Positions 1 through 64,000 of a stretch of DNA of 64,000 nucleotides are shown here, piece by piece. The DNA is taken from NCBI RefSeq assembly GCF_007995215.1, contig NZ_VCDK01000003.1:496001-560000 (forward strand), written 5' to 3'. The first letter of the stretch is position 1. Every line of letters begins with the position of its first letter. Position numbers and translations under genes: made by a program. The notes beneath the pieces were generated by a model that had not been told where the DNA came from, made no database searches, and saw nothing but the letters and a program-made list of their open reading frames with translations. This DNA comes from Shimia ponticola (GTDB taxonomy: Bacteria > Pseudomonadota > Alphaproteobacteria > Rhodobacterales > Rhodobacteraceae).

Positions 1-81
1 GCGGTTAAGCGCGACAACGTTGTCGTGTTTCGACAGCGCATTTCCGACCTGTCCCGTGGCTCCGAAAACGAGAACTCTCAT
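1..81 (-). CDS. rmlD: dTDP-4-dehydrorhamnose reductase, N-terminal part (cut by window edge)
   Basis: Only the first 27 codons lie in the window. They read as an SDR-type N-terminus, MRVLVFGATGQVGNAL, with the GATGQVG nucleotide-binding glycine motif typical of RmlD. The ATG overlaps the rmlB stop in an ATGA, which fixes the start and shows translational coupling. RmlD performs the last step of dTDP-L-rhamnose synthesis, the NADPH reduction of dTDP-4-keto-L-rhamnose in the cytoplasm. The identification rests on the short motif plus position directly behind rmlC and rmlB. Confidence 0.85.
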   Translation of the reverse strand, partial: MRVLVFGATGQVGNALSKHDNVVALNR

Positions 82-1112
82 GCCACGTCTCCCAGGGGTA
101 CAGCGTGGTTGTGTTCGGTCATCTCTGGGCGCGGGACACCCCGCAGATGCCAATCAATGGTCTCAGCCAAGCCATCCTCAAACCGCGTTTCCGCGCACCA
201 TTCCAATTCTCGCGCCGCGCGCGTGGTATCCATGGCGTAGCGGAAATCATGTCCCGGACGGTCCGGAACATGTGTGATCAGGTCTGTATACCTGCCCGCG
301 ATAGGACGCTTGACCTGCAGCTGTCGGCACAAGGCGCGCACAAGATCAATGTTGCGCAATTCAGTCCCCCCGCCGATGGCGTAAGCCTCTCCGACCCGCC
401 CCCGTTCCAAAACACTCAACAAGCCGCGCGCATGGTCATCGACAAAAAGCCAGTCGCGCACCTGCTGACCGTTTCCGTAGACCGGGATCTGTTCGCCCGC
501 GACGGCACGGGTAAGCGCCAGCGGGATCAGCTTCTCTGGATATTGGCCAGGGCCATAGGTGTTGGAGCCGTATGAGATCAGTGTCGGCAGGCCATAGGTT
601 GCATGCCACGCCCGCACCAGATGATCGGCACTTGCCTTGGTCGCGGCATAGGGGCTGTTGGGCGCATATTTGCTCTGGTCGGTAAACACGCCATCCTCGC
701 CCAGCGCGCCAAAGACCTCGTCCGTGGAAATCTGGTGAAATCTGAAATCCGCTGGCTGGCCTTGATCCATCCAGTAAGCGCAGACCGCTTCCAATAGGGT
801 GAAGGTCCCGACCACATTTGTCTGCACAAAGGGACCCGCGTCCTTGATCGACCGGTCCACATGGCTTTCAGCGGCCAGATGCATGATTGCATCAGGGTGG
901 TGATCTGACAGCACACGCCGCATTGCGGCACCATCAGTCACGTCCGCAGGAACAAGCGTGTAGTTGGGCATTTCATCCAGGTCCCACACGGCCGACAAGG
1001 ATGCCGCATAGGTCAAGGCGTCGACATTGATCACGTGATGGCCTTGTGCAACCGCTGCACGGACAAGTCGCGCACCAATGAATCCGGCTCCGCCGGTCAC
1101 CAAGATCCTCAT
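78..1112 (-). CDS. rmlB: dTDP-glucose 4,6-dehydratase
   Basis: A 344-residue extended SDR enzyme that converts dTDP-glucose to dTDP-4-keto-6-deoxyglucose. Visible signatures are the Rossmann motif GGAGFIG (residues 7-13), the catalytic STDEVFG segment and the YAATK Tyr-x3-Lys active site. The reading frame stays open upstream, but the start at 1112 (MRILVTGGAGFIG) is chosen because it matches the family N-terminus and overlaps the rmlC stop in an ATGA. It is the middle gene of a coupled rmlC-rmlB-rmlD operon, so a role in rhamnose supply for surface polysaccharide is inferred. Confidence 0.95.
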   Translation of the reverse strand: MRILVTGGAGFIGARLVRAAVAQGHHVINVDALTYAASLSAVWDLDEMPNYTLVPADVTDGAAMRRVLSDHHPDAIMHLAAESHVDRSIKDAGPFVQTNVVGTFTLLEAVCAYWMDQGQPADFRFHQISTDEVFGALGEDGVFTDQSKYAPNSPYAATKASADHLVRAWHATYGLPTLISYGSNTYGPGQYPEKLIPLALTRAVAGEQIPVYGNGQQVRDWLFVDDHARGLLSVLERGRVGEAYAIGGGTELRNIDLVRALCRQLQVKRPIAGRYTDLITHVPDRPGHDFRYAMDTTRAARELEWCAETRFEDGLAETIDWHLRGVPRPEMTEHNHAVPLGDVA

Positions 1113-1690
1113 GCTGCATCTCTTTCTATGTCGGTACAGGAAAACGGGCTGTGCCAATCGGCCGTTCGCGGTGCAGCGGCATCGCGCGCCGATAACACAG
1201 CGTCGCCTGCGGCAATGCCCCAAGGTATGGCCAAATCTGGACAATCAAACGCCACGGCACCGTCAGCCTCGGCCATGTAGGGCGCAGATGTCTTGTAAAG
1301 GACGATGGTATCCGGGGCGCGCGTCACAAAGCCGTGCAAAAATCCCTTGGGAACAAGGATTTGACGCCCGTTTTCAGCCGAAAGCTCTGCCCCAGCCCAT
1401 TGGCCATAGGCGACAGACCCTTGTCGGACATCGACGGCCACATCAAAGATCGCCCCTTGAACCACGCGGACCAATTTGTCCTGCGCGTAAGGCGGTGCTT
1501 GATAGTGCAAACCGCGCACCGTTCCGACCTTGCGGCTATAGGATTGATTGTCCTGAACAAAGTTCAGCGTGATCCCGTGTTGGTCCAGCGTGGCAGCATT
1601 CCAGCTTTCGCTGAAATGGCCGCGCGCGTCGTCAAACCGATCAGGTGTGATCAGATACACCCCCGTCAAACCCAGACTTTCCACCTTCAT
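1109..1690 (-). CDS. rmlC: dTDP-4-dehydrorhamnose 3,5-epimerase
   Basis: A 193-residue cupin-type epimerase acting between RmlB and RmlD on dTDP-4-keto-6-deoxyglucose. The family blocks HFSESWNA, the DNQSYSRKVGTVRGLHYQ segment carrying the catalytic His, and GFLHGFVT are all visible. It is the first gene of the minus-strand rml operon; rmlA (the thymidylyltransferase) is not upstream of it and may lie beyond rmlD outside the window. The length is normal for RmlC, perhaps slightly long at the C-terminus, and the start codon is unambiguous (MKVESLGL). Confidence 0.95.
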   Translation of the reverse strand: MKVESLGLTGVYLITPDRFDDARGHFSESWNAATLDQHGITLNFVQDNQSYSRKVGTVRGLHYQAPPYAQDKLVRVVQGAIFDVAVDVRQGSVAYGQWAGAELSAENGRQILVPKGFLHGFVTRAPDTIVLYKTSAPYMAEADGAVAFDCPDLAIPWGIAAGDAVLSARDAAAPRTADWHSPFSCTDIERDAA

Positions 1691-1891
1691 CGCTTACCCC
1701 CAACTGGCCATTGCCGACCCATCATCATGTGCTGGCAAACCTAGGAAGAAAGCGGTGAACAGGCCGTAAACCATAGTGGATCCAGCCCGCGCGAAAGCGC
1801 GGCATTTGGCTCAAATTCGCGCTAATGCGAACGGCCAGAAGGCCCGGATCGAAAGCGCCCTCGTGAGAAGCATGTCGCAAACAGACAAGTA

Positions 1892-1909
1892 CTGGACAGT
1901 TTTGTACAG
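1892..1909. promoter_or_regulatory. Inverted repeat, candidate TetR operator upstream of the amine cluster
   Basis: CTGGACAGTTTTGTACAG: 7-bp arms (CTGGACA/TGTACAG, one mismatch) around a 4-nt spacer, about 60 bp before the GcvT-family gene at 1970. Size and symmetry fit a TetR-family site, and a TetR gene lies in the downstream operon (6044-6721). The rest of the 279-bp gap between rmlC and this gene shows nothing else I can name. Confidence 0.4.
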
Positions 1910-1969
1910 AAATCGGCGCGCAGCTCCACTTAGCCTAAAACGCAAGTCGACAGATCAGGGAACGGACAC

Positions 1970-4366
1970 ATGAAAGACCAATATCGCGTTGTGGTGATCG
2001 GAGGGGGCGTCGTCGGGGCTTCGGTAGCCTACCACCTGACCAAGTTCGGGTGGACCGATGTGGCGATCCTTGAACGCAATGTTCTGACAGCTGGATCAAG
2101 TTGGCACGCGGCGGGTGGCATCCATGCCCTGAACGCGGACCCGAACATGGCCTCGCTGCAGGCCTACACGATCGATCTTTTGTCCGAAGTCGAAGAAGAA
2201 AGCGGAATCGACATCGGTCTTCATATGACGGGCGGCATCAGCGTGGCCTCTGCACCAGAGCGCTGGGAATGGCTGCAATCAGCCTATCGCACGTTCCAGA
2301 CCATCGGCATCGAAGACTGCCACCTGATGACGCCCGAAGAGATCAAGGCGAAATGCCCGATCATGTCCACCGACGGCATAATCGGCGGGCTGTGGGCCGA
2401 CCGCGAAGGCTATATCGACACAACAGGCACCGTGCATGCCTACGCCCGCGCCGCCAAGAAGCGCGGTGCAGACATCATCGAACACAACAAGGTCGAAGAA
2501 CTGCATTGGAAAGGCGATCATTGGGAGGTCGTGACAGCGAAGGGCACGATCAAGGCCGAGCATGTTGTCAATGCAGGCGGCCTCTGGGCCAAGCAATGCG
2601 GGCGCATGGTGGGGCTCGACCTGCCTGTGTCACCTTTGGCGCACCACTATTTCCTGACTGAAACCATCCCAGAGATTGAAAAGCTGGACTTCGAGATCCC
2701 AATGATGGTGGACCTCGAGGGCTTCACCTACGTCCGGCAGGACAAAAAGGGCATCCTCGTCGGCATCTACGAGACCGACCACAAGCACTGGATGATGGAC
2801 GGAGCGCCCTGGAATTACGGGATCGAACTACTCCAAGAAGAACCCGACCGCATTGAGCGCGAACTGATGATGGCCTTTGACCGTTATCCCTGCCTGAACG
2901 ATGTGGGAATCGAAAACTGGGTCAACGGTGCCTTCACCTTTAGCCCCGATGGCAACCCGCTGGTGGGCCCGGTTGAAAGCGTGCCGAACTACTGGCTGGC
3001 CTGCGGGGTCATGGCGGGCTTCCTGCAAGGTGGCGGCGTTGGCAAGACACTCGCCGAATGGATGATCTACGGCGATACCGAGGCCGACGCATGGTCGATG
3101 GATATCGCACGTTACGGGCCACAGCATTCGAACAAGGAATACATCAAACAAACCACGGGTCAGTTCTACTCGCGTCGCTTTGTCATGAGCTATCCGAACG
3201 AGCAATTGCCCGCTGGTCGGCCACTACGGATGGCTCCTGCTCACAGCGACATGACCGCCGCAGGTGCGCGCTGGGGGTGCTCTTGGGGGCTTGAAACACC
3301 GTTGTATTTTGCGCCGGATGATTTTGAGGAAACACCATCTCTCAACCGCTCCGACGCGACACCGCATGTGGCAGCAGAGCACAAAGCCATCCGCGAGGCC
3401 GTGGGCCTGCTCGATATCACCGGGTTCTCGCGATATGAGGTCTCGGGTCCGAATGCCGAAGCGTGGCTGGACAAGATGTTCGCGACGAAACTGCCAAAGC
3501 CGGGCCGTGCGCGACTGGCCGTGGCTCTGTCACCTGAGGGCAAGCTGAAAGGCGACCTCACGCTCTTTAACTGGGGTGACGGGACGTGGTGGATCATGGG
3601 GTCCTACTACCTGCGCAGCTGGCATATGCGGTGGTTCAACGATCATATGGCCGACGGTGTCACGGTCACGGACATGAGCGACGCCATTTGCGGGTTTTCG
3701 ATCTCTGGACCGAATTCGACCAAAGTCATGCAGGCCCTTCAGCCTGACATCGACATGAAGTTCATGCAATGTCAGACGCTTGATCTGGGCCTGCTGCGCT
3801 GCAAGGTCGGACGCCTCTCGGTCACTGGTGAAATGGGCTACGAAATCCATTGCGCCGCCAACGAGCACATCGCGCTGCGCCGTATGCTTCTGGAAGCAGG
3901 CGCCGACCAAGGCATTCGCGAGGTTGGCTTCAACGCGCTCTTGTCGACCAGGATCGAGAAAAGCTTTGGCATCTGGTCGGCAGAATTCACGCAGGACCGC
4001 ACACCGGGCATGACCGGTATGGATCGCTGGATCGATTGGCAAAAACCAGACTTCCTCGGGCGCGAAGCCGCGATGAAAGAGCGCGATGCAGGACCATCGC
4101 AGGTCCTTGTCACGATTGGCCTAGATAGCCCAGCGGCAGATTGTGCAGGGTACGAACCAGTGTGGTCGAACGGCAAGAGGATCGGGTTCACCACGTCAGG
4201 GGCCTACGGACACACGGTCGGGCATTCGGTTGCCATGGCCATGGTTGACCCTGCCTATGCAGAGCCGGGTACGGAACTGTCGGTCCATGTCGTCGGTATC
4301 GAACGGCAGGCCAAAGTCCTTGCCCCATCGCCCTACGATCCGGAAGGCAAAGCGATGCGCGGCTGA
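1970..4366 (+). CDS. FAD-dependent oxidoreductase of the dimethylglycine dehydrogenase / GcvT type
   Basis: A 798-residue flavoprotein with the architecture of dimethylglycine and sarcosine dehydrogenases. An N-terminal DAO/FAD domain (residues 1 to about 370) carries GGGVVGAS at 11-18 and a putative flavinylation region SSWHAAGGIHA. A FAO_M-like linker and a folate-binding GcvT domain (about 430-690) with its C-terminal barrel (about 700-790) follow. Such enzymes oxidatively demethylate N-methyl groups and pass the C1 unit to tetrahydrofolate. RBS AGGGAA sits upstream of the ATG. The next gene is an MttB-family methyltransferase, so a methylated amine substrate is inferred; the exact one (dimethylglycine, sarcosine or another) cannot be read from sequence. 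Confidence 0.85.
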   Translation: MKDQYRVVVIGGGVVGASVAYHLTKFGWTDVAILERNVLTAGSSWHAAGGIHALNADPNMASLQAYTIDLLSEVEEESGIDIGLHMTGGISVASAPERWEWLQSAYRTFQTIGIEDCHLMTPEEIKAKCPIMSTDGIIGGLWADREGYIDTTGTVHAYARAAKKRGADIIEHNKVEELHWKGDHWEVVTAKGTIKAEHVVNAGGLWAKQCGRMVGLDLPVSPLAHHYFLTETIPEIEKLDFEIPMMVDLEGFTYVRQDKKGILVGIYETDHKHWMMDGAPWNYGIELLQEEPDRIERELMMAFDRYPCLNDVGIENWVNGAFTFSPDGNPLVGPVESVPNYWLACGVMAGFLQGGGVGKTLAEWMIYGDTEADAWSMDIARYGPQHSNKEYIKQTTGQFYSRRFVMSYPNEQLPAGRPLRMAPAHSDMTAAGARWGCSWGLETPLYFAPDDFEETPSLNRSDATPHVAAEHKAIREAVGLLDITGFSRYEVSGPNAEAWLDKMFATKLPKPGRARLAVALSPEGKLKGDLTLFNWGDGTWWIMGSYYLRSWHMRWFNDHMADGVTVTDMSDAICGFSISGPNSTKVMQALQPDIDMKFMQCQTLDLGLLRCKVGRLSVTGEMGYEIHCAANEHIALRRMLLEAGADQGIREVGFNALLSTRIEKSFGIWSAEFTQDRTPGMTGMDRWIDWQKPDFLGREAAMKERDAGPSQVLVTIGLDSPAADCAGYEPVWSNGKRIGFTTSGAYGHTVGHSVAMAMVDPAYAEPGTELSVHVVGIERQAKVLAPSPYDPEGKAMRG

Positions 4367-4390
4367 TCCAATCTTCTTGCTCAAAAAACT

Positions 4391-4485
4391 TCCGCCGGAG
4401 GCATTGGTCCTGAGCGACCCGCGCTCCGGCGGATGCAGAACACCAAACTGTCCATATGCGGAACAAATTTCTTGAGAGAAATTTG
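4391..4485. repeat. Intergenic element of two perfect hairpins
   Basis: First hairpin: TCCGCCGGAG (4391-4400) pairs perfectly with CTCCGGCGGA (4424-4433) across a 23-nt loop. Second hairpin: CAAATTTCT (4464-4472) pairs with AGAAATTTG (4477-4485) around a TGAG tetraloop. They fill most of the 145-bp gap between the GcvT-family gene and mttB. Neither is followed by a T-run on the plus strand, so a terminator is unlikely. It may be a mobile intergenic mini-repeat or an mRNA processing/stability element. Only one copy is present in this window. Confidence 0.5.
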
Positions 4486-4511
4486 CGCACCCAAGGCCAA
4501 AGGAACGCCTC

Positions 4512-6047
4512 ATGACCGATCAGCCGCGCAGCAAATCCCGCCGACGTCGCAGCGCTGATCCCGGTCCGCGCCCGTCTGCCCGGACAACCAATTACCGGCA
4601 GCTTCGTAGCCCGCTGCCCACCATGAATGCTGTGTCCGAGGATGAGGCCGCGAATATTCACGCCAGCGCGATGACGGTTCTGAAAGACCTTGGGATGCGC
4701 GTCTTGAATGCGGATGCGGTCGAGGTCTTCCGCACGGCGGGCGCGCGCATTGATGGCGACATGGTCTTCCTGGATCAGGACATCATCGATGCAGCGCTGG
4801 CGAGTGCACCGAAATCCATCCCTTTGATCGCTGGCGCGCGGCACCGCGATCTGACGCTTGAACTCGGCGCGCTGGTCTTCCAGCCCGGTGCAGGCTGCCC
4901 CCATGCGACCGACCTGCTACGTGGACGCAGGCCCGGCACGTCGCAAGACTTTCGCGAGCTGATCCAACTTACACAAGCATTCGACGCGCTGCATATGCTG
5001 CCGCCGCTGGTCGAGCCGCAGGATGTGCCCACTCACCTGCGCCACTACGACATGACACGCGCCATGCTGACGGGTTCAGACAAGTTCCCGTTCGTCTTTG
5101 CGCGCGGCACGCCGCAGGTGATGGACTGTTTTGAGATGATCCGCGAGTTCCGCGGGCTGAGCGATGCAGAGTTCAAGGCGAACGCTCACTGCTACACCAT
5201 CGTCAATACGAACAGTCCCCGCACGCTGGACATTCCAATGGCGCAGGGCCTGATGGACTTTGCGCGTGCGGGGCAGATGTCCATCGTCACGCCTTTCACG
5301 CTTATGGGGGCCATGGCTCCCATCACTGTGGCCGGGGCCATCACATTGTCCCACGCAGAGGCACTGGCTGCCATCACCCTCGTTCAGCTGACCAATCCCG
5401 GCGCGCCTGTGTCCTATGGGACCTTTACCAGCAACGTCGATATGAAATCCGGTGCACCGGCTTTTGGCACACCAGAACACTTCCACGCCTCCCTACTCGC
5501 CGGTCAGATGGCGCGCATGATCGGGTTGCCATGGCGCAGCGCGGCAGGCTCTGCCGCCAATATCAATGACGCGCAGGCGGCCAATGAAACGCAGTTTGGC
5601 CTTTGGGGATGTCTACTTGCGGGCGCGTCCGTCGTCATCCACTCAGCAGGATGGCTCGAAGGCGGGCTGACGATCAGCTATGAAAAGCTGATCACCGACA
5701 TGGAGGTCGTCAACATGGTCGCCGACCTCTGTGCGGGCATGAAGGCTGGCCCGGATGAGATCGGTCTCGACGCCTTGCGTGAGGTCGCGCCCCAAGGTCA
5801 TTTCTTTGCCACCACGCAAACCATGGCGCGCTATTCGACCGAGTTTTATGAGCCCGTAATCGCGGACTGGTCCAATATCGGCCAGTGGGAGGCCAACGGC
5901 GCACAGGATGCCTCGACCCGAGCCACCGGCAAATGGCAGGAATTGCTGAAACAGGCTGGCCCGAACATCGATCACAACCGCGTCGCTGACCTTGATGCCT
6001 ATATCGCAAAGCGCAGTGCCGAAGGCGGCGCGCCGCCGGAGTCATGA
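4512..6047 (+). CDS. MttB-family (trimethylamine-methyltransferase-like) protein, non-pyrrolysine
   Basis: A 511-residue TIM-barrel methyltransferase of the MttB superfamily; the N-terminal INHASAMTVL-type helix and the GAGCPHATD, NTNSPRT and AAGSAANIND-type blocks fit. The frame is continuous with no in-frame amber codon, so it is the non-pyrrolysine type (MtgB-like), in which known members demethylate quaternary amines such as glycine betaine or proline betaine onto a corrinoid protein. No corrinoid protein or activase is visible in the window. RBS AAAGGAA lies just upstream. It is coupled to the TetR gene by an ATGA overlap. The first 35 residues are Arg/Ser/Pro-rich and probably disordered. 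Confidence 0.88.
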   Translation: MTDQPRSKSRRRRSADPGPRPSARTTNYRQLRSPLPTMNAVSEDEAANIHASAMTVLKDLGMRVLNADAVEVFRTAGARIDGDMVFLDQDIIDAALASAPKSIPLIAGARHRDLTLELGALVFQPGAGCPHATDLLRGRRPGTSQDFRELIQLTQAFDALHMLPPLVEPQDVPTHLRHYDMTRAMLTGSDKFPFVFARGTPQVMDCFEMIREFRGLSDAEFKANAHCYTIVNTNSPRTLDIPMAQGLMDFARAGQMSIVTPFTLMGAMAPITVAGAITLSHAEALAAITLVQLTNPGAPVSYGTFTSNVDMKSGAPAFGTPEHFHASLLAGQMARMIGLPWRSAAGSAANINDAQAANETQFGLWGCLLAGASVVIHSAGWLEGGLTISYEKLITDMEVVNMVADLCAGMKAGPDEIGLDALREVAPQGHFFATTQTMARYSTEFYEPVIADWSNIGQWEANGAQDASTRATGKWQELLKQAGPNIDHNRVADLDAYIAKRSAEGGAPPES

Positions 6048-6721
6048 ACCGCCCCACCCCAACCCTGCATCGGGACGATCCCAATGCTGAACCGCTTGTC
6101 GGCAATGTCAAAGCCACGCGTGCCGACTGGCTGAACCACGCGCGGAATATCCTGATCACCGATGGCGAAAAACAGGTGAAGATTCTAACGCTTGCCAACC
6201 GGCTCGGCGTGTCGCGGTCATCATTCTACTGGTACTTCAAAAGCCGCGAGGACCTGTTGGATGCCTTGCTGTCAGACTGGGCCGATACCAACCCGGGCGC
6301 AATGGTCCGACAGGCGTCCCTGCCCGCTCGATCCATCCATGCAGCGATCTGCAATTTCTTTCATTGCGTGGTGAACCCGGCCTTGTTCGACACCGCTTTG
6401 GATTTTGCCGTCCGCGACTGGGCCCGCCGCGCGCCGCATGTGCGCGCACGGCTAGATCAGGCAGACCATTCCGTGATCTCGGCGCTCCGCGATATGTTTG
6501 CCCGCCACGGCTATGCCGACCCCGAGGCCATAACCCGCGCGCGCGTGCTGTTTTACATGCAATTGGGCTATCACTCTGCCGAAGTTTCAGAGCCGATGGT
6601 TGACCGTATCGCGCAACTGGGCCCCTACCTTCAGGCCTTTTCAGGCACCGACCCGGACGCTCAGGTTGTTGCTGATTTCACCGCCTACGCCCTTGCCGCT
6701 GAAAAAGGAGAGCTTCCATGA
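6044..6721 (+). CDS. TetR/AcrR-family transcriptional regulator
   Basis: 225 residues. An N-terminal helix-turn-helix occupies about residues 25-80, with the family-typical LANRLGVSRSSFYWYFKSREDLLDALL. The remainder is a helical ligand-binding domain. The start overlaps the mttB stop (ATGA) and its stop overlaps the next ATG, so it is embedded in the operon. Autoregulation through the inverted repeat at 1892-1909 is a reasonable inference, with a methylated amine or its product as inducer. Confidence 0.88.
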   Translation: MNRPTPTLHRDDPNAEPLVGNVKATRADWLNHARNILITDGEKQVKILTLANRLGVSRSSFYWYFKSREDLLDALLSDWADTNPGAMVRQASLPARSIHAAICNFFHCVVNPALFDTALDFAVRDWARRAPHVRARLDQADHSVISALRDMFARHGYADPEAITRARVLFYMQLGYHSAEVSEPMVDRIAQLGPYLQAFSGTDPDAQVVADFTAYALAAEKGELP

Positions 6722-8022
6722 CCGAAACCGCAGACGTGATCATCATCGGAACAGGCGTGATTGGCACCGCAACGGCATTTGAGATTGCCAAGACCGGCAA
6801 ATCCGTCCTGATGATCGACCGCAACGCACAAGTGGGACATGGGTCCACCGCCGGGTCCTGCGCGATCATCCGGATGCATTATTCGACCTTTGACGGGACC
6901 GCGTTCGCTTGGGAAGGCTATCACTACTGGCGCGATTGGGCCGATTATCTCGGTGTGTCTGGCGAACCGCTTGCCGAATTTCGCGAGGTTGGATGCCTTG
7001 TCATGAAAACCGATGCCAACGGGCAGTTGGTCAAGCATATGGAGAACTCAGCCGCCCTGAACTGCCCATTCGAAGAGTGGGACAATGCACGGATCATGGA
7101 CCGCCTGCCTATCTATAACCTCGATGGCTACGCCCCCGCGAAACGCTTGGATGATCCAGCATTCGGCACGACAAACGGGCGCAAGATGAACGGTGCCGTG
7201 TTCTGGCCGCATGCGGGCTATGTGAATGACCCAGCGCTTTCGTCGCAAAACCTTGCTGCAGCAGCTGCAAAACATGGTGCGCGGACTAAAATGAACGCCA
7301 CAGTGACCGAGATCCTGACCGAAGGTGGCAAAACCAAAGGAGTGGCGCTGGCTGATGGCACAGAGGTTCATGCTCCGGTGGTGGTCAACGTGGCCGGTCC
7401 CGGATCGTCGATCATCAATGCCATGGCAGGTGTCACAGATGAGATGACCATCAGCACCCGTCCGCTGCGGCAGGAGGTGGTGCATGTTCCCTCCCCACCC
7501 GGCTTTAACTTTGAGGATCAAGGGACAATCGTCAGTGACAGTGACATCGCGCTCTACTGCCGTCCGGAACACGGCAACCATATCCTGATCGGGTCCGAGG
7601 ATCCCGAATGCGATCCACATCACTGGACCGATGACGACCAGAATTACGACCGCAACTTTACCGATCAGTGGACGACACAGGCGCAACGCTATGCGCAGCG
7701 CGTGCCAAGCCTTGGCATTCCGTCCAACATGCGTGGGGTTGTGGACCTCTATGATGCCTCAACCGATTGGATTCCGATTTATGACAAATCCAGCCTGCCA
7801 GGTTTCTACATGGCCTGCGGCACCTCCGGGAACCAATACAAGAATGCGCCCATTGCCGGAAAACTCATGGCCGCGCTGGTGGACTACTGTGAAGGCGGCG
7901 TTGATCACGACACCGATCCGATGTCGTTTGAGCTGCCCTACATCGGGCGTACCATCACCGCGGGTTTTTATTCACGGAAACGCGCCATCAATGACGAAAG
8001 CAGCTTTTCAGTGTTGGGTTAG
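6718..8022 (+). CDS. FAD-dependent oxidoreductase (DAO / sarcosine-oxidase-like)
   Basis: 434 residues with an N-terminal dinucleotide-binding motif GTGVIG (residues 11-16) and the acidic end of beta-2 (LMIDRN). The C-terminal GTSGNQYKNAPIAGKLMAALV resembles the FAD-closing motif of DAO family enzymes. Unlike the 798-residue flavoprotein at the head of the operon it has no GcvT domain. It is the last gene of the amine cluster, ATGA-coupled to the TetR gene. Oxidation of a secondary or tertiary amine or amino acid is likely; the substrate is not identifiable. Its stop lies 2 nt from the stop of convergent phnM. Confidence 0.82.
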   Translation: MTETADVIIIGTGVIGTATAFEIAKTGKSVLMIDRNAQVGHGSTAGSCAIIRMHYSTFDGTAFAWEGYHYWRDWADYLGVSGEPLAEFREVGCLVMKTDANGQLVKHMENSAALNCPFEEWDNARIMDRLPIYNLDGYAPAKRLDDPAFGTTNGRKMNGAVFWPHAGYVNDPALSSQNLAAAAAKHGARTKMNATVTEILTEGGKTKGVALADGTEVHAPVVVNVAGPGSSIINAMAGVTDEMTISTRPLRQEVVHVPSPPGFNFEDQGTIVSDSDIALYCRPEHGNHILIGSEDPECDPHHWTDDDQNYDRNFTDQWTTQAQRYAQRVPSLGIPSNMRGVVDLYDASTDWIPIYDKSSLPGFYMACGTSGNQYKNAPIAGKLMAALVDYCEGGVDHDTDPMSFELPYIGRTITAGFYSRKRAINDESSFSVLG

Positions 8023-8024
8023 GC

Positions 8025-9167
8025 TTAGGCAACGCGTGTGCCGTTCGACCACGTTTCGATCACGGCAGGCGCGCCGCCTACCCGCCTGAACCTGATCAGA
8101 TCGGCCCGCAGCCCAACCTCCAACCTGCCCCGGTCGTTCAGCCCCAGATACCGCGCAGGGGCTTCTGTCACCGTTCCGATGCCGCGCGCCAGATCGTTCC
8201 AGCCATCGCCCAGTTGCACCGCACCCATCAGCAGGGCTGCAGGCACGTAATCCGACGACAGGATGTCGAGCCGGTCAAGCGCGGCCAGATCCGTGGCAGC
8301 CACATTCCCGGAATGCGACCCGCCCCGCACGACATTGGGCGCTCCCATGATCACTCCGATGCCTGCATCGTGGCAGGCATGCGCGGCTTCCACGGTGGTT
8401 GGGAATTCGGCTATTCCGATGCCATAGCCCGCACTCACGGAAACCTGCTCTGGCGTTGTGTCATCGTGGCTCGCCAACACGGCCCCGTAACGACGCGCCG
8501 CTGCGACAGCACCTGCCTCATGCGGCTTCTGGATACGGGCCTGCAGGTCCATCAAGAAGGCGATGTAGTCCTGAAACTCCTCCTTCTCGAACCCGTATTT
8601 TCCGCGAACGTAAAACTCGAACTTGTCCAGATCACTGAACTGACGCTGCCCTGGCGTGTGATCCATCAAAGACACCAAACCAATCCGGTCTTCGGCATCG
8701 AAGGTGTCTAATTCCTCAAGAAGGGTCTCTGAACAAATCTCGGCGCGCAGGTGGATGTGGTGGCTGACCTTGAGAAGGCCTGCATCCCGCGCCGCCAGTA
8801 TTTCATCGGCAAGTCCGCGCGCGTATTTCGGATAACGGCCATGGCCCGTGCTCAGGATGGAGCCGACGCGAATGGCATCAAAGACCGTCGTGATCCCGAC
8901 GCTGGCCAATTCGCGGTCATGTGCAATGATTGCGGCAGCATGTGGCCAGTCTACCTTGGGTCGCGGACGGATGTGCCGTTCCAGATTGTCGGTATGCAGC
9001 TCGATCAAACCCGGCGCAATGTAGTCACCTTCGCAATCAATGGCCGCTGTTGGCACATGTCCCCCAGTGTCGATCGAGGTGATGCGATCGTCCCGGATGA
9101 CCAAAGCACCGTGAACAACCTCGGTCGGCAGGATCAGTTTTGCATTGGCAAAGATCGTTTCAGTCAT
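8025..9167 (-). CDS. phnM: Alpha-D-ribose 1-methylphosphonate 5-triphosphate diphosphatase
   Basis: A 380-residue amidohydrolase-fold enzyme of C-P lyase phosphonate breakdown that removes pyrophosphate from 5-triphosphoribosyl methylphosphonate. Recognised from GLIELHTDN (metal-binding His), RPKVDWPHA, GITTVFDAI, LMDHTPGQRQF, ASHDDTTPEQV and GAPNVVRGGSHSGN. The start at 9167 is preferred over upstream codons because GGAAGG precedes it at good spacing. It stands alone, with no other phn gene adjacent, while a broken second phnM lies at 62576-62926. This copy may therefore be the functional one, or it may serve another substrate. Confidence 0.9.
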   Translation of the reverse strand: MTETIFANAKLILPTEVVHGALVIRDDRITSIDTGGHVPTAAIDCEGDYIAPGLIELHTDNLERHIRPRPKVDWPHAAAIIAHDRELASVGITTVFDAIRVGSILSTGHGRYPKYARGLADEILAARDAGLLKVSHHIHLRAEICSETLLEELDTFDAEDRIGLVSLMDHTPGQRQFSDLDKFEFYVRGKYGFEKEEFQDYIAFLMDLQARIQKPHEAGAVAAARRYGAVLASHDDTTPEQVSVSAGYGIGIAEFPTTVEAAHACHDAGIGVIMGAPNVVRGGSHSGNVAATDLAALDRLDILSSDYVPAALLMGAVQLGDGWNDLARGIGTVTEAPARYLGLNDRGRLEVGLRADLIRFRRVGGAPAVIETWSNGTRVA

Positions 9168-9233
9168 TTGCGGGCCTTCCTTGCCGCTTGCAGTCTCGGG
9201 CATCCTGTATTCGGGGCCTGACGCGCTCTTGGT

Positions 9234-9911
9234 TCATGCTGCCGTTTTCTCAAGAAACGTGTTGATGTGCGACAGGATTAAGTCACGGTCGTCCAGATGT
9301 GCCATGTGTCCGGTCTGAATCCTGACGGAGGTCGCGTGGGTCTGCATGTCCTCGAATATCTGGCGCATTGTGGCGTTGGTAATTGTCGTGCGCTCGGCCC
9401 AAAGCGCAAGGATTGGACAATGCAGCGCCGCCAATGCAGGCCGCGCGTCATAGGCGATGGCCGCTTTCATTGCGTCGCGCAGACCGCCCCGCGTCATCCG
9501 TGCCATTGCAGCGCGGGCAACAGCACGTCCCGGGCCCGGCGCGGTGCGGCGGGCGATGACACGCGCGATGCCTTTCGGCCCGGGAACCCGCGACGTGATT
9601 TCTGCGAGCAGCGGCGCAAACCGCAGAAATGGGCCACACGGCAGCCAGAGCGGTGCGTCGATCATCACCACCCCTGCGCAGCGCGGCGCCAATTGGCGCG
9701 CCATTTCTAGGGCGATCATGCCGCCTAAGGAATGCCCGATCAGAGTCACACGCCCCTCCGGGAGTTTCGGCAAGAGCGCAGTGGCATATGCGGGAACATT
9801 TGGTGAGGTCCTTGGCACCCCGGCATGACCGGGCAAGTCTAGAGCCATCCCGGGAACGTCACCCCAAGTGCCCGCGTCCATCCCCGTTCCGTGCAACCAA
9901 ACTGGTGTCAT
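9234..9911 (-). CDS. Alpha/beta-fold hydrolase
   Basis: 225 residues with an HGTGMD oxyanion-type loop near the N-terminus and the nucleophile elbow GHSLGG (Ser about residue 81). A DARPALAALHCPILALWAE strand and a late TGHMAHLDD His segment complete a plausible Ser-Asp-His triad. The start at 9911 (MTPVWLHG) aligns with family members better than the longer upstream frame. It lies 67 bp upstream of phnM on the same strand and may be co-transcribed. The substrate is unknown; esterase or a C-C hydrolase are both possible. Confidence 0.78.
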   Translation of the reverse strand: MTPVWLHGTGMDAGTWGDVPGMALDLPGHAGVPRTSPNVPAYATALLPKLPEGRVTLIGHSLGGMIALEMARQLAPRCAGVVMIDAPLWLPCGPFLRFAPLLAEITSRVPGPKGIARVIARRTAPGPGRAVARAAMARMTRGGLRDAMKAAIAYDARPALAALHCPILALWAERTTITNATMRQIFEDMQTHATSVRIQTGHMAHLDDRDLILSHINTFLEKTAA

Positions 9912-10336
9912 GATGGCCAACAGCGGCGCGCACGTCCGAACACGCATCGCTCGGGGTTATTACCTTGGGGTTTTGACATCGTGCTCGCATTGCCTGCCAG
10001 TATTTAACCAAACAAATCTAGACCCTTCCGCGCGCTCCTGCGCAAGCGCCAATCGAAGGGGCAATCCCGTTCACTTGAGCGGGCGCGCGGCTGATCGCCG
10101 TCACGTTTTTGAGGATCGCGACTACAGGGCAACCCATGAGTTTTGGCACGTCGTTCTCTCATGCAGAGTAATCCTCTCTGGGCTCTTGCGACGCTCTATC
10201 TTGACACGTCACGGTTGCGCAGACTTGATCCTTTGAGCGCAGAGTACGTCCCCCAGCCATTGACGTAGAGGTAAGTTTTGCACATGAGTGCTGCCGGGGG
10301 CCTCGTCCTGCACGCGGCGGTGAAAGGGCAAATATC
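9912..10336. other. Intergenic region between divergent hydrolase and Crp/Fnr genes
   Basis: 425 bp without a credible coding frame on either strand. TTGACA-like hexamers occur near 9974 and 10200, but neither has a convincing -10 at 16-18 bp, so promoters for the two divergent genes are expected here but not assigned. No tRNA-like or long hairpin structure was seen. Confidence 0.5.
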
Positions 10337-11011
10337 GTGTCAGACTTGCAGGCGTTGCTGGACCATCCACTATTCGCGGGCGTCAAAACGCTTGATTTGC
10401 CAACGAATAGCGTCACGCGCATGCGTCTGGATGATGGTCAAATGCTGTTTGATCAGATGGAACGTTCGCGGGACGTTTACTTTCTCATGCGCGGTGCCGT
10501 TCTGGCTGTGTTTTGGGCGCCTGACGGCAAAGAGTTGATCTTTAATCGCATGGCGGCCGTCGATTATTTTGGAGAGATCGCAGCCATCGACGGGCAGGAA
10601 CGGTCGCTTTCGGTTTATGCCAGTGGTTGCGCTGAAGTTCTGATTTTGCGCCGTGACGCATTCCTACAGGTGCTTGATACTGAAAGCATGGTTTGTCGTC
10701 GCGTGATGACGCGCCTTGTGGGCCGCGTGCGCGAGTTGACTCAGCGCACGTCGCAGCTGTCGACGCAAAGTGTGGACCAAAGGGTCAAGGCCTTCATCGC
10801 GCGCCGCGCCATGGATGCGGGCGTTTTCAAACCGGGCGGCGAATTGCGTGGGCTCCCCACTCAATCCGAAATTGCCGGATTGATTGGGGCCAATCGCGAA
10901 GCCGTCTCACGCGCAATCTCGGACATGAAACGCTCTGGCGTGATCAAGGCGGGCCGCCAACGCATCACGCTTGTTCAACCGAACGAATTGATCGAGGCGG
11001 CAGCGGGATAA
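10337..11011 (+). CDS. Crp/Fnr-family transcriptional regulator
   Basis: 224 residues beginning with GTG. An N-terminal cyclic-nucleotide-binding-like beta-roll (about residues 10-125) contains FGEIAAIDGQERS, close to the family phosphate-cassette region. A dimerisation helix follows, then a C-terminal winged HTH (about 150-215) with LPTQSEIAGLIGANREAVSRAI. The cysteine cluster of oxygen-sensing FNR is absent, so it is not an Fe-S sensor. Targets are not evident; the gene is monocistronic and convergent with the GH25 gene. Confidence 0.88.
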   Translation: MSDLQALLDHPLFAGVKTLDLPTNSVTRMRLDDGQMLFDQMERSRDVYFLMRGAVLAVFWAPDGKELIFNRMAAVDYFGEIAAIDGQERSLSVYASGCAEVLILRRDAFLQVLDTESMVCRRVMTRLVGRVRELTQRTSQLSTQSVDQRVKAFIARRAMDAGVFKPGGELRGLPTQSEIAGLIGANREAVSRAISDMKRSGVIKAGRQRITLVQPNELIEAAAG

Positions 11012-11035
11012 ACCCTTGTTAGCGGCCCCTGCCCC

Positions 11036-11806
11036 TCAGGGGCACTTCAACGCTGCAAGATCTGCAGCCCTGCCGTTGAAGACATCCGTGTCCACAGCCC
11101 CTGAGACACCCGCGTCCGAGCCTGATTGGCTATGCTGCCAAAATACCCAAGAGGTTGCGGTCTTTGGAAGGTTGATCGTGTTCGAATACTCAGCCAGCCA
11201 AAGCGGATAGGTTGAGGTATCGAATTTCAGGTAAGTATCCCAGATGCTTTTGTTTGAATACACAATCGGCTGACATCCAGTCGCCTTCTGGACCTGCGCG
11301 ACAAAGGATTGAACATCAGCGGCAAGGTTCGTCACCGAGCCCTTGGGCGGCGTTTCAACATCGACGACGGGCGGAAGCTGACCGGAGACATCGCCAATCT
11401 GACCGAGGAAATGCGCGGCCTGTGCGTCAGGGCCTTCTGACGTCTCGTAGAAATGGTAGGATCCGAATGACAGGCCCGCCGCCATGGCACCTGTTTTGTT
11501 CTTCGCGTATTCCGCGTCCTTGGTGCGTTCGCCTTCGCTTGCCTTGGCATAGACAAACGCGAGGCCGTCACCCGCGAACTTCGAGAAATCAACATCCCCT
11601 TGGTAATGCGACAGGTCTACGCCCCGCACTTCGGCGTCTGCGGGGCTCGTGATCTGCAGCGGTGGCTGCGATGACGGGGCGTTCTGGGCCGTGTCCTGCG
11701 CGGCGGTGTCGGCCGCGTCTTGTGGGATTTTACCCGTCTGTGTGACGATTCCATAGGCGACAATCGCCAAGCCGGCACCGATCACGATCCATTTTCGTGC
11801 GCTCAT
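11036..11806 (-). CDS. GH25 lysozyme-like muramidase, membrane-anchored
   Basis: 256 residues. A short N-terminal hydrophobic segment (about residues 6-22) could be a signal anchor, followed by a low-complexity Ala/Gln/Asp-rich linker to about residue 55. The GH25 domain contains GVDLSHYQGDVDF with the first catalytic Asp and PPVVDVETPP with the Asp-x-Glu pair. It would cleave the MurNAc-GlcNAc bond in the periplasm or outside. Its stop codon lies inside a small inverted repeat (TGCCCC/GGGGCA, 11030-11044) shared with the convergent Crp/Fnr gene. Confidence 0.87.
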   Translation of the reverse strand: MSARKWIVIGAGLAIVAYGIVTQTGKIPQDAADTAAQDTAQNAPSSQPPLQITSPADAEVRGVDLSHYQGDVDFSKFAGDGLAFVYAKASEGERTKDAEYAKNKTGAMAAGLSFGSYHFYETSEGPDAQAAHFLGQIGDVSGQLPPVVDVETPPKGSVTNLAADVQSFVAQVQKATGCQPIVYSNKSIWDTYLKFDTSTYPLWLAEYSNTINLPKTATSWVFWQHSQSGSDAGVSGAVDTDVFNGRAADLAALKCP

Positions 11807-11922
11807 GTGTTCGTCCTTAGTTCTTTGGGGACGGTACCAGATTAAGCGGCCTTAGGCAGAAAGCTTATGCGCTGCCGCACATTGGGAGGGATTGCCCCAA
11901 AGCTAAGCACCGCCCGCACATT

Positions 11923-11972
11923 TTTGGAACGATCCATATTGACGGGATCGATCTATTTTGGAACATTCCAAA
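11923..11972. promoter_or_regulatory. Two LacI-type operator-like palindromes before the catabolic operon
   Basis: TTTGGAACGATCCATA (11923-11938) and TTTGGAACATTCCAAA (11957-11972) are near copies of an ideal palindrome TTTGGAACGTTCCAAA with the central CG common in LacI-family operators. Their centres are 34 bp apart, about three helical turns, on the same DNA face. They lie 30-80 bp before the first gene at 12003. A LacI regulator is encoded in the same operon (20333-21328). Confidence 0.6.
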
Positions 11973-12002
11973 TCGATTCATTGCGACGGGAAGGTCATCG
12001 GC

Positions 12003-13007
12003 ATGAAATGGGGATTGATCGGCGCCAGCACGATTGCGTCGGAACAAATGATCGGTGCCATCCGCTCGGTCACGGGCAACACCATCACCAGCGTCTTAAG
12101 CAGCAGCGCCGCGCGCGGTGCGGACTATGCCAAGGCGCATGACATCGACCATGGAACAGCTGACCTTGATGACCTGCTTGGCCGATGCGACGCTGTCTAC
12201 ATCTCGACCACCAATGAAAAGCACAAAGACCAAGCGCTGGCCGCGATTGCGGCAGGCAAGCATGTGTTATGTGAGAAGCCGCTCGCCATGACGGTCGCCG
12301 ACGCGGTCGAGATGGTCAATGCAGCCAAGAGTGCGGGCGTTGTTTTCGGCACCAATCATCACCTGCGCTGTATGGGCATTCACCGTCGTATTCGCGACAT
12401 GGTGCAAGGCGGTGACATCGGCGACGTGCTCAGCGCGCGGATTTTCCATGCCGTGATGCTGCCAGAGGCCCTGCGGGGCTGGCGGATCAATGATGCATCA
12501 GCGGGCGGTGGCGTAGTTGCCGACATTACGGTCCATGACGCAGACACCCTACGCTTTCACCTCGGCGAAGACCCCGCCGAAGTGGTGGCAATGACCGCCG
12601 CACAGGGCCTCGGTAACGGGGTTGAGGATGGCTGCATGTCCGTTTGGACAATGCCGTCAGGCGCCATGGTTCAGGACCATGTCAGCTTCACCCACCCTTT
12701 CGCGGGCAACGGCATAGAGATTCACGGCACCAAAGGATCGATCCGGGCGCAAAGCGCAATGAGCGTGATGTGGTTGCAAGGCGGCGGAACGTTCGAGCTG
12801 ACCGACAAGGACGGAACGCGCATGGTCGGCGCAGAAGGCGGCAGCCCCTATGACTACGCTGCTGACCGATTTACGGCGGCCTGCCGTGGCGAGGGCGCGC
12901 CAGCGGCAGACGGTGTGGACGGTATCAAATCGCTTGCCGTCGCCATGGCCGTCGTCACTGCGGCGCAATCGGGCCACCGCACCGCAGTCGACTACGGAGG
13001 CGTGTAA
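12003..13007 (+). CDS. Gfo/Idh/MocA-family oxidoreductase
   Basis: A 334-residue NAD(P)-dependent sugar or cyclitol dehydrogenase. The N-terminal Rossmann fold begins MKWGLIGASTIA, the family EKPLAMT motif carries the catalytic Lys, and a downstream GGGVVADITVHDADTLRF segment supplies the His/Asp of the active site. The start at 12003 is chosen because MKWGLIGAS is a standard N-terminus and the upstream extension would run into the operator. It is the first gene of the nine-gene catabolic operon, with 3 nt before the CoA-transferase. Confidence 0.87.
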   Translation: MKWGLIGASTIASEQMIGAIRSVTGNTITSVLSSSAARGADYAKAHDIDHGTADLDDLLGRCDAVYISTTNEKHKDQALAAIAAGKHVLCEKPLAMTVADAVEMVNAAKSAGVVFGTNHHLRCMGIHRRIRDMVQGGDIGDVLSARIFHAVMLPEALRGWRINDASAGGGVVADITVHDADTLRFHLGEDPAEVVAMTAAQGLGNGVEDGCMSVWTMPSGAMVQDHVSFTHPFAGNGIEIHGTKGSIRAQSAMSVMWLQGGGTFELTDKDGTRMVGAEGGSPYDYAADRFTAACRGEGAPAADGVDGIKSLAVAMAVVTAAQSGHRTAVDYGGV

Positions 13008-13010
13008 GCG

Positions 13011-14582
13011 ATGTCCAAGATTGTCAGTGCAGCTGAGGCGGTTTCTCGCATCAAAGACGAGGATGTCGTCACCGTGTCATCTTCGTCGGGCCTTGGATGT
13101 CCGGACAAGGTGCTTGCGGCGCTTGGAGACAGATTCCGGGCCGAAGGGCATCCGCGTAACCTGACCACTCTGCACCCCATCGCGGCAGGCGACATGTACG
13201 GCATCAAGGGGATGGATCACATCGCTCAGGATGGGCTTTTGTCCCGTGTTTTGGCGGGCTCCTACCCATCCGGCCCCTCGTCGCTCGAAATGCCCGAAAT
13301 CTGGAAGATGATCACCGAAGACCGTGTTGCCGCGTATAACGTCCCATCCGGTATCATGTTCGACATGCACCGCGACGTGGCCGCGCGCAAAGCGGGGGTG
13401 CTCACGCAGGTCGGACTAGACACCTTTGTCGATCCGATCCGCGAAGGCTGCGCGATGAACGCCAAAGCCGAGGCGGCCCCGATCGTGCATCGCCACGAAA
13501 TGTTAGGTCAAACATGGCTTCACTTCCCCAACATTGTGCCAAACGTTGCCATCATCCGCGCGACCACGGCAGATGAACGTGGAAACCTGACCTATGAACA
13601 CGAAGGCGCGCTTTTGGGCGCTCTGGATCAGGCCATTGCCGTGCGCAATCACGGCGGACTGGTCATTGCACAGGTCAAACGTGTAACGGCCGCCGGCAGC
13701 CTGCGCCCACATGACGTGCACGTGCCCGGTCATCTGGTTGATCTGGTCGTGATGGACCCCGACCAGAAACAGACGACCGAAACGCTCTATGATCCCGCGA
13801 TTTCAGGCGAGATCATGCGCCCCTGGGACAGCTTTAGCCTTGCCGAGGCGGGCATTGAAAAGGTAATCGCGCGCCGCGCAGCGATGGAGTTGCGCGCGGG
13901 CATGTCTGCCAATCTGGGCTTTGGAATTTCGGCTAACGTGCCGCGCATCCTGTTGGAAGAAGGGCATCCGCAGGCCGTCACCTGGGCCATCGAACAGGGT
14001 GCGGTCGGGGGTGTACCGTTGACAGGATTTGCCTTTGGCTGCGCGTCGAATGCGGATGCGATTGTGCCATCACCGAACCAGTTCACCTATTTCCAAGGAG
14101 GCGGATTTGACGTGTCTTTCCTGTCCTTCCTTGAGGTTGACCGCGACGGCAACGTCAATGTCTCGAAACTCGGAAAGAAACCTTATCTGACGGCAGGATG
14201 CGGCGGCTTCGTCGACATCACGGCCCATGCGAAAAAGATCGTCTTTTCAGGCTATTTCGAAGCGGGCGCAAAGCTGGATGTCAGCAACGATGGCGTTCGC
14301 GTCACGCAACCCGGCAAGTTCACAAAGATGGTCGAGACGGTCGAACACGTGACCTTCTCGGGGAACCGCGCGCGCGCGACCGGTCAGGATGTGATTTATA
14401 TCACCGAGCGCTGCGTGATGCGCCTTGATGCCGATGGGCTCATCGCGGTCGAGATCATGCCGGGCATGGACCCGAAAACCGACATCATTGCCGCATCTAA
14501 TGGACGTGTGCGCGTTTCAGAAGATGCTACGACCATGCCGCTGAGTTTGTTGGCTGATGGCCCCATGGGGCTCGCGCTATGA
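13011..14582 (+). CDS. Acyl-CoA:carboxylate CoA-transferase, fused alpha and beta halves
   Basis: A 523-residue class I CoA-transferase with both subunits on one chain, like YdiF/acetate CoA-transferases. The N-terminal half has the SSSGLGCPDKVL region. The C-terminal half carries the nucleophilic Glu at about residue 328 in AIEQGAVGG, followed by the FQGGGFDVSFL and GCGGFVDITAHAKK blocks. It moves CoA from a donor such as acetyl-CoA or succinyl-CoA to a carboxylic acid. Its ATGA overlap with the crotonase gene suggests that it activates an acid made or used by that enzyme. Confidence 0.9.
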   Translation: MSKIVSAAEAVSRIKDEDVVTVSSSSGLGCPDKVLAALGDRFRAEGHPRNLTTLHPIAAGDMYGIKGMDHIAQDGLLSRVLAGSYPSGPSSLEMPEIWKMITEDRVAAYNVPSGIMFDMHRDVAARKAGVLTQVGLDTFVDPIREGCAMNAKAEAAPIVHRHEMLGQTWLHFPNIVPNVAIIRATTADERGNLTYEHEGALLGALDQAIAVRNHGGLVIAQVKRVTAAGSLRPHDVHVPGHLVDLVVMDPDQKQTTETLYDPAISGEIMRPWDSFSLAEAGIEKVIARRAAMELRAGMSANLGFGISANVPRILLEEGHPQAVTWAIEQGAVGGVPLTGFAFGCASNADAIVPSPNQFTYFQGGGFDVSFLSFLEVDRDGNVNVSKLGKKPYLTAGCGGFVDITAHAKKIVFSGYFEAGAKLDVSNDGVRVTQPGKFTKMVETVEHVTFSGNRARATGQDVIYITERCVMRLDADGLIAVEIMPGMDPKTDIIAASNGRVRVSEDATTMPLSLLADGPMGLAL

Positions 14583-15346
14583 GTAGCGTTGACCTGATCC
14601 GTCATGGTCCGGTTGCCGAGTTGCGGTTGAACAATCCGGCCAAGTTGAACGCGCTGACCGTTGGAATGCTCGACGCCCTTGAAGCACATCTGACAGCGCT
14701 TGAGGCGACATCAGGCATTCGGGTGATCCTGCTCACATCTGAAGGTGAACGCGCCTTCTGTGTGGGGGCCGACATCAATGAATGGGCCGACCTGCCGCCG
14801 ATGGAGTTCGCACGGATCTGGGTCAGACGCGGGCACCGCATCTTTGATCGGCTCGCAGCCCTGCCCATCCCAACGATTGCGGTCTTGCAAGGCCACGCCT
14901 TTGGCGGTGGGTTGGAATTGGCGGCGGCCTGTGACCTGCGCGTTGCATCCCCAAAGGCGACGCTTGCCCTGCCGGAAACAGGTGTGGGGATCGTCCCCGG
15001 TTGGTCCGGGTCGCAAAGAATGATCAAGCTCTTGCCCCCCGCGATCGTCAAAGAAATGGCGTTGACGGGTCGCCGCCTGACGGCAGAGCGGGCAGCGTCG
15101 CTTGGATTTGTGAATGCCGTTGCAGAGGATGCGCGCGGCGAAGCGGACACCATGGCTGCCGAGATTGTATCGAAATCTCCGGAGGCGACCGAGATTGCCA
15201 AATACATGCTGTCTGCAGCCATGGGCGAAGACAGTGCATCGGTGATCGAGGCCTTGGGCAGCGCCGTGATGGCGGCATCGCCGGACAAGGCCGAAGGCGT
15301 GGCTAGCTTTCGGGAAAAGCGCCCTGCCCGGTTCAATAATGGCTGA
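14579..15346 (+). CDS. Enoyl-CoA hydratase/isomerase (crotonase) family protein
   Basis: 255 residues. The oxyanion-hole segments CVGADINEW and HAFGGGLELAAACD are present. Both glutamates equivalent to the hydratase pair are kept: E113 in GGGLEL and E133 in LPETGVG, followed by GWSGSQRM. A true hydratase is therefore possible, but crotonase relatives also cleave cyclic beta-diketones. The start overlaps the CoA-transferase stop, and the 3' end overlaps the GMC gene by 8 nt. Confidence 0.88.
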   Translation: MSSVDLIRHGPVAELRLNNPAKLNALTVGMLDALEAHLTALEATSGIRVILLTSEGERAFCVGADINEWADLPPMEFARIWVRRGHRIFDRLAALPIPTIAVLQGHAFGGGLELAAACDLRVASPKATLALPETGVGIVPGWSGSQRMIKLLPPAIVKEMALTGRRLTAERAASLGFVNAVAEDARGEADTMAAEIVSKSPEATEIAKYMLSAAMGEDSASVIEALGSAVMAASPDKAEGVASFREKRPARFNNG

Positions 15347-16835
15347 GACCGAGGCCGATATCGTGATCATCGGCTCCGGCATGGGCGGGGCCACGATGGC
15401 CGCTGCCTTGGCTCCGACGGGTCGGCAGATCGTGATCCTTGAACGCGGCGATCATATGCCGGACGTACCGGAGACACGCGATGCCAAGGCGATCTTTGCC
15501 GATGGCCGCTTTCGCCCGGACGAGGTTTGGGAAACGCCCGACGGCACCCCCTTCAATCCCGGCAATTTCTATTTTGTCGGCGGAAATTCAAAGATGTATG
15601 GCGCGGTATTGATCCGCTACCGTGCGGAGGATTTCGAAGAGCGTCAGCATCTGGGCGGATCTTCACCGGCTTGGCCAATTTCTTATGCCGCTTTGGAACC
15701 TTGGTACCAAATGGCCGAAGAGATGTACCGTGTCCGTGGCGACGCCACACAGGACCCCAGCGAGCCGCACCACAGCGGCACGTACCCCTATCCGTCACTG
15801 CTAGATGAACCCGCCATCGCCGAGACCCGGCGCAGGTTACGCAAGGCCGGAGTCACGCCCTCAAGCCTGCCGCTCGGTGTGGATATCGACCGATGGCTCG
15901 AGGGCGGCCATACGCCGTGGGACGGGCACCCAGACACAAACGGCGGCAAGATGGATGCTGAAAGCGTCGGGCTTGCCGAGGCTCTGCGCCATCCGAACGT
16001 CACGCTCTTGCGCAATACTCGAGTGAACCGCCTGGAGACTGCCAGTGATGCGCGCATTGCGCGGGTCCACTTTACTCAGGACGGCGACAGCCATGCGATC
16101 AAACCCAAGGTGACGATCCTGAGTGCTGGGGCGGTGAATTCGGCAGCGCTTCTCCTCGCATCTGCCAATGATAATTTCCCGAACGGGTTGGCGAACCGAT
16201 CCGACATGGTCGGGCGACGCTTCATGAACCACAACTGCAGCGCTCTGCTTGCACTACATCCGTTCCGCCGCAACCACTCTGTTTATCAAAAAACGCTGCA
16301 ATTCAATGACTTCTACCTCGGTGGCGGGCCGGATGGCGCGCCGCTGGGCAACGTACAACTTCTCGGCAAGATCACGACGCCGATCCTGACATCACAAGCA
16401 AAGCTGCCCCGACCAGTCGCTGCTTGGCTCGCAGCGCGATCGGTGGATTGGTATGTGATGTCCGAAGACCTGCCTTCGCGCGACAGCCGCGTAACGCTCC
16501 GCAACGGGCGGATCGTTCTAGATTGGAAGCGATCAAACTGGCAGGCGCATGAAGCGCTGGTGGTTAAAACCAAGGAAGTCTTGCGCAAGGCTGGGTTTCC
16601 GATCCTTTTGTCGAAGGCGTTTGACCGGCGCACGCCGTCTCACCAGTGTGGGACAACGGTTTTTGGCGCCGATCGAGCTTCATCGGTGCTGAACTTGCAC
16701 TGTCGGGCGCATGATCATCCCAACCTATTCGTGGTCGATGCAGGGTTCTTGCCTACCTCGGCAGCCGTCAATCCAGCTTTGACGATTGCCGCCATGGCAT
16801 TGCGCGTGGCCGAGCATGTGAAGGAGGCCGCATGA
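15339..16835 (+). CDS. GMC-family oxidoreductase (first copy)
   Basis: A 498-residue FAD enzyme. The N-terminal ADP-binding motif is GSGMGGATMAAAL, a GMC-type substrate-loop segment follows (GGNSKMYGAVLIRY), and the C-terminal His/Asn region is HQCGTTVFG and SAAVNPALTIAA. GMC enzymes oxidise alcohols or sugar ring hydroxyls. It is quite different from the second GMC protein in the operon, so the two probably act on different intermediates. It overlaps its neighbours on both sides (8 nt and 4 nt). Confidence 0.87.
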   Translation: MAETEADIVIIGSGMGGATMAAALAPTGRQIVILERGDHMPDVPETRDAKAIFADGRFRPDEVWETPDGTPFNPGNFYFVGGNSKMYGAVLIRYRAEDFEERQHLGGSSPAWPISYAALEPWYQMAEEMYRVRGDATQDPSEPHHSGTYPYPSLLDEPAIAETRRRLRKAGVTPSSLPLGVDIDRWLEGGHTPWDGHPDTNGGKMDAESVGLAEALRHPNVTLLRNTRVNRLETASDARIARVHFTQDGDSHAIKPKVTILSAGAVNSAALLLASANDNFPNGLANRSDMVGRRFMNHNCSALLALHPFRRNHSVYQKTLQFNDFYLGGGPDGAPLGNVQLLGKITTPILTSQAKLPRPVAAWLAARSVDWYVMSEDLPSRDSRVTLRNGRIVLDWKRSNWQAHEALVVKTKEVLRKAGFPILLSKAFDRRTPSHQCGTTVFGADRASSVLNLHCRAHDHPNLFVVDAGFLPTSAAVNPALTIAAMALRVAEHVKEAA

Positions 16836-17572
16836 AACGCGCACTGATCACAGGTGGCCAGCGCGGGATCGGGCTTGGCATTGCCAAGGCGCTTGAGGCG
16901 GCCGGTTTCGAGATTATCCTGATGGCCGAGCGGCCCGAAGATCACCCAGAGGTGAAAGACGCACTGCGGAATGTCGCCTCAGCCCACTATGTGCAGCACG
17001 ATATGGCTGATGTCGCAGGCCTGCCAGCGGCGCTTGAACACGTTGGACCGGTTACGACGCTGATTTCGAACGCCGGGGTCCCTGCCCTGCATCGCGGCGA
17101 TTTGCTGGACATGACGGTAGAGAGCTTTGACCACACCCATAGGATCAACCTGCGCGGGGCGTTTTTTCTCGCACAGGCGGTTGCACGGCAGATGTTGAGC
17201 CTGCCCGCGAACCCCTATCGCTCCATTTGCTTCATCACTTCGGTTTCGGCGCACATGGTCAGCGTGGAGCGCGCTGAATACTGCATGTCGAAAGCCGGAG
17301 CCTCCATGGCGGCCAGCGCCTTTGCGGCGCGGCTTGCCCCGGAACGGATCGGGGTCTTTGAACTTCAACCCGGCATCATCGCGACCGACATGACCGCAGG
17401 CGTGAAAGAGAAATACGACATGCGCATTGCCGACGGATTGGTGCCTGCGCACCGTTGGGGGCAACCCAAAGACATTGCGGAAACCATCCTTCCGCTGGTG
17501 ACAGGCCAGATGGCCTTTGCCACGGGCGCGGTCATCCCTGTGGATGGCGGATTGAGCATTCCACGTTTGTGA
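16832..17572 (+). CDS. SDR-family oxidoreductase (FabG-like), operon copy
   Basis: 246 residues with the classical SDR motifs: TGGQRGIG near the N-terminus, SNAGV, a Ser in FITSVSAHM and the YCMSK catalytic Tyr-x3-Lys. The C-terminal GAVIPVDGGLSI is typical of FabG-like dehydrogenases. It probably oxidises or reduces a hydroxyl or keto group in the pathway of this operon; fatty-acid synthesis is unlikely given the context. It is ATGA-coupled to the GMC gene upstream. Confidence 0.88.
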   Translation: MKRALITGGQRGIGLGIAKALEAAGFEIILMAERPEDHPEVKDALRNVASAHYVQHDMADVAGLPAALEHVGPVTTLISNAGVPALHRGDLLDMTVESFDHTHRINLRGAFFLAQAVARQMLSLPANPYRSICFITSVSAHMVSVERAEYCMSKAGASMAASAFAARLAPERIGVFELQPGIIATDMTAGVKEKYDMRIADGLVPAHRWGQPKDIAETILPLVTGQMAFATGAVIPVDGGLSIPRL

Positions 17573-17580
17573 GGACTGGC

Positions 17581-19176
17581 ATGGGATACGACTTTATCAT
17601 CGTTGGTGGCGGATCGGCGGGCTGCGTTTTGGCAGCGCGCCTGTCCGAAGACCCAAACGCGCGTGTGCTCTTGCTTGAGGCAGGTGGGCGTGCCCGACAT
17701 CCGCTTTACGCGCTGCCAGCAGGCTTTGCGAAGATGACGTTTGGCATGGGGTCTTGGGGCTGGGAAACCGTTCCGCAGAAACACATGAAAAACCGGGTGC
17801 TGCGTTTCACCCAAGCGCGTGTCATAGGTGGCGGATCGACGGTCAACGCCCAGATTTACACCCGTGGGAACGCGTTGGATTATGACGAGTGGCGACAATT
17901 GGGATGCGATGGCTGGAGCTATTCAGACGTCCTGCCCTACTTCCGGAAATCCGAGGATAACGACACATTCGACAACGAATATCACGGCAAGGGCGGACCG
18001 CTCGGGGTCTCTCAACCCTCTGCGCCTTTGCCGATTTGCGAAGCGTATTTCAAAGCCGCCGAACAGCTGGGCATCCCGTTTAACGGCGACCTGACAGGCG
18101 CTGCGCAAGACGGTGTCGGGTATTACCAATTGACGCAGAAAAACGCGCGCCGGTCGTCAGCCGCCACAGCGTTCCTGAACCCCGCCGAAGCGCGGCCCAA
18201 TCTGGACGTTCGCTATGGCGCGCAAGTGCTTCGGATTGTCACTCAGGCTGGTCGCGCGACCGGTGTTGAGGTTGCCACCGGCACGGGCACAGAAATCCTG
18301 CAAGCTGATCAAGAGGTTCTGTTGTCATCCGGAGCTATCGGGTCGCCAAGGATGCTGATGCTGTCTGGTATCGGCCCAGCCGATCATCTGCGCGATGTCG
18401 GCGTAGATGTTGTGATCGACCAACCCGGCGTTGGGTCGAACCTGCAAGAGCATCTGGACCTGTTCACCATCTGCGAATGCACGGGCGATCACACCTATGA
18501 CAAATACGCCAAAATGCCATGGTCCGCGATTGCCGGTGCCCGCTACCTGCTGACCCGCGGCGGGCCGGTCGCCTCAAGCCTCTTTGAAACGGGCGGCTTT
18601 TGGTACGCCGAACCTGACGCCCGCAGTCCTGATATACAGTTCCACCTTGGTTTGGGATCGGGCATCGAGGCAGGCGTTGCCAAGATGTCGAACCCCGGCG
18701 TTACCCTGAATTCTGCCTATTTGCGTCCACGTTCCCGAGGGACGGTGCGGTTGGCGAGCCATGATCCAAAAGCCGCGCCGCTGATTGATCCGAACTATTG
18801 GGAGGACAGCCATGATAGGGACATGGCGATCAAAGGGCTCAAACTGACACAGGACATACTGCGCCAAGACGCACTGAAACCATATGTCAAACAAGAGGTC
18901 ATCCCCGGACCAGACGTGCAGACGGATCAGGATTACTTCGATTATGCATGCGCCAACGCCAAAACCGACCATCACCCCGCCGGCACCTGCCGAATGGGCA
19001 GCGACGAGGCCGCTGTTCTGGACACGCGGTTACGGTTCAATGGCATTGAGGGTCTACGCGTGGTCGACGCCTCGGTCATGCCGCGTCTGATTTCTTCGAA
19101 CACCAACGCACCGACGATCATGATTGCCGAAAAAGCGGCGGATATGATCAAGGCAGATCACGGGATGGCGACATGA
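17581..19176 (+). CDS. GMC-family oxidoreductase (choline-dehydrogenase-like, second copy)
   Basis: 531 residues in the choline/alcohol dehydrogenase branch. GGGSAGCVLAARLSEDP binds FAD. GGGSTVNAQIYTRGNALDYDEW is the PROSITE GMC-1 type block, and GAIGSPRMLMLSGIGP is GMC-2. The C-terminus holds the active-site HHPAGTCRMG His and the SNTNAPT Asn. The start at 17581 gives a normal MGYDFIIVGGG N-terminus and is preceded by a GAGG-containing ribosome site. A longer upstream frame overlapping the SDR gene is discarded. Confidence 0.9.
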   Translation: MGYDFIIVGGGSAGCVLAARLSEDPNARVLLLEAGGRARHPLYALPAGFAKMTFGMGSWGWETVPQKHMKNRVLRFTQARVIGGGSTVNAQIYTRGNALDYDEWRQLGCDGWSYSDVLPYFRKSEDNDTFDNEYHGKGGPLGVSQPSAPLPICEAYFKAAEQLGIPFNGDLTGAAQDGVGYYQLTQKNARRSSAATAFLNPAEARPNLDVRYGAQVLRIVTQAGRATGVEVATGTGTEILQADQEVLLSSGAIGSPRMLMLSGIGPADHLRDVGVDVVIDQPGVGSNLQEHLDLFTICECTGDHTYDKYAKMPWSAIAGARYLLTRGGPVASSLFETGGFWYAEPDARSPDIQFHLGLGSGIEAGVAKMSNPGVTLNSAYLRPRSRGTVRLASHDPKAAPLIDPNYWEDSHDRDMAIKGLKLTQDILRQDALKPYVKQEVIPGPDVQTDQDYFDYACANAKTDHHPAGTCRMGSDEAAVLDTRLRFNGIEGLRVVDASVMPRLISSNTNAPTIMIAEKAADMIKADHGMAT

Positions 19177-20336
19177 GACTGCCCACCTATGATGCCGGAT
19201 TGGCCAATTACGAACCGGTCGCTGATCCGCTCACGCCGCGCGCACCAAAGGCGGCGTTCAACCGTATCGCCTTTGCAGCGGCGCATGTGGTTTCGGACCC
19301 CATGGCCGAACGCGATCCTTGGATCGGGCGTCCTGCCGTGGATTGGGACAATACGCTCAGGTTTCGTCATACGCTCTGGGATCAGGGACTGGGTCTTGCA
19401 GAAGCGATGGACACCGCACAGCGCGGAATGGGCGTCGATTGGGAAACAGCCAAAGAGTTGATCCAACGCACCATGACAGAGGCCAAGGCGCATCCGCTTG
19501 CCCCTCGCGTCGCGTGCGGCGCGGGTACGGATCAGGTGGCGACCGAAGACCTGACAACCGAAGCCGCTATAATCGCCGCCTATTCGGAACAGATGGAGGC
19601 TATTGAAGCAGCTGGTGGGCGGATCATCATCATGGCCAGCCGCGCCATGGCCGCGTTGAAGGGTGGACCGGACAGTTATGCCAGGGTCTATGACGCGCTG
19701 ATCACTCAGGCGGCAGAGCCGGTGATCCTGCATTGGCTCGGCGATATGTTTGACCCTGCCCTCACCGGCTATTGGGGGGCTGATGATCTGGATGCCGCAG
19801 CCGATGCCGTCCTTTCGATCATCACCACACATGCCGACAAGATCGACGGGATCAAGGTGTCGTTGCTGGAGCAAGACCGCGAAGAAGCATTTCGCGCGCG
19901 CCTGCCAGAGGGTGTTCGGCTCTATACCGGCGATGATTTCAACTATGCAGCTTTGATCGAAGGCGATGGCACGCACCACTCAGACGCCTTGCTTGGGATT
20001 TTTGCTGCCATCGCGCCTGCGGCATCGCAGGCGTTGGAGGCCTTGGCGCAGGGCGATCACGCGACCTATCACGCGCACCTTCATCCGACCGTACCGCTGT
20101 CGCGGGAAATCTTTCGCGCACCGACCCGGTTTTACAAGGCGGGCATCGCGTTTCTGGCTTGGCTGAATGGCGCGCAATCGCATTTCATCATGCCAGCAGG
20201 CCTGCATTCGTCCCGCGATATCACGCATTATGCAGAGGTCTTCCGGCTCGCCGATCAGGCGCGGCTGTTGACGGACCCAGACCTTGCGGAGTGGCGGATG
20301 GGCGCGCTCTTGGCGATGCATGGGATAGACGGTTGA
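19173..20336 (+). CDS. DUF993-family protein (DHDPS/aldolase-like TIM barrel)
   Basis: 387 residues resembling the DUF993 family, which is grouped with dihydrodipicolinate synthase-like aldolases. Segments such as RVACGAGTDQVA, GGRIIIMASRAMAA, PVILHWLGDMFDPALTGYW and KIDGIKVSLLEQ look like successive beta-strands of a barrel; the Lys in DGIKVSLL may be the Schiff-base residue by analogy, which is not proven. Biochemistry is not established to my knowledge. Its place in an oxidation plus CoA operon suggests aldol or retro-aldol cleavage. It is ATGA-coupled to the GMC gene. Confidence 0.75.
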   Translation: MRLPTYDAGLANYEPVADPLTPRAPKAAFNRIAFAAAHVVSDPMAERDPWIGRPAVDWDNTLRFRHTLWDQGLGLAEAMDTAQRGMGVDWETAKELIQRTMTEAKAHPLAPRVACGAGTDQVATEDLTTEAAIIAAYSEQMEAIEAAGGRIIIMASRAMAALKGGPDSYARVYDALITQAAEPVILHWLGDMFDPALTGYWGADDLDAAADAVLSIITTHADKIDGIKVSLLEQDREEAFRARLPEGVRLYTGDDFNYAALIEGDGTHHSDALLGIFAAIAPAASQALEALAQGDHATYHAHLHPTVPLSREIFRAPTRFYKAGIAFLAWLNGAQSHFIMPAGLHSSRDITHYAEVFRLADQARLLTDPDLAEWRMGALLAMHGIDG

Positions 20337-21328
20337 GCAAGAAACCCACCATCAAGGATGTTGCGGCACATGCAGGCGTGTCGAAATCGACCGTTTCGCT
20401 GGTGTTGCAGAACTCGCCACTGGTAAAAACGCAGACGCGAGAAGCAGTGCAAGCTTCCATGCTGGCCTTGAACTATGTGCGCAATCGTGCGGCCGCGTCC
20501 CTGCGCGGGGGATCGACGGGTTTGGTGGGCCTTGTCATTAATGATCTGCGCAACCCGTTCTTCACCGAATTTGCAACTTCGGCTCAAGAAGCCTTGGCCG
20601 AGGCGGGCTTTGCCACCGTCATCGCGAACACGGATGAGAACGCGCAGACCCAGCACCGGGTCATCGCCTCAATGCTGGAACACGAGGTTTCAGCGCTGTT
20701 GGTATCGCCCGCCTATGGGATAACCAAAGACACCTTCGACGCGATGGCACGGGCAGGTTTGCCAGTGTTGCAGGTCCTGAGGCAAGTCGATCCACGGGCC
20801 AAGCATTTCCCGTTTTTCTCTATGGACTACGCACATGGCAGCACATTGGTGGCGCAGCATCTTGTTGACGAGGGTTACCAAAAGATCGCCTTCGTCGGCG
20901 GGATCGCGCGGCGCCAAATCACCGAGGAACGTCTGTCAGGATACCTCAGCACGATGGACACGGCCGGACGCGAGCCCACCGTGCTGTTCGGTCGCGCAAC
21001 GCGCGATCTCGGGTGGCAGCTGGCCGATGAACTGATCGATGCGGGCGTTGATGCGGCGATGTGCTTTAACGATCTCGTCGCGCTTGGCCTATCTGCGGCT
21101 CTTGCGCAGCGTGGGCATCGGATGGCCGTAACAGGGTTCGATGACATCGAGGAATGCGTGCAGGTGTATCCTCAACTGACCTCGGTTCATTGTGACGTCA
21201 AACGCTTTGGCAGGCGCGCGGCGGATATCCTACTGGCGTGGCACCAAGGCGGTGAGAAACCCCGCGACCTGCCCCGGCAGCCTGTGCATCTTGAGGTGCG
21301 CGCCTCGTCTCAAAGGAGTTCTGCATGA
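20333..21328 (+). CDS. LacI-family transcriptional regulator
   Basis: 331 residues. The N-terminal HTH TIKDVAAHAGVSKSTVSLVLQNS is diagnostic, with the hinge helix further on (ALNYVRNRAAASLRGG), followed by a periplasmic-binding-protein-like sensor domain. The start is taken as TTG at 20333 because it gives the standard MSKKPTIKDV N-terminus and overlaps the DUF993 stop as TTGA; the in-frame extension further upstream lies inside that gene. The two palindromes at 11923-11972 are the obvious candidate sites. Its position near the operon end implies autoregulation. Confidence 0.9.
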   Translation: MSKKPTIKDVAAHAGVSKSTVSLVLQNSPLVKTQTREAVQASMLALNYVRNRAAASLRGGSTGLVGLVINDLRNPFFTEFATSAQEALAEAGFATVIANTDENAQTQHRVIASMLEHEVSALLVSPAYGITKDTFDAMARAGLPVLQVLRQVDPRAKHFPFFSMDYAHGSTLVAQHLVDEGYQKIAFVGGIARRQITEERLSGYLSTMDTAGREPTVLFGRATRDLGWQLADELIDAGVDAAMCFNDLVALGLSAALAQRGHRMAVTGFDDIEECVQVYPQLTSVHCDVKRFGRRAADILLAWHQGGEKPRDLPRQPVHLEVRASSQRSSA

Positions 21329-21633
21329 TCCTGCACTGTGTCTTTGTGAATTTTCGCCCAGATGGCGACCCCGATGAACAGCAGGCGGTCCTGCGGGGCC
21401 TTGGGGACCTTCAACCGAATATTGACGGGTTCGAAGCTTACCACTTTGGACCGAACCTTGATTTCGAGCGCAAGACCAAGGACCACCGCGACGGGTTCAT
21501 CTGTACCTTTCGCGACCGGGCCGCGCTTCAGGCCTATTCCGACAACACCGCGCATAAGGCGTTGGGCGCGCGACTTGTTGCACAATGCGTAGGCGGCGCA
21601 GACGGTATTCTTGTCTATGACCTAGAGGTCTAA
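21325..21633 (+). CDS. Dabb (dimeric alpha/beta barrel) family protein
   Basis: 102 residues: MILHCVFVNFRP at the start, then a helix and a second strand pair ending in GILVYDLEV, the pattern of the stress-responsive A/B-barrel (Dabb) family. Members bind small hydrophobic or cyclic ligands, and some are cyclases or monooxygenase-like enzymes. It is ATGA-coupled to the LacI gene and closes the operon. A role as a small enzyme acting on a cyclic intermediate is inferred only from context. Confidence 0.8.
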   Translation: MILHCVFVNFRPDGDPDEQQAVLRGLGDLQPNIDGFEAYHFGPNLDFERKTKDHRDGFICTFRDRAALQAYSDNTAHKALGARLVAQCVGGADGILVYDLEV

Positions 21634-21657
21634 GGCACACGCCGCCCGGCGCAGGGA

Positions 21658-22422
21658 TCACACCACAGGCGGCAGACCGACGGCAGCCCGGCCTTCATCG
21701 GTTTTGATCGAGAAATCCGTGCCTGCATATTGCGCGGCTGCCGGCGTACACAGGTAAGCAATGGCCTTGGCCACATATTCGGCGGGGATATGGACGCCTG
21801 GATCGAGTTGGCTAACTGGGTTGATGCCGCTGTCTTTGATCTGGACCTGCATATCCGTCGCCACCGTACCGGGCGACAGGCCCACGACCGTGATCCCGCG
21901 ATCTCCGTGTTCCTTGTGGCCGCATTTGGTCAAAGACAAAACGGCGGCTTTTGTTGCGCAGTAATGGCTCCAGCCCTCAAGCGCGCCGGTCGCGGCACCA
22001 GATGAAATGTTGATGATCGTCCCGTCACCCGCCATGGCCGGGATGGCGTGGCGCATCCCGTAATAGACGCCTTTCAGGTTCACATCGACAATCTGTGACC
22101 AGGCCTCTGGATCGCTGTCTTCGATCCGCGCGATGGGATCGATCAGGCCCGCGTTGTTCACGAGAACATCCAAACCGCCAAACTCATCAGTGGCGCGTTC
22201 GATGAGCGCGCGAACCGCAGCCTCATCGGCAACGTCGCAGGCCTGCGCAATGGCTTTACCGCCGGTCTCGGTGACCTCGCTCACGACGTAATTCAATGCG
22301 GCTTTGCTACGCGCGGCCGCCACGACATTGGCACCCAGCGCCGCAAGATGGCGCACGGTGGCTGCACCGATACCCCGGCTCGCGCCCGTGATGATAATCG
22401 TCTTTCCGGTCAGATCTTTCAT
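21658..22422 (-). CDS. SDR-family oxidoreductase, stand-alone
   Basis: 254 residues with TGASRGIG, NNAG and the ISSGAATGALEGWSHYCATK catalytic Ser-Tyr-Lys region. The C-terminal CTPAAAQYAGTDFSIKTDEG matches the usual cofactor/substrate loop after the last helix. The start at 22422 (MKDLTGKTI) is preferred because AAGGA sits 8 nt upstream of it, while the in-frame ATG at 22440 has none. It is transcribed towards the catabolic operon and divergent from the LysR gene at 22589, which is likely its regulator. Confidence 0.87.
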   Translation of the reverse strand: MKDLTGKTIIITGASRGIGAATVRHLAALGANVVAAARSKAALNYVVSEVTETGGKAIAQACDVADEAAVRALIERATDEFGGLDVLVNNAGLIDPIARIEDSDPEAWSQIVDVNLKGVYYGMRHAIPAMAGDGTIINISSGAATGALEGWSHYCATKAAVLSLTKCGHKEHGDRGITVVGLSPGTVATDMQVQIKDSGINPVSQLDPGVHIPAEYVAKAIAYLCTPAAAQYAGTDFSIKTDEGRAAVGLPPVV

Positions 22423-22588
22423 GAGGAGTTCCTTAGGCATTTTTACTTAGGTGCGCGCCGGGGCGCAGCGGGTCAAGGCAATCGGCGGAGTGCAGTTTTC
22501 AGCTATTGCCCGATGACGCAGATCTATTACGACGGTATATGCAAGAAAAGATGCCACCTTTCCTCAGACTCATGCAAGAACCGCACGA

Positions 22589-23491
22589 ATGGACCTAGAT
22601 GCACTCAAAACCGTCCTAACGGTTTCGCAACGCGGCAGCTTTGCTGCGGCCGCCCGCCAATTGGACATGGACCCATCATCGGTCTCGCGTGCCGTTGCCG
22701 GGGTTGAGGATGATTTGGGCATACGGCTTTTTCACCGCTCAACACGTCGGCTGTCTTTGACCGAAGAAGGGCGCATCTATGTCCTGCGCCTCGCCCCCCT
22801 TGTGGAAGGGCTGGATGAAGCCGCCGAACAAGCCAAGGCACAGTCGGTGGAACCAGAGGGCGTTCTGCGCATCACCGCGTCGAATGCCTACGGCTACGAA
22901 CGCCTTGTCCCGCTGATTAAAGTGTTTCAGGACACCCATCCGAAACTGGTGCTTGATCTGATCCTCACGGATGATCCCGTCGACCTGATTGCAGAAGGCA
23001 TTGATGTCGCGATCCGTCTTGCCCCGTCTGTCAGCGGAGATCTGATCTGCGCGCGCCTTCACGGGACGCGGTACATGGTCTGTTCAGCGCCCGGCCAAGA
23101 GAGTGTAACAACGCCAGAAGATCTTCGATCGATGCCGTGTTTGCGCCAGAACCTGCCGGAGTTTCGAGACGCATGGCGGTTTCGCCAAGCCGGTGACGAG
23201 CTGACCGTTCCTGTGACTGGCCCAGTCTTGCTGTCTAGCCCATTGGCCTTGCGGCACGCGGCGCGACAGGGCTTGGGGCCTGCGCTGTTACCTGATTGGC
23301 TGGTGGCGAATGATTTGCGTCGTGGACGGCTGATGAACCTGTTCCCGGACTGGCAGGTTACAGCAACCACATTCGATACGGCTGCGTGGCTGCTCTATCC
23401 ATCCAGACGGCATTTGCCCGCACGGACACGCGCGGCGATCACAGTGTTACGACAGGCCCTCGGTCGGGGCGGCTTCCCGGCTCCCCACTGA
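22589..23491 (+). CDS. LysR-family transcriptional regulator
   Basis: 300 residues. The N-terminal winged HTH reads MDLDALKTVLTVSQRGSFAAAARQLDMDPSSVSRAVAGVE in family style, with a type 2 periplasmic-binding-like effector domain from about residue 90. It is divergent from the SDR gene with a 166-bp gap, the usual arrangement for a LysR regulator and its target. Its last 45 nt overlap the 3' end of convergent sitD. Confidence 0.9.
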   Translation: MDLDALKTVLTVSQRGSFAAAARQLDMDPSSVSRAVAGVEDDLGIRLFHRSTRRLSLTEEGRIYVLRLAPLVEGLDEAAEQAKAQSVEPEGVLRITASNAYGYERLVPLIKVFQDTHPKLVLDLILTDDPVDLIAEGIDVAIRLAPSVSGDLICARLHGTRYMVCSAPGQESVTTPEDLRSMPCLRQNLPEFRDAWRFRQAGDELTVPVTGPVLLSSPLALRHAARQGLGPALLPDWLVANDLRRGRLMNLFPDWQVTATTFDTAAWLLYPSRRHLPARTRAAITVLRQALGRGGFPAPH

Positions 23492-24319
23492 GGCAGAGGC
23501 ACGACGCGTCAGCACCTGACGGCGCACAAACGCCGCGATGAACATCGCTGTCAGGATCAAGATGATCGTCGGTGCAGGCGCGCTGTCGATCCAAAAACTC
23601 AGGTAAACACCTCCGCACATCGAAACCACGCAAACGGCAACCGCCACCCAGAGCATCGCGACAAATCGACGAACCAGCAAAAACGCAATCGCTCCCGGCG
23701 CGATCATCAGGCCGATAGCAAGGATCAGCCCCACAGCCGACAGTGTCGCGACAATCGTCAACGACAGCGCAGCCAAAAGCCCGTAATGCAGCCAATTCAC
23801 GCGCAGCCCGACCGCCCTTGCATGTGCCGGATCAAAACTGTGCAGCAAAATATCCTTCCAGAAAACGATCAGGCCGAGCGCGACGACAACCGAAATCGCG
23901 CCTGCGGTCCAGAGGTCCTGCGCGCCCACACCCAGCATGTTGCCAAAGAGGATGTGATCAAGATGGGCACTGGTGTCTATGCCAACATAAAGGACGATCC
24001 CCAAGGCAAACATGCCTGAGAAAACGACCCCCATAACGGTATCTGATTTGATCCGGCTGTTGGTCGACAGATATCCGGTCGCAACTGCGCAGGTCATTCC
24101 GGCCACAAAGGCCCCAAGCAACAGTGGTGCGCCGATGATATAGGCCAGCACGATCCCCGGCAGCACCGCATGGCTGACGGCATCACCCATTAGCGCCCAG
24201 CCTTTCGTCACCAGAAAACATGACAGGATCGCCGTCGGCACCGATACGATGATGGACACCAGAAAGGCGTTCTGCATGAACGGAAAAAGAAACGGCAGCA
24301 TCAGGGATGAGAGGTCCAT
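23447..24319 (-). CDS. sitD: Manganese/iron ABC transporter permease
   Basis: A 290-residue ABC-3 family permease with about eight membrane segments, beginning [23 protein letters not shown] and including the conserved GDAVSHAVLPGIVLAYI loop that contacts the ATPase. It is the last gene of sitABCD and overlaps sitC by 19 nt. Its C-terminal tail runs 45 nt into the convergent LysR gene. Two different ABC-3 permeases (sitC and sitD) are usual for this manganese/iron importer. Confidence 0.88.
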   Translation of the reverse strand: MDLSSLMLPFLFPFMQNAFLVSIIVSVPTAILSCFLVTKGWALMGDAVSHAVLPGIVLAYIIGAPLLLGAFVAGMTCAVATGYLSTNSRIKSDTVMGVVFSGMFALGIVLYVGIDTSAHLDHILFGNMLGVGAQDLWTAGAISVVVALGLIVFWKDILLHSFDPAHARAVGLRVNWLHYGLLAALSLTIVATLSAVGLILAIGLMIAPGAIAFLLVRRFVAMLWVAVAVCVVSMCGGVYLSFWIDSAPAPTIILILTAMFIAAFVRRQVLTRRASASVGSREAAPTEGLS

Positions 24320-25200
24320 GCCGCCTCCCCGACACGTGGTTTCGCAGAGCTATTCAGTGCCTCGCGCGCGCGGCGTTTGGCGGCCAGCATTCCGTGCTTT
24401 GGTGCCCAGACAAAGGCCGCCAGAAAAACCAGCGTTTGCAGCAGCACGATGATCCCGCCGGTCGCGCCATCAAGGAAGTAGCTAAAGTAAGCCCCAAGGA
24501 AGCTGGTCACCGCACCAATGGCGATAGATGTCAAAACAAGGCGCGGAAACCGGTCACACAGCAAATAGGCTGTTGCGCCCGGTGTAACGACCAGCGCGAT
24601 GACAAGAAACGCCCCCACGGTCTGCATGGCGGCCACAACGGATGCAGACAGCAGTACGAAAAACACAACCTTCAGTGCTTGAGGATGCAAGCCAATGGCC
24701 CGGGCGTGGTTTTCGTCAAAGAAGGTGACCATCAGGTCCTTCCACTTGAGCCCTAGCACCAACAGCGTCACCGCACCGATCAGAGCCAGCTGGACAGTAT
24801 CAGACGGCGTGATCGCCAGAATATTGCCCATCGTGATCGTCTGAACGCTAACCGACACCGGGCTGAGCGAGACGATGAACAGGCCAAGCCCGAAGAAAGA
24901 TGTAAAGATCAGACCGATGATCACATCAACCTTGAGGCCGGAGCGTTCCGACAGAAAAAGCATCGCTCCTGCCGCCAAACCACCCGAAATAAAGGCGCCC
25001 AGCGCAAAAGGAAGCCCGAGCATATAGGCCCCTGCAACGCCAGGAACGACGGAATGCGCCAGCGCGTCACCGATCAGGGACCAGCCCTTGAGCATCAGGT
25101 ACGCAGACAGAAACGCGCAGACCGCGCCCACCAACGCAGACACCCACATCGCGTTGAACATGTAATTGTATGTGAATGGCTCGATCAGCAATTCCATCAC
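24301..25200 (-). CDS. sitC: Manganese/iron ABC transporter permease
   Basis: 299 residues, ABC-3 family, with repeated hydrophobic segments and the [17 protein letters not shown] coupling loop matching the one in sitD. It forms the inner-membrane channel together with SitD. The start (MMELLIEPF) overlaps the sitB stop by 4 nt. The C-terminal 20 residues are charged and cytoplasmic. Confidence 0.88.
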
Positions 25201-26096
25201 GGGGTCTTCTCCCGCGTCTGGGTTTTTTCGCCGTATTGCACAAAGGGACGTTCATCATCTGACAGGATGGTGATTTCGCGCCCGTCTTCGTCGTCATGCA
25301 GGTCCGCGCCACCGAGGGTGAAACGCCGGAGCACGCCACCAAATGCGACCTTAAGGTTTTCATGGGTGAACACCGTCTCGGTCGGGCCGTGGGCAAGGAT
25401 CGTGCCTTTGACCAGGATCGTCCTGTCGCAAAACTCTGGCACCGACCCAAGGTTGTGGGTCGACACCAACATGACCCGGCCTTCATCGCGTAACTCACGC
25501 AGCAGGCGGACGATCTGTTCTTCGGTTTTCACATCAACGCCCGTGAATGGCTCATCCAGCAGGATGACCTGACCGTTTTGCGCCAGCGCGCGGGCGAGAA
25601 AGACGCGCTTGCGCTGACCACCGGACAACTCACCAATTTGACGGTGCCGAAAGTCCTGCATGTTCACACGTTCAAGCGCGTGATCTACGGCGTCACGATC
25701 GGCCTGCGATGGCCGCCGAAGCAGCCCCATATGCCCGTAGCGCCCCATCATCACAACATCTTCGACCAAAACCGGGAAGTCCCAGTCGACCTCTTCGTTC
25801 TGGGGGACGTAGGCGACAATATTGCGTTTCAGCGCTTCGCGAACCGTCAAGTCCATGATGCTGATCTGACCTGATGCGACTGGAACAAACCCCATCAACG
25901 CCTTGAAAAGCGTTGATTTCCCCGCACCATTCACCCCGACCAGAGCCGTCACAGTGCCTCGCGGGATCGCAAAACTGGCGTCGCGCAAAGCGGTGTGGCC
26001 GTTGCGATAGGTGACACTGACCCCGTCGACCGCCAAACCCGGCTGGTCGACCTGTTCATGTGGGAGTGCCTCCAAGGTTGCGGCTGGTGGTGTCAT
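25197..26096 (-). CDS. sitB: Manganese/iron ABC transporter ATP-binding protein
   Basis: 299 residues. Walker [11 protein letters not shown]-loop [14 protein letters not shown], signature LSGGQRKR and Walker [13 protein letters not shown] are all intact. The [10 protein letters not shown] segment is typical of Mn/Zn importer ATPases. The C-terminal extension of about 60 residues is acidic and may be a cytoplasmic regulatory tail. Between sitA and sitC, with 5 nt to sitA. Confidence 0.9.
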
Positions 26097-26101
26097 AGGC
26101 C

Positions 26102-27001
26102 CTAATTCATAGCGCTGGTTAATCCGTCGGCCACAGTCGTCGCGGTCACACGCAGTAGGTCAAGGTAGGTTGGCACCGGACCGTCAGCTTCGCTGAGCGA
26201 GTCCACATAAAGTACCCCGCCATAGGCTGCGCCTGTTTCGCGGGCGACCTGCTCGGCCGGGGCGGTGTTGACGGTGCTTTCGCAGAATACGACGGGTATG
26301 TTGTTGTCAGTGACACCGTCGATCACGGAACGCACTTGCTGAGGCGTGCCGACCTGATCGGCGTTCATCGGCCAGAGATAGAGTTCCTGCATGCCAAAAT
26401 CCCGAGCGAGGTAGCTGAACGCACCTTCGCATGTCACCAACCAGCGTTGGTCCGCCGGGATAGCGGCCACGGCCTCTCGCAGGGGTTCGATCGTGGCTCG
26501 CAATTCGTCACCATAGGCAGCGGCATTGGCGGCGTAGACCTCGGCGTTTTCAGGGTCCTGCTCGGCCATGGCGGCGGCCATGTTGTCAATGTAGATCAGC
26601 GCGTTATCCAGACCCATCCAAGCGTGGGGATTGGTCTTCCCTTCGTAAGAACCTGAACCAATGGCAATCGGCTCAATGCCTTCCGAGACCGTCACTGAGG
26701 GAATGTCGCCCAAATTGTTCAGGAACTGTTCGAACCACAGTTCAAGGTTCAGGCCATTCCACAGAATGAGGTCCGCATCGACCGCATTTACGATATCGCG
26801 CGGTGTCGGTTCATAGCCGTGAATTTCTGCGCCGGGTTTTGTGATCGAAACCACCTCGGCCGCGTCCCCGGCCACGTTCTGGGCCATGTCAGCCAGAACG
26901 GTAAAGGTCGTTACAACCTTCATCTTGTCATCGGCCATCGCCGGGATGGCAGTGGTCAGCGTCAGAAGGGTCGTCAGGGCAAGTGTCGAGCCTCGGGTCA
27001 T
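26102..27001 (-). CDS. sitA: Manganese/iron ABC transporter substrate-binding protein
   Basis: A 299-residue cluster A-I binding protein. The start at 27001 gives a Sec signal peptide ([13 protein letters not shown] to AMADD). Metal ligands are visible: His in GAEIHGYEP, His in NPHAWM, Glu in [13 protein letters not shown] and an acidic residue late ([11 protein letters not shown]). Binding-site make-up (His, His, Glu, Asp) fits manganese or ferrous iron rather than zinc. The operon promoter region carries Mur-like palindromes (27042-27087), which supports manganese control. Confidence 0.88.
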
Positions 27002-27041
27002 GTCAATCTCCGGCAACAGGTGTCCTAGTCTGATCTGTAAA

Positions 27042-27087
27042 TGCAAATCACTTGCAAGAAGTCAAGGAACTTGCGAATTATTCGCAA
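27042..27087. promoter_or_regulatory. Mur/Fur-type operator pair upstream of sitA
   Basis: TGCAAATCACTTGCAA (27042-27057) is an imperfect palindrome and TTGCGAATTATTCGCAA (27071-27087) a perfect 17-bp palindrome with a single central T. Their centres are about 30 bp apart. Both resemble the TGCAAAT-type sites of the alphaproteobacterial manganese regulator Mur and lie 41-86 bp upstream of the sitA start. Manganese-dependent repression is inferred. Confidence 0.7.
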
Positions 27088-27098
27088 TAAAAGAGAAT

Positions 27099-27122
27099 GC
27101 CGCGCGGAGATTTCCGCGCGGC
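27099..27122 (-). terminator. Intrinsic terminator after the alg-like operon
   Basis: A perfect 10-bp stem, GCCGCGCGGA / TCCGCGCGGC, closes on a GATT loop. On the minus strand it is followed by ATTCTCTTTTATT, a usable T-rich tract. It lies 52 bp beyond the algX-like stop codon and just upstream of the sitA operators. Confidence 0.85.
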
Positions 27123-27174
27123 GTATGGGAACCTTGCCCAAGAACCGGGCAGGCATGTCTCTGCGAGGGTGGAG

Positions 27175-28497
27175 TTAGGCCCCCGACTGAGACCCCAAAA
27201 CCTGCATGCGTGTGACTTTGGAGCCGCCTTTGACCGACACCTCAAGCGTGAACGGGCCTTTCGGCAATTCGCCAAGATCCACCCACCACGTATCAAGGGC
27301 CGTTTTCTCAAGGACGCGACGATTGCGTTTCAGAGAGAGCTTCGTTGTCTCACCATCAGGAAAGCGGAGCTTGAGGCTTACTTTCTCTGGCATGCCATCG
27401 ATCGCGCGGAGACCAAGAAGCGATGGCAAGTTGTCCATCTTTTGTTTGGCCTTGCCGCCATCAAGCGCGATGGTCGCGATGTCGCTCGTGCTCGAGTCAG
27501 AGATCAACGCGCCAAGCAGTTGGCGCAGCGTGGCCTCGTTCAGTTGATAGGTGTACGGAAATTCCCAAACGATCATGCTGGGCTGCTCGGCTGCATAGTC
27601 ACCGCTCAGCATATACTGCTCCAACGGGCCAAGCATCCCACCACCAGAGACCGATACGTTTTTGACCGGACGCCCCAGTGCCGCCGAAATCGCATCGGCA
27701 GACTGATATTGGTCGCGCTTGTAGCGATCCGAGAAACTGGTGCCGGCCAGGACGACCGCATTCTCGGTGTCCACGTCGTCCAACAATCCACCGACCGACG
27801 GTAGGAATGCCGTGTAGTCATAAACCGGAGCCTGTTCTTTTTGTGGGTCTACATCACAGGTTGCGCGGACAATGTCGGCAAGCGATCCACGCTCTTGAAA
27901 CGTCTCGACCACGGGCAGTTCATTGACATCAAATGCAGGTGAAGCGTTGGCGTCCAACGCTTCGGCCAAGGCCAAGGCGGAATGAGCAGCACCTGTGTTC
28001 GTCCAGTGCGTGTCACGCGAAAAATAGTACGAAGACCGGATATCGGCATCTGAAATCGCGCGCGCCTGAAGGTCTGGCATCACGACGCCGGCCGCGCGCA
28101 ATTGTTTAACCATTTCCGCAAATGAAGCAGACTGTGCGGAAACGTCAAAGGCATCTGCGCGCGTTTGATCAACAATATCCTGACCTGCAACAACAGGTCG
28201 TGGCGGTGCGATAAGCATAGCAAACGTGGTGCCGCGTGCGTCGAATTCCTGCACGATCCGAGCCATCAGCGATTGCTCGACAGAGGACAGTTCATAGCCG
28301 CCTTTGAATTGATCCGATCCGAAAATCCAGCCTGTATCGGCGTCGTTGTGGATCGGCGCGAGCCGTTTGTATTTCTTGTCGAGTTCCGCTTCTTGCAGCA
28401 TTTGCGCGCAGATTGGTGCGGAACCCGCTGAAGTCGCAAGAAGGGAGATGCCGGTGGCTACGGCAAAGGCGCGGATCGGTGAAAGGGAAGTTTTCAT
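27175..28497 (-). CDS. algX: AlgX-like polysaccharide O-acetylation protein
   Basis: 440 residues with an N-terminal signal peptide ending near SAGSAPICA. The SGNH-like acetyltransferase domain contains the DTHWTNTGA block with the catalytic Asp-x-His and GTSFSDRY with the nucleophilic Ser. A C-terminal region (about 340-440, beta-rich, ending VDLGELPKGPFTLEVSV) fits the carbohydrate-binding module of AlgX. In alginate producers AlgX transfers acetyl groups to the polymer in the periplasm. No alginate polymerase is nearby, so the polymer is unknown. Last gene of the operon before a clear terminator. Confidence 0.75.
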   Translation of the reverse strand: MKTSLSPIRAFAVATGISLLATSAGSAPICAQMLQEAELDKKYKRLAPIHNDADTGWIFGSDQFKGGYELSSVEQSLMARIVQEFDARGTTFAMLIAPPRPVVAGQDIVDQTRADAFDVSAQSASFAEMVKQLRAAGVVMPDLQARAISDADIRSSYYFSRDTHWTNTGAAHSALALAEALDANASPAFDVNELPVVETFQERGSLADIVRATCDVDPQKEQAPVYDYTAFLPSVGGLLDDVDTENAVVLAGTSFSDRYKRDQYQSADAISAALGRPVKNVSVSGGGMLGPLEQYMLSGDYAAEQPSMIVWEFPYTYQLNEATLRQLLGALISDSSTSDIATIALDGGKAKQKMDNLPSLLGLRAIDGMPEKVSLKLRFPDGETTKLSLKRNRRVLEKTALDTWWVDLGELPKGPFTLEVSVKGGSKVTRMQVLGSQSGA

Positions 28498-28527
28498 GGG
28501 AGGGACTCCTTGGTGGAATAGTTTGTG

Positions 28528-29541
28528 TCAGAGGTAACGTTCAGGGATTTCCCAAACGACGAATTGAGGGGCGAGATCTTGGATCGCGCCGGTTGTCAGG
28601 GCATCCGTCATAGGAGCGAAGGGTCCCTGCCCCTCGACAGACAGGTTGACGACATCAAGCCCGGTCGCGCGGCTGAGCGCGCCTGCGAAATCGAACTCGG
28701 TGCGCGCCGAAAAACTGGTGCCGACCAAGACGATGCCGACCTCGACATCACCAAACAGACCTGCGCTTGGCTGTGCGACGGTCGTGGTGGTCGAAAGGTT
28801 GATGGTTTCCTCGGCAATCCCGGCCCAGCGCGCAAAAGGCCCGGTTTCGACGAAAGGCATCAAATCTGCGCGGAACGGTTGGTCAGGTGTGATCGCTACT
28901 TCGAACTCAAGATTGCCAAGTCCGGCCAGTCCAGCATCCTGTGCAATGACTTGCGCGGCTTGATCCGCACCAAAGGGGCTCCAATGCGTGTCTGTCCGGA
29001 GGAACGTGTCTTCAGCGCCGCGCGCCTCGGTCAACGCGGAATTCAGATCAATCGCCGGGAAACCAAGTTCGCTAAGCGTATCGCGCGCCGTATCGAAGCG
29101 GGTCTCTAACTGCGCCCCACGTTCGCGCGGCAGCTTGTCTGCGTAGACGCGCGCCTTGTCGGGCACGATCACAGGGATCAGGGTGATACCTTGATTTGCC
29201 AGCGTCTCTTGCACCGTTTGCAGCGTTTCGGTCAGAGGAACGGCATTGGTCGCAGGACGAAATTCTTCGGCCGTGAATAGCCATTGATCATCGCCAATCA
29301 CAACGTCCGGCCCGGTCTGACCGAAAGCCGCAAGCGTCAGAGCGTTCATCGCGCCGCGGGCCACATCATTCAGTGGCAAAGTGTCGGCAAACCGGTCCTC
29401 ATACGCCCGCTGATAAGCGCCGCTGAGAACACTGAGGTCTGGGGCGGGACCTTCGGTTGTCGAAAGCCCGTAAAGAGCCGGTATCGCCAAAGCCGATGCA
29501 AAAACCCAAGGCAGTGCGGTGGAATAGATATCACGTTGCAT
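28528..29541 (-). CDS. algJ: AlgJ-like O-acetyltransferase
   Basis: 337 residues with an N-terminal membrane anchor (residues about 8-25) and an SGNH/AlgX-N-like domain. DTHWSPFGA supplies the Asp-x-His pair and GTSFSARTEFDF the Ser. The sequence is a diverged paralogue of the gene downstream, as AlgJ is to AlgX. It would take the acetyl group passed through the AlgI channel. Spacing is 30 nt to algX and 10 nt to algI. Confidence 0.78.
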   Translation of the reverse strand: MQRDIYSTALPWVFASALAIPALYGLSTTEGPAPDLSVLSGAYQRAYEDRFADTLPLNDVARGAMNALTLAAFGQTGPDVVIGDDQWLFTAEEFRPATNAVPLTETLQTVQETLANQGITLIPVIVPDKARVYADKLPRERGAQLETRFDTARDTLSELGFPAIDLNSALTEARGAEDTFLRTDTHWSPFGADQAAQVIAQDAGLAGLGNLEFEVAITPDQPFRADLMPFVETGPFARWAGIAEETINLSTTTTVAQPSAGLFGDVEVGIVLVGTSFSARTEFDFAGALSRATGLDVVNLSVEGQGPFAPMTDALTTGAIQDLAPQFVVWEIPERYL

Positions 29542-29551
29542 GGATCAGACC

Positions 29552-30943
29552 TCAGAATTGAAAGTAGAGAAACGGTGAATGCAGGCGGGCGCTGAGCACC
29601 ATCGTCGATGCCGTCATGAGCACAACGGTGGTGCCAAAGCGCAAAGCGGGCCATGAGATGTCGGTGCGCATGGCGCGGCCCATCGTGGCGATCACACCGC
29701 CAATGAAGAGCGCCCAAAGCTCAATCGACTGCGTGGCGTAGAGGTATTGGGACGACAGCCCAAGTTCGCCCAAGCCGAACATGCCGCGATACATCGTCAG
29801 CGCCACTTGCAACGTCTCGGCCCGGAACAAAACCCAGCCGATCATCACAGCGATCATCGTCGTCAACCAGGCAAACGGGCGTGGCAGCAGGGTCTGACCC
29901 ACACGCACGCCGGCCAAACGCTCGGCAGCCAAGAGCAAACCATGCCATGCGCCCCAGAGAACAAAGGTCACGTTCGCCCCGTGCCAAAGCCCGCCCAGAA
30001 CCATCGTCAGCATCAGGTTACGATAGGTCGCCAGCGCGCCGTGACGGTTCCCGCCCAGCGGAACATAGAGGTAATCGCGCAGCCATGCCGACAGGCTAAT
30101 ATGCCAGCGCCGCCAAAACTCGGTGATCGAAGTGCTGGTATAGGGCGCGTCGAAGTTTTCCATGAAGGTAAAGCCGATCATCAACCCAAGCCCGATTGCC
30201 ATGGACGAGTAGCCTGCGAAATCAAACAGCAGCTGGATCGAATAGGCTGCGACACCCAACCACGCCTCGGCCATGGAAGGATCCGAGAGGGCAAAGGCGC
30301 GATCAGCCAAGGGCGCCACGGTGTCCGCGATCAAAAGCTTCATCGCGAGACCTTCGACAAAGCGGCGCACGCCCATCGCGAATTTTTGCAGGCTGTGTGT
30401 GCGTTCAACGAATTGATCCGCGAGGTCCTTGTAACGAAGCACCGGACCGGCAATCAGCTGCGGAAAGAGCGATACGAAGGCAAGATAGTCGATCAGGGTG
30501 CGTGCAGGCGGCGCATCGCGGCGGGACACGTCAACGATATAGCTGATCGCCTGAAAGCTGAGGAACGAGATGCCAATCGGCAGAATGATCGCATCAAAGG
30601 CGTAGCCTGCCCCGCCAAGCGTCTCGCGCAGGTCACTGGCGATGCCCATGACGAAAACCGCATATTTGAAGTAACCCAGCGCCGCGAGGATCAGAGCAAC
30701 ACCGATGCGCACAGCCCATTTGCGGGTGGCTTCGTTCGCCGTAGTTGCGGCAACGTGCCCAGCGCCATAGCTCACGACCGAGATCGCAAAGACCAGCGCG
30801 AGGTAATCCACGCGCCACCACCCATAGAAAGCATAGCTCGCGAGCAGGATCAGGACCGAACGTGCCCGAACCGGGGCAAGGTAGTAGGTCGCCAGAAACA
30901 GCGGCAGAAAGCCGAAAAGGAAGATTTGCGAGGCGAAAATCAT
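29552..30943 (-). CDS. algI: MBOAT-family O-acyltransferase, AlgI-like
   Basis: A 463-residue integral membrane protein with about ten hydrophobic segments, starting MIFASQIFLFGFLPLFLATYY. The MBOAT signature is clear: WRRWHISLSAWLRDYLYVPLGG, then the active-site His in GLWHGANVTFVLWGAWHG. It moves acetyl groups from a cytoplasmic donor across the inner membrane for the AlgJ/AlgX partners. The start overlaps the algF-like stop in an ATGA. Confidence 0.88.
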   Translation of the reverse strand: MIFASQIFLFGFLPLFLATYYLAPVRARSVLILLASYAFYGWWRVDYLALVFAISVVSYGAGHVAATTANEATRKWAVRIGVALILAALGYFKYAVFVMGIASDLRETLGGAGYAFDAIILPIGISFLSFQAISYIVDVSRRDAPPARTLIDYLAFVSLFPQLIAGPVLRYKDLADQFVERTHSLQKFAMGVRRFVEGLAMKLLIADTVAPLADRAFALSDPSMAEAWLGVAAYSIQLLFDFAGYSSMAIGLGLMIGFTFMENFDAPYTSTSITEFWRRWHISLSAWLRDYLYVPLGGNRHGALATYRNLMLTMVLGGLWHGANVTFVLWGAWHGLLLAAERLAGVRVGQTLLPRPFAWLTTMIAVMIGWVLFRAETLQVALTMYRGMFGLGELGLSSQYLYATQSIELWALFIGGVIATMGRAMRTDISWPALRFGTTVVLMTASTMVLSARLHSPFLYFQF

Positions 30944-31545
30944 TGACCTGCCTCCGCAAAGACGGGGCCGTATGTGTCTTTGATCATTTCGACACTGCCG
31001 TCCGGCAGCACCACAAAGGACAGGTTTTGCCCACGGCGCAGCACGACATAAAAGGTCGTTGCATCCGAGCCATACGAGACCCCAAGCGTGACCGACAACG
31101 GATTCACCGCGCGCGTTGCTGCGGCACCCACAGCGACATCACCCAGGACTTCTGGACCGCCGTCCGCGACCGACAGAGCAGCAGGCAGTTCGGAACCCAA
31201 GTTTACCATCGACAGGTAGACTTTGCCCGGCTTGTCACGGGCTGGCTCTTCGACGACGCTCAGGACCTGTCCTGCGGCCTCAAAGACCGTGTAATGTGCG
31301 CCATCTTTGGCCTCTGGCAGCACGCCCGGCGCAAAGGCAACGTAGACATCCTCTGGCAACTCAGTTGTGGGTACTTTGCGCCCGAGGATCGTGAGGCTCT
31401 CAGAGCTTGCCCCAAGGACACGAACAAAGGCCGCCCCCTTGGGCACGACAGCGCCATACAGACCATCTTCCCGCTCGGCCAAAGCCGCCTGCGGAAGGCA
31501 GCTTGCCACTGCACACCAGACTACGATCAAGAAACGTTGCATCAT
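30940..31545 (-). CDS. algF: AlgF-like O-acetylation adaptor
   Basis: 201 residues with a Sec signal peptide ending near PQAALAE. The DGLYGAVVPKGAAFVRVLG opening and LSFVVLPDGSVEMIKD ending resemble AlgF, a periplasmic adaptor needed for alginate acetylation. The ATG at 31545 is chosen because AGGAG is 6 nt upstream. It is the first gene of algF-algI-algJ-algX and divergent from the metal-associated cluster at 31796. Two beta-rich domains are suggested by the alternating hydrophobic pattern. Confidence 0.72.
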   Translation of the reverse strand: MMQRFLIVVWCAVASCLPQAALAEREDGLYGAVVPKGAAFVRVLGASSESLTILGRKVPTTELPEDVYVAFAPGVLPEAKDGAHYTVFEAAGQVLSVVEEPARDKPGKVYLSMVNLGSELPAALSVADGGPEVLGDVAVGAAATRAVNPLSVTLGVSYGSDATTFYVVLRRGQNLSFVVLPDGSVEMIKDTYGPVFAEAGQ

Positions 31546-31795
31546 CACCAACTCCTGCGATTTCGGAGAGGTTTAGGTGAATGACCGCTGTCTGCGGGCG
31601 ACGCCGACGGATGATTTTTCTATCCTGAGGTATAGACGCCCAACCTTCTGTGCAGCGTCAGAGGGCAAGGAAAGCGGCTGTCAAGAAAACGTGACAGAAC
31701 AATGCCGATCACGCCCCAAACGGCCTTGAAGTTCCGGGCCAAGTGAAACAGGCTGCAGGTTCAACAGGAAGGTCTGGGTTGGGATTGGTTTGACT

Positions 31796-32377
31796 ATGGC
31801 GCGTGCTGGCCTTTTTGCGGCTGTCTTACTTGTCGGAATCGGCATCGTCGCTTGGGTTCTAATGACCCCGACCGGGGATCAGATATCAGAAACCGACGCC
31901 TTCAGCGCGCCGGGGTTGGAACCGATGACGCTTGATCAGGCGCAAAACGACTTTTTCCGGCTGACTCCCGCGCTGCTCTTGGTTGTTTATCAGGCTTTCA
32001 GCGAGGTTCAGGAAGATTCCATCTATGACACGCTGGCCAGCGTCACCCATGGTGATGCGCTGGAATACCTTTATCTGGAACGTGTCGGTGCCATGGCTGG
32101 TGGCGGGCTTGAGGAAGAAGCCGATCAAGAAATCCACGAGATCAACTTGCTTTATACAAGCGTCATGCGCGAAGACACCGCGCTGAACATCGACGCTTCT
32201 TGGCAGGTCATTGGTACGGTCGGTCATGCCGAACACCTGCACGTGCGCGGCAACACATATAGTGCGGCGTTGACCGTCTCACCAATTGACGGCGCTTGGC
32301 GCATCACGGATTTCAACCTGCTCGACGTTGATCGCGACAGTGCGGGCGAAACCTTTGAGGCACCAGCGACAAACTGA
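31796..32377 (+). CDS. Membrane-anchored NTF2-like hypothetical protein
   Basis: 193 residues, not recognised as a named family. One N-terminal hydrophobic segment (about residues 4-24) would anchor it with the rest in the periplasm. The body shows a long helical part (FFRLTPALLLVVYQAFSEV and onward, acidic) and a C-terminal beta portion ending GAWRITDFNLLDVD, the pattern of an NTF2/Tim44-like cone. The ATG at 31796 is preferred over a TTG two codons earlier. Its stop abuts the ATPase gene (shared A), so it is part of the ABC operon. Possible role: periplasmic partner of the permease; this is a guess. Confidence 0.7.
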   Translation: MARAGLFAAVLLVGIGIVAWVLMTPTGDQISETDAFSAPGLEPMTLDQAQNDFFRLTPALLLVVYQAFSEVQEDSIYDTLASVTHGDALEYLYLERVGAMAGGGLEEEADQEIHEINLLYTSVMREDTALNIDASWQVIGTVGHAEHLHVRGNTYSAALTVSPIDGAWRITDFNLLDVDRDSAGETFEAPATN

Positions 32378-33045
32378 TGATCACGGTTAAGGACCTCAAG
32401 TTTGGCTATGCGGGCGGCGGGTTTCGCCTGAGTGTGCCAGAGTTCAAACTGGACAGCCGCGAGCGCTTGGCGATTGTCGGACCAAGCGGCAGCGGGAAAA
32501 CCACACTCCTCAATTTGGTTGCGGGCATCCTCACGCCGAAAAGCGGAGATATTGACGTCGATGGGACCAAGGTGTCCGATCTTTCTGACGCCGAGCGTCG
32601 CCGGTTTCGCGCAACGCATATGGGGTTTGTCTTTCAGGACTTCGCTCTGCTGGATTATCTGCCTGCGCGGCAGAACATTCTTTATCCCTATCGGATCACC
32701 CCTGCCCTGAAACTCGACAGCGCGGCACGCGACCGGGCGCAAGCACTGGCCGATGCCTGCGGGATCGGGGACAAAATGGACCGCCACCCATCAGCACTCA
32801 GCCAAGGCGAACAACAACGCGTTGCTATCTGTCGCGCGCTGGTCACGCAGCCTAAACTCATCCTGTCGGACGAGGCCACCGGGAACCTTGATCCCGACAG
32901 CAAGGCGCGCATTCTCGATCTTTTGTTTGAACAGGCGGCTGAGGCTGGGGCAGCCGTGCTTGCCGTGACGCACGACCACGAATTGCTTCCACGGTTTGAA
33001 CGTGTGCTGGATTTCGCCCAGTTTCGCGAGGGGGCCGCCGCATGA
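32377..33045 (+). CDS. LolD/MacB-type ABC transporter ATP-binding protein
   Basis: 222 residues with Walker A GPSGSGKTT, Q-loop VFQDFALLDYLPA, signature LSQGEQQR, Walker B LILSDEATGNLD and an H-loop THDHEL. The DFALLDYL Q-loop and small size are those of ATPases that drive MacB/FtsX mechanotransmission proteins rather than importers. It is coupled upstream to the NTF2-like gene and downstream (4-nt overlap) to the FtsX-type permease, so the two form one ABC unit. Confidence 0.88.
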   Translation: MITVKDLKFGYAGGGFRLSVPEFKLDSRERLAIVGPSGSGKTTLLNLVAGILTPKSGDIDVDGTKVSDLSDAERRRFRATHMGFVFQDFALLDYLPARQNILYPYRITPALKLDSAARDRAQALADACGIGDKMDRHPSALSQGEQQRVAICRALVTQPKLILSDEATGNLDPDSKARILDLLFEQAAEAGAAVLAVTHDHELLPRFERVLDFAQFREGAAA

Positions 33046-34211
33046 ACGCGCTGTTTCTCGCCTTTGCTTACCTTCGCTACCACTGGGCACGCAGTTCCGT
33101 TCTTGTCGCGGTTGCGGCTCTGATCCTGTTTGTGCCTGCGGCGACCCAAATCCTGTTGTCCACAAGCGAACGCGCCTTGGTTGCACGCGGCGATGCGACG
33201 CCGCTCTTGCTGGGTAGCCGTGGATCGCAGCTCGATCTCACCATGTCAGCACTGTATTTCTCGGACGAGCGTCCGGACCCGGTGCCCATGGCCGAGGTCG
33301 AAACCGTTTGGGACAGCAATCTTGGTGTTCCAATACCGGTCCACACTGCGTTTTCGTCCAGCGGGTTCCGCATCGTGGGAACGACATTGGATTATTTCGA
33401 TTTCCGGGGCCTTTCGCCGGTCGATGGTCGCGGTTTGTCCATCCTTGGCGACGCGGTGATCGGCTCTGAAGTGGCCGAAAGCCTCGGCAAAGGCGTCGGC
33501 GACACCTTGGTTTCCGCACCAGAGAACCTCTTTGATCTGGACGGTGTATATCCGCTGGAGATGCCGATTGTCGGTGTTCTGCCGCAGACAAATACGCCAG
33601 ACGACAGCGCCATTTTTGTCGACATCAAGACCGCTTGGGTGATCCAGGGGATCGGCCACGGGCACGAAGACGTCGTGACCGCTGCCGAGGTCGCATCGGG
33701 AACGGCGGCCATCGCCAACGCGGCTGTCGTTCAGTACCAACGCATCACCCCCGACAATATCGACAGTTTCCACTTCCACGGTTCGCAGGATGGTTTTCCA
33801 GCGACGGCCGTGATTGTCGTCCCGAATGACACCCGCTCTGCCACGATCCTGAAAGGTCGCTATCTTGATAGCGAAGGCCCGACACAGCTGATAGAACCGG
33901 CTGGGGTCATTCAGGGGCTGGTGGATCGGATTTTTCGGATCAAATCGCTCTTGGACGCCGTGACCGCCATCATCGCAATCGCCGCCTTCGCAGCGATTGG
34001 GTTGGCGGTCTTTCTCAGCTACCGCCTGCGCGCCCGCGAGGTGGCAACTGCTGTAAAATTGGGCGCTCGGAAGGGCATGGTTCTGCGCCTCTTGGCAGCG
34101 GAAACCGTGACGCTATTGTCAATTTCAGCAGGTATCGCTGCCCTCGGCGCGATCATCGTGTCCCAGAATGCCGAGGCTTGGGTGGGATGGCTTCTCTCGC
34201 TCGGATCGTAA
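33042..34211 (+). CDS. FtsX/MacB-type ABC permease, short form
   Basis: 389 residues. One N-terminal membrane helix (about 14-36), a large periplasmic domain (about 40-300), then two clear helices (about 305-335 and 345-375) with the coupling sequence RAREVATAVKLGARKGMVLRLL between them. Classical MacB and FtsX permeases have four helices; the last one is not obvious here because the protein ends soon after WVGWLLSLGS. The periplasmic domain has no recognised motif. Such proteins do not carry substrate across the membrane but transmit force to periplasmic partners. Confidence 0.82.
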   Translation: MNALFLAFAYLRYHWARSSVLVAVAALILFVPAATQILLSTSERALVARGDATPLLLGSRGSQLDLTMSALYFSDERPDPVPMAEVETVWDSNLGVPIPVHTAFSSSGFRIVGTTLDYFDFRGLSPVDGRGLSILGDAVIGSEVAESLGKGVGDTLVSAPENLFDLDGVYPLEMPIVGVLPQTNTPDDSAIFVDIKTAWVIQGIGHGHEDVVTAAEVASGTAAIANAAVVQYQRITPDNIDSFHFHGSQDGFPATAVIVVPNDTRSATILKGRYLDSEGPTQLIEPAGVIQGLVDRIFRIKSLLDAVTAIIAIAAFAAIGLAVFLSYRLRAREVATAVKLGARKGMVLRLLAAETVTLLSISAGIAALGAIIVSQNAEAWVGWLLSLGS

Positions 34212-34226
34212 TCAACAGGAGGTTTT

Positions 34227-35003
34227 ATGAAACAATATCTTGTGACAGCATCGTTTGCTGCTCTCATGGCTGCGACACCTGCTCTGGCGCATTATGGCAT
34301 GATCATCCCAAATGATCCGATGATCAGCCAAGAAGACGGTCGCAGTGTCGACCTGACAATGTCTTTCTCGCATCCGTTCGAACTTGATGGGATGATGCTC
34401 GACAAACCTGCGGCCTTCTCTGTCACGCACGAAGGCAACACCACCGATCTCTTGGGCGGGTTGCAGGACGCCACCGTAATGGAGGATCAGGGCTACACGC
34501 TCGAATACCGGCTGGACCGCCCCGGCACCTATGTTTTTGCCATGGAGCCAAAGCCCTATTGGGAACCTGCCGAGGATGCCTTTATCATTCACTACACCAA
34601 GACCTACGTGACCGCCTATGGCGATGACGAAGGCTGGGATACCGAACTGGGTCTGAAGACAGAGGTTGTGCCTTTGACCAAACCCTTCGGTCTGTGGGAA
34701 CACAACGTGTTCCAAGGCATCATCAAAATGGACGGCGAACCAGTGCCTTATGCCGAGGTCGAAGTTGAGTATTACAACGAAGACCTGTCCGCGACCGTGC
34801 CTGATGAATTGATGATCACCCAAACGGTCAAGGCGGACGCCGACGGTGTCTTCACCTATGCGCCGCCATCGTCGGGCTGGTGGGGCTTTGCTGCTCTGAA
34901 CACAGCGGATTACACCATTTTGGAAGAAGGCTCTGGTGAAGAGAAAGCTGTCGAGCTTGGTGCTGTGATCTGGGTCCATTTCGAAGAATGGACGGGCAAT
35001 TGA
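34227..35003 (+). CDS. DUF4198-family periplasmic protein, predicted metal-binding
   Basis: 258 residues. A signal peptide MKQYLVTASFAALMAATPALA would be cut just before His22, so the mature protein starts HYGMIIP. The remainder resembles DUF4198 proteins (NikK-like) associated with nickel and cobalt uptake: an N-terminal jelly-like domain with FSHPFE, and a C-terminal Ig-like domain (GEPVPYAEVEVEYYN, FTYAPPSSGWWGFAAL). RBS AGGAGG precedes the start. It is 15 nt behind the permease gene and belongs to the metal-associated operon. An N-terminal His could be a metal ligand. Confidence 0.8.
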   Translation: MKQYLVTASFAALMAATPALAHYGMIIPNDPMISQEDGRSVDLTMSFSHPFELDGMMLDKPAAFSVTHEGNTTDLLGGLQDATVMEDQGYTLEYRLDRPGTYVFAMEPKPYWEPAEDAFIIHYTKTYVTAYGDDEGWDTELGLKTEVVPLTKPFGLWEHNVFQGIIKMDGEPVPYAEVEVEYYNEDLSATVPDELMITQTVKADADGVFTYAPPSSGWWGFAALNTADYTILEEGSGEEKAVELGAVIWVHFEEWTGN

Positions 35004-35335
35004 TCCGCGCAGCAGCCGTTGCCGCAACACTGGCCATCGCCCCAACCGGGACGATGGCGCATCAACTGGTCGTTTTTGCATCTGTTGATTGTCAGGTCGT
35101 GACCGTCGAAGCCAAGTTTTCGAATGGACGCGTCGCGCAGGCGGGTGACGTTCGTGTGCTTGACGGCGAAAACACGCTCCTAATGACGCTTGAACTGGGT
35201 GAGGATGGCACCGCTGTCGTGCCACTCGACAGCGTCGACCATAGCGGCGGTCTGGTGATCGAAGTCGATACCGGCGGACACGACAACTATTGGATCGTGA
35301 CGCCTGACGACATCACACGCAATTGCGGGAGTTAA
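34988..35335 (+). CDS. Small periplasmic protein with predicted mature N-terminal His
   Basis: 115 residues, overlapping the DUF4198 gene by 16 nt. A signal peptide is followed by a TMA cleavage site at residue 24, giving HQLVVFA as the mature N-terminus, like the DUF4198 neighbour. The rest is a single beta-sandwich-like domain (VEAKFSNGRVAQAGDVRVLDGENTLLMTL) resembling CbiL/NikL-type or carboxypeptidase-regulatory-like folds, with DTGGHDNYWIV and one C-terminal Cys. No named family is certain. It has no membrane helix, unlike NikL. Confidence 0.72.
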   Translation: MDGQLIRAAAVAATLAIAPTGTMAHQLVVFASVDCQVVTVEAKFSNGRVAQAGDVRVLDGENTLLMTLELGEDGTAVVPLDSVDHSGGLVIEVDTGGHDNYWIVTPDDITRNCGS

Positions 35336-35337
35336 AT

Positions 35338-36234
35338 TTGAAACGCTTTGCACTGGGAATGGCTGTCGCAGTTCTGGCGGCGACAACAGGATTGGCACAG
35401 GACCGTCCGCAAATCGCGACGGTGAACTATCCTTTGCAATACTTTGCAGAGCAGCTTGCCGGGGATGCCGCCGATGTTCTGTTCCCGGTCCCAGAGGACG
35501 TGGACCCGTCGTTCTGGCGGCCGACGATCAGCGATATCAGTACGATCCAAGGCGCTGACTTGATCCTTTTGAATGGCGCAGGGTTTGCCACCTGGATAGA
35601 TCGTGTGTCCCTGCCCCGGTCGCGTGTCGTGAACACGTCAGTGGCAATCGAAGATCAATTCATTGTCACCAAAAGCATCACCCACAGCCATGGCGACGGC
35701 GGCGAGCATTCGCACGAAGGGCTGGCGGCCTATACCTGGCTCGATCCTACGCTGGCCTCGGCTCAGGCCGAAGCGGTCGCAACGGCGATTGCTGGCAAAG
35801 GGCTGGTCCCGGTCGAGGATGTCGCCGAACGGTTGATTGCATTGCAAGCTGATCTGGCCGCGCTCGACGCGCGCACGGCAGAAGCACTTGCTGATGTAGG
35901 CGATGTGGCCATCATCGCGACGCACCCTCGCTATCAATACCTCGCGCGGCGCTATGATCTGAACATCACCTCTCTGGAATGGGAGGCTGGGGCGATGCCG
36001 AGCGATGCAGAGCTTGCAGAACTGGCCGACGAAGCGGCGCAAACCGGTGCAACAGTCCTGATCTGGGAAGACACGCCGCCAGATGCCGGATTTGACGCGG
36101 TCACCGATTTGGGTCTGCGTAACGTGGTATTCTCACCGCTCGCGACCGCAAACGGTGACGCCGATTTCATTGCATCCTTTGATGCCTACGTTACGGCGTT
36201 ATCAGATGCACTGCAGGCACAGCCGGGAAACTAA
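35338..36234 (+). CDS. ZnuA-like (cluster A-I) substrate-binding protein with degenerate metal site
   Basis: 298 residues. TTG at 35338 is chosen because GGGAG (35327-35331) is correctly spaced; the preceding in-frame TTG at 35323 has none. Signal peptide to about residue 20. The fold follows ZnuA, including a His-rich loop HSHGDGGEHSH (about 116-126). Of the canonical ligands only H196 (THPRYQYLARRY) is kept; the first His is Ser58 (VDPSFW) and the second is Tyr132 (AYTWLDP). It lacks an ABC-3 permease partner and sits behind the LolD/FtsX pair, so it may present metal to the DUF4198 partners rather than feed an importer. Confidence 0.85.
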   Translation: MKRFALGMAVAVLAATTGLAQDRPQIATVNYPLQYFAEQLAGDAADVLFPVPEDVDPSFWRPTISDISTIQGADLILLNGAGFATWIDRVSLPRSRVVNTSVAIEDQFIVTKSITHSHGDGGEHSHEGLAAYTWLDPTLASAQAEAVATAIAGKGLVPVEDVAERLIALQADLAALDARTAEALADVGDVAIIATHPRYQYLARRYDLNITSLEWEAGAMPSDAELAELADEAAQTGATVLIWEDTPPDAGFDAVTDLGLRNVVFSPLATANGDADFIASFDAYVTALSDALQAQPGN

Positions 36235-36240
36235 CGTGTG

Positions 36241-36786
36241 ATGCGTCATGAAATGCAGGTCGGTGACAACACCGACGCCATTGCGCAGGTGTTTCGAGAA
36301 AGCTTTGCTGCGTCCGAAGGACCGGAAGAAGGCGATAGGATCGCGAGCCTTGCCGCCCGCCTAATGGCAGAGACACCGGTGGAAGACTTACGCGTTGTCA
36401 CCGCTTGGGATGATCTGGGGCCATCGAAGGTCGTCGCAGCCATCCTCTTTACCCGGCTGCGATACCCCGACCCGCGTTGCGTCTTTCTTTTGTCGCCCGT
36501 GGCGGTTCTACCGGATTATCAGCGCAAAGGTGTCGGGCAGACCCTGATCACCGCTGGTTTGCAAACCTTGCAGTCAGAGGGCATCGACATCGCCGTGACC
36601 TATGGAGACCCGGCCTTCTATGCTCGGATCGGGTTTCAGCAGGTCACCATTGATCAGGTCCCTGCACCGTATGCGTTGGCCTTGCCGCACGGGTGGCAGG
36701 CGCAAAGCTTGCGCGGGGACGATCTAACCCCGCTCGCAGGTCCTGCTCAGGCCGTCGCCGCTTGGGCCGACCCCGAATTGTGGTAG
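36241..36786 (+). CDS. GNAT-family N-acetyltransferase
   Basis: 181 residues with the GNAT acetyl-CoA motif A, VAVLPDYQRKGVGQTLI, and the following VTYGDPAFYARIGFQQV block, as in YhbS-type acetyltransferases. A GTG immediately before the ATG at 36241 is an alternative start. It follows the ZnuA-like gene by 6 nt and may be co-transcribed. Its last 40 nt overlap convergent cysG. Confidence 0.85.
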   Translation: MRHEMQVGDNTDAIAQVFRESFAASEGPEEGDRIASLAARLMAETPVEDLRVVTAWDDLGPSKVVAAILFTRLRYPDPRCVFLLSPVAVLPDYQRKGVGQTLITAGLQTLQSEGIDIAVTYGDPAFYARIGFQQVTIDQVPAPYALALPHGWQAQSLRGDDLTPLAGPAQAVAAWADPELW

Positions 36787-38171
36787 CTGGACATCGGCAC
36801 AACGCCCGCTGACGTGACCTTGGATTTCGACCATTTCACGAGGATCACCGCGCCGCTGTCGACTCCATGCTCGCTTAGGTCCGAAACCAGCGTATCCAGC
36901 GTGGATTTGATCAGCCGCTCCGTCGGTTTGGACACATCCACGCAGACGTCGATTTGGCCCATTGCCGGAAACCCTTGATCAGCCAGCCGGGCCGCGATCC
37001 GATCTGCCTGACGGGTCGCCATGTAAAACGCCGTGGTCGTACCGGGCGCCGCCAAACGCGTGCAGTCCGGCAGCGCATTGTCGGCGCAGCCTGTACCGGT
37101 CGACAGCACAAATGTATCGGTTGCGCCACGCTCAGTAAGGCTTTGCCCCAAGGCCGCACCCGCCGCCGCAGCAGCTGTGACACCTGGGACGAGGTCAATC
37201 GCGATGCCCGCCCGCTTCGCGGCATCAAGCTCTTCGGTCGCGCGGCCAAAGATGCCCGGATCACCGGATTTCAAGCGGACCACGTTGCGCCCTTTGCGCG
37301 CTTCGGCGACGATCAGCGCGCAGATCTTGTCCTGGGGCCACGCATTCGCGCCAACCTGTTTGCCGACAAAGACGCGCTCCGCATCCCGGCGCGCAAGTTC
37401 AAGCACATCAGGATCGACGAGCCGATCGTAAAAGATCACATCCGCTTCTTGCAGGCGTTCCACGGCCCGCAACGTCATCAGATCGCGCGCGCCAGGTCCC
37501 GCCCCAACGAGAGAGATATGACCCTGCCCTGTTTCCTTTGGCGCGCCACCTGCGGCGATGGCCGCTTTGATGTCTCGCGCGGCTTCCCGCTCGGCGCCCC
37601 GCGCCCACTGTTCACCGGCTTTGCCTTTGAATACCCAGGCCCAGAATGCACGACGCTGATCGCGTGGCACCTGCCGCGCAACGCTTCCTCTCAGCCGTCC
37701 TGCCAGAGAAGCGAGCCCCCCAAGATTGGTTGGCAGCATCCGTTCAAGCTTGGTCTTGATGTCGCGCGTCAGCACCGGCGCGGTGCCTTCGCTTCCGATG
37801 GCGACGACAATGGGGTCACGATCCACAATCGCAGGTGTGGTCATGTCACAGAGGTCTGGCTGATCGACCACATTGACCGGACACCCGGTCAGTTTCGCAA
37901 TGCCGTGAGCAGCCGCATCAAATCCGGGACACCCAGTTCCGACAAAGATCATCGCCGAATCCTGAAACAGCTCGGCCGAAAGCTCGGTCGTCTGCTCCGC
38001 GCGCCCTGAGTCCACGAGGCCCTGCAATTCGTCTTCGAGCGTTTTGGCCACGAGGATCAGCTTGGCGTCGGTCTTGAGCAAAAGGCGCGCCTTCTGCGCA
38101 GCTTGTTCGCCGCCCCCCACAATGACGACCTTGCGGCCTGTGGTACGGATGAACATCGGAAAGGCTTTCAT
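36747..38171 (-). CDS. cysG: Siroheme synthase (trifunctional CysG)
   Basis: 474 residues. The N-terminal precorrin-2 dehydrogenase/ferrochelatase domain has VVIVGGGEQAAQKARLLL. The C-terminal uroporphyrinogen-III methyltransferase starts at about residue 215 with VGAGPGARDLMTLRA, then VIFYDRLVD and KSGDPGIFGRATEEL. It makes siroheme, the cofactor of NirB encoded in the same operon. Last gene of the nas locus, 15 nt behind the trpD2-like gene, and 40 nt overlapping convergent GNAT. Confidence 0.93.
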   Translation of the reverse strand: MKAFPMFIRTTGRKVVIVGGGEQAAQKARLLLKTDAKLILVAKTLEDELQGLVDSGRAEQTTELSAELFQDSAMIFVGTGCPGFDAAAHGIAKLTGCPVNVVDQPDLCDMTTPAIVDRDPIVVAIGSEGTAPVLTRDIKTKLERMLPTNLGGLASLAGRLRGSVARQVPRDQRRAFWAWVFKGKAGEQWARGAEREAARDIKAAIAAGGAPKETGQGHISLVGAGPGARDLMTLRAVERLQEADVIFYDRLVDPDVLELARRDAERVFVGKQVGANAWPQDKICALIVAEARKGRNVVRLKSGDPGIFGRATEELDAAKRAGIAIDLVPGVTAAAAAGAALGQSLTERGATDTFVLSTGTGCADNALPDCTRLAAPGTTTAFYMATRQADRIAARLADQGFPAMGQIDVCVDVSKPTERLIKSTLDTLVSDLSEHGVDSGAVILVKWSKSKVTSAGVVPMSSYHNSGSAQAATA

Positions 38172-38186
38172 GGCTCTGCCCTCTTC

Positions 38187-39104
38187 CTAGGCCGCAGTCT
38201 GCTTTGATGCGGTGTGGTTGGCAATTGTGTCCAGCGCGGCATGCGTCGTGGCCTCGATTATCATGCGCTCGAACGTGTCCGGTTTTTGTGCGTGCCATCG
38301 GGGCGAAAGCGCGTGTCCTGTCGGCTCTGACAGACGGCGGACAACCTGCATCGCTGCTGGATAAGAGGCCTCCCAAGACGCTCCAGCGCGAAGGCCGAAT
38401 GCTGCAATGGATTTCGCCGGATTTAGTTCAAACTCCCCACCGCCGCCTTTAACGACAGTCAGCGCGTCCCACCCCAACAAGGCCGCCGCATCTGCCTGCA
38501 ACAACCGATAAGACGGGTGAAAAACGCCTTGCACACTTGCACGCGCCTGCGCCGGATTCAGCAGCCGGCACACGGTATTCACGCAGGACCGCAAGCCAAG
38601 AACGCTGCGCAGATTCAGCAGCCGAAACAAAGCAGGATGTGCTTCTTCCAGAGGCAGGTAAGCGATGCCGTCGGTCTCAAGGCACCGCGCCGTGGCGTCC
38701 GGCGTCGTAGTTTGGCGGATGCCCAGCGTGGCAAGCCCTGCCCGCACTTTGGGGTCAGACCCGTTCCATCCATGCAGCAACACGGTATGTCCTGCCTCGG
38801 CGACCTGCTTTGCCGAACGCAGGAACCAAGGCGCGCCGCGCGTGCGACCGGCGGCGTATGTAGGCCAGTCCAGATCAACGGATGGCAATTGCGGCATGGC
38901 GATTTGAGCGGCACTGGCGAACCCGGCAATCTCTTCGGCGGTTTCTCCCTTCATCCGCAAAAGCATCAGGATGGCACCGACCGCTTCGGGTGCTGCCTCC
39001 TCTTCAAGCATCAACGTCATCGCATGCCGCGCTTCGTCTTGCGTCAAAGACCGAGAGCGACCCGGCCCGCGCCCCAGTATCCGGACATAATCGGCCAACA
39101 TCAT
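38187..39104 (-). CDS. Anthranilate-phosphoribosyltransferase-like protein (TrpD2/YbiB type)
   Basis: 305 residues in the glycosyltransferase family 3 fold. The N-terminal helical domain reads ILGRGPGRSRSLTQDEARHAMTLMLEEEAAPEAVGAILMLLRMKGET and the barrel part includes VLLHGWNGSDPK and GGGGEFELNPAKS. The phosphoribosyl-pyrophosphate site is not clearly conserved, as in TrpD2/YbiB proteins, which are reported to bind nucleic acids rather than make tryptophan. The start at 39104 overlaps the nasA stop (ATGA). Why it sits between nasA and cysG is unknown. Confidence 0.82.
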   Translation of the reverse strand: MMLADYVRILGRGPGRSRSLTQDEARHAMTLMLEEEAAPEAVGAILMLLRMKGETAEEIAGFASAAQIAMPQLPSVDLDWPTYAAGRTRGAPWFLRSAKQVAEAGHTVLLHGWNGSDPKVRAGLATLGIRQTTTPDATARCLETDGIAYLPLEEAHPALFRLLNLRSVLGLRSCVNTVCRLLNPAQARASVQGVFHPSYRLLQADAAALLGWDALTVVKGGGGEFELNPAKSIAAFGLRAGASWEASYPAAMQVVRRLSEPTGHALSPRWHAQKPDTFERMIIEATTHAALDTIANHTASKQTAA

Positions 39105-41731
39105 TCTGCCGCTTCCCGAAAGGTGACGCGGGACAAAAGTTGAGACAGTTCTGGACGGCAAGAACCACAATTCGTGCCCGCGCCCAATGCCTCTCCGATG
39201 GCGTCGACGCTCAGCAAGCCCTGGGTTTCGATCGCCTCAAGAATGATGTTCATCCCGGTGCTAAAGCAAGCGCAGACCACAGGCCCGGGATTGGGTACAT
39301 TGGCTGGCACCCGCCCAATCACGGCCGCCTCGGCCGGTTCACCGGGCAAAGTAGCAAGATAGTCGCGCATCACGGCGACAGGCTCGGACGCAATGTACAG
39401 GGCCCCGACCAAGCGTCCGCCCTCATGCAGAACGATGCGGGCTGTGCCGCGCTTTGCATCCTCGAATAGGATGGCTTCGGCGTGCGACGTGCCGAGGACC
39501 GCACGCGCGGTTGCTTCCCAATTCTCGACCGGTCCTGTCCCAGCGATTTCGGCACGGAAACCAGCATCGGTGCGCGCCAGCGCCCAGTAGTCGCCAATCG
39601 GGGTCATAGCGCTGGACGAGATGGCAAATCCGTACCAATCCGCTTGAAACCGCTCGACAGCGACTGTGCTTGCCTTGCTCTCTGGCTGGCCGGAAACGGG
39701 GTCTGTGTTCGGCGCAACAAGATCATCAATGCGCGCCGACGGCGCTGTCTCACCCGTCCAATGGATCGGTGCAAAAACCTGACCCTCTTGGACGTCATTC
39801 GTGATCCGAGCACGAAGAATAGCCTGACCGTTGGCATTTTTCACGCGCACGAGGTCGGCGGACCGCAGACCAAGCCGCGCCGCATCCTCTGGGTTCAGAT
39901 CAAGGAACGGCTCTGGAAGATGCGATGAAAGACGCGGCGATAACGCCGTGCGTGTCATGGTGTGCCACTGGTCCCGCAAGCGTCCCGTATTCAGGCGGAG
40001 CGGGAAGTCCTCGGATGGAAGCGAGGCGGGTGCACGGGCGCTGACTGGAACCATCCGCGCTTTGCCATCTGTATGAAAGAACTGACCATCGGCAAAGAAC
40101 CGACCACCTGTTCGCTCGGCGGTCACTGGCCAACGCGTTGGAACAAGGTCTTCGTATTCGGCGTCTGACAGGTCCCCAAGTCCAGAGATGTCGAAGTCGC
40201 GCCCAAAGCCCGCAGCGATGCCGGACAAAATGGCGTATTCCCGAAAGATCTCTGCAGGAGTGGCGTAGTCAAAGGCAGTGTCAAAGCCCATGCGCCTGCC
40301 CACTTCGGCAAGGATATCCCAGTCGGCACGTGCCGCCCCCGGTGCCGGCAGAACAGCCCTTTGACGGCTTATGGTGCGGTCTGAATTGGTGACGGTGCCG
40401 TTCTTTTCTGCCCAAGCCGCTGCAGGCAGCAAGACGTCAGCCAAACGGGCAGTGTCGGACTGAGCTGTGATCTCGCTTACAACGGTAAAGGGACAGGCGG
40501 CGATGGCAGCGCGAACACGGGCCGCATCCGGCATCGAGACCGCGGGATTGGTGTGAATGACCCAGAGCGCCTTGATCTGCCCCTCTTCGACCGCCTTGAA
40601 CATATCGACGGCTTTCAGGCCCGGTGCGCTCGGAACAGACGGTGCCTGCCAGAAATCCCGCACGGCGGTGCGGTGATCGGCATTCTCAAGATCAAGATGG
40701 CAGGCCAACATGTTCGCCAAGCCACCGACCTCACGCCCGCCCATGGCGTTGGGTTGTCCTGTGACTGAAAACGGCCCCATGCCGGGACGACCAATCCGTC
40801 CGGTCGCGAGGTGACAGTTCAGGATCGCGTTCACCTTGTCGCTGCCGGAAGTCGATTGATTGATGCCCTGCGAATAGACAGTCACAACGCGCTGAGTGTC
40901 GATCCAAAGGTCGTAAAAGCGGTTCAGGTCGTCTTCGGATAGCCCGGTCATTGCCAAATCGTCGGAACGGGCCGAGGCGATAGCGTCATCCAGACCATTA
41001 AGGTGGTGGGCAAAGTCTGATGATATCTGTCCGCGCTCGGCAATCTTGGCCAGAAGGCCATTGAATAGCGCTGCGTCGCTGCCCGGGGCCAAAGCAAGGT
41101 GCAGGTCTGCATCCTCACAGGTCGCGGTCCGACGTGGGTCGATGACCACGATCTTGGTGCCGCGTTCTTTGCGAGCCGCCAGCAGGCGCTGGTGCAGAAC
41201 CGGATGGCACCATGCAAGGTTCGATCCGGTCAACACGACAAGATCGGCCTCTTCCAGATCCTCATAGGTGCCAGGAACGGTATCGGTCCCAAAGGCACGT
41301 TTGTGCCCCGCAACCGAGGACGCCATGCAAAGACGCGAATTGGTGTCGATATTGGCCGAGCCGATAAATCCCTTCATCAGCTTGTTTGCGACGTAATAAT
41401 CCTCTGTCAAAAGCTGACCAGAGACGTAGAACGCCACGCTATCGGGACCGTGCTGATTAATGGCGTCGCGGAACGTATCGGCAAGCAGCGCCAGAGCCGT
41501 GTCCCAATCGGCGTCTTGGCCGCCGATTTGCGGTGACAAGAGCCGCTGTTCCAGTCCCACTGTCTGACCCAAAGCCGATCCTTTTGAGCATAAGCGCCCC
41601 CGGTTAGCCGGGTGGTCCGGATCGCCCCGAACCGCCAAACCGCCCTGCCCGTCGGGACGCAGCAACACTCCGCAGCCCACGCCGCAGTAAGGGCATGTTG
41701 ACCGTGTTTCAGGCATGCCCGCGCCGTCCAT
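39101..41731 (-). CDS. nasA: Assimilatory nitrate reductase catalytic subunit
   Basis: 876-residue molybdopterin enzyme. The N-terminal 4Fe-4S motif uses C13, C16, C20 and C48 (CPYCGVGC, RLCSKG). The Mo-bisMGD domains follow, with molybdopterin blocks such as GSNLAWCHPVLHQRL and YSQGINQSTSGSDKVNAI. The C-terminus (about 815-870) is a BFD-like [2Fe-2S] domain, VVCACFSTGMN then GTNCGSCRPEL. It reduces nitrate to nitrite in the cytoplasm. The ATG shares its A with the nirD stop (TGATG), supporting this start. Confidence 0.95.
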   Translation of the reverse strand: MDGAGMPETRSTCPYCGVGCGVLLRPDGQGGLAVRGDPDHPANRGRLCSKGSALGQTVGLEQRLLSPQIGGQDADWDTALALLADTFRDAINQHGPDSVAFYVSGQLLTEDYYVANKLMKGFIGSANIDTNSRLCMASSVAGHKRAFGTDTVPGTYEDLEEADLVVLTGSNLAWCHPVLHQRLLAARKERGTKIVVIDPRRTATCEDADLHLALAPGSDAALFNGLLAKIAERGQISSDFAHHLNGLDDAIASARSDDLAMTGLSEDDLNRFYDLWIDTQRVVTVYSQGINQSTSGSDKVNAILNCHLATGRIGRPGMGPFSVTGQPNAMGGREVGGLANMLACHLDLENADHRTAVRDFWQAPSVPSAPGLKAVDMFKAVEEGQIKALWVIHTNPAVSMPDAARVRAAIAACPFTVVSEITAQSDTARLADVLLPAAAWAEKNGTVTNSDRTISRQRAVLPAPGAARADWDILAEVGRRMGFDTAFDYATPAEIFREYAILSGIAAGFGRDFDISGLGDLSDAEYEDLVPTRWPVTAERTGGRFFADGQFFHTDGKARMVPVSARAPASLPSEDFPLRLNTGRLRDQWHTMTRTALSPRLSSHLPEPFLDLNPEDAARLGLRSADLVRVKNANGQAILRARITNDVQEGQVFAPIHWTGETAPSARIDDLVAPNTDPVSGQPESKASTVAVERFQADWYGFAISSSAMTPIGDYWALARTDAGFRAEIAGTGPVENWEATARAVLGTSHAEAILFEDAKRGTARIVLHEGGRLVGALYIASEPVAVMRDYLATLPGEPAEAAVIGRVPANVPNPGPVVCACFSTGMNIILEAIETQGLLSVDAIGEALGAGTNCGSCRPELSQLLSRVTFREAAE

Positions 41732-42060
41732 CAGGCTGCACTCCGCGCAATCAGTTTGGACCCGTCAATCCAGACTCGGTCCCCGTCGATCCGCACCGCA
41801 TAGGTTGGAATCGACGCATCCTCGCCATTTGCCTGCCCGGTGTTCAGATCAAACACCCAGTTGTGAAGAGGACAGGTGACAGACTGCCCATGCACGATCC
41901 CTTCTGAGAGCGGCCCGCCTTTGTGCGGACAGGTATCCGAGGCGGCAAACACTTCATCCTGCGCGGTCCGAAACAGAGCCACGCATCCAAGCTCTGTCTT
42001 GATCTTGCGCGCGCCGCGCAGGGGAATGTCGTCGATGTGCCCGATGTCGATCCAGCTCAT
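41731..42060 (-). CDS. nirD: Nitrite reductase (NADH) small subunit
   Basis: 109 residues with the Rieske-type layout CPHKGGPLSEG and CPLHNWVFDLNTG (Cys-x-His and Cys-x2-His). The family usually forms a complex with NirB. The start at 42060 (MSWIDIG) is chosen because it overlaps the nirB stop as ATGA; a longer frame upstream is discarded. Confidence 0.92.
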   Translation of the reverse strand: MSWIDIGHIDDIPLRGARKIKTELGCVALFRTAQDEVFAASDTCPHKGGPLSEGIVHGQSVTCPLHNWVFDLNTGQANGEDASIPTYAVRIDGDRVWIDGSKLIARSAA

Positions 42061-44501
42061 TCCGCTGCCTCCAATGTCAGGTCGGCCAACGGGGCATAGT
42101 CCGCTGCCTTGGTTTCCGCGTGCTCGGCCCACGGGTCATGGCGATAGATGGATTGGGACAGTTCAAACCGCTCGACCAATGCGCGGCGGTTGTCTGCATC
42201 ATCGACAATCCGCTCTTTGACCCAGTCCATGCCGACCTTCGCCAGCCATTTGTAGATCCGATCGAGGTATTTGCCGTTCTCGCGATACAGCTGAGTGACA
42301 GCGATGACCGTTTCGATGGCCTCTTCTTCGGTCGGGACCGAAACCAACAACTCGGTTTCCTTGACGTCCATGCCTGCGGCACCGCCGATGCTGATCTGAT
42401 AGCCACTGTCGACACAGACGATGCCAATGTCCTTGCATGTCGCTTCGGCGCAATTGCGTGGACAGCCCGAGACCGCCAGCTTGAGTTTATGCGGTGTCCA
42501 AGCGCCGTGCAGAACCTTCTCAAGCTTGATGCCAAGCCCAGTGCTGTCCTGGGTCCCAAACCGACAATGATCCGTGCCGACACAGGTTTTCACTGTGCGC
42601 AAACCCTTGGAATAGGCGTAGCCTGAAACCATTCCGGCCTTGTTCAGGTCGGACCAGATCGCAGGCAAATCCTCTCCTTTGACACCGAGCAAGTCGATGC
42701 GTTGACCGCCTGTCACCTTGACAGTAGGCACATCGTATTTTTCCGCTGCATCGGCGATGGCGCGCAGTTCGGAGGGCGTCGTGACGCCACCCCACATCCG
42801 CGGCACAACACTGAATGTGCCGTCTTTCTGGATGTTTGCGTGGCGACGTTCATTCACGAAACGTGATTGCGGATCGTCTTGATACTCAATCGGCCAGTCT
42901 GCCAGCAGATAGAAATTAATCGCCGGGCGGCAGACATGGCATCCATTGCGCGTCTTCCATCCGAGTTCTTGCCACACCGCATCTTGGGATTTCAGCTCTT
43001 GGGACTTGATCAGACGTCGCACGTCCTCATGCGTTAGGTCACAGCACCCACAAATGGGCTGCGCCGTTGGCAATTGAAAATCGTCGCCCAACGTGACCTG
43101 AAGCACCTGCTCGACCAAACCCGTGCATGTCCCACAGGACGCGCTGGCCTTGGTCGTGGCCCGAATGGCTCCAAGATCGGTTGCGCCATTTGCGATGGCG
43201 TCGGTGATTGTGCTTTTGCAAATGCCGTTGCAGCCGCAAATCTCCGCATCAGGCGGCAATGCTGCAACGGCTGAGAGCGGGTCCGAGGTATCGCCCCCCT
43301 GATAGGCAGGTCCAAAGATCAGCGTATCGCGCATCTCTTCGATCGAGGTGCCGTCCTTGATCAATTGGAAGAACCAGTTGCCATCGGCCGTATCGCCATA
43401 AAGCACCGCACCAACGAGCGTTTCACCTTCGATGACCAAACGCTTGTAAACACCGCGCGATGGGTCGCGGAACACGATATCCTCGCGGCCTGCGCCATCA
43501 GCAAAATCACCTGCAGAAAATAGATCGCAGCCGGTGACCTTGAGCTTGGTCGAAAGTGATTTCTGAACAAACGCCGCCTCTTGACCCAAGAGCGTCTGCG
43601 CCAGAACCTTGGCCTGATCATAAAGCGGCGCGACAAGGCCAAAAAGCGCGCCGTCATGCTCAACGCATTCACCAACGGCAAATACGTCCTTGTCAGACGT
43701 ACCCAACTGATCATCGACGTGAATGCCCTTGCCAACAGCAAGACCCATCTCTGACGCCAGCGCCGTATTCGGACGAATGCCGACCGCCATCACCAACAGG
43801 TCACAAGGCAGCTCTGTGCCATCATCCAGAACGAGCGCTTTGACCTGCCCGTCTTCGCCGCGAATTTCCTTTGAATTCGCTTGAAGCTTGATCGTAATCC
43901 CCTTGGATTCAAGGGACTTTTTCAAAAGGTACCCCGCCGCTTCGTCAAGCTGCCGCTCCATGAGGTGGCCCATGATATGAACGACGGTCACATCGACACC
44001 GCGCGCGGCCATGCCTGCTGCGGCCTCGAGGCCCAAAAGGCCACCACCGATGACCACGACCTTATTGCCCGCACCCATCTTCATCATGGCTTCGGTATCT
44101 TCGAGGTCACGATAGGCAATGACGCCATCAAGGTCGTGCCCGGGCAAGGGAATGATGAACGGATTGGACCCTGTGCCAAGGATCAGTTTGTCATATGGCA
44201 CAGCGCCGTGTTCACCCAAAACGACCTTGGCCTCGCGGTCGATGCTGACAACCTTTTCGCCAAAGCGGCAGGTGATACCGCGCTCTGCGTACCATGCGTC
44301 ATCATGGGTCACGATCTCTTCGTATGTCTGATCCCCGGCAAGCACCGGCGACAGCATGATACGGTTATAGTTGCCGCGTGGCTCGGCGTTGAAAAGCGTG
44401 ATGTCAAAGGCGTCCGGTGCCGCCTCGGTCAAGTGCTCCAGCACCCGACCCGAAGCCATTCCGGCACCCACTACAACCAGTCTCTGTTTCATGGCAGTCA
44501 C
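42057..44501 (-). CDS. nirB: Nitrite reductase (NADH) large subunit
   Basis: 814 residues. Two FAD/NAD Rossmann motifs (VVVGAGMASG near the N-terminus, VVIGGGLLGLEAAAG about 150) are followed by two BFD-like [2Fe-2S] segments (CGCNGICKSTITDAI with CGTCTGL, and CGCCDLTHEDVR with CHVCRP). The C-terminal siroheme/4Fe-4S half has CVGTDHCRFG and SGCPRNCAEATC. It reduces nitrite to ammonium with NADH. Coupled by a 4-nt overlap to the upstream transporter ATPase gene. Confidence 0.95.
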   Translation of the reverse strand: MTAMKQRLVVVGAGMASGRVLEHLTEAAPDAFDITLFNAEPRGNYNRIMLSPVLAGDQTYEEIVTHDDAWYAERGITCRFGEKVVSIDREAKVVLGEHGAVPYDKLILGTGSNPFIIPLPGHDLDGVIAYRDLEDTEAMMKMGAGNKVVVIGGGLLGLEAAAGMAARGVDVTVVHIMGHLMERQLDEAAGYLLKKSLESKGITIKLQANSKEIRGEDGQVKALVLDDGTELPCDLLVMAVGIRPNTALASEMGLAVGKGIHVDDQLGTSDKDVFAVGECVEHDGALFGLVAPLYDQAKVLAQTLLGQEAAFVQKSLSTKLKVTGCDLFSAGDFADGAGREDIVFRDPSRGVYKRLVIEGETLVGAVLYGDTADGNWFFQLIKDGTSIEEMRDTLIFGPAYQGGDTSDPLSAVAALPPDAEICGCNGICKSTITDAIANGATDLGAIRATTKASASCGTCTGLVEQVLQVTLGDDFQLPTAQPICGCCDLTHEDVRRLIKSQELKSQDAVWQELGWKTRNGCHVCRPAINFYLLADWPIEYQDDPQSRFVNERRHANIQKDGTFSVVPRMWGGVTTPSELRAIADAAEKYDVPTVKVTGGQRIDLLGVKGEDLPAIWSDLNKAGMVSGYAYSKGLRTVKTCVGTDHCRFGTQDSTGLGIKLEKVLHGAWTPHKLKLAVSGCPRNCAEATCKDIGIVCVDSGYQISIGGAAGMDVKETELLVSVPTEEEAIETVIAVTQLYRENGKYLDRIYKWLAKVGMDWVKERIVDDADNRRALVERFELSQSIYRHDPWAEHAETKAADYAPLADLTLEAAE

Positions 44502-46195
44502 TCCGCAGCGATGGCTTTGGGGGTGGCCGCAGCCTTTGGCTTTGGCTTGGCCCCGTGTTCGTATTCTTCAAGAAAATCAAGCACGTCTTGCCGGTATTTG
44601 TAGTAATCCGGGTGCTCGAGAAGCGCCTTGCGTGTTCGCGGGCGTGGCAGGTCAACATTGACGATCTTGCCGATGGTCGCCTGCGGTCCGTTGGTCATCA
44701 TCACGACGCGGTCCGCCAGCAAGATCGCCTCGTCCACGTCGTGGGTCACACAGATTGCCGTCACCTTCGTGCGCGACCACACCTCCATCAACACTTCCTG
44801 AAGTTCCCAGCGCGTCAGGCTGTCAAGCATCCCAAAAGGTTCATCGAGAAGCAGCAGCTTGGGCGAAAGCGCAAAGGCGCGTGCAATACCGACACGCTGC
44901 TGCATGCCGTTCGACATCTCGCTTGCGGGCTTGTCCATCGCATCCGCCAGCCCCACCCGTTCGAGGTAATAATCGACGACATCCTGCTTTTCTTCGCGGG
45001 ACGCGCGCGGATAGACCTTGTCCACACCAATCGCGCAGTTCTCTCGCGCGGTCAGCCAGGGGAACAGGTTGGGCGATTGGAAGACCACGGCACGTTCCGG
45101 ATCTGCCCCTTCGACATGCGTGCCGTCCAGCTTGATCGCCCCTTTTGAGATTGGGTTCAGTCCCGCCGCCATGGTCAGCACCGTCGACTTGCCACAGCCT
45201 GAATGGCCAATCAGCGAAATAAACTCACCCCGGTCGATCTTGAGGTCGAAATCCTCGACCACGGTCAACGGTCCCTTGGGCGTCGGATAGATTTTGTGCA
45301 GCATCGAGAAGTCGAGGAAGCGATTATCAATCAGCCCCTTCTGCGCCTCGGCTACCGCACTCGGCACGCCGTGGATTGGCGTCACATCGGGCAGCAAACG
45401 AGAGCCTTCAACCTTGGCCTCGATCCCCACATCCATCAGGTATTTTGTGACGTCGGCGCGCAGTTTCTTGAACGTTTCATTCGTGTTCATCGCCATCCGG
45501 TCGCGCGGGCGCGGGATGGTCACTTTGAACTCTTCGCCGAGGGTCCCGTCGGGGTTTAGGGCAATGATCCGGTCTGCCAGAATGATTGCTTCGTCAACGT
45601 CATTGGTGATCAGGACGCAGGTCTTCTTATCGGCTTCCCAGATGTGTTCAATTTCATCAGCAAGGTTGGCGCGGGTCAGCGCGTCAAGCGCGGACAAAGG
45701 CTCGTCCAACAGCAGCATCTCAGGGTTCATTGCCAGCGCTCTGGCAACATTCACCCGCTGGCGCATACCGCCCGATAATTCAGCAGGACGCCGGGATGCG
45801 GCGTGGCTCAGCCCCACCATCTGAATGTAATGGGCGACCTTCTCGTCCTTTTCTGATGAGGACAGCTTTGGAAACACCGTGTCGACCGCCAACCGCACAT
45901 TTCCCGTCACCGTAAGCCACGGCATCAGCGAATAGCTTTGGAAAATGACGCCGCGATCTGGGCTTGGTTCCGTGATCTCGGCACCTTTGAAGGTTGCAGT
46001 GCCCTTGGTTGGACGTTCCAGCCCGGCCATCATGTTGATCAGCGTCGTCTTTCCGGTGCCGGAGAAGCCGAGGAGGACCAGAAACTCCCCCTCTGCCACA
46101 TCGAGGTCGATGTTCTTCAACACATCGGTCCGCGCCGCGCCTTCACCGAAAGACTTTGAGACGTTTTCGAGTTTGAGAATGCTCATCTGGCTCAC
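44498..46195 (-). CDS. Nitrate ABC transporter ATPase, two nucleotide-binding domains fused
   Basis: 565 residues holding two complete ABC modules in one chain. Domain 1 (about 1-260) has GFSGTGKTT, LSGGMRQR and MLLLDEPLSALD. Domain 2 (about 290-545) has GHSGCGKST, MSNGMQQR and LLLLDEPFGMLD. Cyanobacterial systems have separate NrtC and NrtD, with NrtC carrying a sensor domain that is missing here. A GTG start at 46195 overlaps the nrtB stop (GTGA). The C-terminal PKPKAAATPKAIAAE tail is low complexity. Confidence 0.9.
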   Translation of the reverse strand: MSQMSILKLENVSKSFGEGAARTDVLKNIDLDVAEGEFLVLLGFSGTGKTTLINMMAGLERPTKGTATFKGAEITEPSPDRGVIFQSYSLMPWLTVTGNVRLAVDTVFPKLSSSEKDEKVAHYIQMVGLSHAASRRPAELSGGMRQRVNVARALAMNPEMLLLDEPLSALDALTRANLADEIEHIWEADKKTCVLITNDVDEAIILADRIIALNPDGTLGEEFKVTIPRPRDRMAMNTNETFKKLRADVTKYLMDVGIEAKVEGSRLLPDVTPIHGVPSAVAEAQKGLIDNRFLDFSMLHKIYPTPKGPLTVVEDFDLKIDRGEFISLIGHSGCGKSTVLTMAAGLNPISKGAIKLDGTHVEGADPERAVVFQSPNLFPWLTARENCAIGVDKVYPRASREEKQDVVDYYLERVGLADAMDKPASEMSNGMQQRVGIARAFALSPKLLLLDEPFGMLDSLTRWELQEVLMEVWSRTKVTAICVTHDVDEAILLADRVVMMTNGPQATIGKIVNVDLPRPRTRKALLEHPDYYKYRQDVLDFLEEYEHGAKPKPKAAATPKAIAAE

Positions 46196-47268
46196 CGGTT
46201 ATTTGTGAAGGTGAAGAGCGACTGAAGCGCGTACATGACCCGATCCAGCATGAAGCCGATGATCCCGATGGTCAGAACAGCCACCATGATCTTGGCCAGC
46301 GAGGACGACGATCCATTCTGGAATTCATCCCAAACGAATTTGCCAAGGCCAGGGTTCTGCGCCAGCATTTCAGCGGCGATCAGCACCATCCAGCCCACAC
46401 CGAGCGACAGACGAAGCCCGGTAAAGATAAGCGGCAGCGCCGATGGCAAGACCAGCTTGGTGATTTTGGTATAGGTGTTCATTTTCAACACCTTCGAGAC
46501 GTTCACGAGATCCTTGTCGATGCTCGACACGCCCAGCGCGGTGTTGATCAGAGTGGGCCAAAGCGAACAGAGGGTGACAGTGATCGCAGAGGTCAGGAAG
46601 GATTTGGCGAACCAGCCGTCTTGGGTCACGTACACGGCAGAGACGACCATGGTGACAATCGGCAACCACGCCAGCGGTGAGACGGGTTTAAAGATTTGGA
46701 TAATCGGATTGAGCGCGGCGTTAGCAGTGGGTGACAGACCGGCCATGATGCCAAGCGGGATCGCGACAACAGATGCGATCAAAAAGCCGAAGAACACCGT
46801 TTTGATCGACGTCCAGATTTGCTGATAATAACTCGGCGCTCCGGTATAGGCGCGCACAATGGGTTCCTGCCCCTGCTGGGCACGACGTTCATTCAGCTTG
46901 GCGACCTGCTCTTCAAAACGCTCGCGGCTGGCCGCTTTGTTTTGCGCATCCTCGTGCAGATTAACGGCCTCTTCCCAAACCTGTGCCGGACCGGGAATGG
47001 CCCCGAGAGAGGTTTGAACCGTAGGCGCCAAGGCCGCCCAGAGTGTCAGAAACCCGGCAATGGCCAATAGGGGAACGCCCAAAAGCCTCCAGATTTCGGA
47101 CACTTGTGCCTTGGGGTTGTCGCCCGCAATCGCTTTCAGGATCGGCGTCAGCCAAGACACCCCGATGACCTGAAACCATTTGTCGGCGGCGTTGATGCGG
47201 GTGAAACGGCGTTCGCGACGTGCTTCTCGTGCGGCGTCGGCTTGGAAATCTGGCTCTGCTGTGCTCAT
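46192..47268 (-). CDS. nrtB: Nitrate ABC transporter permease
   Basis: 358 residues. A charged N-terminus is followed by one helix, a linker of about 60 residues with the EEQVAKLNERRAQQGQEP coiled-coil-like stretch, and the BPD_transp_1 core with the EAA-type loop AALPLIFTGLRLSLGVGWMVLIAAEMLA. The start at 47268 (MSTAEPDF) is preferred over 18 codons upstream, which lie in the hairpin between nrtA and nrtB. Confidence 0.9.
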   Translation of the reverse strand: MSTAEPDFQADAAREARRERRFTRINAADKWFQVIGVSWLTPILKAIAGDNPKAQVSEIWRLLGVPLLAIAGFLTLWAALAPTVQTSLGAIPGPAQVWEEAVNLHEDAQNKAASRERFEEQVAKLNERRAQQGQEPIVRAYTGAPSYYQQIWTSIKTVFFGFLIASVVAIPLGIMAGLSPTANAALNPIIQIFKPVSPLAWLPIVTMVVSAVYVTQDGWFAKSFLTSAITVTLCSLWPTLINTALGVSSIDKDLVNVSKVLKMNTYTKITKLVLPSALPLIFTGLRLSLGVGWMVLIAAEMLAQNPGLGKFVWDEFQNGSSSSLAKIMVAVLTIGIIGFMLDRVMYALQSLFTFTNNR

Positions 47269-47293
47269 TGACCTGTCTCCGGGATGAGGTGGC

Positions 47294-47317
47294 GCGGGCG
47301 ATCCTGTGACCGCCCGC
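47294..47317 (-). promoter_or_regulatory. Intercistronic hairpin between nrtA and nrtB
   Basis: GCGGGCG (47294-47300) pairs perfectly with CGCCCGC (47311-47317). It sits between the binding-protein gene and its permease without a T-run, and probably stabilises the nrtA mRNA end or partly reduces downstream expression. Confidence 0.6.
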
Positions 47318-47337
47318 TGCATGGGTTGGCCCGAGGG

Positions 47338-48705
47338 TTATCCCTGGATGTTCTCGCCCACGACGACCTGGTCGCCTTTCAGACCGATCGGCAGGCTCTC
47401 GAGATAGGCATTTGGGAAGCGGCCATCATATGCGATGCCGTCGATGATATCGGCGGCTGGCGTTGGCTCTTTGTAGCCGTCGCTGTCCCATGGGAAGTCC
47501 TGAGCATTCGCCAGACCGTCATCGACCAGCGATTGCGCGGCTTCCAGATAGATGTCCGGGCGGTAAACGCTCTCTGCGACTTCCTTGTACCATGCATCGG
47601 TCTGAGGCTCGGCAATCTGACCCCAGCGGCGCATCTGCGTCAAATACCAGATGGCGTCAGAGTAGTATGGATAGGTTGCGTTGTAGCGGAAGAAGACGTT
47701 GAAATCGGGGATTTCGCGGACGTCGCCTTTCTCGAACTCGAAGGTGCCGGTCATCGAATTAGCGATGACTTCGTAATCCGCGCCCACATATTCTGGACGG
47801 CTCAGGATCTCGACCGCCGCCTCGCGGTTGGCGTTGTCGTTTTCATCCAACCAGATCGCAGCCCGGATCAATGCCCGTGTCAGCGCCTTGGTCGTGTTCG
47901 GGTTCTCCTCGACGAACTCAGCCGTCAGACCAAACACCTTTTCAGGATTGTTTTTCCAAAGCTGATAATCGGTGATGACCGGAACGCCGATGCCTTTGAA
48001 CACCGCCTGCTGGTTCCATGGCTCACCCACGCAATACCCGTGGATGGTGCCGGCTTCGAGTGTCGCTGGCATTTGCGGCGGCGGGGTCACGGACAAAAAG
48101 ACATCCGCCCCGATTTGTCCCGTGATGTTCTCTGGGCTGTAGTAACCCGGATTGATCCCACCAGCGGCCAGCCAATAACGCAGCTCGTAATTGTGGGTCG
48201 AAACCGGGAACACCATGCCCATGTTAAAGGGCTCGCCCTTGGCGTTGAACTCTTCGATGACAGGGACGAGGGCTTCTGCCGAGATGGGGTGCTGCGGGCG
48301 GCCATCATCCATCGACGGAATGTTGGGGCGCATCATGTCCCACACTTCGTTCGACACGGTGATCCCGTTCCCGTTCAGGTCCATCGAGAAAGGCGTCACG
48401 ATATGGGCTTCGGTGCCATAGCCGATGGTCGCGGCCAGAGGTTGCCCTGCCAGCATGTGCGCGCCGTCCAACTGCCCGTCGATGACGCCATCAAGAAGTA
48501 CTTTCCAGTTCGCCTGCGCCTCCAGGGTGACGAACAGACCTTCGTCCAAGAAGTAACCCTGCTCATAAGCAACAGCGAGCGGTGCCATGTCGGTCAGTTT
48601 GATGAACCCGAAAGTCAGTTCGTCTTTTTCCAGTTCAAGCAATTCAGCGAAGGCGGGCGACGCCATCGCGGTGGTCGCAGCCAAGGAAAGGAGGAGTTTC
48701 TTCAT
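47338..48705 (-). CDS. nrtA: Nitrate ABC transporter substrate-binding protein
   Basis: 455 residues with a Sec signal peptide [20 protein letters not shown]. The body belongs to the NrtA/CmpA family ([48 protein letters not shown]). The start at 48705 follows GGGGA and matches the family. A longer upstream frame is discarded since it would run into the leader terminator. First structural gene of the nas transport/assimilation operon. Confidence 0.93.
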
Positions 48706-48754
48706 GGGTGTCCCCGTAATTTGCCCAGCGCCCTGAAAGCCCTGAGTGACAACG

Positions 48755-48806
48755 AAAAAAAGGCCGTTCACTTGCCTCCGACGAAACCGGAAGGAAGTGA
48801 GCGACC
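48755..48806 (-). terminator. Intrinsic terminator in the nas leader
   Basis: The stem at 48762-48806 is followed on the minus strand by seven consecutive T (48755-48761). It precedes the nrtA start by about 50 nt, so it would block the whole nrtA-cysG operon unless disrupted. This placement is what is expected of a NasST-controlled attenuator. Confidence 0.8.
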
Positions 48807-48834
48807 TTGCTCAGAATAACCCTGTCAGTGGGTT
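48762..48834 (-). promoter_or_regulatory. Leader of the nas operon: hairpin plus terminator, likely NasT target
   Basis: Minus-strand leader between nasS and nrtA. A hairpin AACCC/GGGTT with a 7-nt loop containing ACUGAC (48818-48834) is followed by a long terminator stem (48762-48806). The stem is GGTCG paired with CGGCC using one G-U, then TCACTT with AAGTGA, with TTCCG over CGGAG near the loop. The T-run of the terminator is annotated separately. NasT-type ANTAR proteins bind tandem hexaloop hairpins and stop such terminators from forming. A further stem at 48919-48946 (CAGAC...GTCTG) may be the first hairpin. Confidence 0.65.
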
Positions 48835-48961
48835 GGAATTCAGTGCGCCTGCCATCATCGCCAAACGCAGGTTGACTATGCCGCGCTGCAGAAAGCGGTG
48901 CCAGTCATTGCCGCGCAACAGACACCCTCATTTCTCGGATCGTCTGTTTTTTGTGCAAGAT

Positions 48962-50128
48962 TCATGGGTAAGGGTCGAAAACTTGACCGTCGAAAAACCC
49001 GTCCGGCTGTAACACCAGCTTACCTGCCGCTGACGCAACGGCTGTCGGAGCGAGAATCGATCCTTCAACCTTGGCTGATGCGCCTGGCATATCGTGGCCC
49101 GGAATGCTCAGATGCTGACGATGCAGATCGGGGCGCACAACGCGCCGCAACGTGGATTCATCAAGAACTGTTCCGCCATGGGTCTTTTGCAACCGCTCAG
49201 AAATCCAACGGGCTTGGCTGATCCACGGAAATGTCGCGGCACCGCGGTGAAACTCTAAAAACCCATCCACACGGCGGTGATCGCCTCGGCTCGAAATCAT
49301 CAATTGTCCGGACAGGGCCCGATCAATCAATTCGGCAGAAACGTCCAGATAGGCCTTGCGCGACAGCAGATCGCTCGCAGACGCTCTGACCTCGGGTTTG
49401 GCCAGCCACCGCCCCGCCTTCCAGACGGCGCGCATCAAGCGGCCCAAAAGATCCGGTTCTGTCTCGGCCCAGTCAGTCCGGACCGCGAGCACCTTTTCAG
49501 GTGAAAAGTTCCAGATCGCCTTGGCGGGCAGCAATAAGGCCGCAACCCCGGCATCGACCGAAACCGACCCCCAAGGTTCGCCGACACAAAATGCATCGAC
49601 CTCGCCAGCGGCAAGCGCCGAAGCCATCAAGGGCGGCGGCACGGTGCGGATTGCAATGCCCGTGTTGTTCAGCGCGGTCCCAGCGGCCCAGTAGCGCAGC
49701 AATTCGACATGCATGGAAAACGGGAACGGCACGCCAAAGGTCAAAGGTCGGTCACAGACCTCGGCCAACGCGGATGCTGCCGCCTTTGCGTTCGCGAAGT
49801 CAAAGGCAAAGCCATTCGCGCGCAGTTTTTCCTCTAGCGGCTTGCCGACGCCAATCACGTTCCCATTCACCGATAGGACCGACACGGTGGACAACGAGGT
49901 CGCCGCGCCGCCCAAGCCCATGGCCAAGGCAATCGGTACCGGAGACAGCATATGCGCCGCATCTACACGGCCAAATGCAAGCATATCGCGCACAGATGAC
50001 CACGACGGCGCAGCGACCAAATCAAGCGCAATGCCTTCGGTCTGCGCAAATCCCATTTCTTCTGCGATGATCAGCGGCGCTGCATCGACGAGGGGCATGT
50101 AGGCGACGGAAACCTTGACTTCTTTCAT
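48962..50128 (-). CDS. nasS: NasS-like nitrate sensor (NrtA/CmpA family without signal peptide)
   Basis: 388 residues in the nitrate-binding family: VAYMPLVDAAPLIIAEEMGFAQ at the N-terminus and FCVGEPWGSVSVDAG at the ligand lobe. It has no signal peptide, so it is cytoplasmic, unlike nrtA at 47338. NasS binds NasT and releases it when nitrate is present. The start overlaps the nasT stop as ATGA. Confidence 0.9.
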   Translation of the reverse strand: MKEVKVSVAYMPLVDAAPLIIAEEMGFAQTEGIALDLVAAPSWSSVRDMLAFGRVDAAHMLSPVPIALAMGLGGAATSLSTVSVLSVNGNVIGVGKPLEEKLRANGFAFDFANAKAAASALAEVCDRPLTFGVPFPFSMHVELLRYWAAGTALNNTGIAIRTVPPPLMASALAAGEVDAFCVGEPWGSVSVDAGVAALLLPAKAIWNFSPEKVLAVRTDWAETEPDLLGRLMRAVWKAGRWLAKPEVRASASDLLSRKAYLDVSAELIDRALSGQLMISSRGDHRRVDGFLEFHRGAATFPWISQARWISERLQKTHGGTVLDESTLRRVVRPDLHRQHLSIPGHDMPGASAKVEGSILAPTAVASAAGKLVLQPDGFFDGQVFDPYP

Positions 50129-50709
50129 CCCAAGAGCCCCGCTGCAGTCACCAGTGCCTCTGCCACATCCGCAACGCGACGCCCCTGGTTCATCGCCGTC
50201 TTGCGCAACAGGGCATAGGCCGCTTCTTCGTCTATGCCCTTGGCCTTCATCAAAAGCCCTTTGGCACGATCAATCACCTTGCGTTCTTCCAAGGCACGCC
50301 GGGTTTCTGCGAGCTCTTCTCGCATCTGACGCACCATCGAAAAACGCGCGATCGCGGTATCCATGACTGGCTTTAATCGACCGGGCTCTAGCCCATCGAC
50401 AACATAGGCGGACACCCCTGCCTCGACGGCCGCTTCGGCCAGACCATCGGCATTCCCGGACACGAACATGGCCACAGGACGCTCCAAAGGCCCTGATGCC
50501 AGCGTCATCTCCTCCATCATGTCTCTGGTCGGATTATCAATATCAATCAGAACGATATCCGGTTGATGCGCCGCGATCTGACGCGCCAATGCGCTGGCAT
50601 CCCCGATGACCAACACGTCGCAGGCACAGGCATCGTTCAGCGCATCAACAATCGCAATCGCACGATCCCGGTCCTGCTCGACGACAACAACTTTCAGGCT
50701 GTTTTCCAT
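50125..50709 (-). CDS. nasT: ANTAR-domain antitermination regulator
   Basis: 194 residues. A receiver-like domain (residues 1 to about 120) holds the Asp in VLIDIDNP, and the C-terminal ANTAR RNA-binding domain (about 130-190) reads ALEERKVIDRAKGLLMKAKGIDEEAAYALLRKTAMNQGRRVADVAEAL. It acts as a positive regulator by binding leader RNA. Paired with nasS, and the leader between nasS and nrtA contains a suitable target. First gene of the nas cluster; 212 nt separate it from urtE. Confidence 0.92.
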   Translation of the reverse strand: MENSLKVVVVEQDRDRAIAIVDALNDACACDVLVIGDASALARQIAAHQPDIVLIDIDNPTRDMMEEMTLASGPLERPVAMFVSGNADGLAEAAVEAGVSAYVVDGLEPGRLKPVMDTAIARFSMVRQMREELAETRRALEERKVIDRAKGLLMKAKGIDEEAAYALLRKTAMNQGRRVADVAEALVTAAGLLG

Positions 50710-50921
50710 GCCATGGGCGTGAAGCGATCAGGTCCGACAGACAAGTCGCAACGCGCCGCGATCAAGACCCATCCAGAACCCCTGCCCGATTTTTCAGCCG
50801 CGCGCCTAATTTCACGGCACCTCATACAATCAGGTCAGCTTGTGTCATGAGCGGCTCAAGCTGAAATCGCAAAAGGTCGGCATGCGATCAATCCGAATCT
50901 ATCTGCCACCACAAGGTCCGT

Positions 50922-51617
50922 CTAAAGGGCGAGTGCGTCCAGCAGAGCTTCACGTTTTGCCTCGGCCTTTGGCAGCGATTGCACCACCTCTCCACGCTGC
51001 ATGATGTGGAAATGGTCAGAGTTGAGGTAAGCAAATTCAAAATTCTGTTCGACGAGGATAATCGCCAAATTCCCGCGATCCCGCAGAACTTGGATCGTGC
51101 GACCGATCATCTGAATGATATTCGGCTGAATTCCTTCGGTCGGCTCATCCAGCAGCAAAACCTTGGGTCGCGCGATCAATGCGCGGGCTATGGAAAGCTG
51201 CTGTTGTTGCCCCCCCGATAGATCGCCCCCGCGCCGCGTTCTCATTTCAGCGAGAACTGGGAAGAGATCAAAGATGTCGTCCGGGATGGTTCGATCCGCT
51301 TTCGGAAGACAGGCAAAACCTGTTTCGAGGTTTTCCTCAACGGTCATCAGCGGGAATATCTCACGGCCTTGTGGGACATACCCAACACCGGCCTTTGCGG
51401 CCACCGCCGCACGCCCCGACGGCAGAGCCTTGCCGTCCAATGTGACAGATCCGGCTGAGAACGGGTGACGCCCTGCAATGGCCTTCATCAGGCTGGTCTT
51501 TCCCACCCCGTTGGTGCCCGTGACACAGGTCACCTGCCCCAACGGTGCTTGTAGCGTGATGCCATTCAGTATCTGGGATTGCCCGTATTTCAGGGACAGG
51601 TTTTCAATCGCCAGCAT
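50922..51617 (-). CDS. urtE: Urea ABC transporter ATP-binding subunit
   Basis: 231 residues, LivF-type ATPase: Walker A GTNGVGKTS, GYVPQGREIFPLMTVEENL, signature LSGGQQQQ, Walker B VLLLDEPTEGIQPN. The GIQPNII sequence after Walker B is typical of UrtE. The start at 51617 (MLAIENLSLKYG) overlaps urtD by 14 nt; an upstream in-frame start is not used. Confidence 0.9.
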   Translation of the reverse strand: MLAIENLSLKYGQSQILNGITLQAPLGQVTCVTGTNGVGKTSLMKAIAGRHPFSAGSVTLDGKALPSGRAAVAAKAGVGYVPQGREIFPLMTVEENLETGFACLPKADRTIPDDIFDLFPVLAEMRTRRGGDLSGGQQQQLSIARALIARPKVLLLDEPTEGIQPNIIQMIGRTIQVLRDRGNLAIILVEQNFEFAYLNSDHFHIMQRGEVVQSLPKAEAKREALLDALAL

Positions 51618-52359
51618 CGCTACGCCCCAAATAAACATCCACGACCGTTTTGTTTTTGGTCACATGATCCAGCGAGCCTTCGGCCAGGACCGATCCTTCG
51701 TGCAAAACGGTAACTTTGCAATTCAGCCGCCGCACGAATTCCATGTCATGTTCGACAACGATCACCGCCCGAGTCTCGGCTGCCTTTTTTAGAATGTCAG
51801 TCGTGTGTTCGCGTTCATGGGCCGTCATGCCCGCCGCCGGTTCATCGACCAATAACAGGCGCGGTGATTGTGCCAACAGCATCCCGATCTCAAGCCATTG
51901 CTTTTGGCCATGGCTCAACTCTCCTGCGGGGCGTGCCAAATGGTCGGTCAGATTGATCTCTTCGGCGATTTCTTCCAGCCGCGCAGCGCCTTCGCGGGTT
52001 TTCTTGTAGAACAGGACCGAAAACGGCCCACGGGGGTTCTTCAACGCCATGGCCAGATTTTCGCGCACGGTCTGGGCCTCGAACACTGTGGGTTTCTGAA
52101 ACTTGCGACCGATCCCAAGCCTCGCAATTTCGCTCTCGGACATCCCAATCAGCGACCGGCTGTCTTCACCAAATCGAATGCTTCCTTCATCGGGTTTGGT
52201 CTTGCCCGTGATGATGTCCATAAAGGTGGTTTTGCCCGCACCGTTTGGGCCGATGACGGCACGCAATTCGGGCTCTCCGATTTGAAGGGACAGGTTGCTG
52301 ATCGCCTGAAACCCATCAAAGTTCTTGGAGATGCCTGACATTTCAAGAAGCGAAGTCAT
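51604..52359 (-). CDS. urtD: Urea ABC transporter ATP-binding subunit
   Basis: 251 residues, LivG-type ATPase: Walker A GPNGAGKTT, FQKPTVFEAQTVRENLAMAL, LSHGQKQW signature and LLLVDEPAAGMT Walker B. The LSHGQKQWLEIGM variant signature is usual for UrtD. It overlaps urtC by 4 nt. With UrtE it forms the heterodimeric ATPase. Confidence 0.92.
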   Translation of the reverse strand: MTSLLEMSGISKNFDGFQAISNLSLQIGEPELRAVIGPNGAGKTTFMDIITGKTKPDEGSIRFGEDSRSLIGMSESEIARLGIGRKFQKPTVFEAQTVRENLAMALKNPRGPFSVLFYKKTREGAARLEEIAEEINLTDHLARPAGELSHGQKQWLEIGMLLAQSPRLLLVDEPAAGMTAHEREHTTDILKKAAETRAVIVVEHDMEFVRRLNCKVTVLHEGSVLAEGSLDHVTKNKTVVDVYLGRSDAGD

Positions 52360-53537
52360 GATTTGCGCACCAACTTGTCAAAGAGGCCACCGATGCCCTT
52401 GGGTGCAAAGAGTGTGACCAGAACAAAGGTCCCGCCCAGCAGCACCAACCACCAATCGACCCATTGGATCGTGTAAAAGCCAAGGTTGATGCTGGGCGCG
52501 CCACCGCCCGTGAACCAACTGGACAGAAGCGAGACAAGCGCTGCGCCAATCACGGCACCATAGAGCCGCCCGCGCCCGCCGATGGCGACCCAGACCGCCA
52601 GATAGATCGACGCGATGGGGGCGATCTCCGCAGGGTTGATAATGCCGGCCTGCGGGTAATACAGCGCGCCCGCAATGCCCGCCACGATGGCCGTAATGGT
52701 AAAGACGAAAAGCTTATAGCTCTCGACATGATAGCCGAGGAACCGCACGCGGCTCTCATCATCGCGGATCGCTTGGATGATGTTGCCCAGTTTGCTGTCG
52801 GTGATCCACGCAAAGAGAAGATATCCCAGAGCGAGCGCCAGAGCCGAGGCAAGAAAGAAGGCCAGTGAGACAACATCCTGCCCGCTGTCCGCGAGCCCGG
52901 GGACGTTCTGCAGGCCCGAGAGGCCATTGTTGCCCCGCAGCCCGCTATCGTTCTGGAAGAGGTAGAGCGACAGCGCGAGCGTCATCGCTTGGGTCAGGAT
53001 CGACAAATAGACGCCGGTGACCCGGCTGCGAAACGCAAGCCAGCCAAAGATCAGCGCCAGAAGCCCCGGCACCAGCACGACGAAGGCCAGTTGGATGAAC
53101 AAGCTATCCGCGAAGGCCCAGATCAACGGGAATTCCGACGATCCGACCACGCCGAAAATCTGATTGCCGATTGCGTCAGATATTTCCTGCGGCGTTGGCG
53201 GAATGACCTGTCCGGCAAGGCTTTCGGCGACGATGATCTCGGTGCGGGCATACATCAGCCACATGCCAATGGCGTATCCGCCGATGCCGAAAAACGCGAA
53301 GTGGCCAAGGCTCAGGATGCCGCAATAGCCCCAGACCACATCCATGGCGATGGCGATAAGGCACAGGCACAGCGTCTTGCCCAGCGTCTTAACAAAGGAG
53401 GTCGAGATCAGTCCTACGCCCGTTGCCTCGGACAGCACAGCGACCACGGCTGTGAACAGGCCGAGCGCCATAAGGAGATACAGCACCGATGGATTGCGGG
53501 CGACAAAGGATGTGCGGGGTGTGTGTTCCTTGGTCAT
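52356..53537 (-). CDS. urtC: Urea ABC transporter permease
   Basis: A 393-residue LivM-type permease with about ten membrane helices, including CLIAIAMDVVWGYCGILSLGHFAFFGIGGYAIGMW. The long periplasmic loop with PPTPQEISDAIGNQIFG and the late YHVESYKLFVFTITAIVAGIAGALYY block are typical. It is 3 nt behind urtB. Confidence 0.92.
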   Translation of the reverse strand: MTKEHTPRTSFVARNPSVLYLLMALGLFTAVVAVLSEATGVGLISTSFVKTLGKTLCLCLIAIAMDVVWGYCGILSLGHFAFFGIGGYAIGMWLMYARTEIIVAESLAGQVIPPTPQEISDAIGNQIFGVVGSSEFPLIWAFADSLFIQLAFVVLVPGLLALIFGWLAFRSRVTGVYLSILTQAMTLALSLYLFQNDSGLRGNNGLSGLQNVPGLADSGQDVVSLAFFLASALALALGYLLFAWITDSKLGNIIQAIRDDESRVRFLGYHVESYKLFVFTITAIVAGIAGALYYPQAGIINPAEIAPIASIYLAVWVAIGGRGRLYGAVIGAALVSLLSSWFTGGGAPSINLGFYTIQWVDWWLVLLGGTFVLVTLFAPKGIGGLFDKLVRKS

Positions 53538-53540
53538 GGA

Positions 53541-55469
53541 TCAATCCGCCGCGGCGCGACCCTTCGGGGCAACGATACCCTTGGGCCGGAACTGAATGAA
53601 CAGGATGATGAACAAGATCATGTAGGTTTGCGCCGCCAAGGTATTCGACGGATTCAACCATTCGATGCCCTTTTGCAGAAAGCCGATCAGACCGGCCCCG
53701 GCCAGTGTGCCAAAGACCGAGCCGACCCCACCCACCACAACGGTCATGAAGCTTTGCACAATATAGTTTGCGCCCATTTCCGATGTGACCTGCGCATAGA
53801 GCCCGATGCCCACGCCTGCGACACCCGCAATCCCCGAACCGAGGCCAAAGGTCATCATATTGATCCTGTCCGGGTTGATCCCCATCGAGGCCGCCATGCC
53901 GGGATTTTGGTTCACAGCGCGCACTTCCAGACCGAGCCGCGTGCGGTTGAGAATGAACAACAGCAAACACAGGAAGAGCAGCGCAAACACGAAAATCGCA
54001 ATTCGGATATAGCTGATCTGGATGTTGTCCGAAATCACCAATGCGCCGCCCAACCAATCAGGCGAGGTCAGCGGACGGGCCTGCGTCCCAAAGATGTTTT
54101 TGGCGATTTGCTGAAGCGCGATGGAAATACCAAAGGTCGCCAACAGCGTCTCCAGCGGGCGGTGATAGAGATGCCGGATCACCAACCGCTCCATGGCAAC
54201 ACCTGCGCCAAACGTGACTGCAAAGGCGAGCGGCAAGGCGACAAGCAGCGACACCGTGTAGTCCGGCACAAAAAGCTGCACCACATACCCTGTATAGGCG
54301 CCCATCATGATGAATTCGCCATGGGCCATGTTGATGACCCCCATCTGGCCAAAGGTGATGGCCAGTCCAATGGCCGCCAGAAAGTAGATTGATGCGAGCG
54401 ACAGCCCATCCAGCGCCAGATCAAAGGTCTGTTCCAGCCCCACCCTAGTCTCGATTGCGTCCAATGTGGCCCGCGCGGCATCGGTGACCGTGGTATCTTC
54501 TTCGCTGTAACGCTCAAAGAAGACCGCGTTCTCAAGGGCCACCGTGATGTCGTCTTGCGTCACCAGAGGTGGCACGGTGCCATCCGCCGCAAGCGCGCCA
54601 TAGGCCATGTTTCTCATGTCTTGGTCGCCGAGTTGGGCAAGTGGAACCCCTCCTACGCGACCATCGACGATATTGGCCTCCAAAGCCGAGCGCACCGCGC
54701 CTACAGGCACAATCGGTGGGGCAAGTCCGGCGTCGACCAACTGGCCATAACTGGCAGTGGGGTCCTCCATCGGGTCAAGGATACGGGCGATGTTGCCCTC
54801 TGGCGTGTCAGTTGCGACACCCGCATTTGCAGACAGGATCTGACTTAACACCGCCCGCGCTTCGACTGAGGTATCGGCGGACAGGCTCTCGATCGCGGCG
54901 ACACGGGCATCCGTGTCTTCGCCAAATCGGGCCGTCAGAAACGTGATTAGCTGCTCTTTGCGGGCGCGCAGGGCGGGATCGTCTTCGCCGGCAAGCGAGG
55001 CAACCAACGGCTCGAGCTGGCTGGCTTCACCGCGCCGGGCGATACTGTCGAGGGCGGATTGACGGCGTGCCGGGTCTGGATCGGACAGCTGAAATTGCAC
55101 GAGTGCAGTCCCGATGACACGACGGACGCCGCCATTGGGGCGCAATTGGGTGAAACCGTCTTCGGATGCTGTGCCAGTCTCACCGCTATCAATATCGCGA
55201 AACGTCAGATCATCGCCTTCCTCGGTGACGATGACAAAGAGCCCGGTTGCATTGTTGCGCCAAACGTTTCGTTCGGCCCATTGTTCTAGAAATTCAGGCG
55301 CCTGAGGAAGGCCAGATGCCACCAAGTCATCAAGTACCACGCTGACAGACTTGCGGGATGGCTTGGCCACCTCCTCGGCGTGGGTTTGCAGGATGGATTG
55401 TACATCCTGCGACGCGGCGACACTGACTGAAGCCAACAACCACGTCAGGCTGATCAAAACTCGGATCAT
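53541..55469 (-). CDS. urtB: Urea ABC transporter permease with long N-terminal periplasmic region
   Basis: 642 residues. A signal-like N-terminus and a hydrophilic region of about 340 residues with helical repeat-like segments (RRQSALDSIARRGEASQLEPLV, PALRARKEQLITFL) precede the LivH-type permease, which starts about residue 355 with LYFLAAIGLAITFGQMGVINMAHGEFIMMGAYTGYV-like sequence. The extended N-terminus is a normal feature of proteobacterial UrtB. It follows urtA after a hairpin. Confidence 0.92.
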   Translation of the reverse strand: MIRVLISLTWLLASVSVAASQDVQSILQTHAEEVAKPSRKSVSVVLDDLVASGLPQAPEFLEQWAERNVWRNNATGLFVIVTEEGDDLTFRDIDSGETGTASEDGFTQLRPNGGVRRVIGTALVQFQLSDPDPARRQSALDSIARRGEASQLEPLVASLAGEDDPALRARKEQLITFLTARFGEDTDARVAAIESLSADTSVEARAVLSQILSANAGVATDTPEGNIARILDPMEDPTASYGQLVDAGLAPPIVPVGAVRSALEANIVDGRVGGVPLAQLGDQDMRNMAYGALAADGTVPPLVTQDDITVALENAVFFERYSEEDTTVTDAARATLDAIETRVGLEQTFDLALDGLSLASIYFLAAIGLAITFGQMGVINMAHGEFIMMGAYTGYVVQLFVPDYTVSLLVALPLAFAVTFGAGVAMERLVIRHLYHRPLETLLATFGISIALQQIAKNIFGTQARPLTSPDWLGGALVISDNIQISYIRIAIFVFALLFLCLLLFILNRTRLGLEVRAVNQNPGMAASMGINPDRINMMTFGLGSGIAGVAGVGIGLYAQVTSEMGANYIVQSFMTVVVGGVGSVFGTLAGAGLIGFLQKGIEWLNPSNTLAAQTYMILFIILFIQFRPKGIVAPKGRAAAD

Positions 55470-55507
55470 GAATGAGTGCTTTCAGTCAGGTGAGCCCGGG
55501 GACGAAA

Positions 55508-55534
55508 GGCCCGAGCGGATAACCCGCCCGGGCC
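55508..55534 (-). promoter_or_regulatory. Intercistronic hairpin between urtA and urtB
   Basis: GGCCCGAGCGG (55508-55518) pairs with CCGCCCGGGCC (55524-55534), one G-U-type mismatch, closing a 5-nt loop. It lies 8 nt beyond the urtA stop. With no T-run, a transcript-stabilising or partially attenuating role is likely. Confidence 0.6.
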
Positions 55535-55541
55535 AATAGTC

Positions 55542-56828
55542 TTAGTAGTTCGACGTCAACTGAACGCAGGTCTTGGTCTCGGTGTTGTACATCCCGCAGC
55601 CGAGGTCCTTCCAATCAGAGACCAGCACGGCGGATTCCGGCAGGAAGTCGGTCCACGCGTCACCAGGAACCTCTTCGGTTTGGGAGATGATATCGAACTG
55701 GCCATCCGCTGTAATCTCACCAATCAAAACCGGTTTGGCGAGATGGTGGTTCGGCAACATTACCGCCGTGCCGCCGGTCAGGTTCGGGAATTCCTGCCCG
55801 TACATCGCCTCGCGGACCGCATCGACATCGGTGGTACCCGCGTCGGTCACAGCGTTAACCCACATGTTGAAGCCGATGTAGTGCGCTTCCATTGGGTCGT
55901 TGGTCACGCGCTCTTCGCCCATGGCCTCTTTCCAAGCGGCGACCCATTCAGCGTTGGCTTCGGTGTCAGCGGATTGAAAGTAGTTCCACGCCGCCAGATG
56001 ACCGACGAGATTGGACGTATCAAGACCAGACAGCTCTTCTTCACCCACCGAGAACGCGACAACCGGGATATCGTCTGCCGAAATGCCCGCGGCGGCCAGT
56101 TCCTTGTAGAAGCCGATATTGGCGTCACCGTTGATGGTAGAGATCACGCCCACCTGAGAGCCGTCGGCCCCGAGTTCAACCACATCCGCCACGATCGTTG
56201 ACCAGTCAGAATGACCAAATGGAGTGTAATTGACGAAGATGTTTTCCTCAGGAATGCCGGCGTCAATCAGGTACTGTTCGAGGATGTTGTTGGTCGTTCT
56301 GGGGTAGACATAGTCCGTGCCAAGCAGAGCAAATTTCTCGACCCCCAGCTCTTCCAGGAAATAATCAGTTGCTGGAATGGCTTGCTGGTTGGGCGCGGCA
56401 CCCGTGTAGAACACGTTCTTGGAGCTTTCCTCGCCCTCATACTGAACCGGGTAGAACATCAGCCCATTAAGCTCTTCGAGAACCGGCAAAGCAGATTTGC
56501 GCGACACGGATGTCCAGGACCCGAAGATGACGTCGACTTCGGACACCGTCAGCAACTCACGCGCCTTTTCGGCAAACAGCGGCCAATCGGAGGCCGGGTC
56601 AACAACAACTGCCTCAATCTCGCACCCAAGCAAACCACCGGCGGCATTTTGCTGCGCGATCAGCAGCTCCATCGTGTCTTTGAGCGTGGTCTCAGAGATC
56701 GCCATCGTGCCAGAGAGCGAGTGGAGCACCCCGACTTTGATCGGGTCGGCGCAGTCCTGTGCTGAGACTGATCCCGCGATCAGGGCGGCAGCGGCCGCAC
56801 CAAGGGTGTATTTGGTAACAAGTTTCAT
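55542..56828 (-). CDS. urtA: Urea ABC transporter substrate-binding protein
   Basis: 428 residues with signal peptide MKLVTKYTLGAAAAALIAGSVSAQ and the branched-chain amino acid/amide-type binding fold. Urea-specific blocks are LHSLSGTMAISETTLKDTMELLIAQQNAAGG, GSWTSVSRKSALPVLEELNGLMFYPVQYEGEESS and TDYVYPRTTNNILE. The start at 56828 follows GGGGA in a small hairpin. First gene of urtABCDE. Confidence 0.93.
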   Translation of the reverse strand: MKLVTKYTLGAAAAALIAGSVSAQDCADPIKVGVLHSLSGTMAISETTLKDTMELLIAQQNAAGGLLGCEIEAVVVDPASDWPLFAEKARELLTVSEVDVIFGSWTSVSRKSALPVLEELNGLMFYPVQYEGEESSKNVFYTGAAPNQQAIPATDYFLEELGVEKFALLGTDYVYPRTTNNILEQYLIDAGIPEENIFVNYTPFGHSDWSTIVADVVELGADGSQVGVISTINGDANIGFYKELAAAGISADDIPVVAFSVGEEELSGLDTSNLVGHLAAWNYFQSADTEANAEWVAAWKEAMGEERVTNDPMEAHYIGFNMWVNAVTDAGTTDVDAVREAMYGQEFPNLTGGTAVMLPNHHLAKPVLIGEITADGQFDIISQTEEVPGDAWTDFLPESAVLVSDWKDLGCGMYNTETKTCVQLTSNY

Positions 56829-57561
56829 TTGGGCATCCCCGTTTGGCGTGCGGAAAGCCCGATACCTTGACGATCTCGCGCCAAATCACCAAGTCTGATC
56901 CACACAGCGTTTGCTGTAGCTGCGGGCGGGTCGGATCCTGCAAGACTGTCCCGTCCGTAGCGCTCCATTTCGAAGCTGGGGTGAACACACACCCTGTCTG
57001 CCGCTTCACACAAGCCACAGATGTTTCGAATTCCCTGCCCTTCAGAACGGTTGCCGTGTTGATGAGTGTTTTTTCAGCAGGCTGCCCGAAAACTAATCAT
57101 CGCATTGATGCCGTAGTCGGCGCCACATCAGCAAAACACCTGAGCCAAGCCAAAATTGCCCCGTCATTGACGAGGTTCAAAGTGGCGTCGATGCATGCGA
57201 CCATGGGGCATCGGATCGAAAATGCGTGCTATCTCTTCCCGTGAAGGCGCCAATCTCTGATCTGCCCCCCGAGGCTCAGTCATTTATAACGAGTATAGGG
57301 ATCTTGTTTCGATATTCGTCGTCGTTGGTTGGGGCCAACATGCCGGGCGCGGACCCCTGACATTGCTCAAGCGCCCGGCTACTATCTTCTGGCTGGTATG
57401 CCGGTCCATCGCATCGTTTGCAGCGCCTTCAACGGTCCACCGCCCGCCGAATTGAGCTGGCTCGTTGGTCGATTAAGGCGTCTTTTGAAAATCCGTCCAA
57501 GCCCATAAACGATACATCCTTCCCGACGTCTCATGGATGCGTACCGTGACCAAGGAAGACG
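56829..57561. other. Intergenic region upstream of urtA
   Basis: 733 bp with no credible gene. The part next to urtA (56831-56860) can fold GGGCATCCCCG against CGGAAAGCCC, covering the urtA ribosome-binding site. A possible hairpin ACAGC/GCTGT lies about 90 bp upstream of urtA. No convincing NtrC or sigma-54 site was found by eye. The rest looks like degraded spacer without recognisable remnants. Confidence 0.5.
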
Positions 57562-57864
57562 GTGTCAGAAGATGGCTTAGAGCGATACGCTCAGAACCTG
57601 CGGTTCGGACAGGTTTTTGCCCGGAACGACATTTACCAGAGCTTATTCGTTCAGTGCGCACTCGTCGAACACGAGCTTGTCGTTCTTACCCGTGCTGCGG
57701 AAGCCAGCGCGATGAAATACTGGTCTGTCGCCAAAGTCACGATCCGAGGCGGGCTAGTCGTTCATCGCAGCGAACATCAGTATTTCACGTTACAAGGGGC
57801 TCTCAATACCTTCTGCGAGCTGACCGGTGAAAGTTTGGGGGACCGCTTCGACGACAATACGTGA
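57562..57864 (+). CDS. Small hypothetical protein
   Basis: 100 residues starting GTG with AAGGAAG just upstream. The sequence has a regular hydrophobic/helical pattern (RNDIYQSLFVQCALVEHELVVL) and a beta-like stretch (KVTIRGGLVVHRSEH), and no obvious low complexity. No family is recognised. It is isolated between urtA and frcA, so it may be a real orphan or a remnant. Confidence 0.35.
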   Translation: MSEDGLERYAQNLRFGQVFARNDIYQSLFVQCALVEHELVVLTRAAEASAMKYWSVAKVTIRGGLVVHRSEHQYFTLQGALNTFCELTGESLGDRFDDNT

Positions 57865-57991
57865 CAAGCGCGCCATGGGCGTTGATTTATTTGTCGGCCT
57901 ATTGCGGATGTTTGACCTGTTTAACGGCACGGCAATTCATTTGGCGGAACCGGACCTTTGAGTACCGACACGTCAGACTTACGAAATCTCC

Positions 57992-58768
57992 TTAAGCGAC
58001 CATTGCTTCGTTCGGGGGTTCCTTTGCGCCGGTCATAAACGCAACGGCATCGGACATTGTATAGTCCTTTGGATCGACCACGCAGAGCCGCTGGCCCAAG
58101 CGGTGAATATGGATACGGTCCGCAACTTCAAAAACGTGCGGCATGTTGTGGCTGATCAGTATGATCGGGATACCGCGGGAGCGCACATCCAGAATGAGTT
58201 CCAGCACTTTTCGGCTTTCCTTTACGCCAAGTGCAGCTGTCGGTTCGTCCAGAATGATGACTTTGGAGCCAAAGGCCGCGGCACGGGCCACGGCGACACC
58301 CTGCCGCTGACCGCCCGAAAGGGTTTCAACCGCTTGGTTGATGTTCTGGATGGTCATAAGACCCAGATCCGTCAGCTTCTCGCGCGCTGCCTTTTCCATC
58401 GCGGGTTTGTCCAACTGACGTAGCAGCGACCCGCGCAAGCCTGGTTTGCGGATTTCGCGACCCATGAACATGTTGTCGGCGATCGACAACGCGGGGCTGA
58501 CGGCAAGGGTCTGATACACCGTTTCAATCCCGGCGTGCCGTGCATCGTTAGGGGAGGAAAAGCGCACGGCACGCCCTTCGAGCTCGACCGTGCCGCTATC
58601 TGGCACAACCGCCCCGGATAGCGCCTTGATCAGTGTCGATTTGCCTGCGCCGTTGTCGCCAATGACCGCCAGGATTTCACCGGGGTAAAGATCAAAGTCG
58701 CAGTTATCGAGAGCCACCACTTTGCCATACCGTTTGGTGAGGTTCCGGCCTTTGAGAATGGGTTCCAT
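57992..58768 (-). CDS. frcA: Fructose-type sugar ABC transporter ATP-binding protein
   Basis: 258 residues, a single nucleotide-binding domain: Walker A GDNGAGKST, Q-loop ETVYQTLAVSPALSIADN, signature LSGGQRQG and Walker B VIILDEPTAALG. Most sugar importers of this class have two fused domains (RbsA type); FrcA-like proteins have one, matching this. The start at 58768 shares its A with the frcC stop (TAATG). A longer frame upstream lies inside frcC. Confidence 0.88.
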   Translation of the reverse strand: MEPILKGRNLTKRYGKVVALDNCDFDLYPGEILAVIGDNGAGKSTLIKALSGAVVPDSGTVELEGRAVRFSSPNDARHAGIETVYQTLAVSPALSIADNMFMGREIRKPGLRGSLLRQLDKPAMEKAAREKLTDLGLMTIQNINQAVETLSGGQRQGVAVARAAAFGSKVIILDEPTAALGVKESRKVLELILDVRSRGIPIILISHNMPHVFEVADRIHIHRLGQRLCVVDPKDYTMSDAVAFMTGAKEPPNEAMVA

Positions 58769-59922
58769 TACGCTGCTACCTTTCTGATCCACTGGTCGAT
58801 GCCGACGGCGAGGATGATGAGTGTCCCGATCAACATGAAGGTCCATTGAGGGTTCACGCCTGCCATCCCGAGGCCCAGCATGAAGACCCCGACGATAAGC
58901 GCCCCGAAGAACGCGCCCCAAATCGAGCCCCTGCCACCGAAGAGAGAAATACCCCCAATCACCACGGCCGTGATGGATTCAATGTTGCCTTCCAGCCCCG
59001 TGGATGCACTGGGCGAAACCGAGGCAAAGCGCCCGATCAGCGACCAGCCTGCAACTGCGGCAATCGCACCGGCGAGCATATAGACAGACATCAGCGTCCG
59101 CTTCACGTTCACACCGGCGAGTTCCGCCGCGTCTGGGTCATCGCCCACCGCATAGACATGGCGTCCCCAAGCCGTGGAGCGCAGCATATAGGCCAGCAGC
59201 ACCGTCAGTGCGATGAGTGTCAGAACGCCATAGGTGATCTTCGTCTGCCAGATGATGTCCAGCATGAATTGACCCGTATCGTTCGGGCGAATGCGTTCGT
59301 AGGTGATGCCGCGCAGGTTTTCGATCCACGTGACGAACTGTTCGTTTGGCTTCAGGCCGAGCCACTGCAACAAAGGCGCTTCTTCGCGGATCGTGCGGGC
59401 GCGGATCGTTTCGTTGCGGGAATAGATATAGTTGGCCGCCAGCACGATTTGCCAGACGCCAAGCGTGGCAATGAAGGGCGGTATCTTGATCCGCGTGACC
59501 AACCAGCCAGAGACACCGCCAATCGCCGCTCCAGCCACGATGCCACAACACACGGCAACGGCAGGCGGAAGGCCGTAGTCAAAGGTGAATTTGCCCATGA
59601 TGACTGAACAAAACACCGCAATCGCGCCGACAGACAGGTCAATGCCAGCCGTCAGAATGACAAGCGTCTGCGCGAGCGCAAGGATGCCAACCACCTGAAT
59701 TTGCTGGAACACCAAGGTCATCTGCGGCAGGAAACGCGGCCCGAGCCAACCGGCGAAAATCATGATCGCACAGACCAGAACGATCAGGGGGACCAAAGAC
59801 GGCGTCTTGTGCAACGCGCTCTGAAATCGCATCAGCAGGGATTTGTCCTGCACTTCGAAATGTGCCACGTCCTGAGACGCGCCTTGCAATGCGGCTTCGT
59901 AATTGTCTGCCTTGTCCGACAT
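58768..59922 (-). CDS. frcC: Fructose-type sugar ABC transporter permease
   Basis: 384 residues with a hydrophilic N-terminal stretch of about 35 residues and around ten membrane helices of the RbsC class (GIDLSVGAIAVFCSVIMGKF and GVNVKRTLMSVYMLAGAIAAVAG blocks). FrcC forms the channel for fructose-type sugars. Between frcB and frcA, after a hairpin. Confidence 0.88.
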   Translation of the reverse strand: MSDKADNYEAALQGASQDVAHFEVQDKSLLMRFQSALHKTPSLVPLIVLVCAIMIFAGWLGPRFLPQMTLVFQQIQVVGILALAQTLVILTAGIDLSVGAIAVFCSVIMGKFTFDYGLPPAVAVCCGIVAGAAIGGVSGWLVTRIKIPPFIATLGVWQIVLAANYIYSRNETIRARTIREEAPLLQWLGLKPNEQFVTWIENLRGITYERIRPNDTGQFMLDIIWQTKITYGVLTLIALTVLLAYMLRSTAWGRHVYAVGDDPDAAELAGVNVKRTLMSVYMLAGAIAAVAGWSLIGRFASVSPSASTGLEGNIESITAVVIGGISLFGGRGSIWGAFFGALIVGVFMLGLGMAGVNPQWTFMLIGTLIILAVGIDQWIRKVAA

Positions 59923-59938
59923 GTTCTTCCCCCCAATA

Positions 59939-59985
59939 CACGCTTCGCGTGCTTCTTTTTGAAAGGGCGGACCGTGGCCCGCCCT
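59939..59985 (-). promoter_or_regulatory. Intercistronic hairpins between frcB and frcC
   Basis: AGGGCGG (59964-59970) pairs with CCGCCCT (59979-59985), followed downstream by a small hairpin CACGC/GCGTG (59939-59951). They lie between the binding-protein gene and the permease gene. The minus-strand sequence after the first stem is T/A-rich but has no long T-run, so only partial termination or mRNA protection is suggested. Confidence 0.55.
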
Positions 59986-60022
59986 GACGTATGTTCAGAT
60001 TGGGCGCTTCGGCCCGCTCAGA

Positions 60023-61042
60023 TCAACCCCAACAGAGGTTGGTGCCTTCTTCGACCGAGATGCTTTCCACACCTTCGACTGGGCTTCCTGTCACCAGAGC
60101 AACGCCGGTATCAAAGAAGTCTTTGCCCGGGGTGTTTTCAGGCAGGGTGCCATCTTTGGCGTATGCCGCAATTGCTTCGATGCCGAGCGACGCCATAAGC
60201 AGCGGGTACTGCTGCGAGGTCGCCCCGATCACACCATCGGCCACATCGGCGACACCAGGACAGCCACCGTCAACCGAAACGATCAGAACATCATCCTGAC
60301 GACCCACCGCGACAAGCGCTTCATATGCGCCAGCGGCAGCTGGTTCGTTGATCGTGTAGACCACGTTGATGTCCGGATCAGCGGCCAGGCAGGTTTCCAT
60401 GGCGGTGCGGCCGCCCTCTTCGTTGCCCGCAGTCACCTCGTTACAGATGATGCGCTCATCGGTTTCATCGCCCCACATGTTCGGGTCAACGACGTCCACA
60501 CCAAAGCCGGTCAGGAAGCCTTGGTCGCGCAGAACGCCAACGGTGGGCTGGCTGATGGCGAGATCTAGCATTGCGATCTTGGCGTTGGCAGCATCGTCGC
60601 CCATTGCCCCTGCGGCCCACTGACCGATCAGCTCGCCAGCAAGAAAGTTGTCAGTGGCAAAGGTTGCGTCGGCCGCGTTGATCGGGTCGAGCGGGGTGTC
60701 GAGCGCGATGACAAGGATACCAGCGTCGCGTGCGTCCTGAACCGGCTCGACGATTGCGGCGGTGTCAGAAGCAGTGATCAGAATGCCCGACGCGCCGTTG
60801 GCGATGCAGGCTTCGATGGCCGCGACCTGGCTTTCATGGTCGCCGTCAATCGTACCGGCATAGGAATTCAGCGTGATGCCCAGCTCTTCAGCTTTGGCTG
60901 TCGCGCCTTCGCGCATCTTCACGAAGAACGGGTTGGTATCCGTCTTGGTGATCAGACAGGCAGACGTCCCGTGGCCAGCAGCCATCGCTGTGCCAGCCGA
61001 CGTAATTGCGGCAAGAGCGGTGCCAATCAAAAGCTTGTTCAT
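60023..61042 (-). CDS. frcB: Fructose-type sugar ABC transporter substrate-binding protein
   Basis: 339 residues with signal peptide [21 protein letters not shown]. The body is the periplasmic-binding-protein 4 family; [37 protein letters not shown] and [20 protein letters not shown] closely resemble rhizobial FrcB. Binding of fructose, ribose or mannose is expected. The start at 61042 is chosen for the signal peptide; a longer upstream frame is discarded. Confidence 0.9.
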
Positions 61043-61140
61043 AGTGTCCTCCCAGACGTGTTTGCGCAGAGCCTCCACTCTGCATTCAACGGATTTGGGT
61101 CCGCCATGCGCCATAAGAGTTCAGATTCGAATGAGCGTGT

Positions 61141-61180
61141 CAATTAGTTAGTTAACTTTCCTTATTAAACGGAATCGGCT
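61141..61180. promoter_or_regulatory. Palindromic operator-like region between frcB and the ROK gene
   Basis: An AT-rich stretch in the divergent intergenic region contains TTAGTTAGTTAAC with the palindrome AGTTAACT (61150-61157). TTAGTTNGTT half-sites are typical of ROK/XylR-family operators. The ROK repressor encoded next to it is the obvious candidate binder. Confidence 0.45.
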
Positions 61181-61210
61181 ATTAACAAGGTTGGAGGAGA
61201 CCTGTATCCC

Positions 61211-62389
61211 GTGCCCATGGACGACGGATTTGTGAGAGAGATCAGCACTGGGCTGAGCCAACGCGGCGTGCGCGATCACAACGAACGGCTACTGCTGTCG
61301 CTGATCCAGCGTCACGGCGGGCTGCCGGCGAGTGACCTATCCAAACGCGCCGGTTTGTCGCCTCCGACCGTGTCCAGCATTCTCCGCAGGCTGGAAGGCG
61401 AAGGCCTTGTTCTGAAGGGCGAACCTGTTCGGGGCAAAGTTGGAAAACCGTCAACACCCATGCGCCTCGCAAAGGACGGTGCCTTCTCATTCGGCCTCAA
61501 GATTGGCCGTCGGTCTGCCGAACTTGTCCTTATGGATTTTGTTGGCGAAACCCGTGACGAAAGGCTGTTTAGCTATAACCGCCCACTGCCCGACGATATC
61601 TTCAGCTTCGTCCAAGACAGTATCACCGACATCCGCGCCAAGCTGAGCAAAGATCACCTCAGACGTATATGTGGGATCGGTGTGGGCGCCGCATTTGAAT
61701 TGTGGAACTGGCCAGACGAGGCGGCAACCCGCCGCGCCGAATTCGCGGAATGGCAAAGCGTCGATCTCAGGGTCCAATTGCAGGAACTGACAGGGCTACC
61801 TGTCTCGCTTGTCAACGACGCTACGGCGGCCTGCCAGGCAGAACACACTTTTGGCCGCGGCAAAGAGTTCCGCGACTACGCCTACTTCTTCATTGGCGCG
61901 TATATCGGCGGTGGAATAGTCTTGGACAACACGGTCTACGAAGGCCGCCAAGGCAATGCAGGCGCTTTGGGGTCACTGCGAAGCATCGGACCCAACGGTG
62001 AAAGCATGCAACTGGTCGAGATGGCCTCGATCCGCCAATTGGAACAACGCTTTCACGAAGTTGACTTAGACCCGCGACACCTGTGGTCGGACCCAGAAAG
62101 CTGGACGCGCTATTCTCGGTATGTTGATCCATGGCTCCGCCAAACCGCGCAAGAGCTTTCAAAGGCTGCGTTGTCCGTATGTTCCGTGATCGACTTTGAG
62201 GCAATCCTGATCGATGGAGCCTTTCCAGAGCCCATCAGGCACGATCTAGTGGACCGTGTTCGACGCTATGTCACGACCCAAGACACCCGAGGTCTGATCG
62301 CTCCGCAGATCGAAGCAGGGTCTATTGGCCGCAAGGCCCGCGCCATCGGCGCAGCGACCCGCCCGATGGACATCCAGTTTATGCTTTAG
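61211..62389 (+). CDS. ROK-family transcriptional regulator
   Basis: 392 residues. The N-terminal winged HTH (about 20-80) has LSKRAGLSPPTVSSILRRLEGEGLV, and the ROK sugar-kinase-like domain includes GIGVGAAFELWNWPD, NDATAACQAEH and GAYIGGGIVLDN. The expected ROK zinc signature (His plus CxCGxxGC) is absent: the matching region reads GNAGALGSLRSIGPNG. GTG at 61211 is used since GGAGGAG precedes it; ATG at 61217 is possible. It is divergent from frcBCA and probably represses it in a fructose-type sugar response. Confidence 0.88.
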   Translation: MPMDDGFVREISTGLSQRGVRDHNERLLLSLIQRHGGLPASDLSKRAGLSPPTVSSILRRLEGEGLVLKGEPVRGKVGKPSTPMRLAKDGAFSFGLKIGRRSAELVLMDFVGETRDERLFSYNRPLPDDIFSFVQDSITDIRAKLSKDHLRRICGIGVGAAFELWNWPDEAATRRAEFAEWQSVDLRVQLQELTGLPVSLVNDATAACQAEHTFGRGKEFRDYAYFFIGAYIGGGIVLDNTVYEGRQGNAGALGSLRSIGPNGESMQLVEMASIRQLEQRFHEVDLDPRHLWSDPESWTRYSRYVDPWLRQTAQELSKAALSVCSVIDFEAILIDGAFPEPIRHDLVDRVRRYVTTQDTRGLIAPQIEAGSIGRKARAIGAATRPMDIQFML

Positions 62390-62575
62390 GCTTTGCAAAT
62401 TCCGATCGTTGGTCAATTTGTGCCCGCTTGGGCGCGAATGATCGCTGAAATCACTACAGCTTCGATGTCTGCTTAGAGCAATTCAAGCATTGGAATTCTC
62501 AGTCGCGGCGAACTTCCGATCTCCACCCAAAGCGGACATTGGTAGCCTGGACAAATGGCGAGAAGCGGAAACGGG

Positions 62576-62926
62576 CATGGCGTCGAAAACCGTTGTAATC
62601 CCGGTTGAGGCCAATTCAGCATCATGCGCCATCAAGGCTGGAAGGTGGGGCCAATCGACCTTGGGCTACGGTTCGATGTGCCATTCGACATTGTCTGTAT
62701 AAAGCTAGACCAGTGCAGGCAGGACCGGATTATTTTGGCAATCCACGGCGCTCGCAGGAATCTGATCCCCCTCGCAGATCTCCGAAATCATACCTTGTTC
62801 AATTGTGATCGCTCCGATTACCACTCGGTCAGGCAAAACAAGTTGTGCATTTGCGAGGCAAAGATCTGCTGACACAGTCCTGTCATCTGGCTGGATCAGA
62901 GCGGCGGCCGGGAAAAGGGGATCCAT
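62576..62926 (-). pseudogene. phnM: phnM pseudogene, 5' part with two in-frame amber stops
   Basis: Reads as PhnM in one continuous frame from MDPLFPAAALIQ through LCLANAQLVLPDRVVIGAI and LPALV, then TAG at 62705-62707 (where PhnM has Glu of IELHTDN), LYTDNVEWHIEP, a second TAG (where PhnM has Arg of RPKVDWP), PKVDWPHLPALMAHDAELASTGITTVFDAM, after which homology stops near 62576. There is no frameshift. Beyond it lies unrelated sequence. The gene is therefore dead by two stops and lacks its last two-thirds. The intact phnM at 8025-9167 is a diverged paralogue. Confidence 0.85.
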
Positions 62927-63596
62927 GTCATACTCTCGATTTGCGATCTATTATGTGGCCCCGGAGGGGACGCTGGCCGAGTTTGGAGCGTCTTGGCTGG
63001 GGTGGGACATCGCGCGTGGCTGCGTCGTCCCACTGATGGATCATCCCGGACTAGCTGCGATTACTGAAGCACCACGGAAATACGGGTTCCATGGCACTTT
63101 GAAGCCGCCGTTTCGACTGGCCGACGGTGCGTCCGAAGACGGCTTGCACACCGCTCTGAGCGACATGGCGCGGATGCTGCCTCCTGCGCGCTGCGATGGG
63201 CTGGAGTTGCGCGTTCTGGGCGGCTTCCTCGCGCTGACGCCGCGCGGAGACCTACGCCCTCTTCAGCAGGTTGCCGAGACCTGCGTCATCGCTTTGGACA
63301 GGTTTCGGGCGCCGTTGACCGACGCCGAACTTGCGCGCCGCCGCAAAGCGAACCTTAGTGACCGACAAGAGGCGTTGTTGCGCGATTGGGGCTATCCCTA
63401 CGTGATGGACCAATTCCGATTTCACCTGACCTTGTCGGGCAAGATTGCGAAAGCGGATATGCCTGCTTGGACCAAGACGGCGCGCGATGCACTGCCTGAC
63501 CTGCCTCGGCCATTCGTCATTGATCAGGTTGCTCTGTGTGGAGAACGCTGTGACGGGAGATTTGAAGTTATCCATCGCTACCCCCTGACCGGTTGA
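62925..63596 (+). CDS. DUF1045 (phosphonate-metabolism-associated, 2H phosphoesterase-like) protein
   Basis: 223 residues. Two H-x-T motifs, H56-G-T58 (GFHGTLKPPF) and H167-L-T169 (FRFHLTLSG), mark the 2H phosphoesterase-like fold of DUF1045 proteins, often found beside C-P lyase genes. The start at 62925 (MSYSRFAIYY) is divergent to the phnM pseudogene start, the two ATGs sharing CATG. The frame is intact although both phn neighbours are broken. Function not established; cleavage of a cyclic phosphate in the phosphonate pathway is one idea. Confidence 0.85.
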   Translation: MSYSRFAIYYVAPEGTLAEFGASWLGWDIARGCVVPLMDHPGLAAITEAPRKYGFHGTLKPPFRLADGASEDGLHTALSDMARMLPPARCDGLELRVLGGFLALTPRGDLRPLQQVAETCVIALDRFRAPLTDAELARRRKANLSDRQEALLRDWGYPYVMDQFRFHLTLSGKIAKADMPAWTKTARDALPDLPRPFVIDQVALCGERCDGRFEVIHRYPLTG

Positions 63597-63772
63597 AGCT
63601 GACCAAGCGTCGAAAGCCTTCGACAGGGACGGCCTCACAGTCCTCCCCAGCCAAGTTCGGTGCACGGGTCATCACGCGCTGGACAAGGTTCATTGATGGC
63701 AAAGCCTTGCAAAGGCTTCCCATTACGCTGTCCTTGCCGACACCAGAGGGGCCTAAGGTCGTGGACACAGGC
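63597..63772 (-). pseudogene. phnN: phnN (ribose 1,5-bisphosphokinase) remnant
   Basis: The minus frame contains GPSGVGKDS (Walker A of PhnN) and later LVQRVMTRAPNLAGEDCEAVPVEGFRRL, matching the first third of PhnN. It has no usable start (the codon where ATG is expected is GTA) and the 3' end of the gene is missing, the frame running on into a few unrelated residues beside the DUF1045 stop. The frame stays open but the protein would lack most of the kinase. It is a second decayed phosphonate gene. Confidence 0.75.
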
Positions 63773-63985
63773 CCCCGTGTTTTTCCACTTACTGCCTTAT
63801 CGGACTGCGCCACGAAATGCCCGCCGATGCGCGGCCTCAAGCGACCGTAAGGGGGTGGTCCAATCTTGGGGGCTTTTGGATCGGAAACCGGTCGCATCCA
63901 TGCGTGTGAAATATCCCCGCCTGAAAGGAGGGGTGCCGATCTTAGAACAAACCTCGCCAAGAGCATATCCTGAAAGGACGCCGAA
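63773..63985. other. Spacer between phnN remnant and the right-edge gene
   Basis: 213 bp with no clear coding frame. A GGGGTGGTCC-type stretch and AAAGGAGGGG occur near 63850-63940. AAAGGA at about 63973 is a good ribosome site for the gene at 63986. It may be the left end of a mobile element, but no terminal inverted repeat can be paired within the window. Confidence 0.4.
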
Positions 63986-64000
63986 ATGACCAAGCGAGCA
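63986..64000 (+). CDS. Start of a gene cut by the window edge (MTKRA...)
   Basis: Only five codons are present, ATG ACC AAG CGA GCA, preceded by AAAGGA at good spacing. MTKRA is a common opening of IS3-type transposase OrfA proteins, which would fit the decaying phosphonate genes beside it, but five residues prove nothing. Confidence 0.4.

Follow-up and report, generated by a model that had tools for sequence, protein, structure and literature searches.

A conserved gene cluster of Shimia ponticola with a putative MacB-type ABC motor for periplasmic metal transfer

We analyzed a 64,000-nucleotide stretch of the Shimia ponticola genome (the window) and found in it, at 31,790-36,234 on the + strand, a cluster of six open reading frames (ORFs), four of which form a core conserved in several phyla. 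Three of the core proteins carry invariant histidines, for which metal handling in the periplasm is the simplest reading that the sequences suggest. We consider it nearly an even chance, though short of one, that the operon encodes a MacB-type ABC motor that drives the hand-off of metal between periplasmic proteins and is distinct from ZrgABCDE of Vibrio and PA4063-PA4066 of Pseudomonas aeruginosa.

As a preliminary description of this DNA had stated, all six ORFs lie on one strand and overlap or are closely spaced. The gene for an anchored NTF2-like protein (31790-32377, with an ATG at 31796) overlaps by 1 base that of a LolD/MacB-type ABC ATPase (32377-33045), which in turn overlaps by 4 bases the gene for a MacB/FtsX-type permease with a large periplasmic domain and three predicted transmembrane (TM) helices (33042-34211). 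The gene for a DUF4198 protein (34227-35003) begins 15 bases beyond the permease stop codon and shares 16 bases with that for a 115-amino-acid (115-aa) NikL-like secreted protein (34988-35335). The last gene encodes a ZnuA-like periplasmic protein (35323-36234) and probably starts at the TTG at 35338 rather than at 35323, judging by eye from a GGGAG at 35327-35331.

The neighborhood is conserved outside the source genome. Using presence thresholds that we set ourselves for both proteins, we found that, of 149 genomes of the family, the same 15 have both the permease and the ZnuA-like protein, always on one strand and at most 2.1 kb apart (Fisher P of ~7e-21, with kinship ignored). Of 91 relatives found, 80 named loci were kept, and these extend to Gammaproteobacteria, Myxococcota, Acidobacteriota, and Gemmatimonadota; carriers include Ruegeria, Roseobacter, and Loktanella strains. 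By a non-iterated search, the ATPase gene is present in 78 of the 80, the ZnuA-like gene in 70, and the NTF2-like gene in 63, whereas the DUF4198 and 115-aa genes are limited to rhodobacteral-type loci. The core thus comprises four genes rather than the six listed in the preliminary description. Even within the core, the NTF2-like gene was undetected in 16 of 29 distant loci when one strand was searched with the window protein and in 14 of the 29 when both strands were searched with distant queries as well (four of these 14 have <2 kb of upstream sequence); the ZnuA-like gene is absent from four loci with enough sequence (L078, L127, L128, and L130). Hence, neither is strictly required. Iterated extraction mis-assigned some distant ORFs, so the residue counts given below come only from rows within fixed length ranges.

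The ATPase matches PF00005 (2.4e-32), and its best NCBIfam match is LolD (173.6 bits, below the cut-off of 307.75). The permease matches MacB_PCD (36.4 bits; cut-off, 27) and, partially and below threshold, FtsX (positions 3 to 71 of 120), and its predicted fold is like that of MacB, LolCDE, and HrtBA, the type VII ABC systems. Family matches and predicted fold agree with the initial reading of the pair as MacB/LolCDE type. However, MacB, LolCDE, and HrtBA differ from the present system, which has three predicted TM helices, periplasmic histidine pairs, and a ZnuA-like neighbor. The histidines form two HxH pairs, H206/H208 (33657-33665) and H244/H246 (33771-33779), that are invariant in 67 of 67 rows. 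In the permease model, the pLDDT is <50 at residues 208 to 213 and 222 to 230, adjoining the first pair.

The preliminary description had compared the cluster to the zrg zinc locus of Vibrio. The comparison is apt insofar as ZrgABCDE and PA4063-PA4066 likewise combine a LolD-type ATPase, a separate MacB-type permease, and periplasmic metal proteins, but the operon belongs to a separate clade. In a tree of permeases that included the zrg permease and 13 of 15 paralogues (the L019 and L033 paralogue ORFs looked misframed and were left out), the two types separated with support of 100/100, subject to a long-branch warning. From E354 to the C terminus there are 32 to 36 residues in 66 rows, the window included, compared to 76 to 80 in 14 Zrg-type and related permeases; the permease is accordingly predicted to be without the fourth TM helix (TM4) of its Zrg-type relatives, and the FtsX match extends over positions 2 to 119 in the zrg permease. 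We disfavor the idea that the helix of the NTF2-like protein supplies TM4, as loci without a detected NTF2-like gene (e.g., L130) also lack it. At the corresponding places, none of the 14 usable Zrg-type and related permeases was seen to have the two HxH pairs. A lone histidine remains at these places in several of them, and the permease of L032 carries a long histidine-rich insert that contains HxH stretches. Neither ZrgA (PF10986; no match in the source genome) nor DUF3299, which is present in the zrg locus of Photobacterium alginatilyticum, is found among the six proteins. The permease and ATPase of the window are 22% and 35% identical, respectively, to their counterparts in that zrg locus; the genome of P. 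alginatilyticum also carries the present system (L112).

The ZnuA-like protein was correctly assigned to its family (PF01297, 130.6 bits; cut-off, 29), but two of the four canonical ligands are gone in nearly all members. With ligand positions assigned by alignment to solved ZnuA-type structures, none of the 64 rows has the first canonical histidine (the position is S, A, or M) and 61 lack the second (histidine in the other 3), while the third histidine and the glutamate are kept in 63 of 64. These two ligands, the fold family, and a histidine-rich loop are shared with the ZnuA/AztC cluster A-I binding proteins. The loop here (HSHGDGGEHSH, at 35683-35715) differs in being fixed: its HxHG...HxH histidines are invariant in spacing and number in 64 of 64 rows. 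Another difference is that the operon has no ABC-3 type permease; its permease matches MacB_PCD and FtsX only. A SitA-type locus elsewhere in the window (23447-27046) does have ABC-3 permeases.

Profile searches gave no Pfam or NCBIfam match for the NTF2-like protein. Its assignment comes from a predicted structure model of a long relative, that of locus L104, in which the C-terminal domain has an NTF2-like fold. Its HxxHxH motif, formed by H146 (32225-32227), H149 (32234-32236), and H151 (32240-32242), is invariant in 64 of 64 rows and in 55 of 55 nonredundant rows. The long first protein has an additional N-terminal domain whose top Foldseek hit is 9gce (E value of 6.5e-5) and whose predicted fold appears to resemble the Cu/Ni-binding Ang-1 domain (VIA Z of 8.7, rmsd of 4.4, 127 aligned); a profile search against the genome's own Ang-like protein gave a nonsignificant E value of 0.82. 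The long first proteins that we read by eye have no histidine at the apparent mature start, and no sequence similarity of weight was found between a long first protein and PDB chains. We count 13 long-type loci. Two others with ORFs of >450 aa (L035 and L058) were dropped because their match is to the short form rather than to the profile of the long N-terminal domain, and an opposite-strand long form in L129 was left out of the count.

The DUF4198 protein (PF10670, 191.7 bits; cut-off, 34) has a predicted mature N-terminal histidine, His22 (34290-34292), in 46 of 46 rows, mostly preceded by AxA, as well as His49 and His122 in 14 of 14 nonredundant rows. In both its PF10670 domain and its N-terminal histidine, which signal cleavage is predicted to expose, it agrees with metal-binding DUF4198 proteins. 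The 115-aa protein matches NikL below threshold (NF058648, 1.2e-13; 51.4 bits versus a cut-off of 100); its predicted mature N-terminal residue is also a histidine, His25 (35060-35062; 39 of 39 rows), and H98 is invariant in 25 of 25 nonredundant rows. Neither the DUF4198 protein nor the 115-aa protein showed sequence similarity of weight to PDB chains; for the latter, the best E value was 0.0007, summed over repeats of repeat proteins in which no individual stretch was significant. The pairing recalls NikK and NikL of NikKMLQO, NikK being presumably of the DUF4198 kind. Unlike NikKMLQO, the operon has no CbiM/NikM (PF01891), of which there is no match in the genome, and the partners are a MacB-type ABC unit and a ZnuA-like protein. 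For a DUF4198 protein from Ideonella, binding of Ni, Zn, and Co by the N-terminal histidine and His18 has been reported (PMC12537917).

The proposal that the cluster is a periplasmic metal-handling machine driven by ATP hydrolysis gains from the invariant histidines of the permease, NTF2-like, and ZnuA-like proteins as regards metal. Gene order, co-occurrence, invariant residues, and predicted folds are what the data show; metal binding by these histidines, assembly of the parts into a single complex, and transfer powered by ATP are inferred from them. The operon would then provide a type VII (MacB-like) ABC motor acting on periplasmic metal ions, a class described as working by mechanotransmission (PMC11481552). 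The ATPase and permease would form a dimeric mechanotransmitter. The permease periplasmic domain, with its two HxH pairs, would be the docking place for two partners: the ZnuA-like protein, which has the four-histidine loop, and the tethered NTF2-like domain, which has the HxxHxH motif. ATP hydrolysis would alter the spacing of the sites and so take metal from one carrier and give it to the next; the metal would not have to cross the membrane. In the rhodobacteral version, the DUF4198 and NikL-like proteins, both with a predicted N-terminal histidine, may be loading or receiving partners. The metal binding of the Ideonella DUF4198 protein, the apparent likeness of the long N-terminal domain to Ang-1, and a HupE/UreJ-2 gene next to the operon in L044 also speak for this reading; the loci in which no NTF2-like or ZnuA-like gene was found, the low model confidence beside the first HxH pair, the lack of a Zur box or shared operator upstream, and the functional data on PA4064/4065 speak against it. 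Zinc is our leading candidate for the metal, at somewhat less than even chances; because of the NikK/NikL-like partners, nickel or cobalt is about as plausible, if slightly behind, and copper is unlikely.

ABC units can serve periplasmic metal loading rather than transport, as NosDFYL does in copper delivery, although NosDFYL is of the ABC-2 type and its parts differ. Metal transfer in the periplasm is generally regarded as a downhill process governed by affinity alone. It is possible but doubtful that the operon represents a new class of ATP-driven periplasmic metal-transfer motor, in which a three-helix MacB-type permease binds metal through the two HxH pairs of its periplasmic domain and removes metal from, or supplies it to, a carrier derived from ZnuA in which a four-histidine loop replaces the canonical site. 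Cytoplasmic ATP would then set which periplasmic protein holds the metal, and the metal itself would stay on its side of the membrane. If true, an ABC motor devoted to periplasmic metal transfer would have been kept across several phyla and would reveal a way of using ATP to shift metal from one secreted protein to another. It would also help explain the puzzling Zrg and PA4063-PA4066 operons and assign a role to three kinds of protein: a branch of ZnuA, the DUF4198/NikL-like orphans, and an NTF2-like protein with no Pfam or NCBIfam match. The invariant histidines make the idea directly testable.

The predicted permease fold, being of the MacB/HrtB type, would also suit an exporter that pushes metal, a metal complex, or a metallophore outwards from the periplasm or cytoplasm, with the ZnuA-like protein as collector. 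This was proposed for PA4063-PA4066: PA4064/4065 provide the nearest functional data, and the accumulation of pyochelin and Co by PA4065 mutants in a znuA zrmB background points to export of either (PMC11481552). We regard export as unlikely here, given that TM4 is predicted to be missing and that no MacA- or TolC-like gene was noticed by eye among recurrent flank ORFs (clustered flanks only). A transporter of lipoproteins or peptides that merely adjoins metal genes, already disfavored, is highly improbable: LolD is the best match of the ATPase, but the score is far below the cut-off, there is a single permease, that permease itself carries invariant histidines, and it occurs in the same 15 genomes as the ZnuA-like protein.

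A Zrg-like importer module, whose periplasmic proteins gather scarce metal for the ABC pair to pass on, either into the cytoplasm or to another importer, would account for the ZnuA family partner. It is distinctly unlikely, since the canonical ZnuA ligands are altered, MacB-type units are not known as importers, and scanning both strands with a Zur pattern revealed no box upstream of the operon or in the window. The same pattern was found at the genome's own znuA/zur and at the Photobacterium zrg locus; with these positive controls, the scan does not support Zur regulation of the operon. Among 77 named loci scanned on both strands, one (L071) has the pattern upstream; L112 has two matches, one inside the permease gene and one just past the ZnuA-like gene. 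We also dropped znuGHI of the Caulobacter Zur regulon as a comparison, as it is annotated as ABC-2 type, with a separate, down-regulated DUF4198 gene (PMC4176598). That the operon is a metallochaperone unit dedicated to a single secreted metalloenzyme, such as an MBL-fold hydrolase, or part of a nickel route fed by the DUF4198 and NikL-like proteins, appears improbable. A GntH-type secreted MBL gene lies near 6 of 13 long-type loci, but no evident client recurs near short-type loci (flanks read by eye). Urease (E value below 1e-20) occurs in 15 of 15 carriers versus 103 of 134 other genomes, a weak association (one-sided P of 0.025, uncorrected), and urease is cytoplasmic.

Comparison of 6-base-arm palindromes and k-mers upstream of the loci yielded no shared operator clearly above shuffles, and a repeat in the window, CTGTCA-N8-TGACAG (31678-31697), is not common to other loci. 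HupE/UreJ-2 occurs about as often with the operon as without it (10 of 15 carriers versus 83 of 134 others); in L044, a HupE/UreJ-2 gene whose product has a predicted N-terminal histidine lies directly upstream of the operon. The only recurrent noncore flank gene that we noticed by eye encodes an enoyl-ACP-reductase-like protein and is found in 11 short-type loci.

The preliminary description proposed a cluster of six genes on one strand. We found six plus-strand ORFs at positions 31,790-36,234 of the window, overlapping or separated by short gaps, and domain matches bore out the proposed family names (ABC ATPase, MacB_PCD/FtsX-type permease, DUF4198, and ZnuA). The 115-aa protein resembled NikL with a score under the curated cut-off, and searches of Pfam and NCBIfam with the first (NTF2-like) protein gave no match. 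A GNAT acetyltransferase gene (36238-36786) starts 3 bases past the ZnuA-like stop codon and is possibly cotranscribed with the operon; when the loci were searched by tblastn, a relative was found in only one, Photobacterium locus L112, where it lies near the operon (3527-4030) and is 47% identical. Alginate-type O-acetylation genes (MBOAT, two ALGX, and AlgF; 27175-31551, minus strand) end just upstream of the operon. The S. ponticola genome has three ZnuA-family genes: that of the operon, a zur-linked znuA, and a SitA-type gene identified by family match (window 26102-27046, minus strand). The last lies in a SitABCD-type importer region (23447-27046, minus strand) with two ABC-3 permeases and an ATPase; by eye, its product has HGYEPT and NPHAW motifs and a Glu at the third ligand position.

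Permease matches with E values up to 1e-3 occurred in 47 of 149 genomes of the family, 15 of which stood apart (identity of at least 39%, E <1e-84; next best, 5e-15). A ZnuA-like profile (E up to 1e-40) selected the identical set of 15 genomes, and in all 15 the ZnuA-like match lay at most 2.1 kb from the permease on the same contig and strand (Fisher p for co-occurrence, about 7e-21, with kinship ignored). In a phylum sample, with up to 4 candidates scored per genome, relatives were present in at least 5 of 398 genomes, all five from the same family. A scan of named genomes yielded 91 relatives, the closest of them rhodobacteral, spanning Pseudomonadota, Thermodesulfobacteriota, Myxococcota, Acidobacteriota, Gemmatimonadota, and Planctomycetota. 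The permease and ZnuA-like genes are kept together outside S. ponticola, in the 15 family genomes and in most of the named loci.

Eighty named loci were kept for counting; grouped by similarity, 51 are rhodobacteral-type and 29 are distant. Of the 80, 78 have the ATPase gene, 70 the ZnuA-like gene, and 63 the NTF2-like gene. When both strands were searched with distant queries, an NTF2-like gene was detected in 15 of the 29 distant loci. Among the 51 rhodobacteral-type loci, 48 have DUF4198 and 47 have the 115-aa gene; neither was found in any of the 29 distant ones. Six of the 10 loci without a ZnuA-like gene have sequence ending within 2.2 kb downstream; no such gene was found within 5 kb in L078, L127, L128, or L130. 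Flanking genes beyond the core were mostly variable, with an enoyl-ACP-reductase-like gene recurring in 11 loci (by eye). One rhodobacteral-type locus, L092, carries a Granulosicoccus label, which may reflect transfer or mis-binning.

A model of the permease (pLDDT, 84.8) matched MacB, LolCDE, HrtBA, and Streptococcus 5xu1. Its FtsX match was below threshold and ended at position 71 of 120, and the tail from E354 onward has 32 to 36 residues in 66 family rows, the window protein included, versus 76 to 80 in 14 Zrg-type and related permeases. We concluded from the truncated match and the short tail that the fourth transmembrane (TM) helix is predicted to be missing across the sampled permease family. 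ZrgB of Vibrio is reported to be MacB-like with four TM helices (PMC9820375), and ZrgA to contribute to zinc acquisition (PMC9817125); PA4064/4065 of Pseudomonas aeruginosa is described as a MacB-type exporter linked to pyochelin and Co (PMC11481552). In a tree, the operon permeases were separated from Zrg-type and related permeases with support of 100/100, on a long branch for which the program warns that joins are possibly false. Photobacterium alginatilyticum has both Zrg and the present MacB/ZnuA-like system, its zrg permease and ATPase being 22% and 35% identical, respectively, to the window proteins. A third group of MacB-type permeases (L020, L026, and L031) carries a similarly positioned His motif together with TM4; the small secreted proteins beside those of L026 and L031 had no Pfam match.

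MacB-type ABC systems with periplasmic metal proteins are a kind already known. Among the papers listed by full-text literature searches, none was seen, from its title or abstract, to describe this gene set, and within that literature the variant with ZnuA-like, NTF2-like, DUF4198, and NikL-like partners appears to be undescribed.

Histidines were invariant in several of the proteins: H206, H208, H244, and H246 of the permease (67/67 aligned rows), H146, H149, and H151 of the NTF2-like protein (64/64), and H121, H123, H129, and H131 of the ZnuA-like protein (64/64). We assigned the canonical ligand positions by alignment to solved ZnuA-type proteins. The first His is replaced by S, A, or M in all 64 ZnuA-like proteins and the second position is His in only 3, while the third His and the Glu are kept in 63. 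Because the first two canonical histidines are lost in all or nearly all members and those of the loop are invariant, we infer that the ZnuA-fold metal site has probably been rebuilt around the fixed HxHG...HxH loop. A His also occupies the predicted mature N terminus of DUF4198 (46/46 rows) and of the 115-aa protein (39/39 rows). For an Ideonella DUF4198 protein, the N-terminal His is reported to bind Ni with a Kd of 18 nM, Zn and Co stabilizing the protein less than Ni (PMC12537917). By eye, the ZnuA-like proteins of L107, L108, L111, L112, L113, and L120 are apparent lipoproteins, with a Cys after the signal peptide, a form that differs from most proteobacterial ones.

The first protein exists in two versions. 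In the distant loci that have the gene, it is about 570 to 640 aa long (one is cut by a contig end), with two predicted TM helices between a periplasmic N-terminal part and the NTF2-like domain. In most rhodobacteral-type loci it consists of the anchor and NTF2-like domain only, and the DUF4198 and NikL-like genes are added; 1 of the 15 family carriers, G007 (L047), lacks those two genes and carries the long version. In a model of the long protein, the C-terminal domain was NTF2-like (ARC6 domain; VIA Z, 12.8; rmsd, 3.3; 129 aligned). For the N-terminal domain, Foldseek ranked first the Ang-1 domain from a HupE/UreJ-2 protein in its Cu-bound form (E, 6.5e-5; VIA Z, 8.7; rmsd, 4.4; 127 aligned). 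Since sequence comparison did not support this kinship and an N-terminal His was not seen in the long proteins inspected, we regard the modeled likeness only as a hint of relatedness to Ang-1.

A Zur-box pattern modeled on known sites (PMC5387054) recovered the genome's own znuA/zur site and the Photobacterium zrg site but had no match on either strand of the window. Upstream of 77 named loci there was a single match (L071); two in L112 lie within the permease gene and past the ZnuA-like gene. We also looked for an operator common to the loci and found none. From these scans, the operon is probably outside the zinc-starvation regulon, in contrast to zrg with its Zur box.

Three assignments of the metal presumably handled were considered. 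Zinc is suggested by the ZnuA ancestry of the binding protein and by GntH-type MBL genes (GntH being a model name only here) near 6 of 13 long-type loci. One MBL protein each from L112, L103, L104, L100, L125, and L047 was scanned, and all six scored above the cut-off of NF041257 (GntH); such a secreted MBL-fold protein near a long-type operon is a possible client enzyme. The DUF4198 and NikL-like partners point instead to Ni/Co, as does urease, present in 15/15 carriers versus 103/134 others (one-sided p, 0.025, uncorrected; E <1e-20, a cut-off we set). Against Ni/Co, NikM is absent from the S. ponticola genome; nikKMLQO is reported in Brucella (PMC2868824), and orphan NikK/NikL without NikMQO are described as known and unexplained (PMC2667541).

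Cu/Ni is the third candidate, consistent with the predicted Ang-1-like fold of the long N-terminal domain, with a HupE/UreJ-2 gene directly upstream of the L044 operon whose product has a predicted N-terminal His, and with an additional DUF4198 gene immediately downstream in L101 (by PF10670 match) and L046 (by clustering). Directly after the HupE/UreJ-2 gene, L044 (8569-9651) encodes an NTF2-like domain fused with a multi-TM N-terminal part (by eye). Elsewhere in the S. ponticola genome (L143, 5427-7470), DUF4198 and HupE/UreJ-2 proteins are divergently encoded; inspected by eye, both are predicted to have an N-terminal His.
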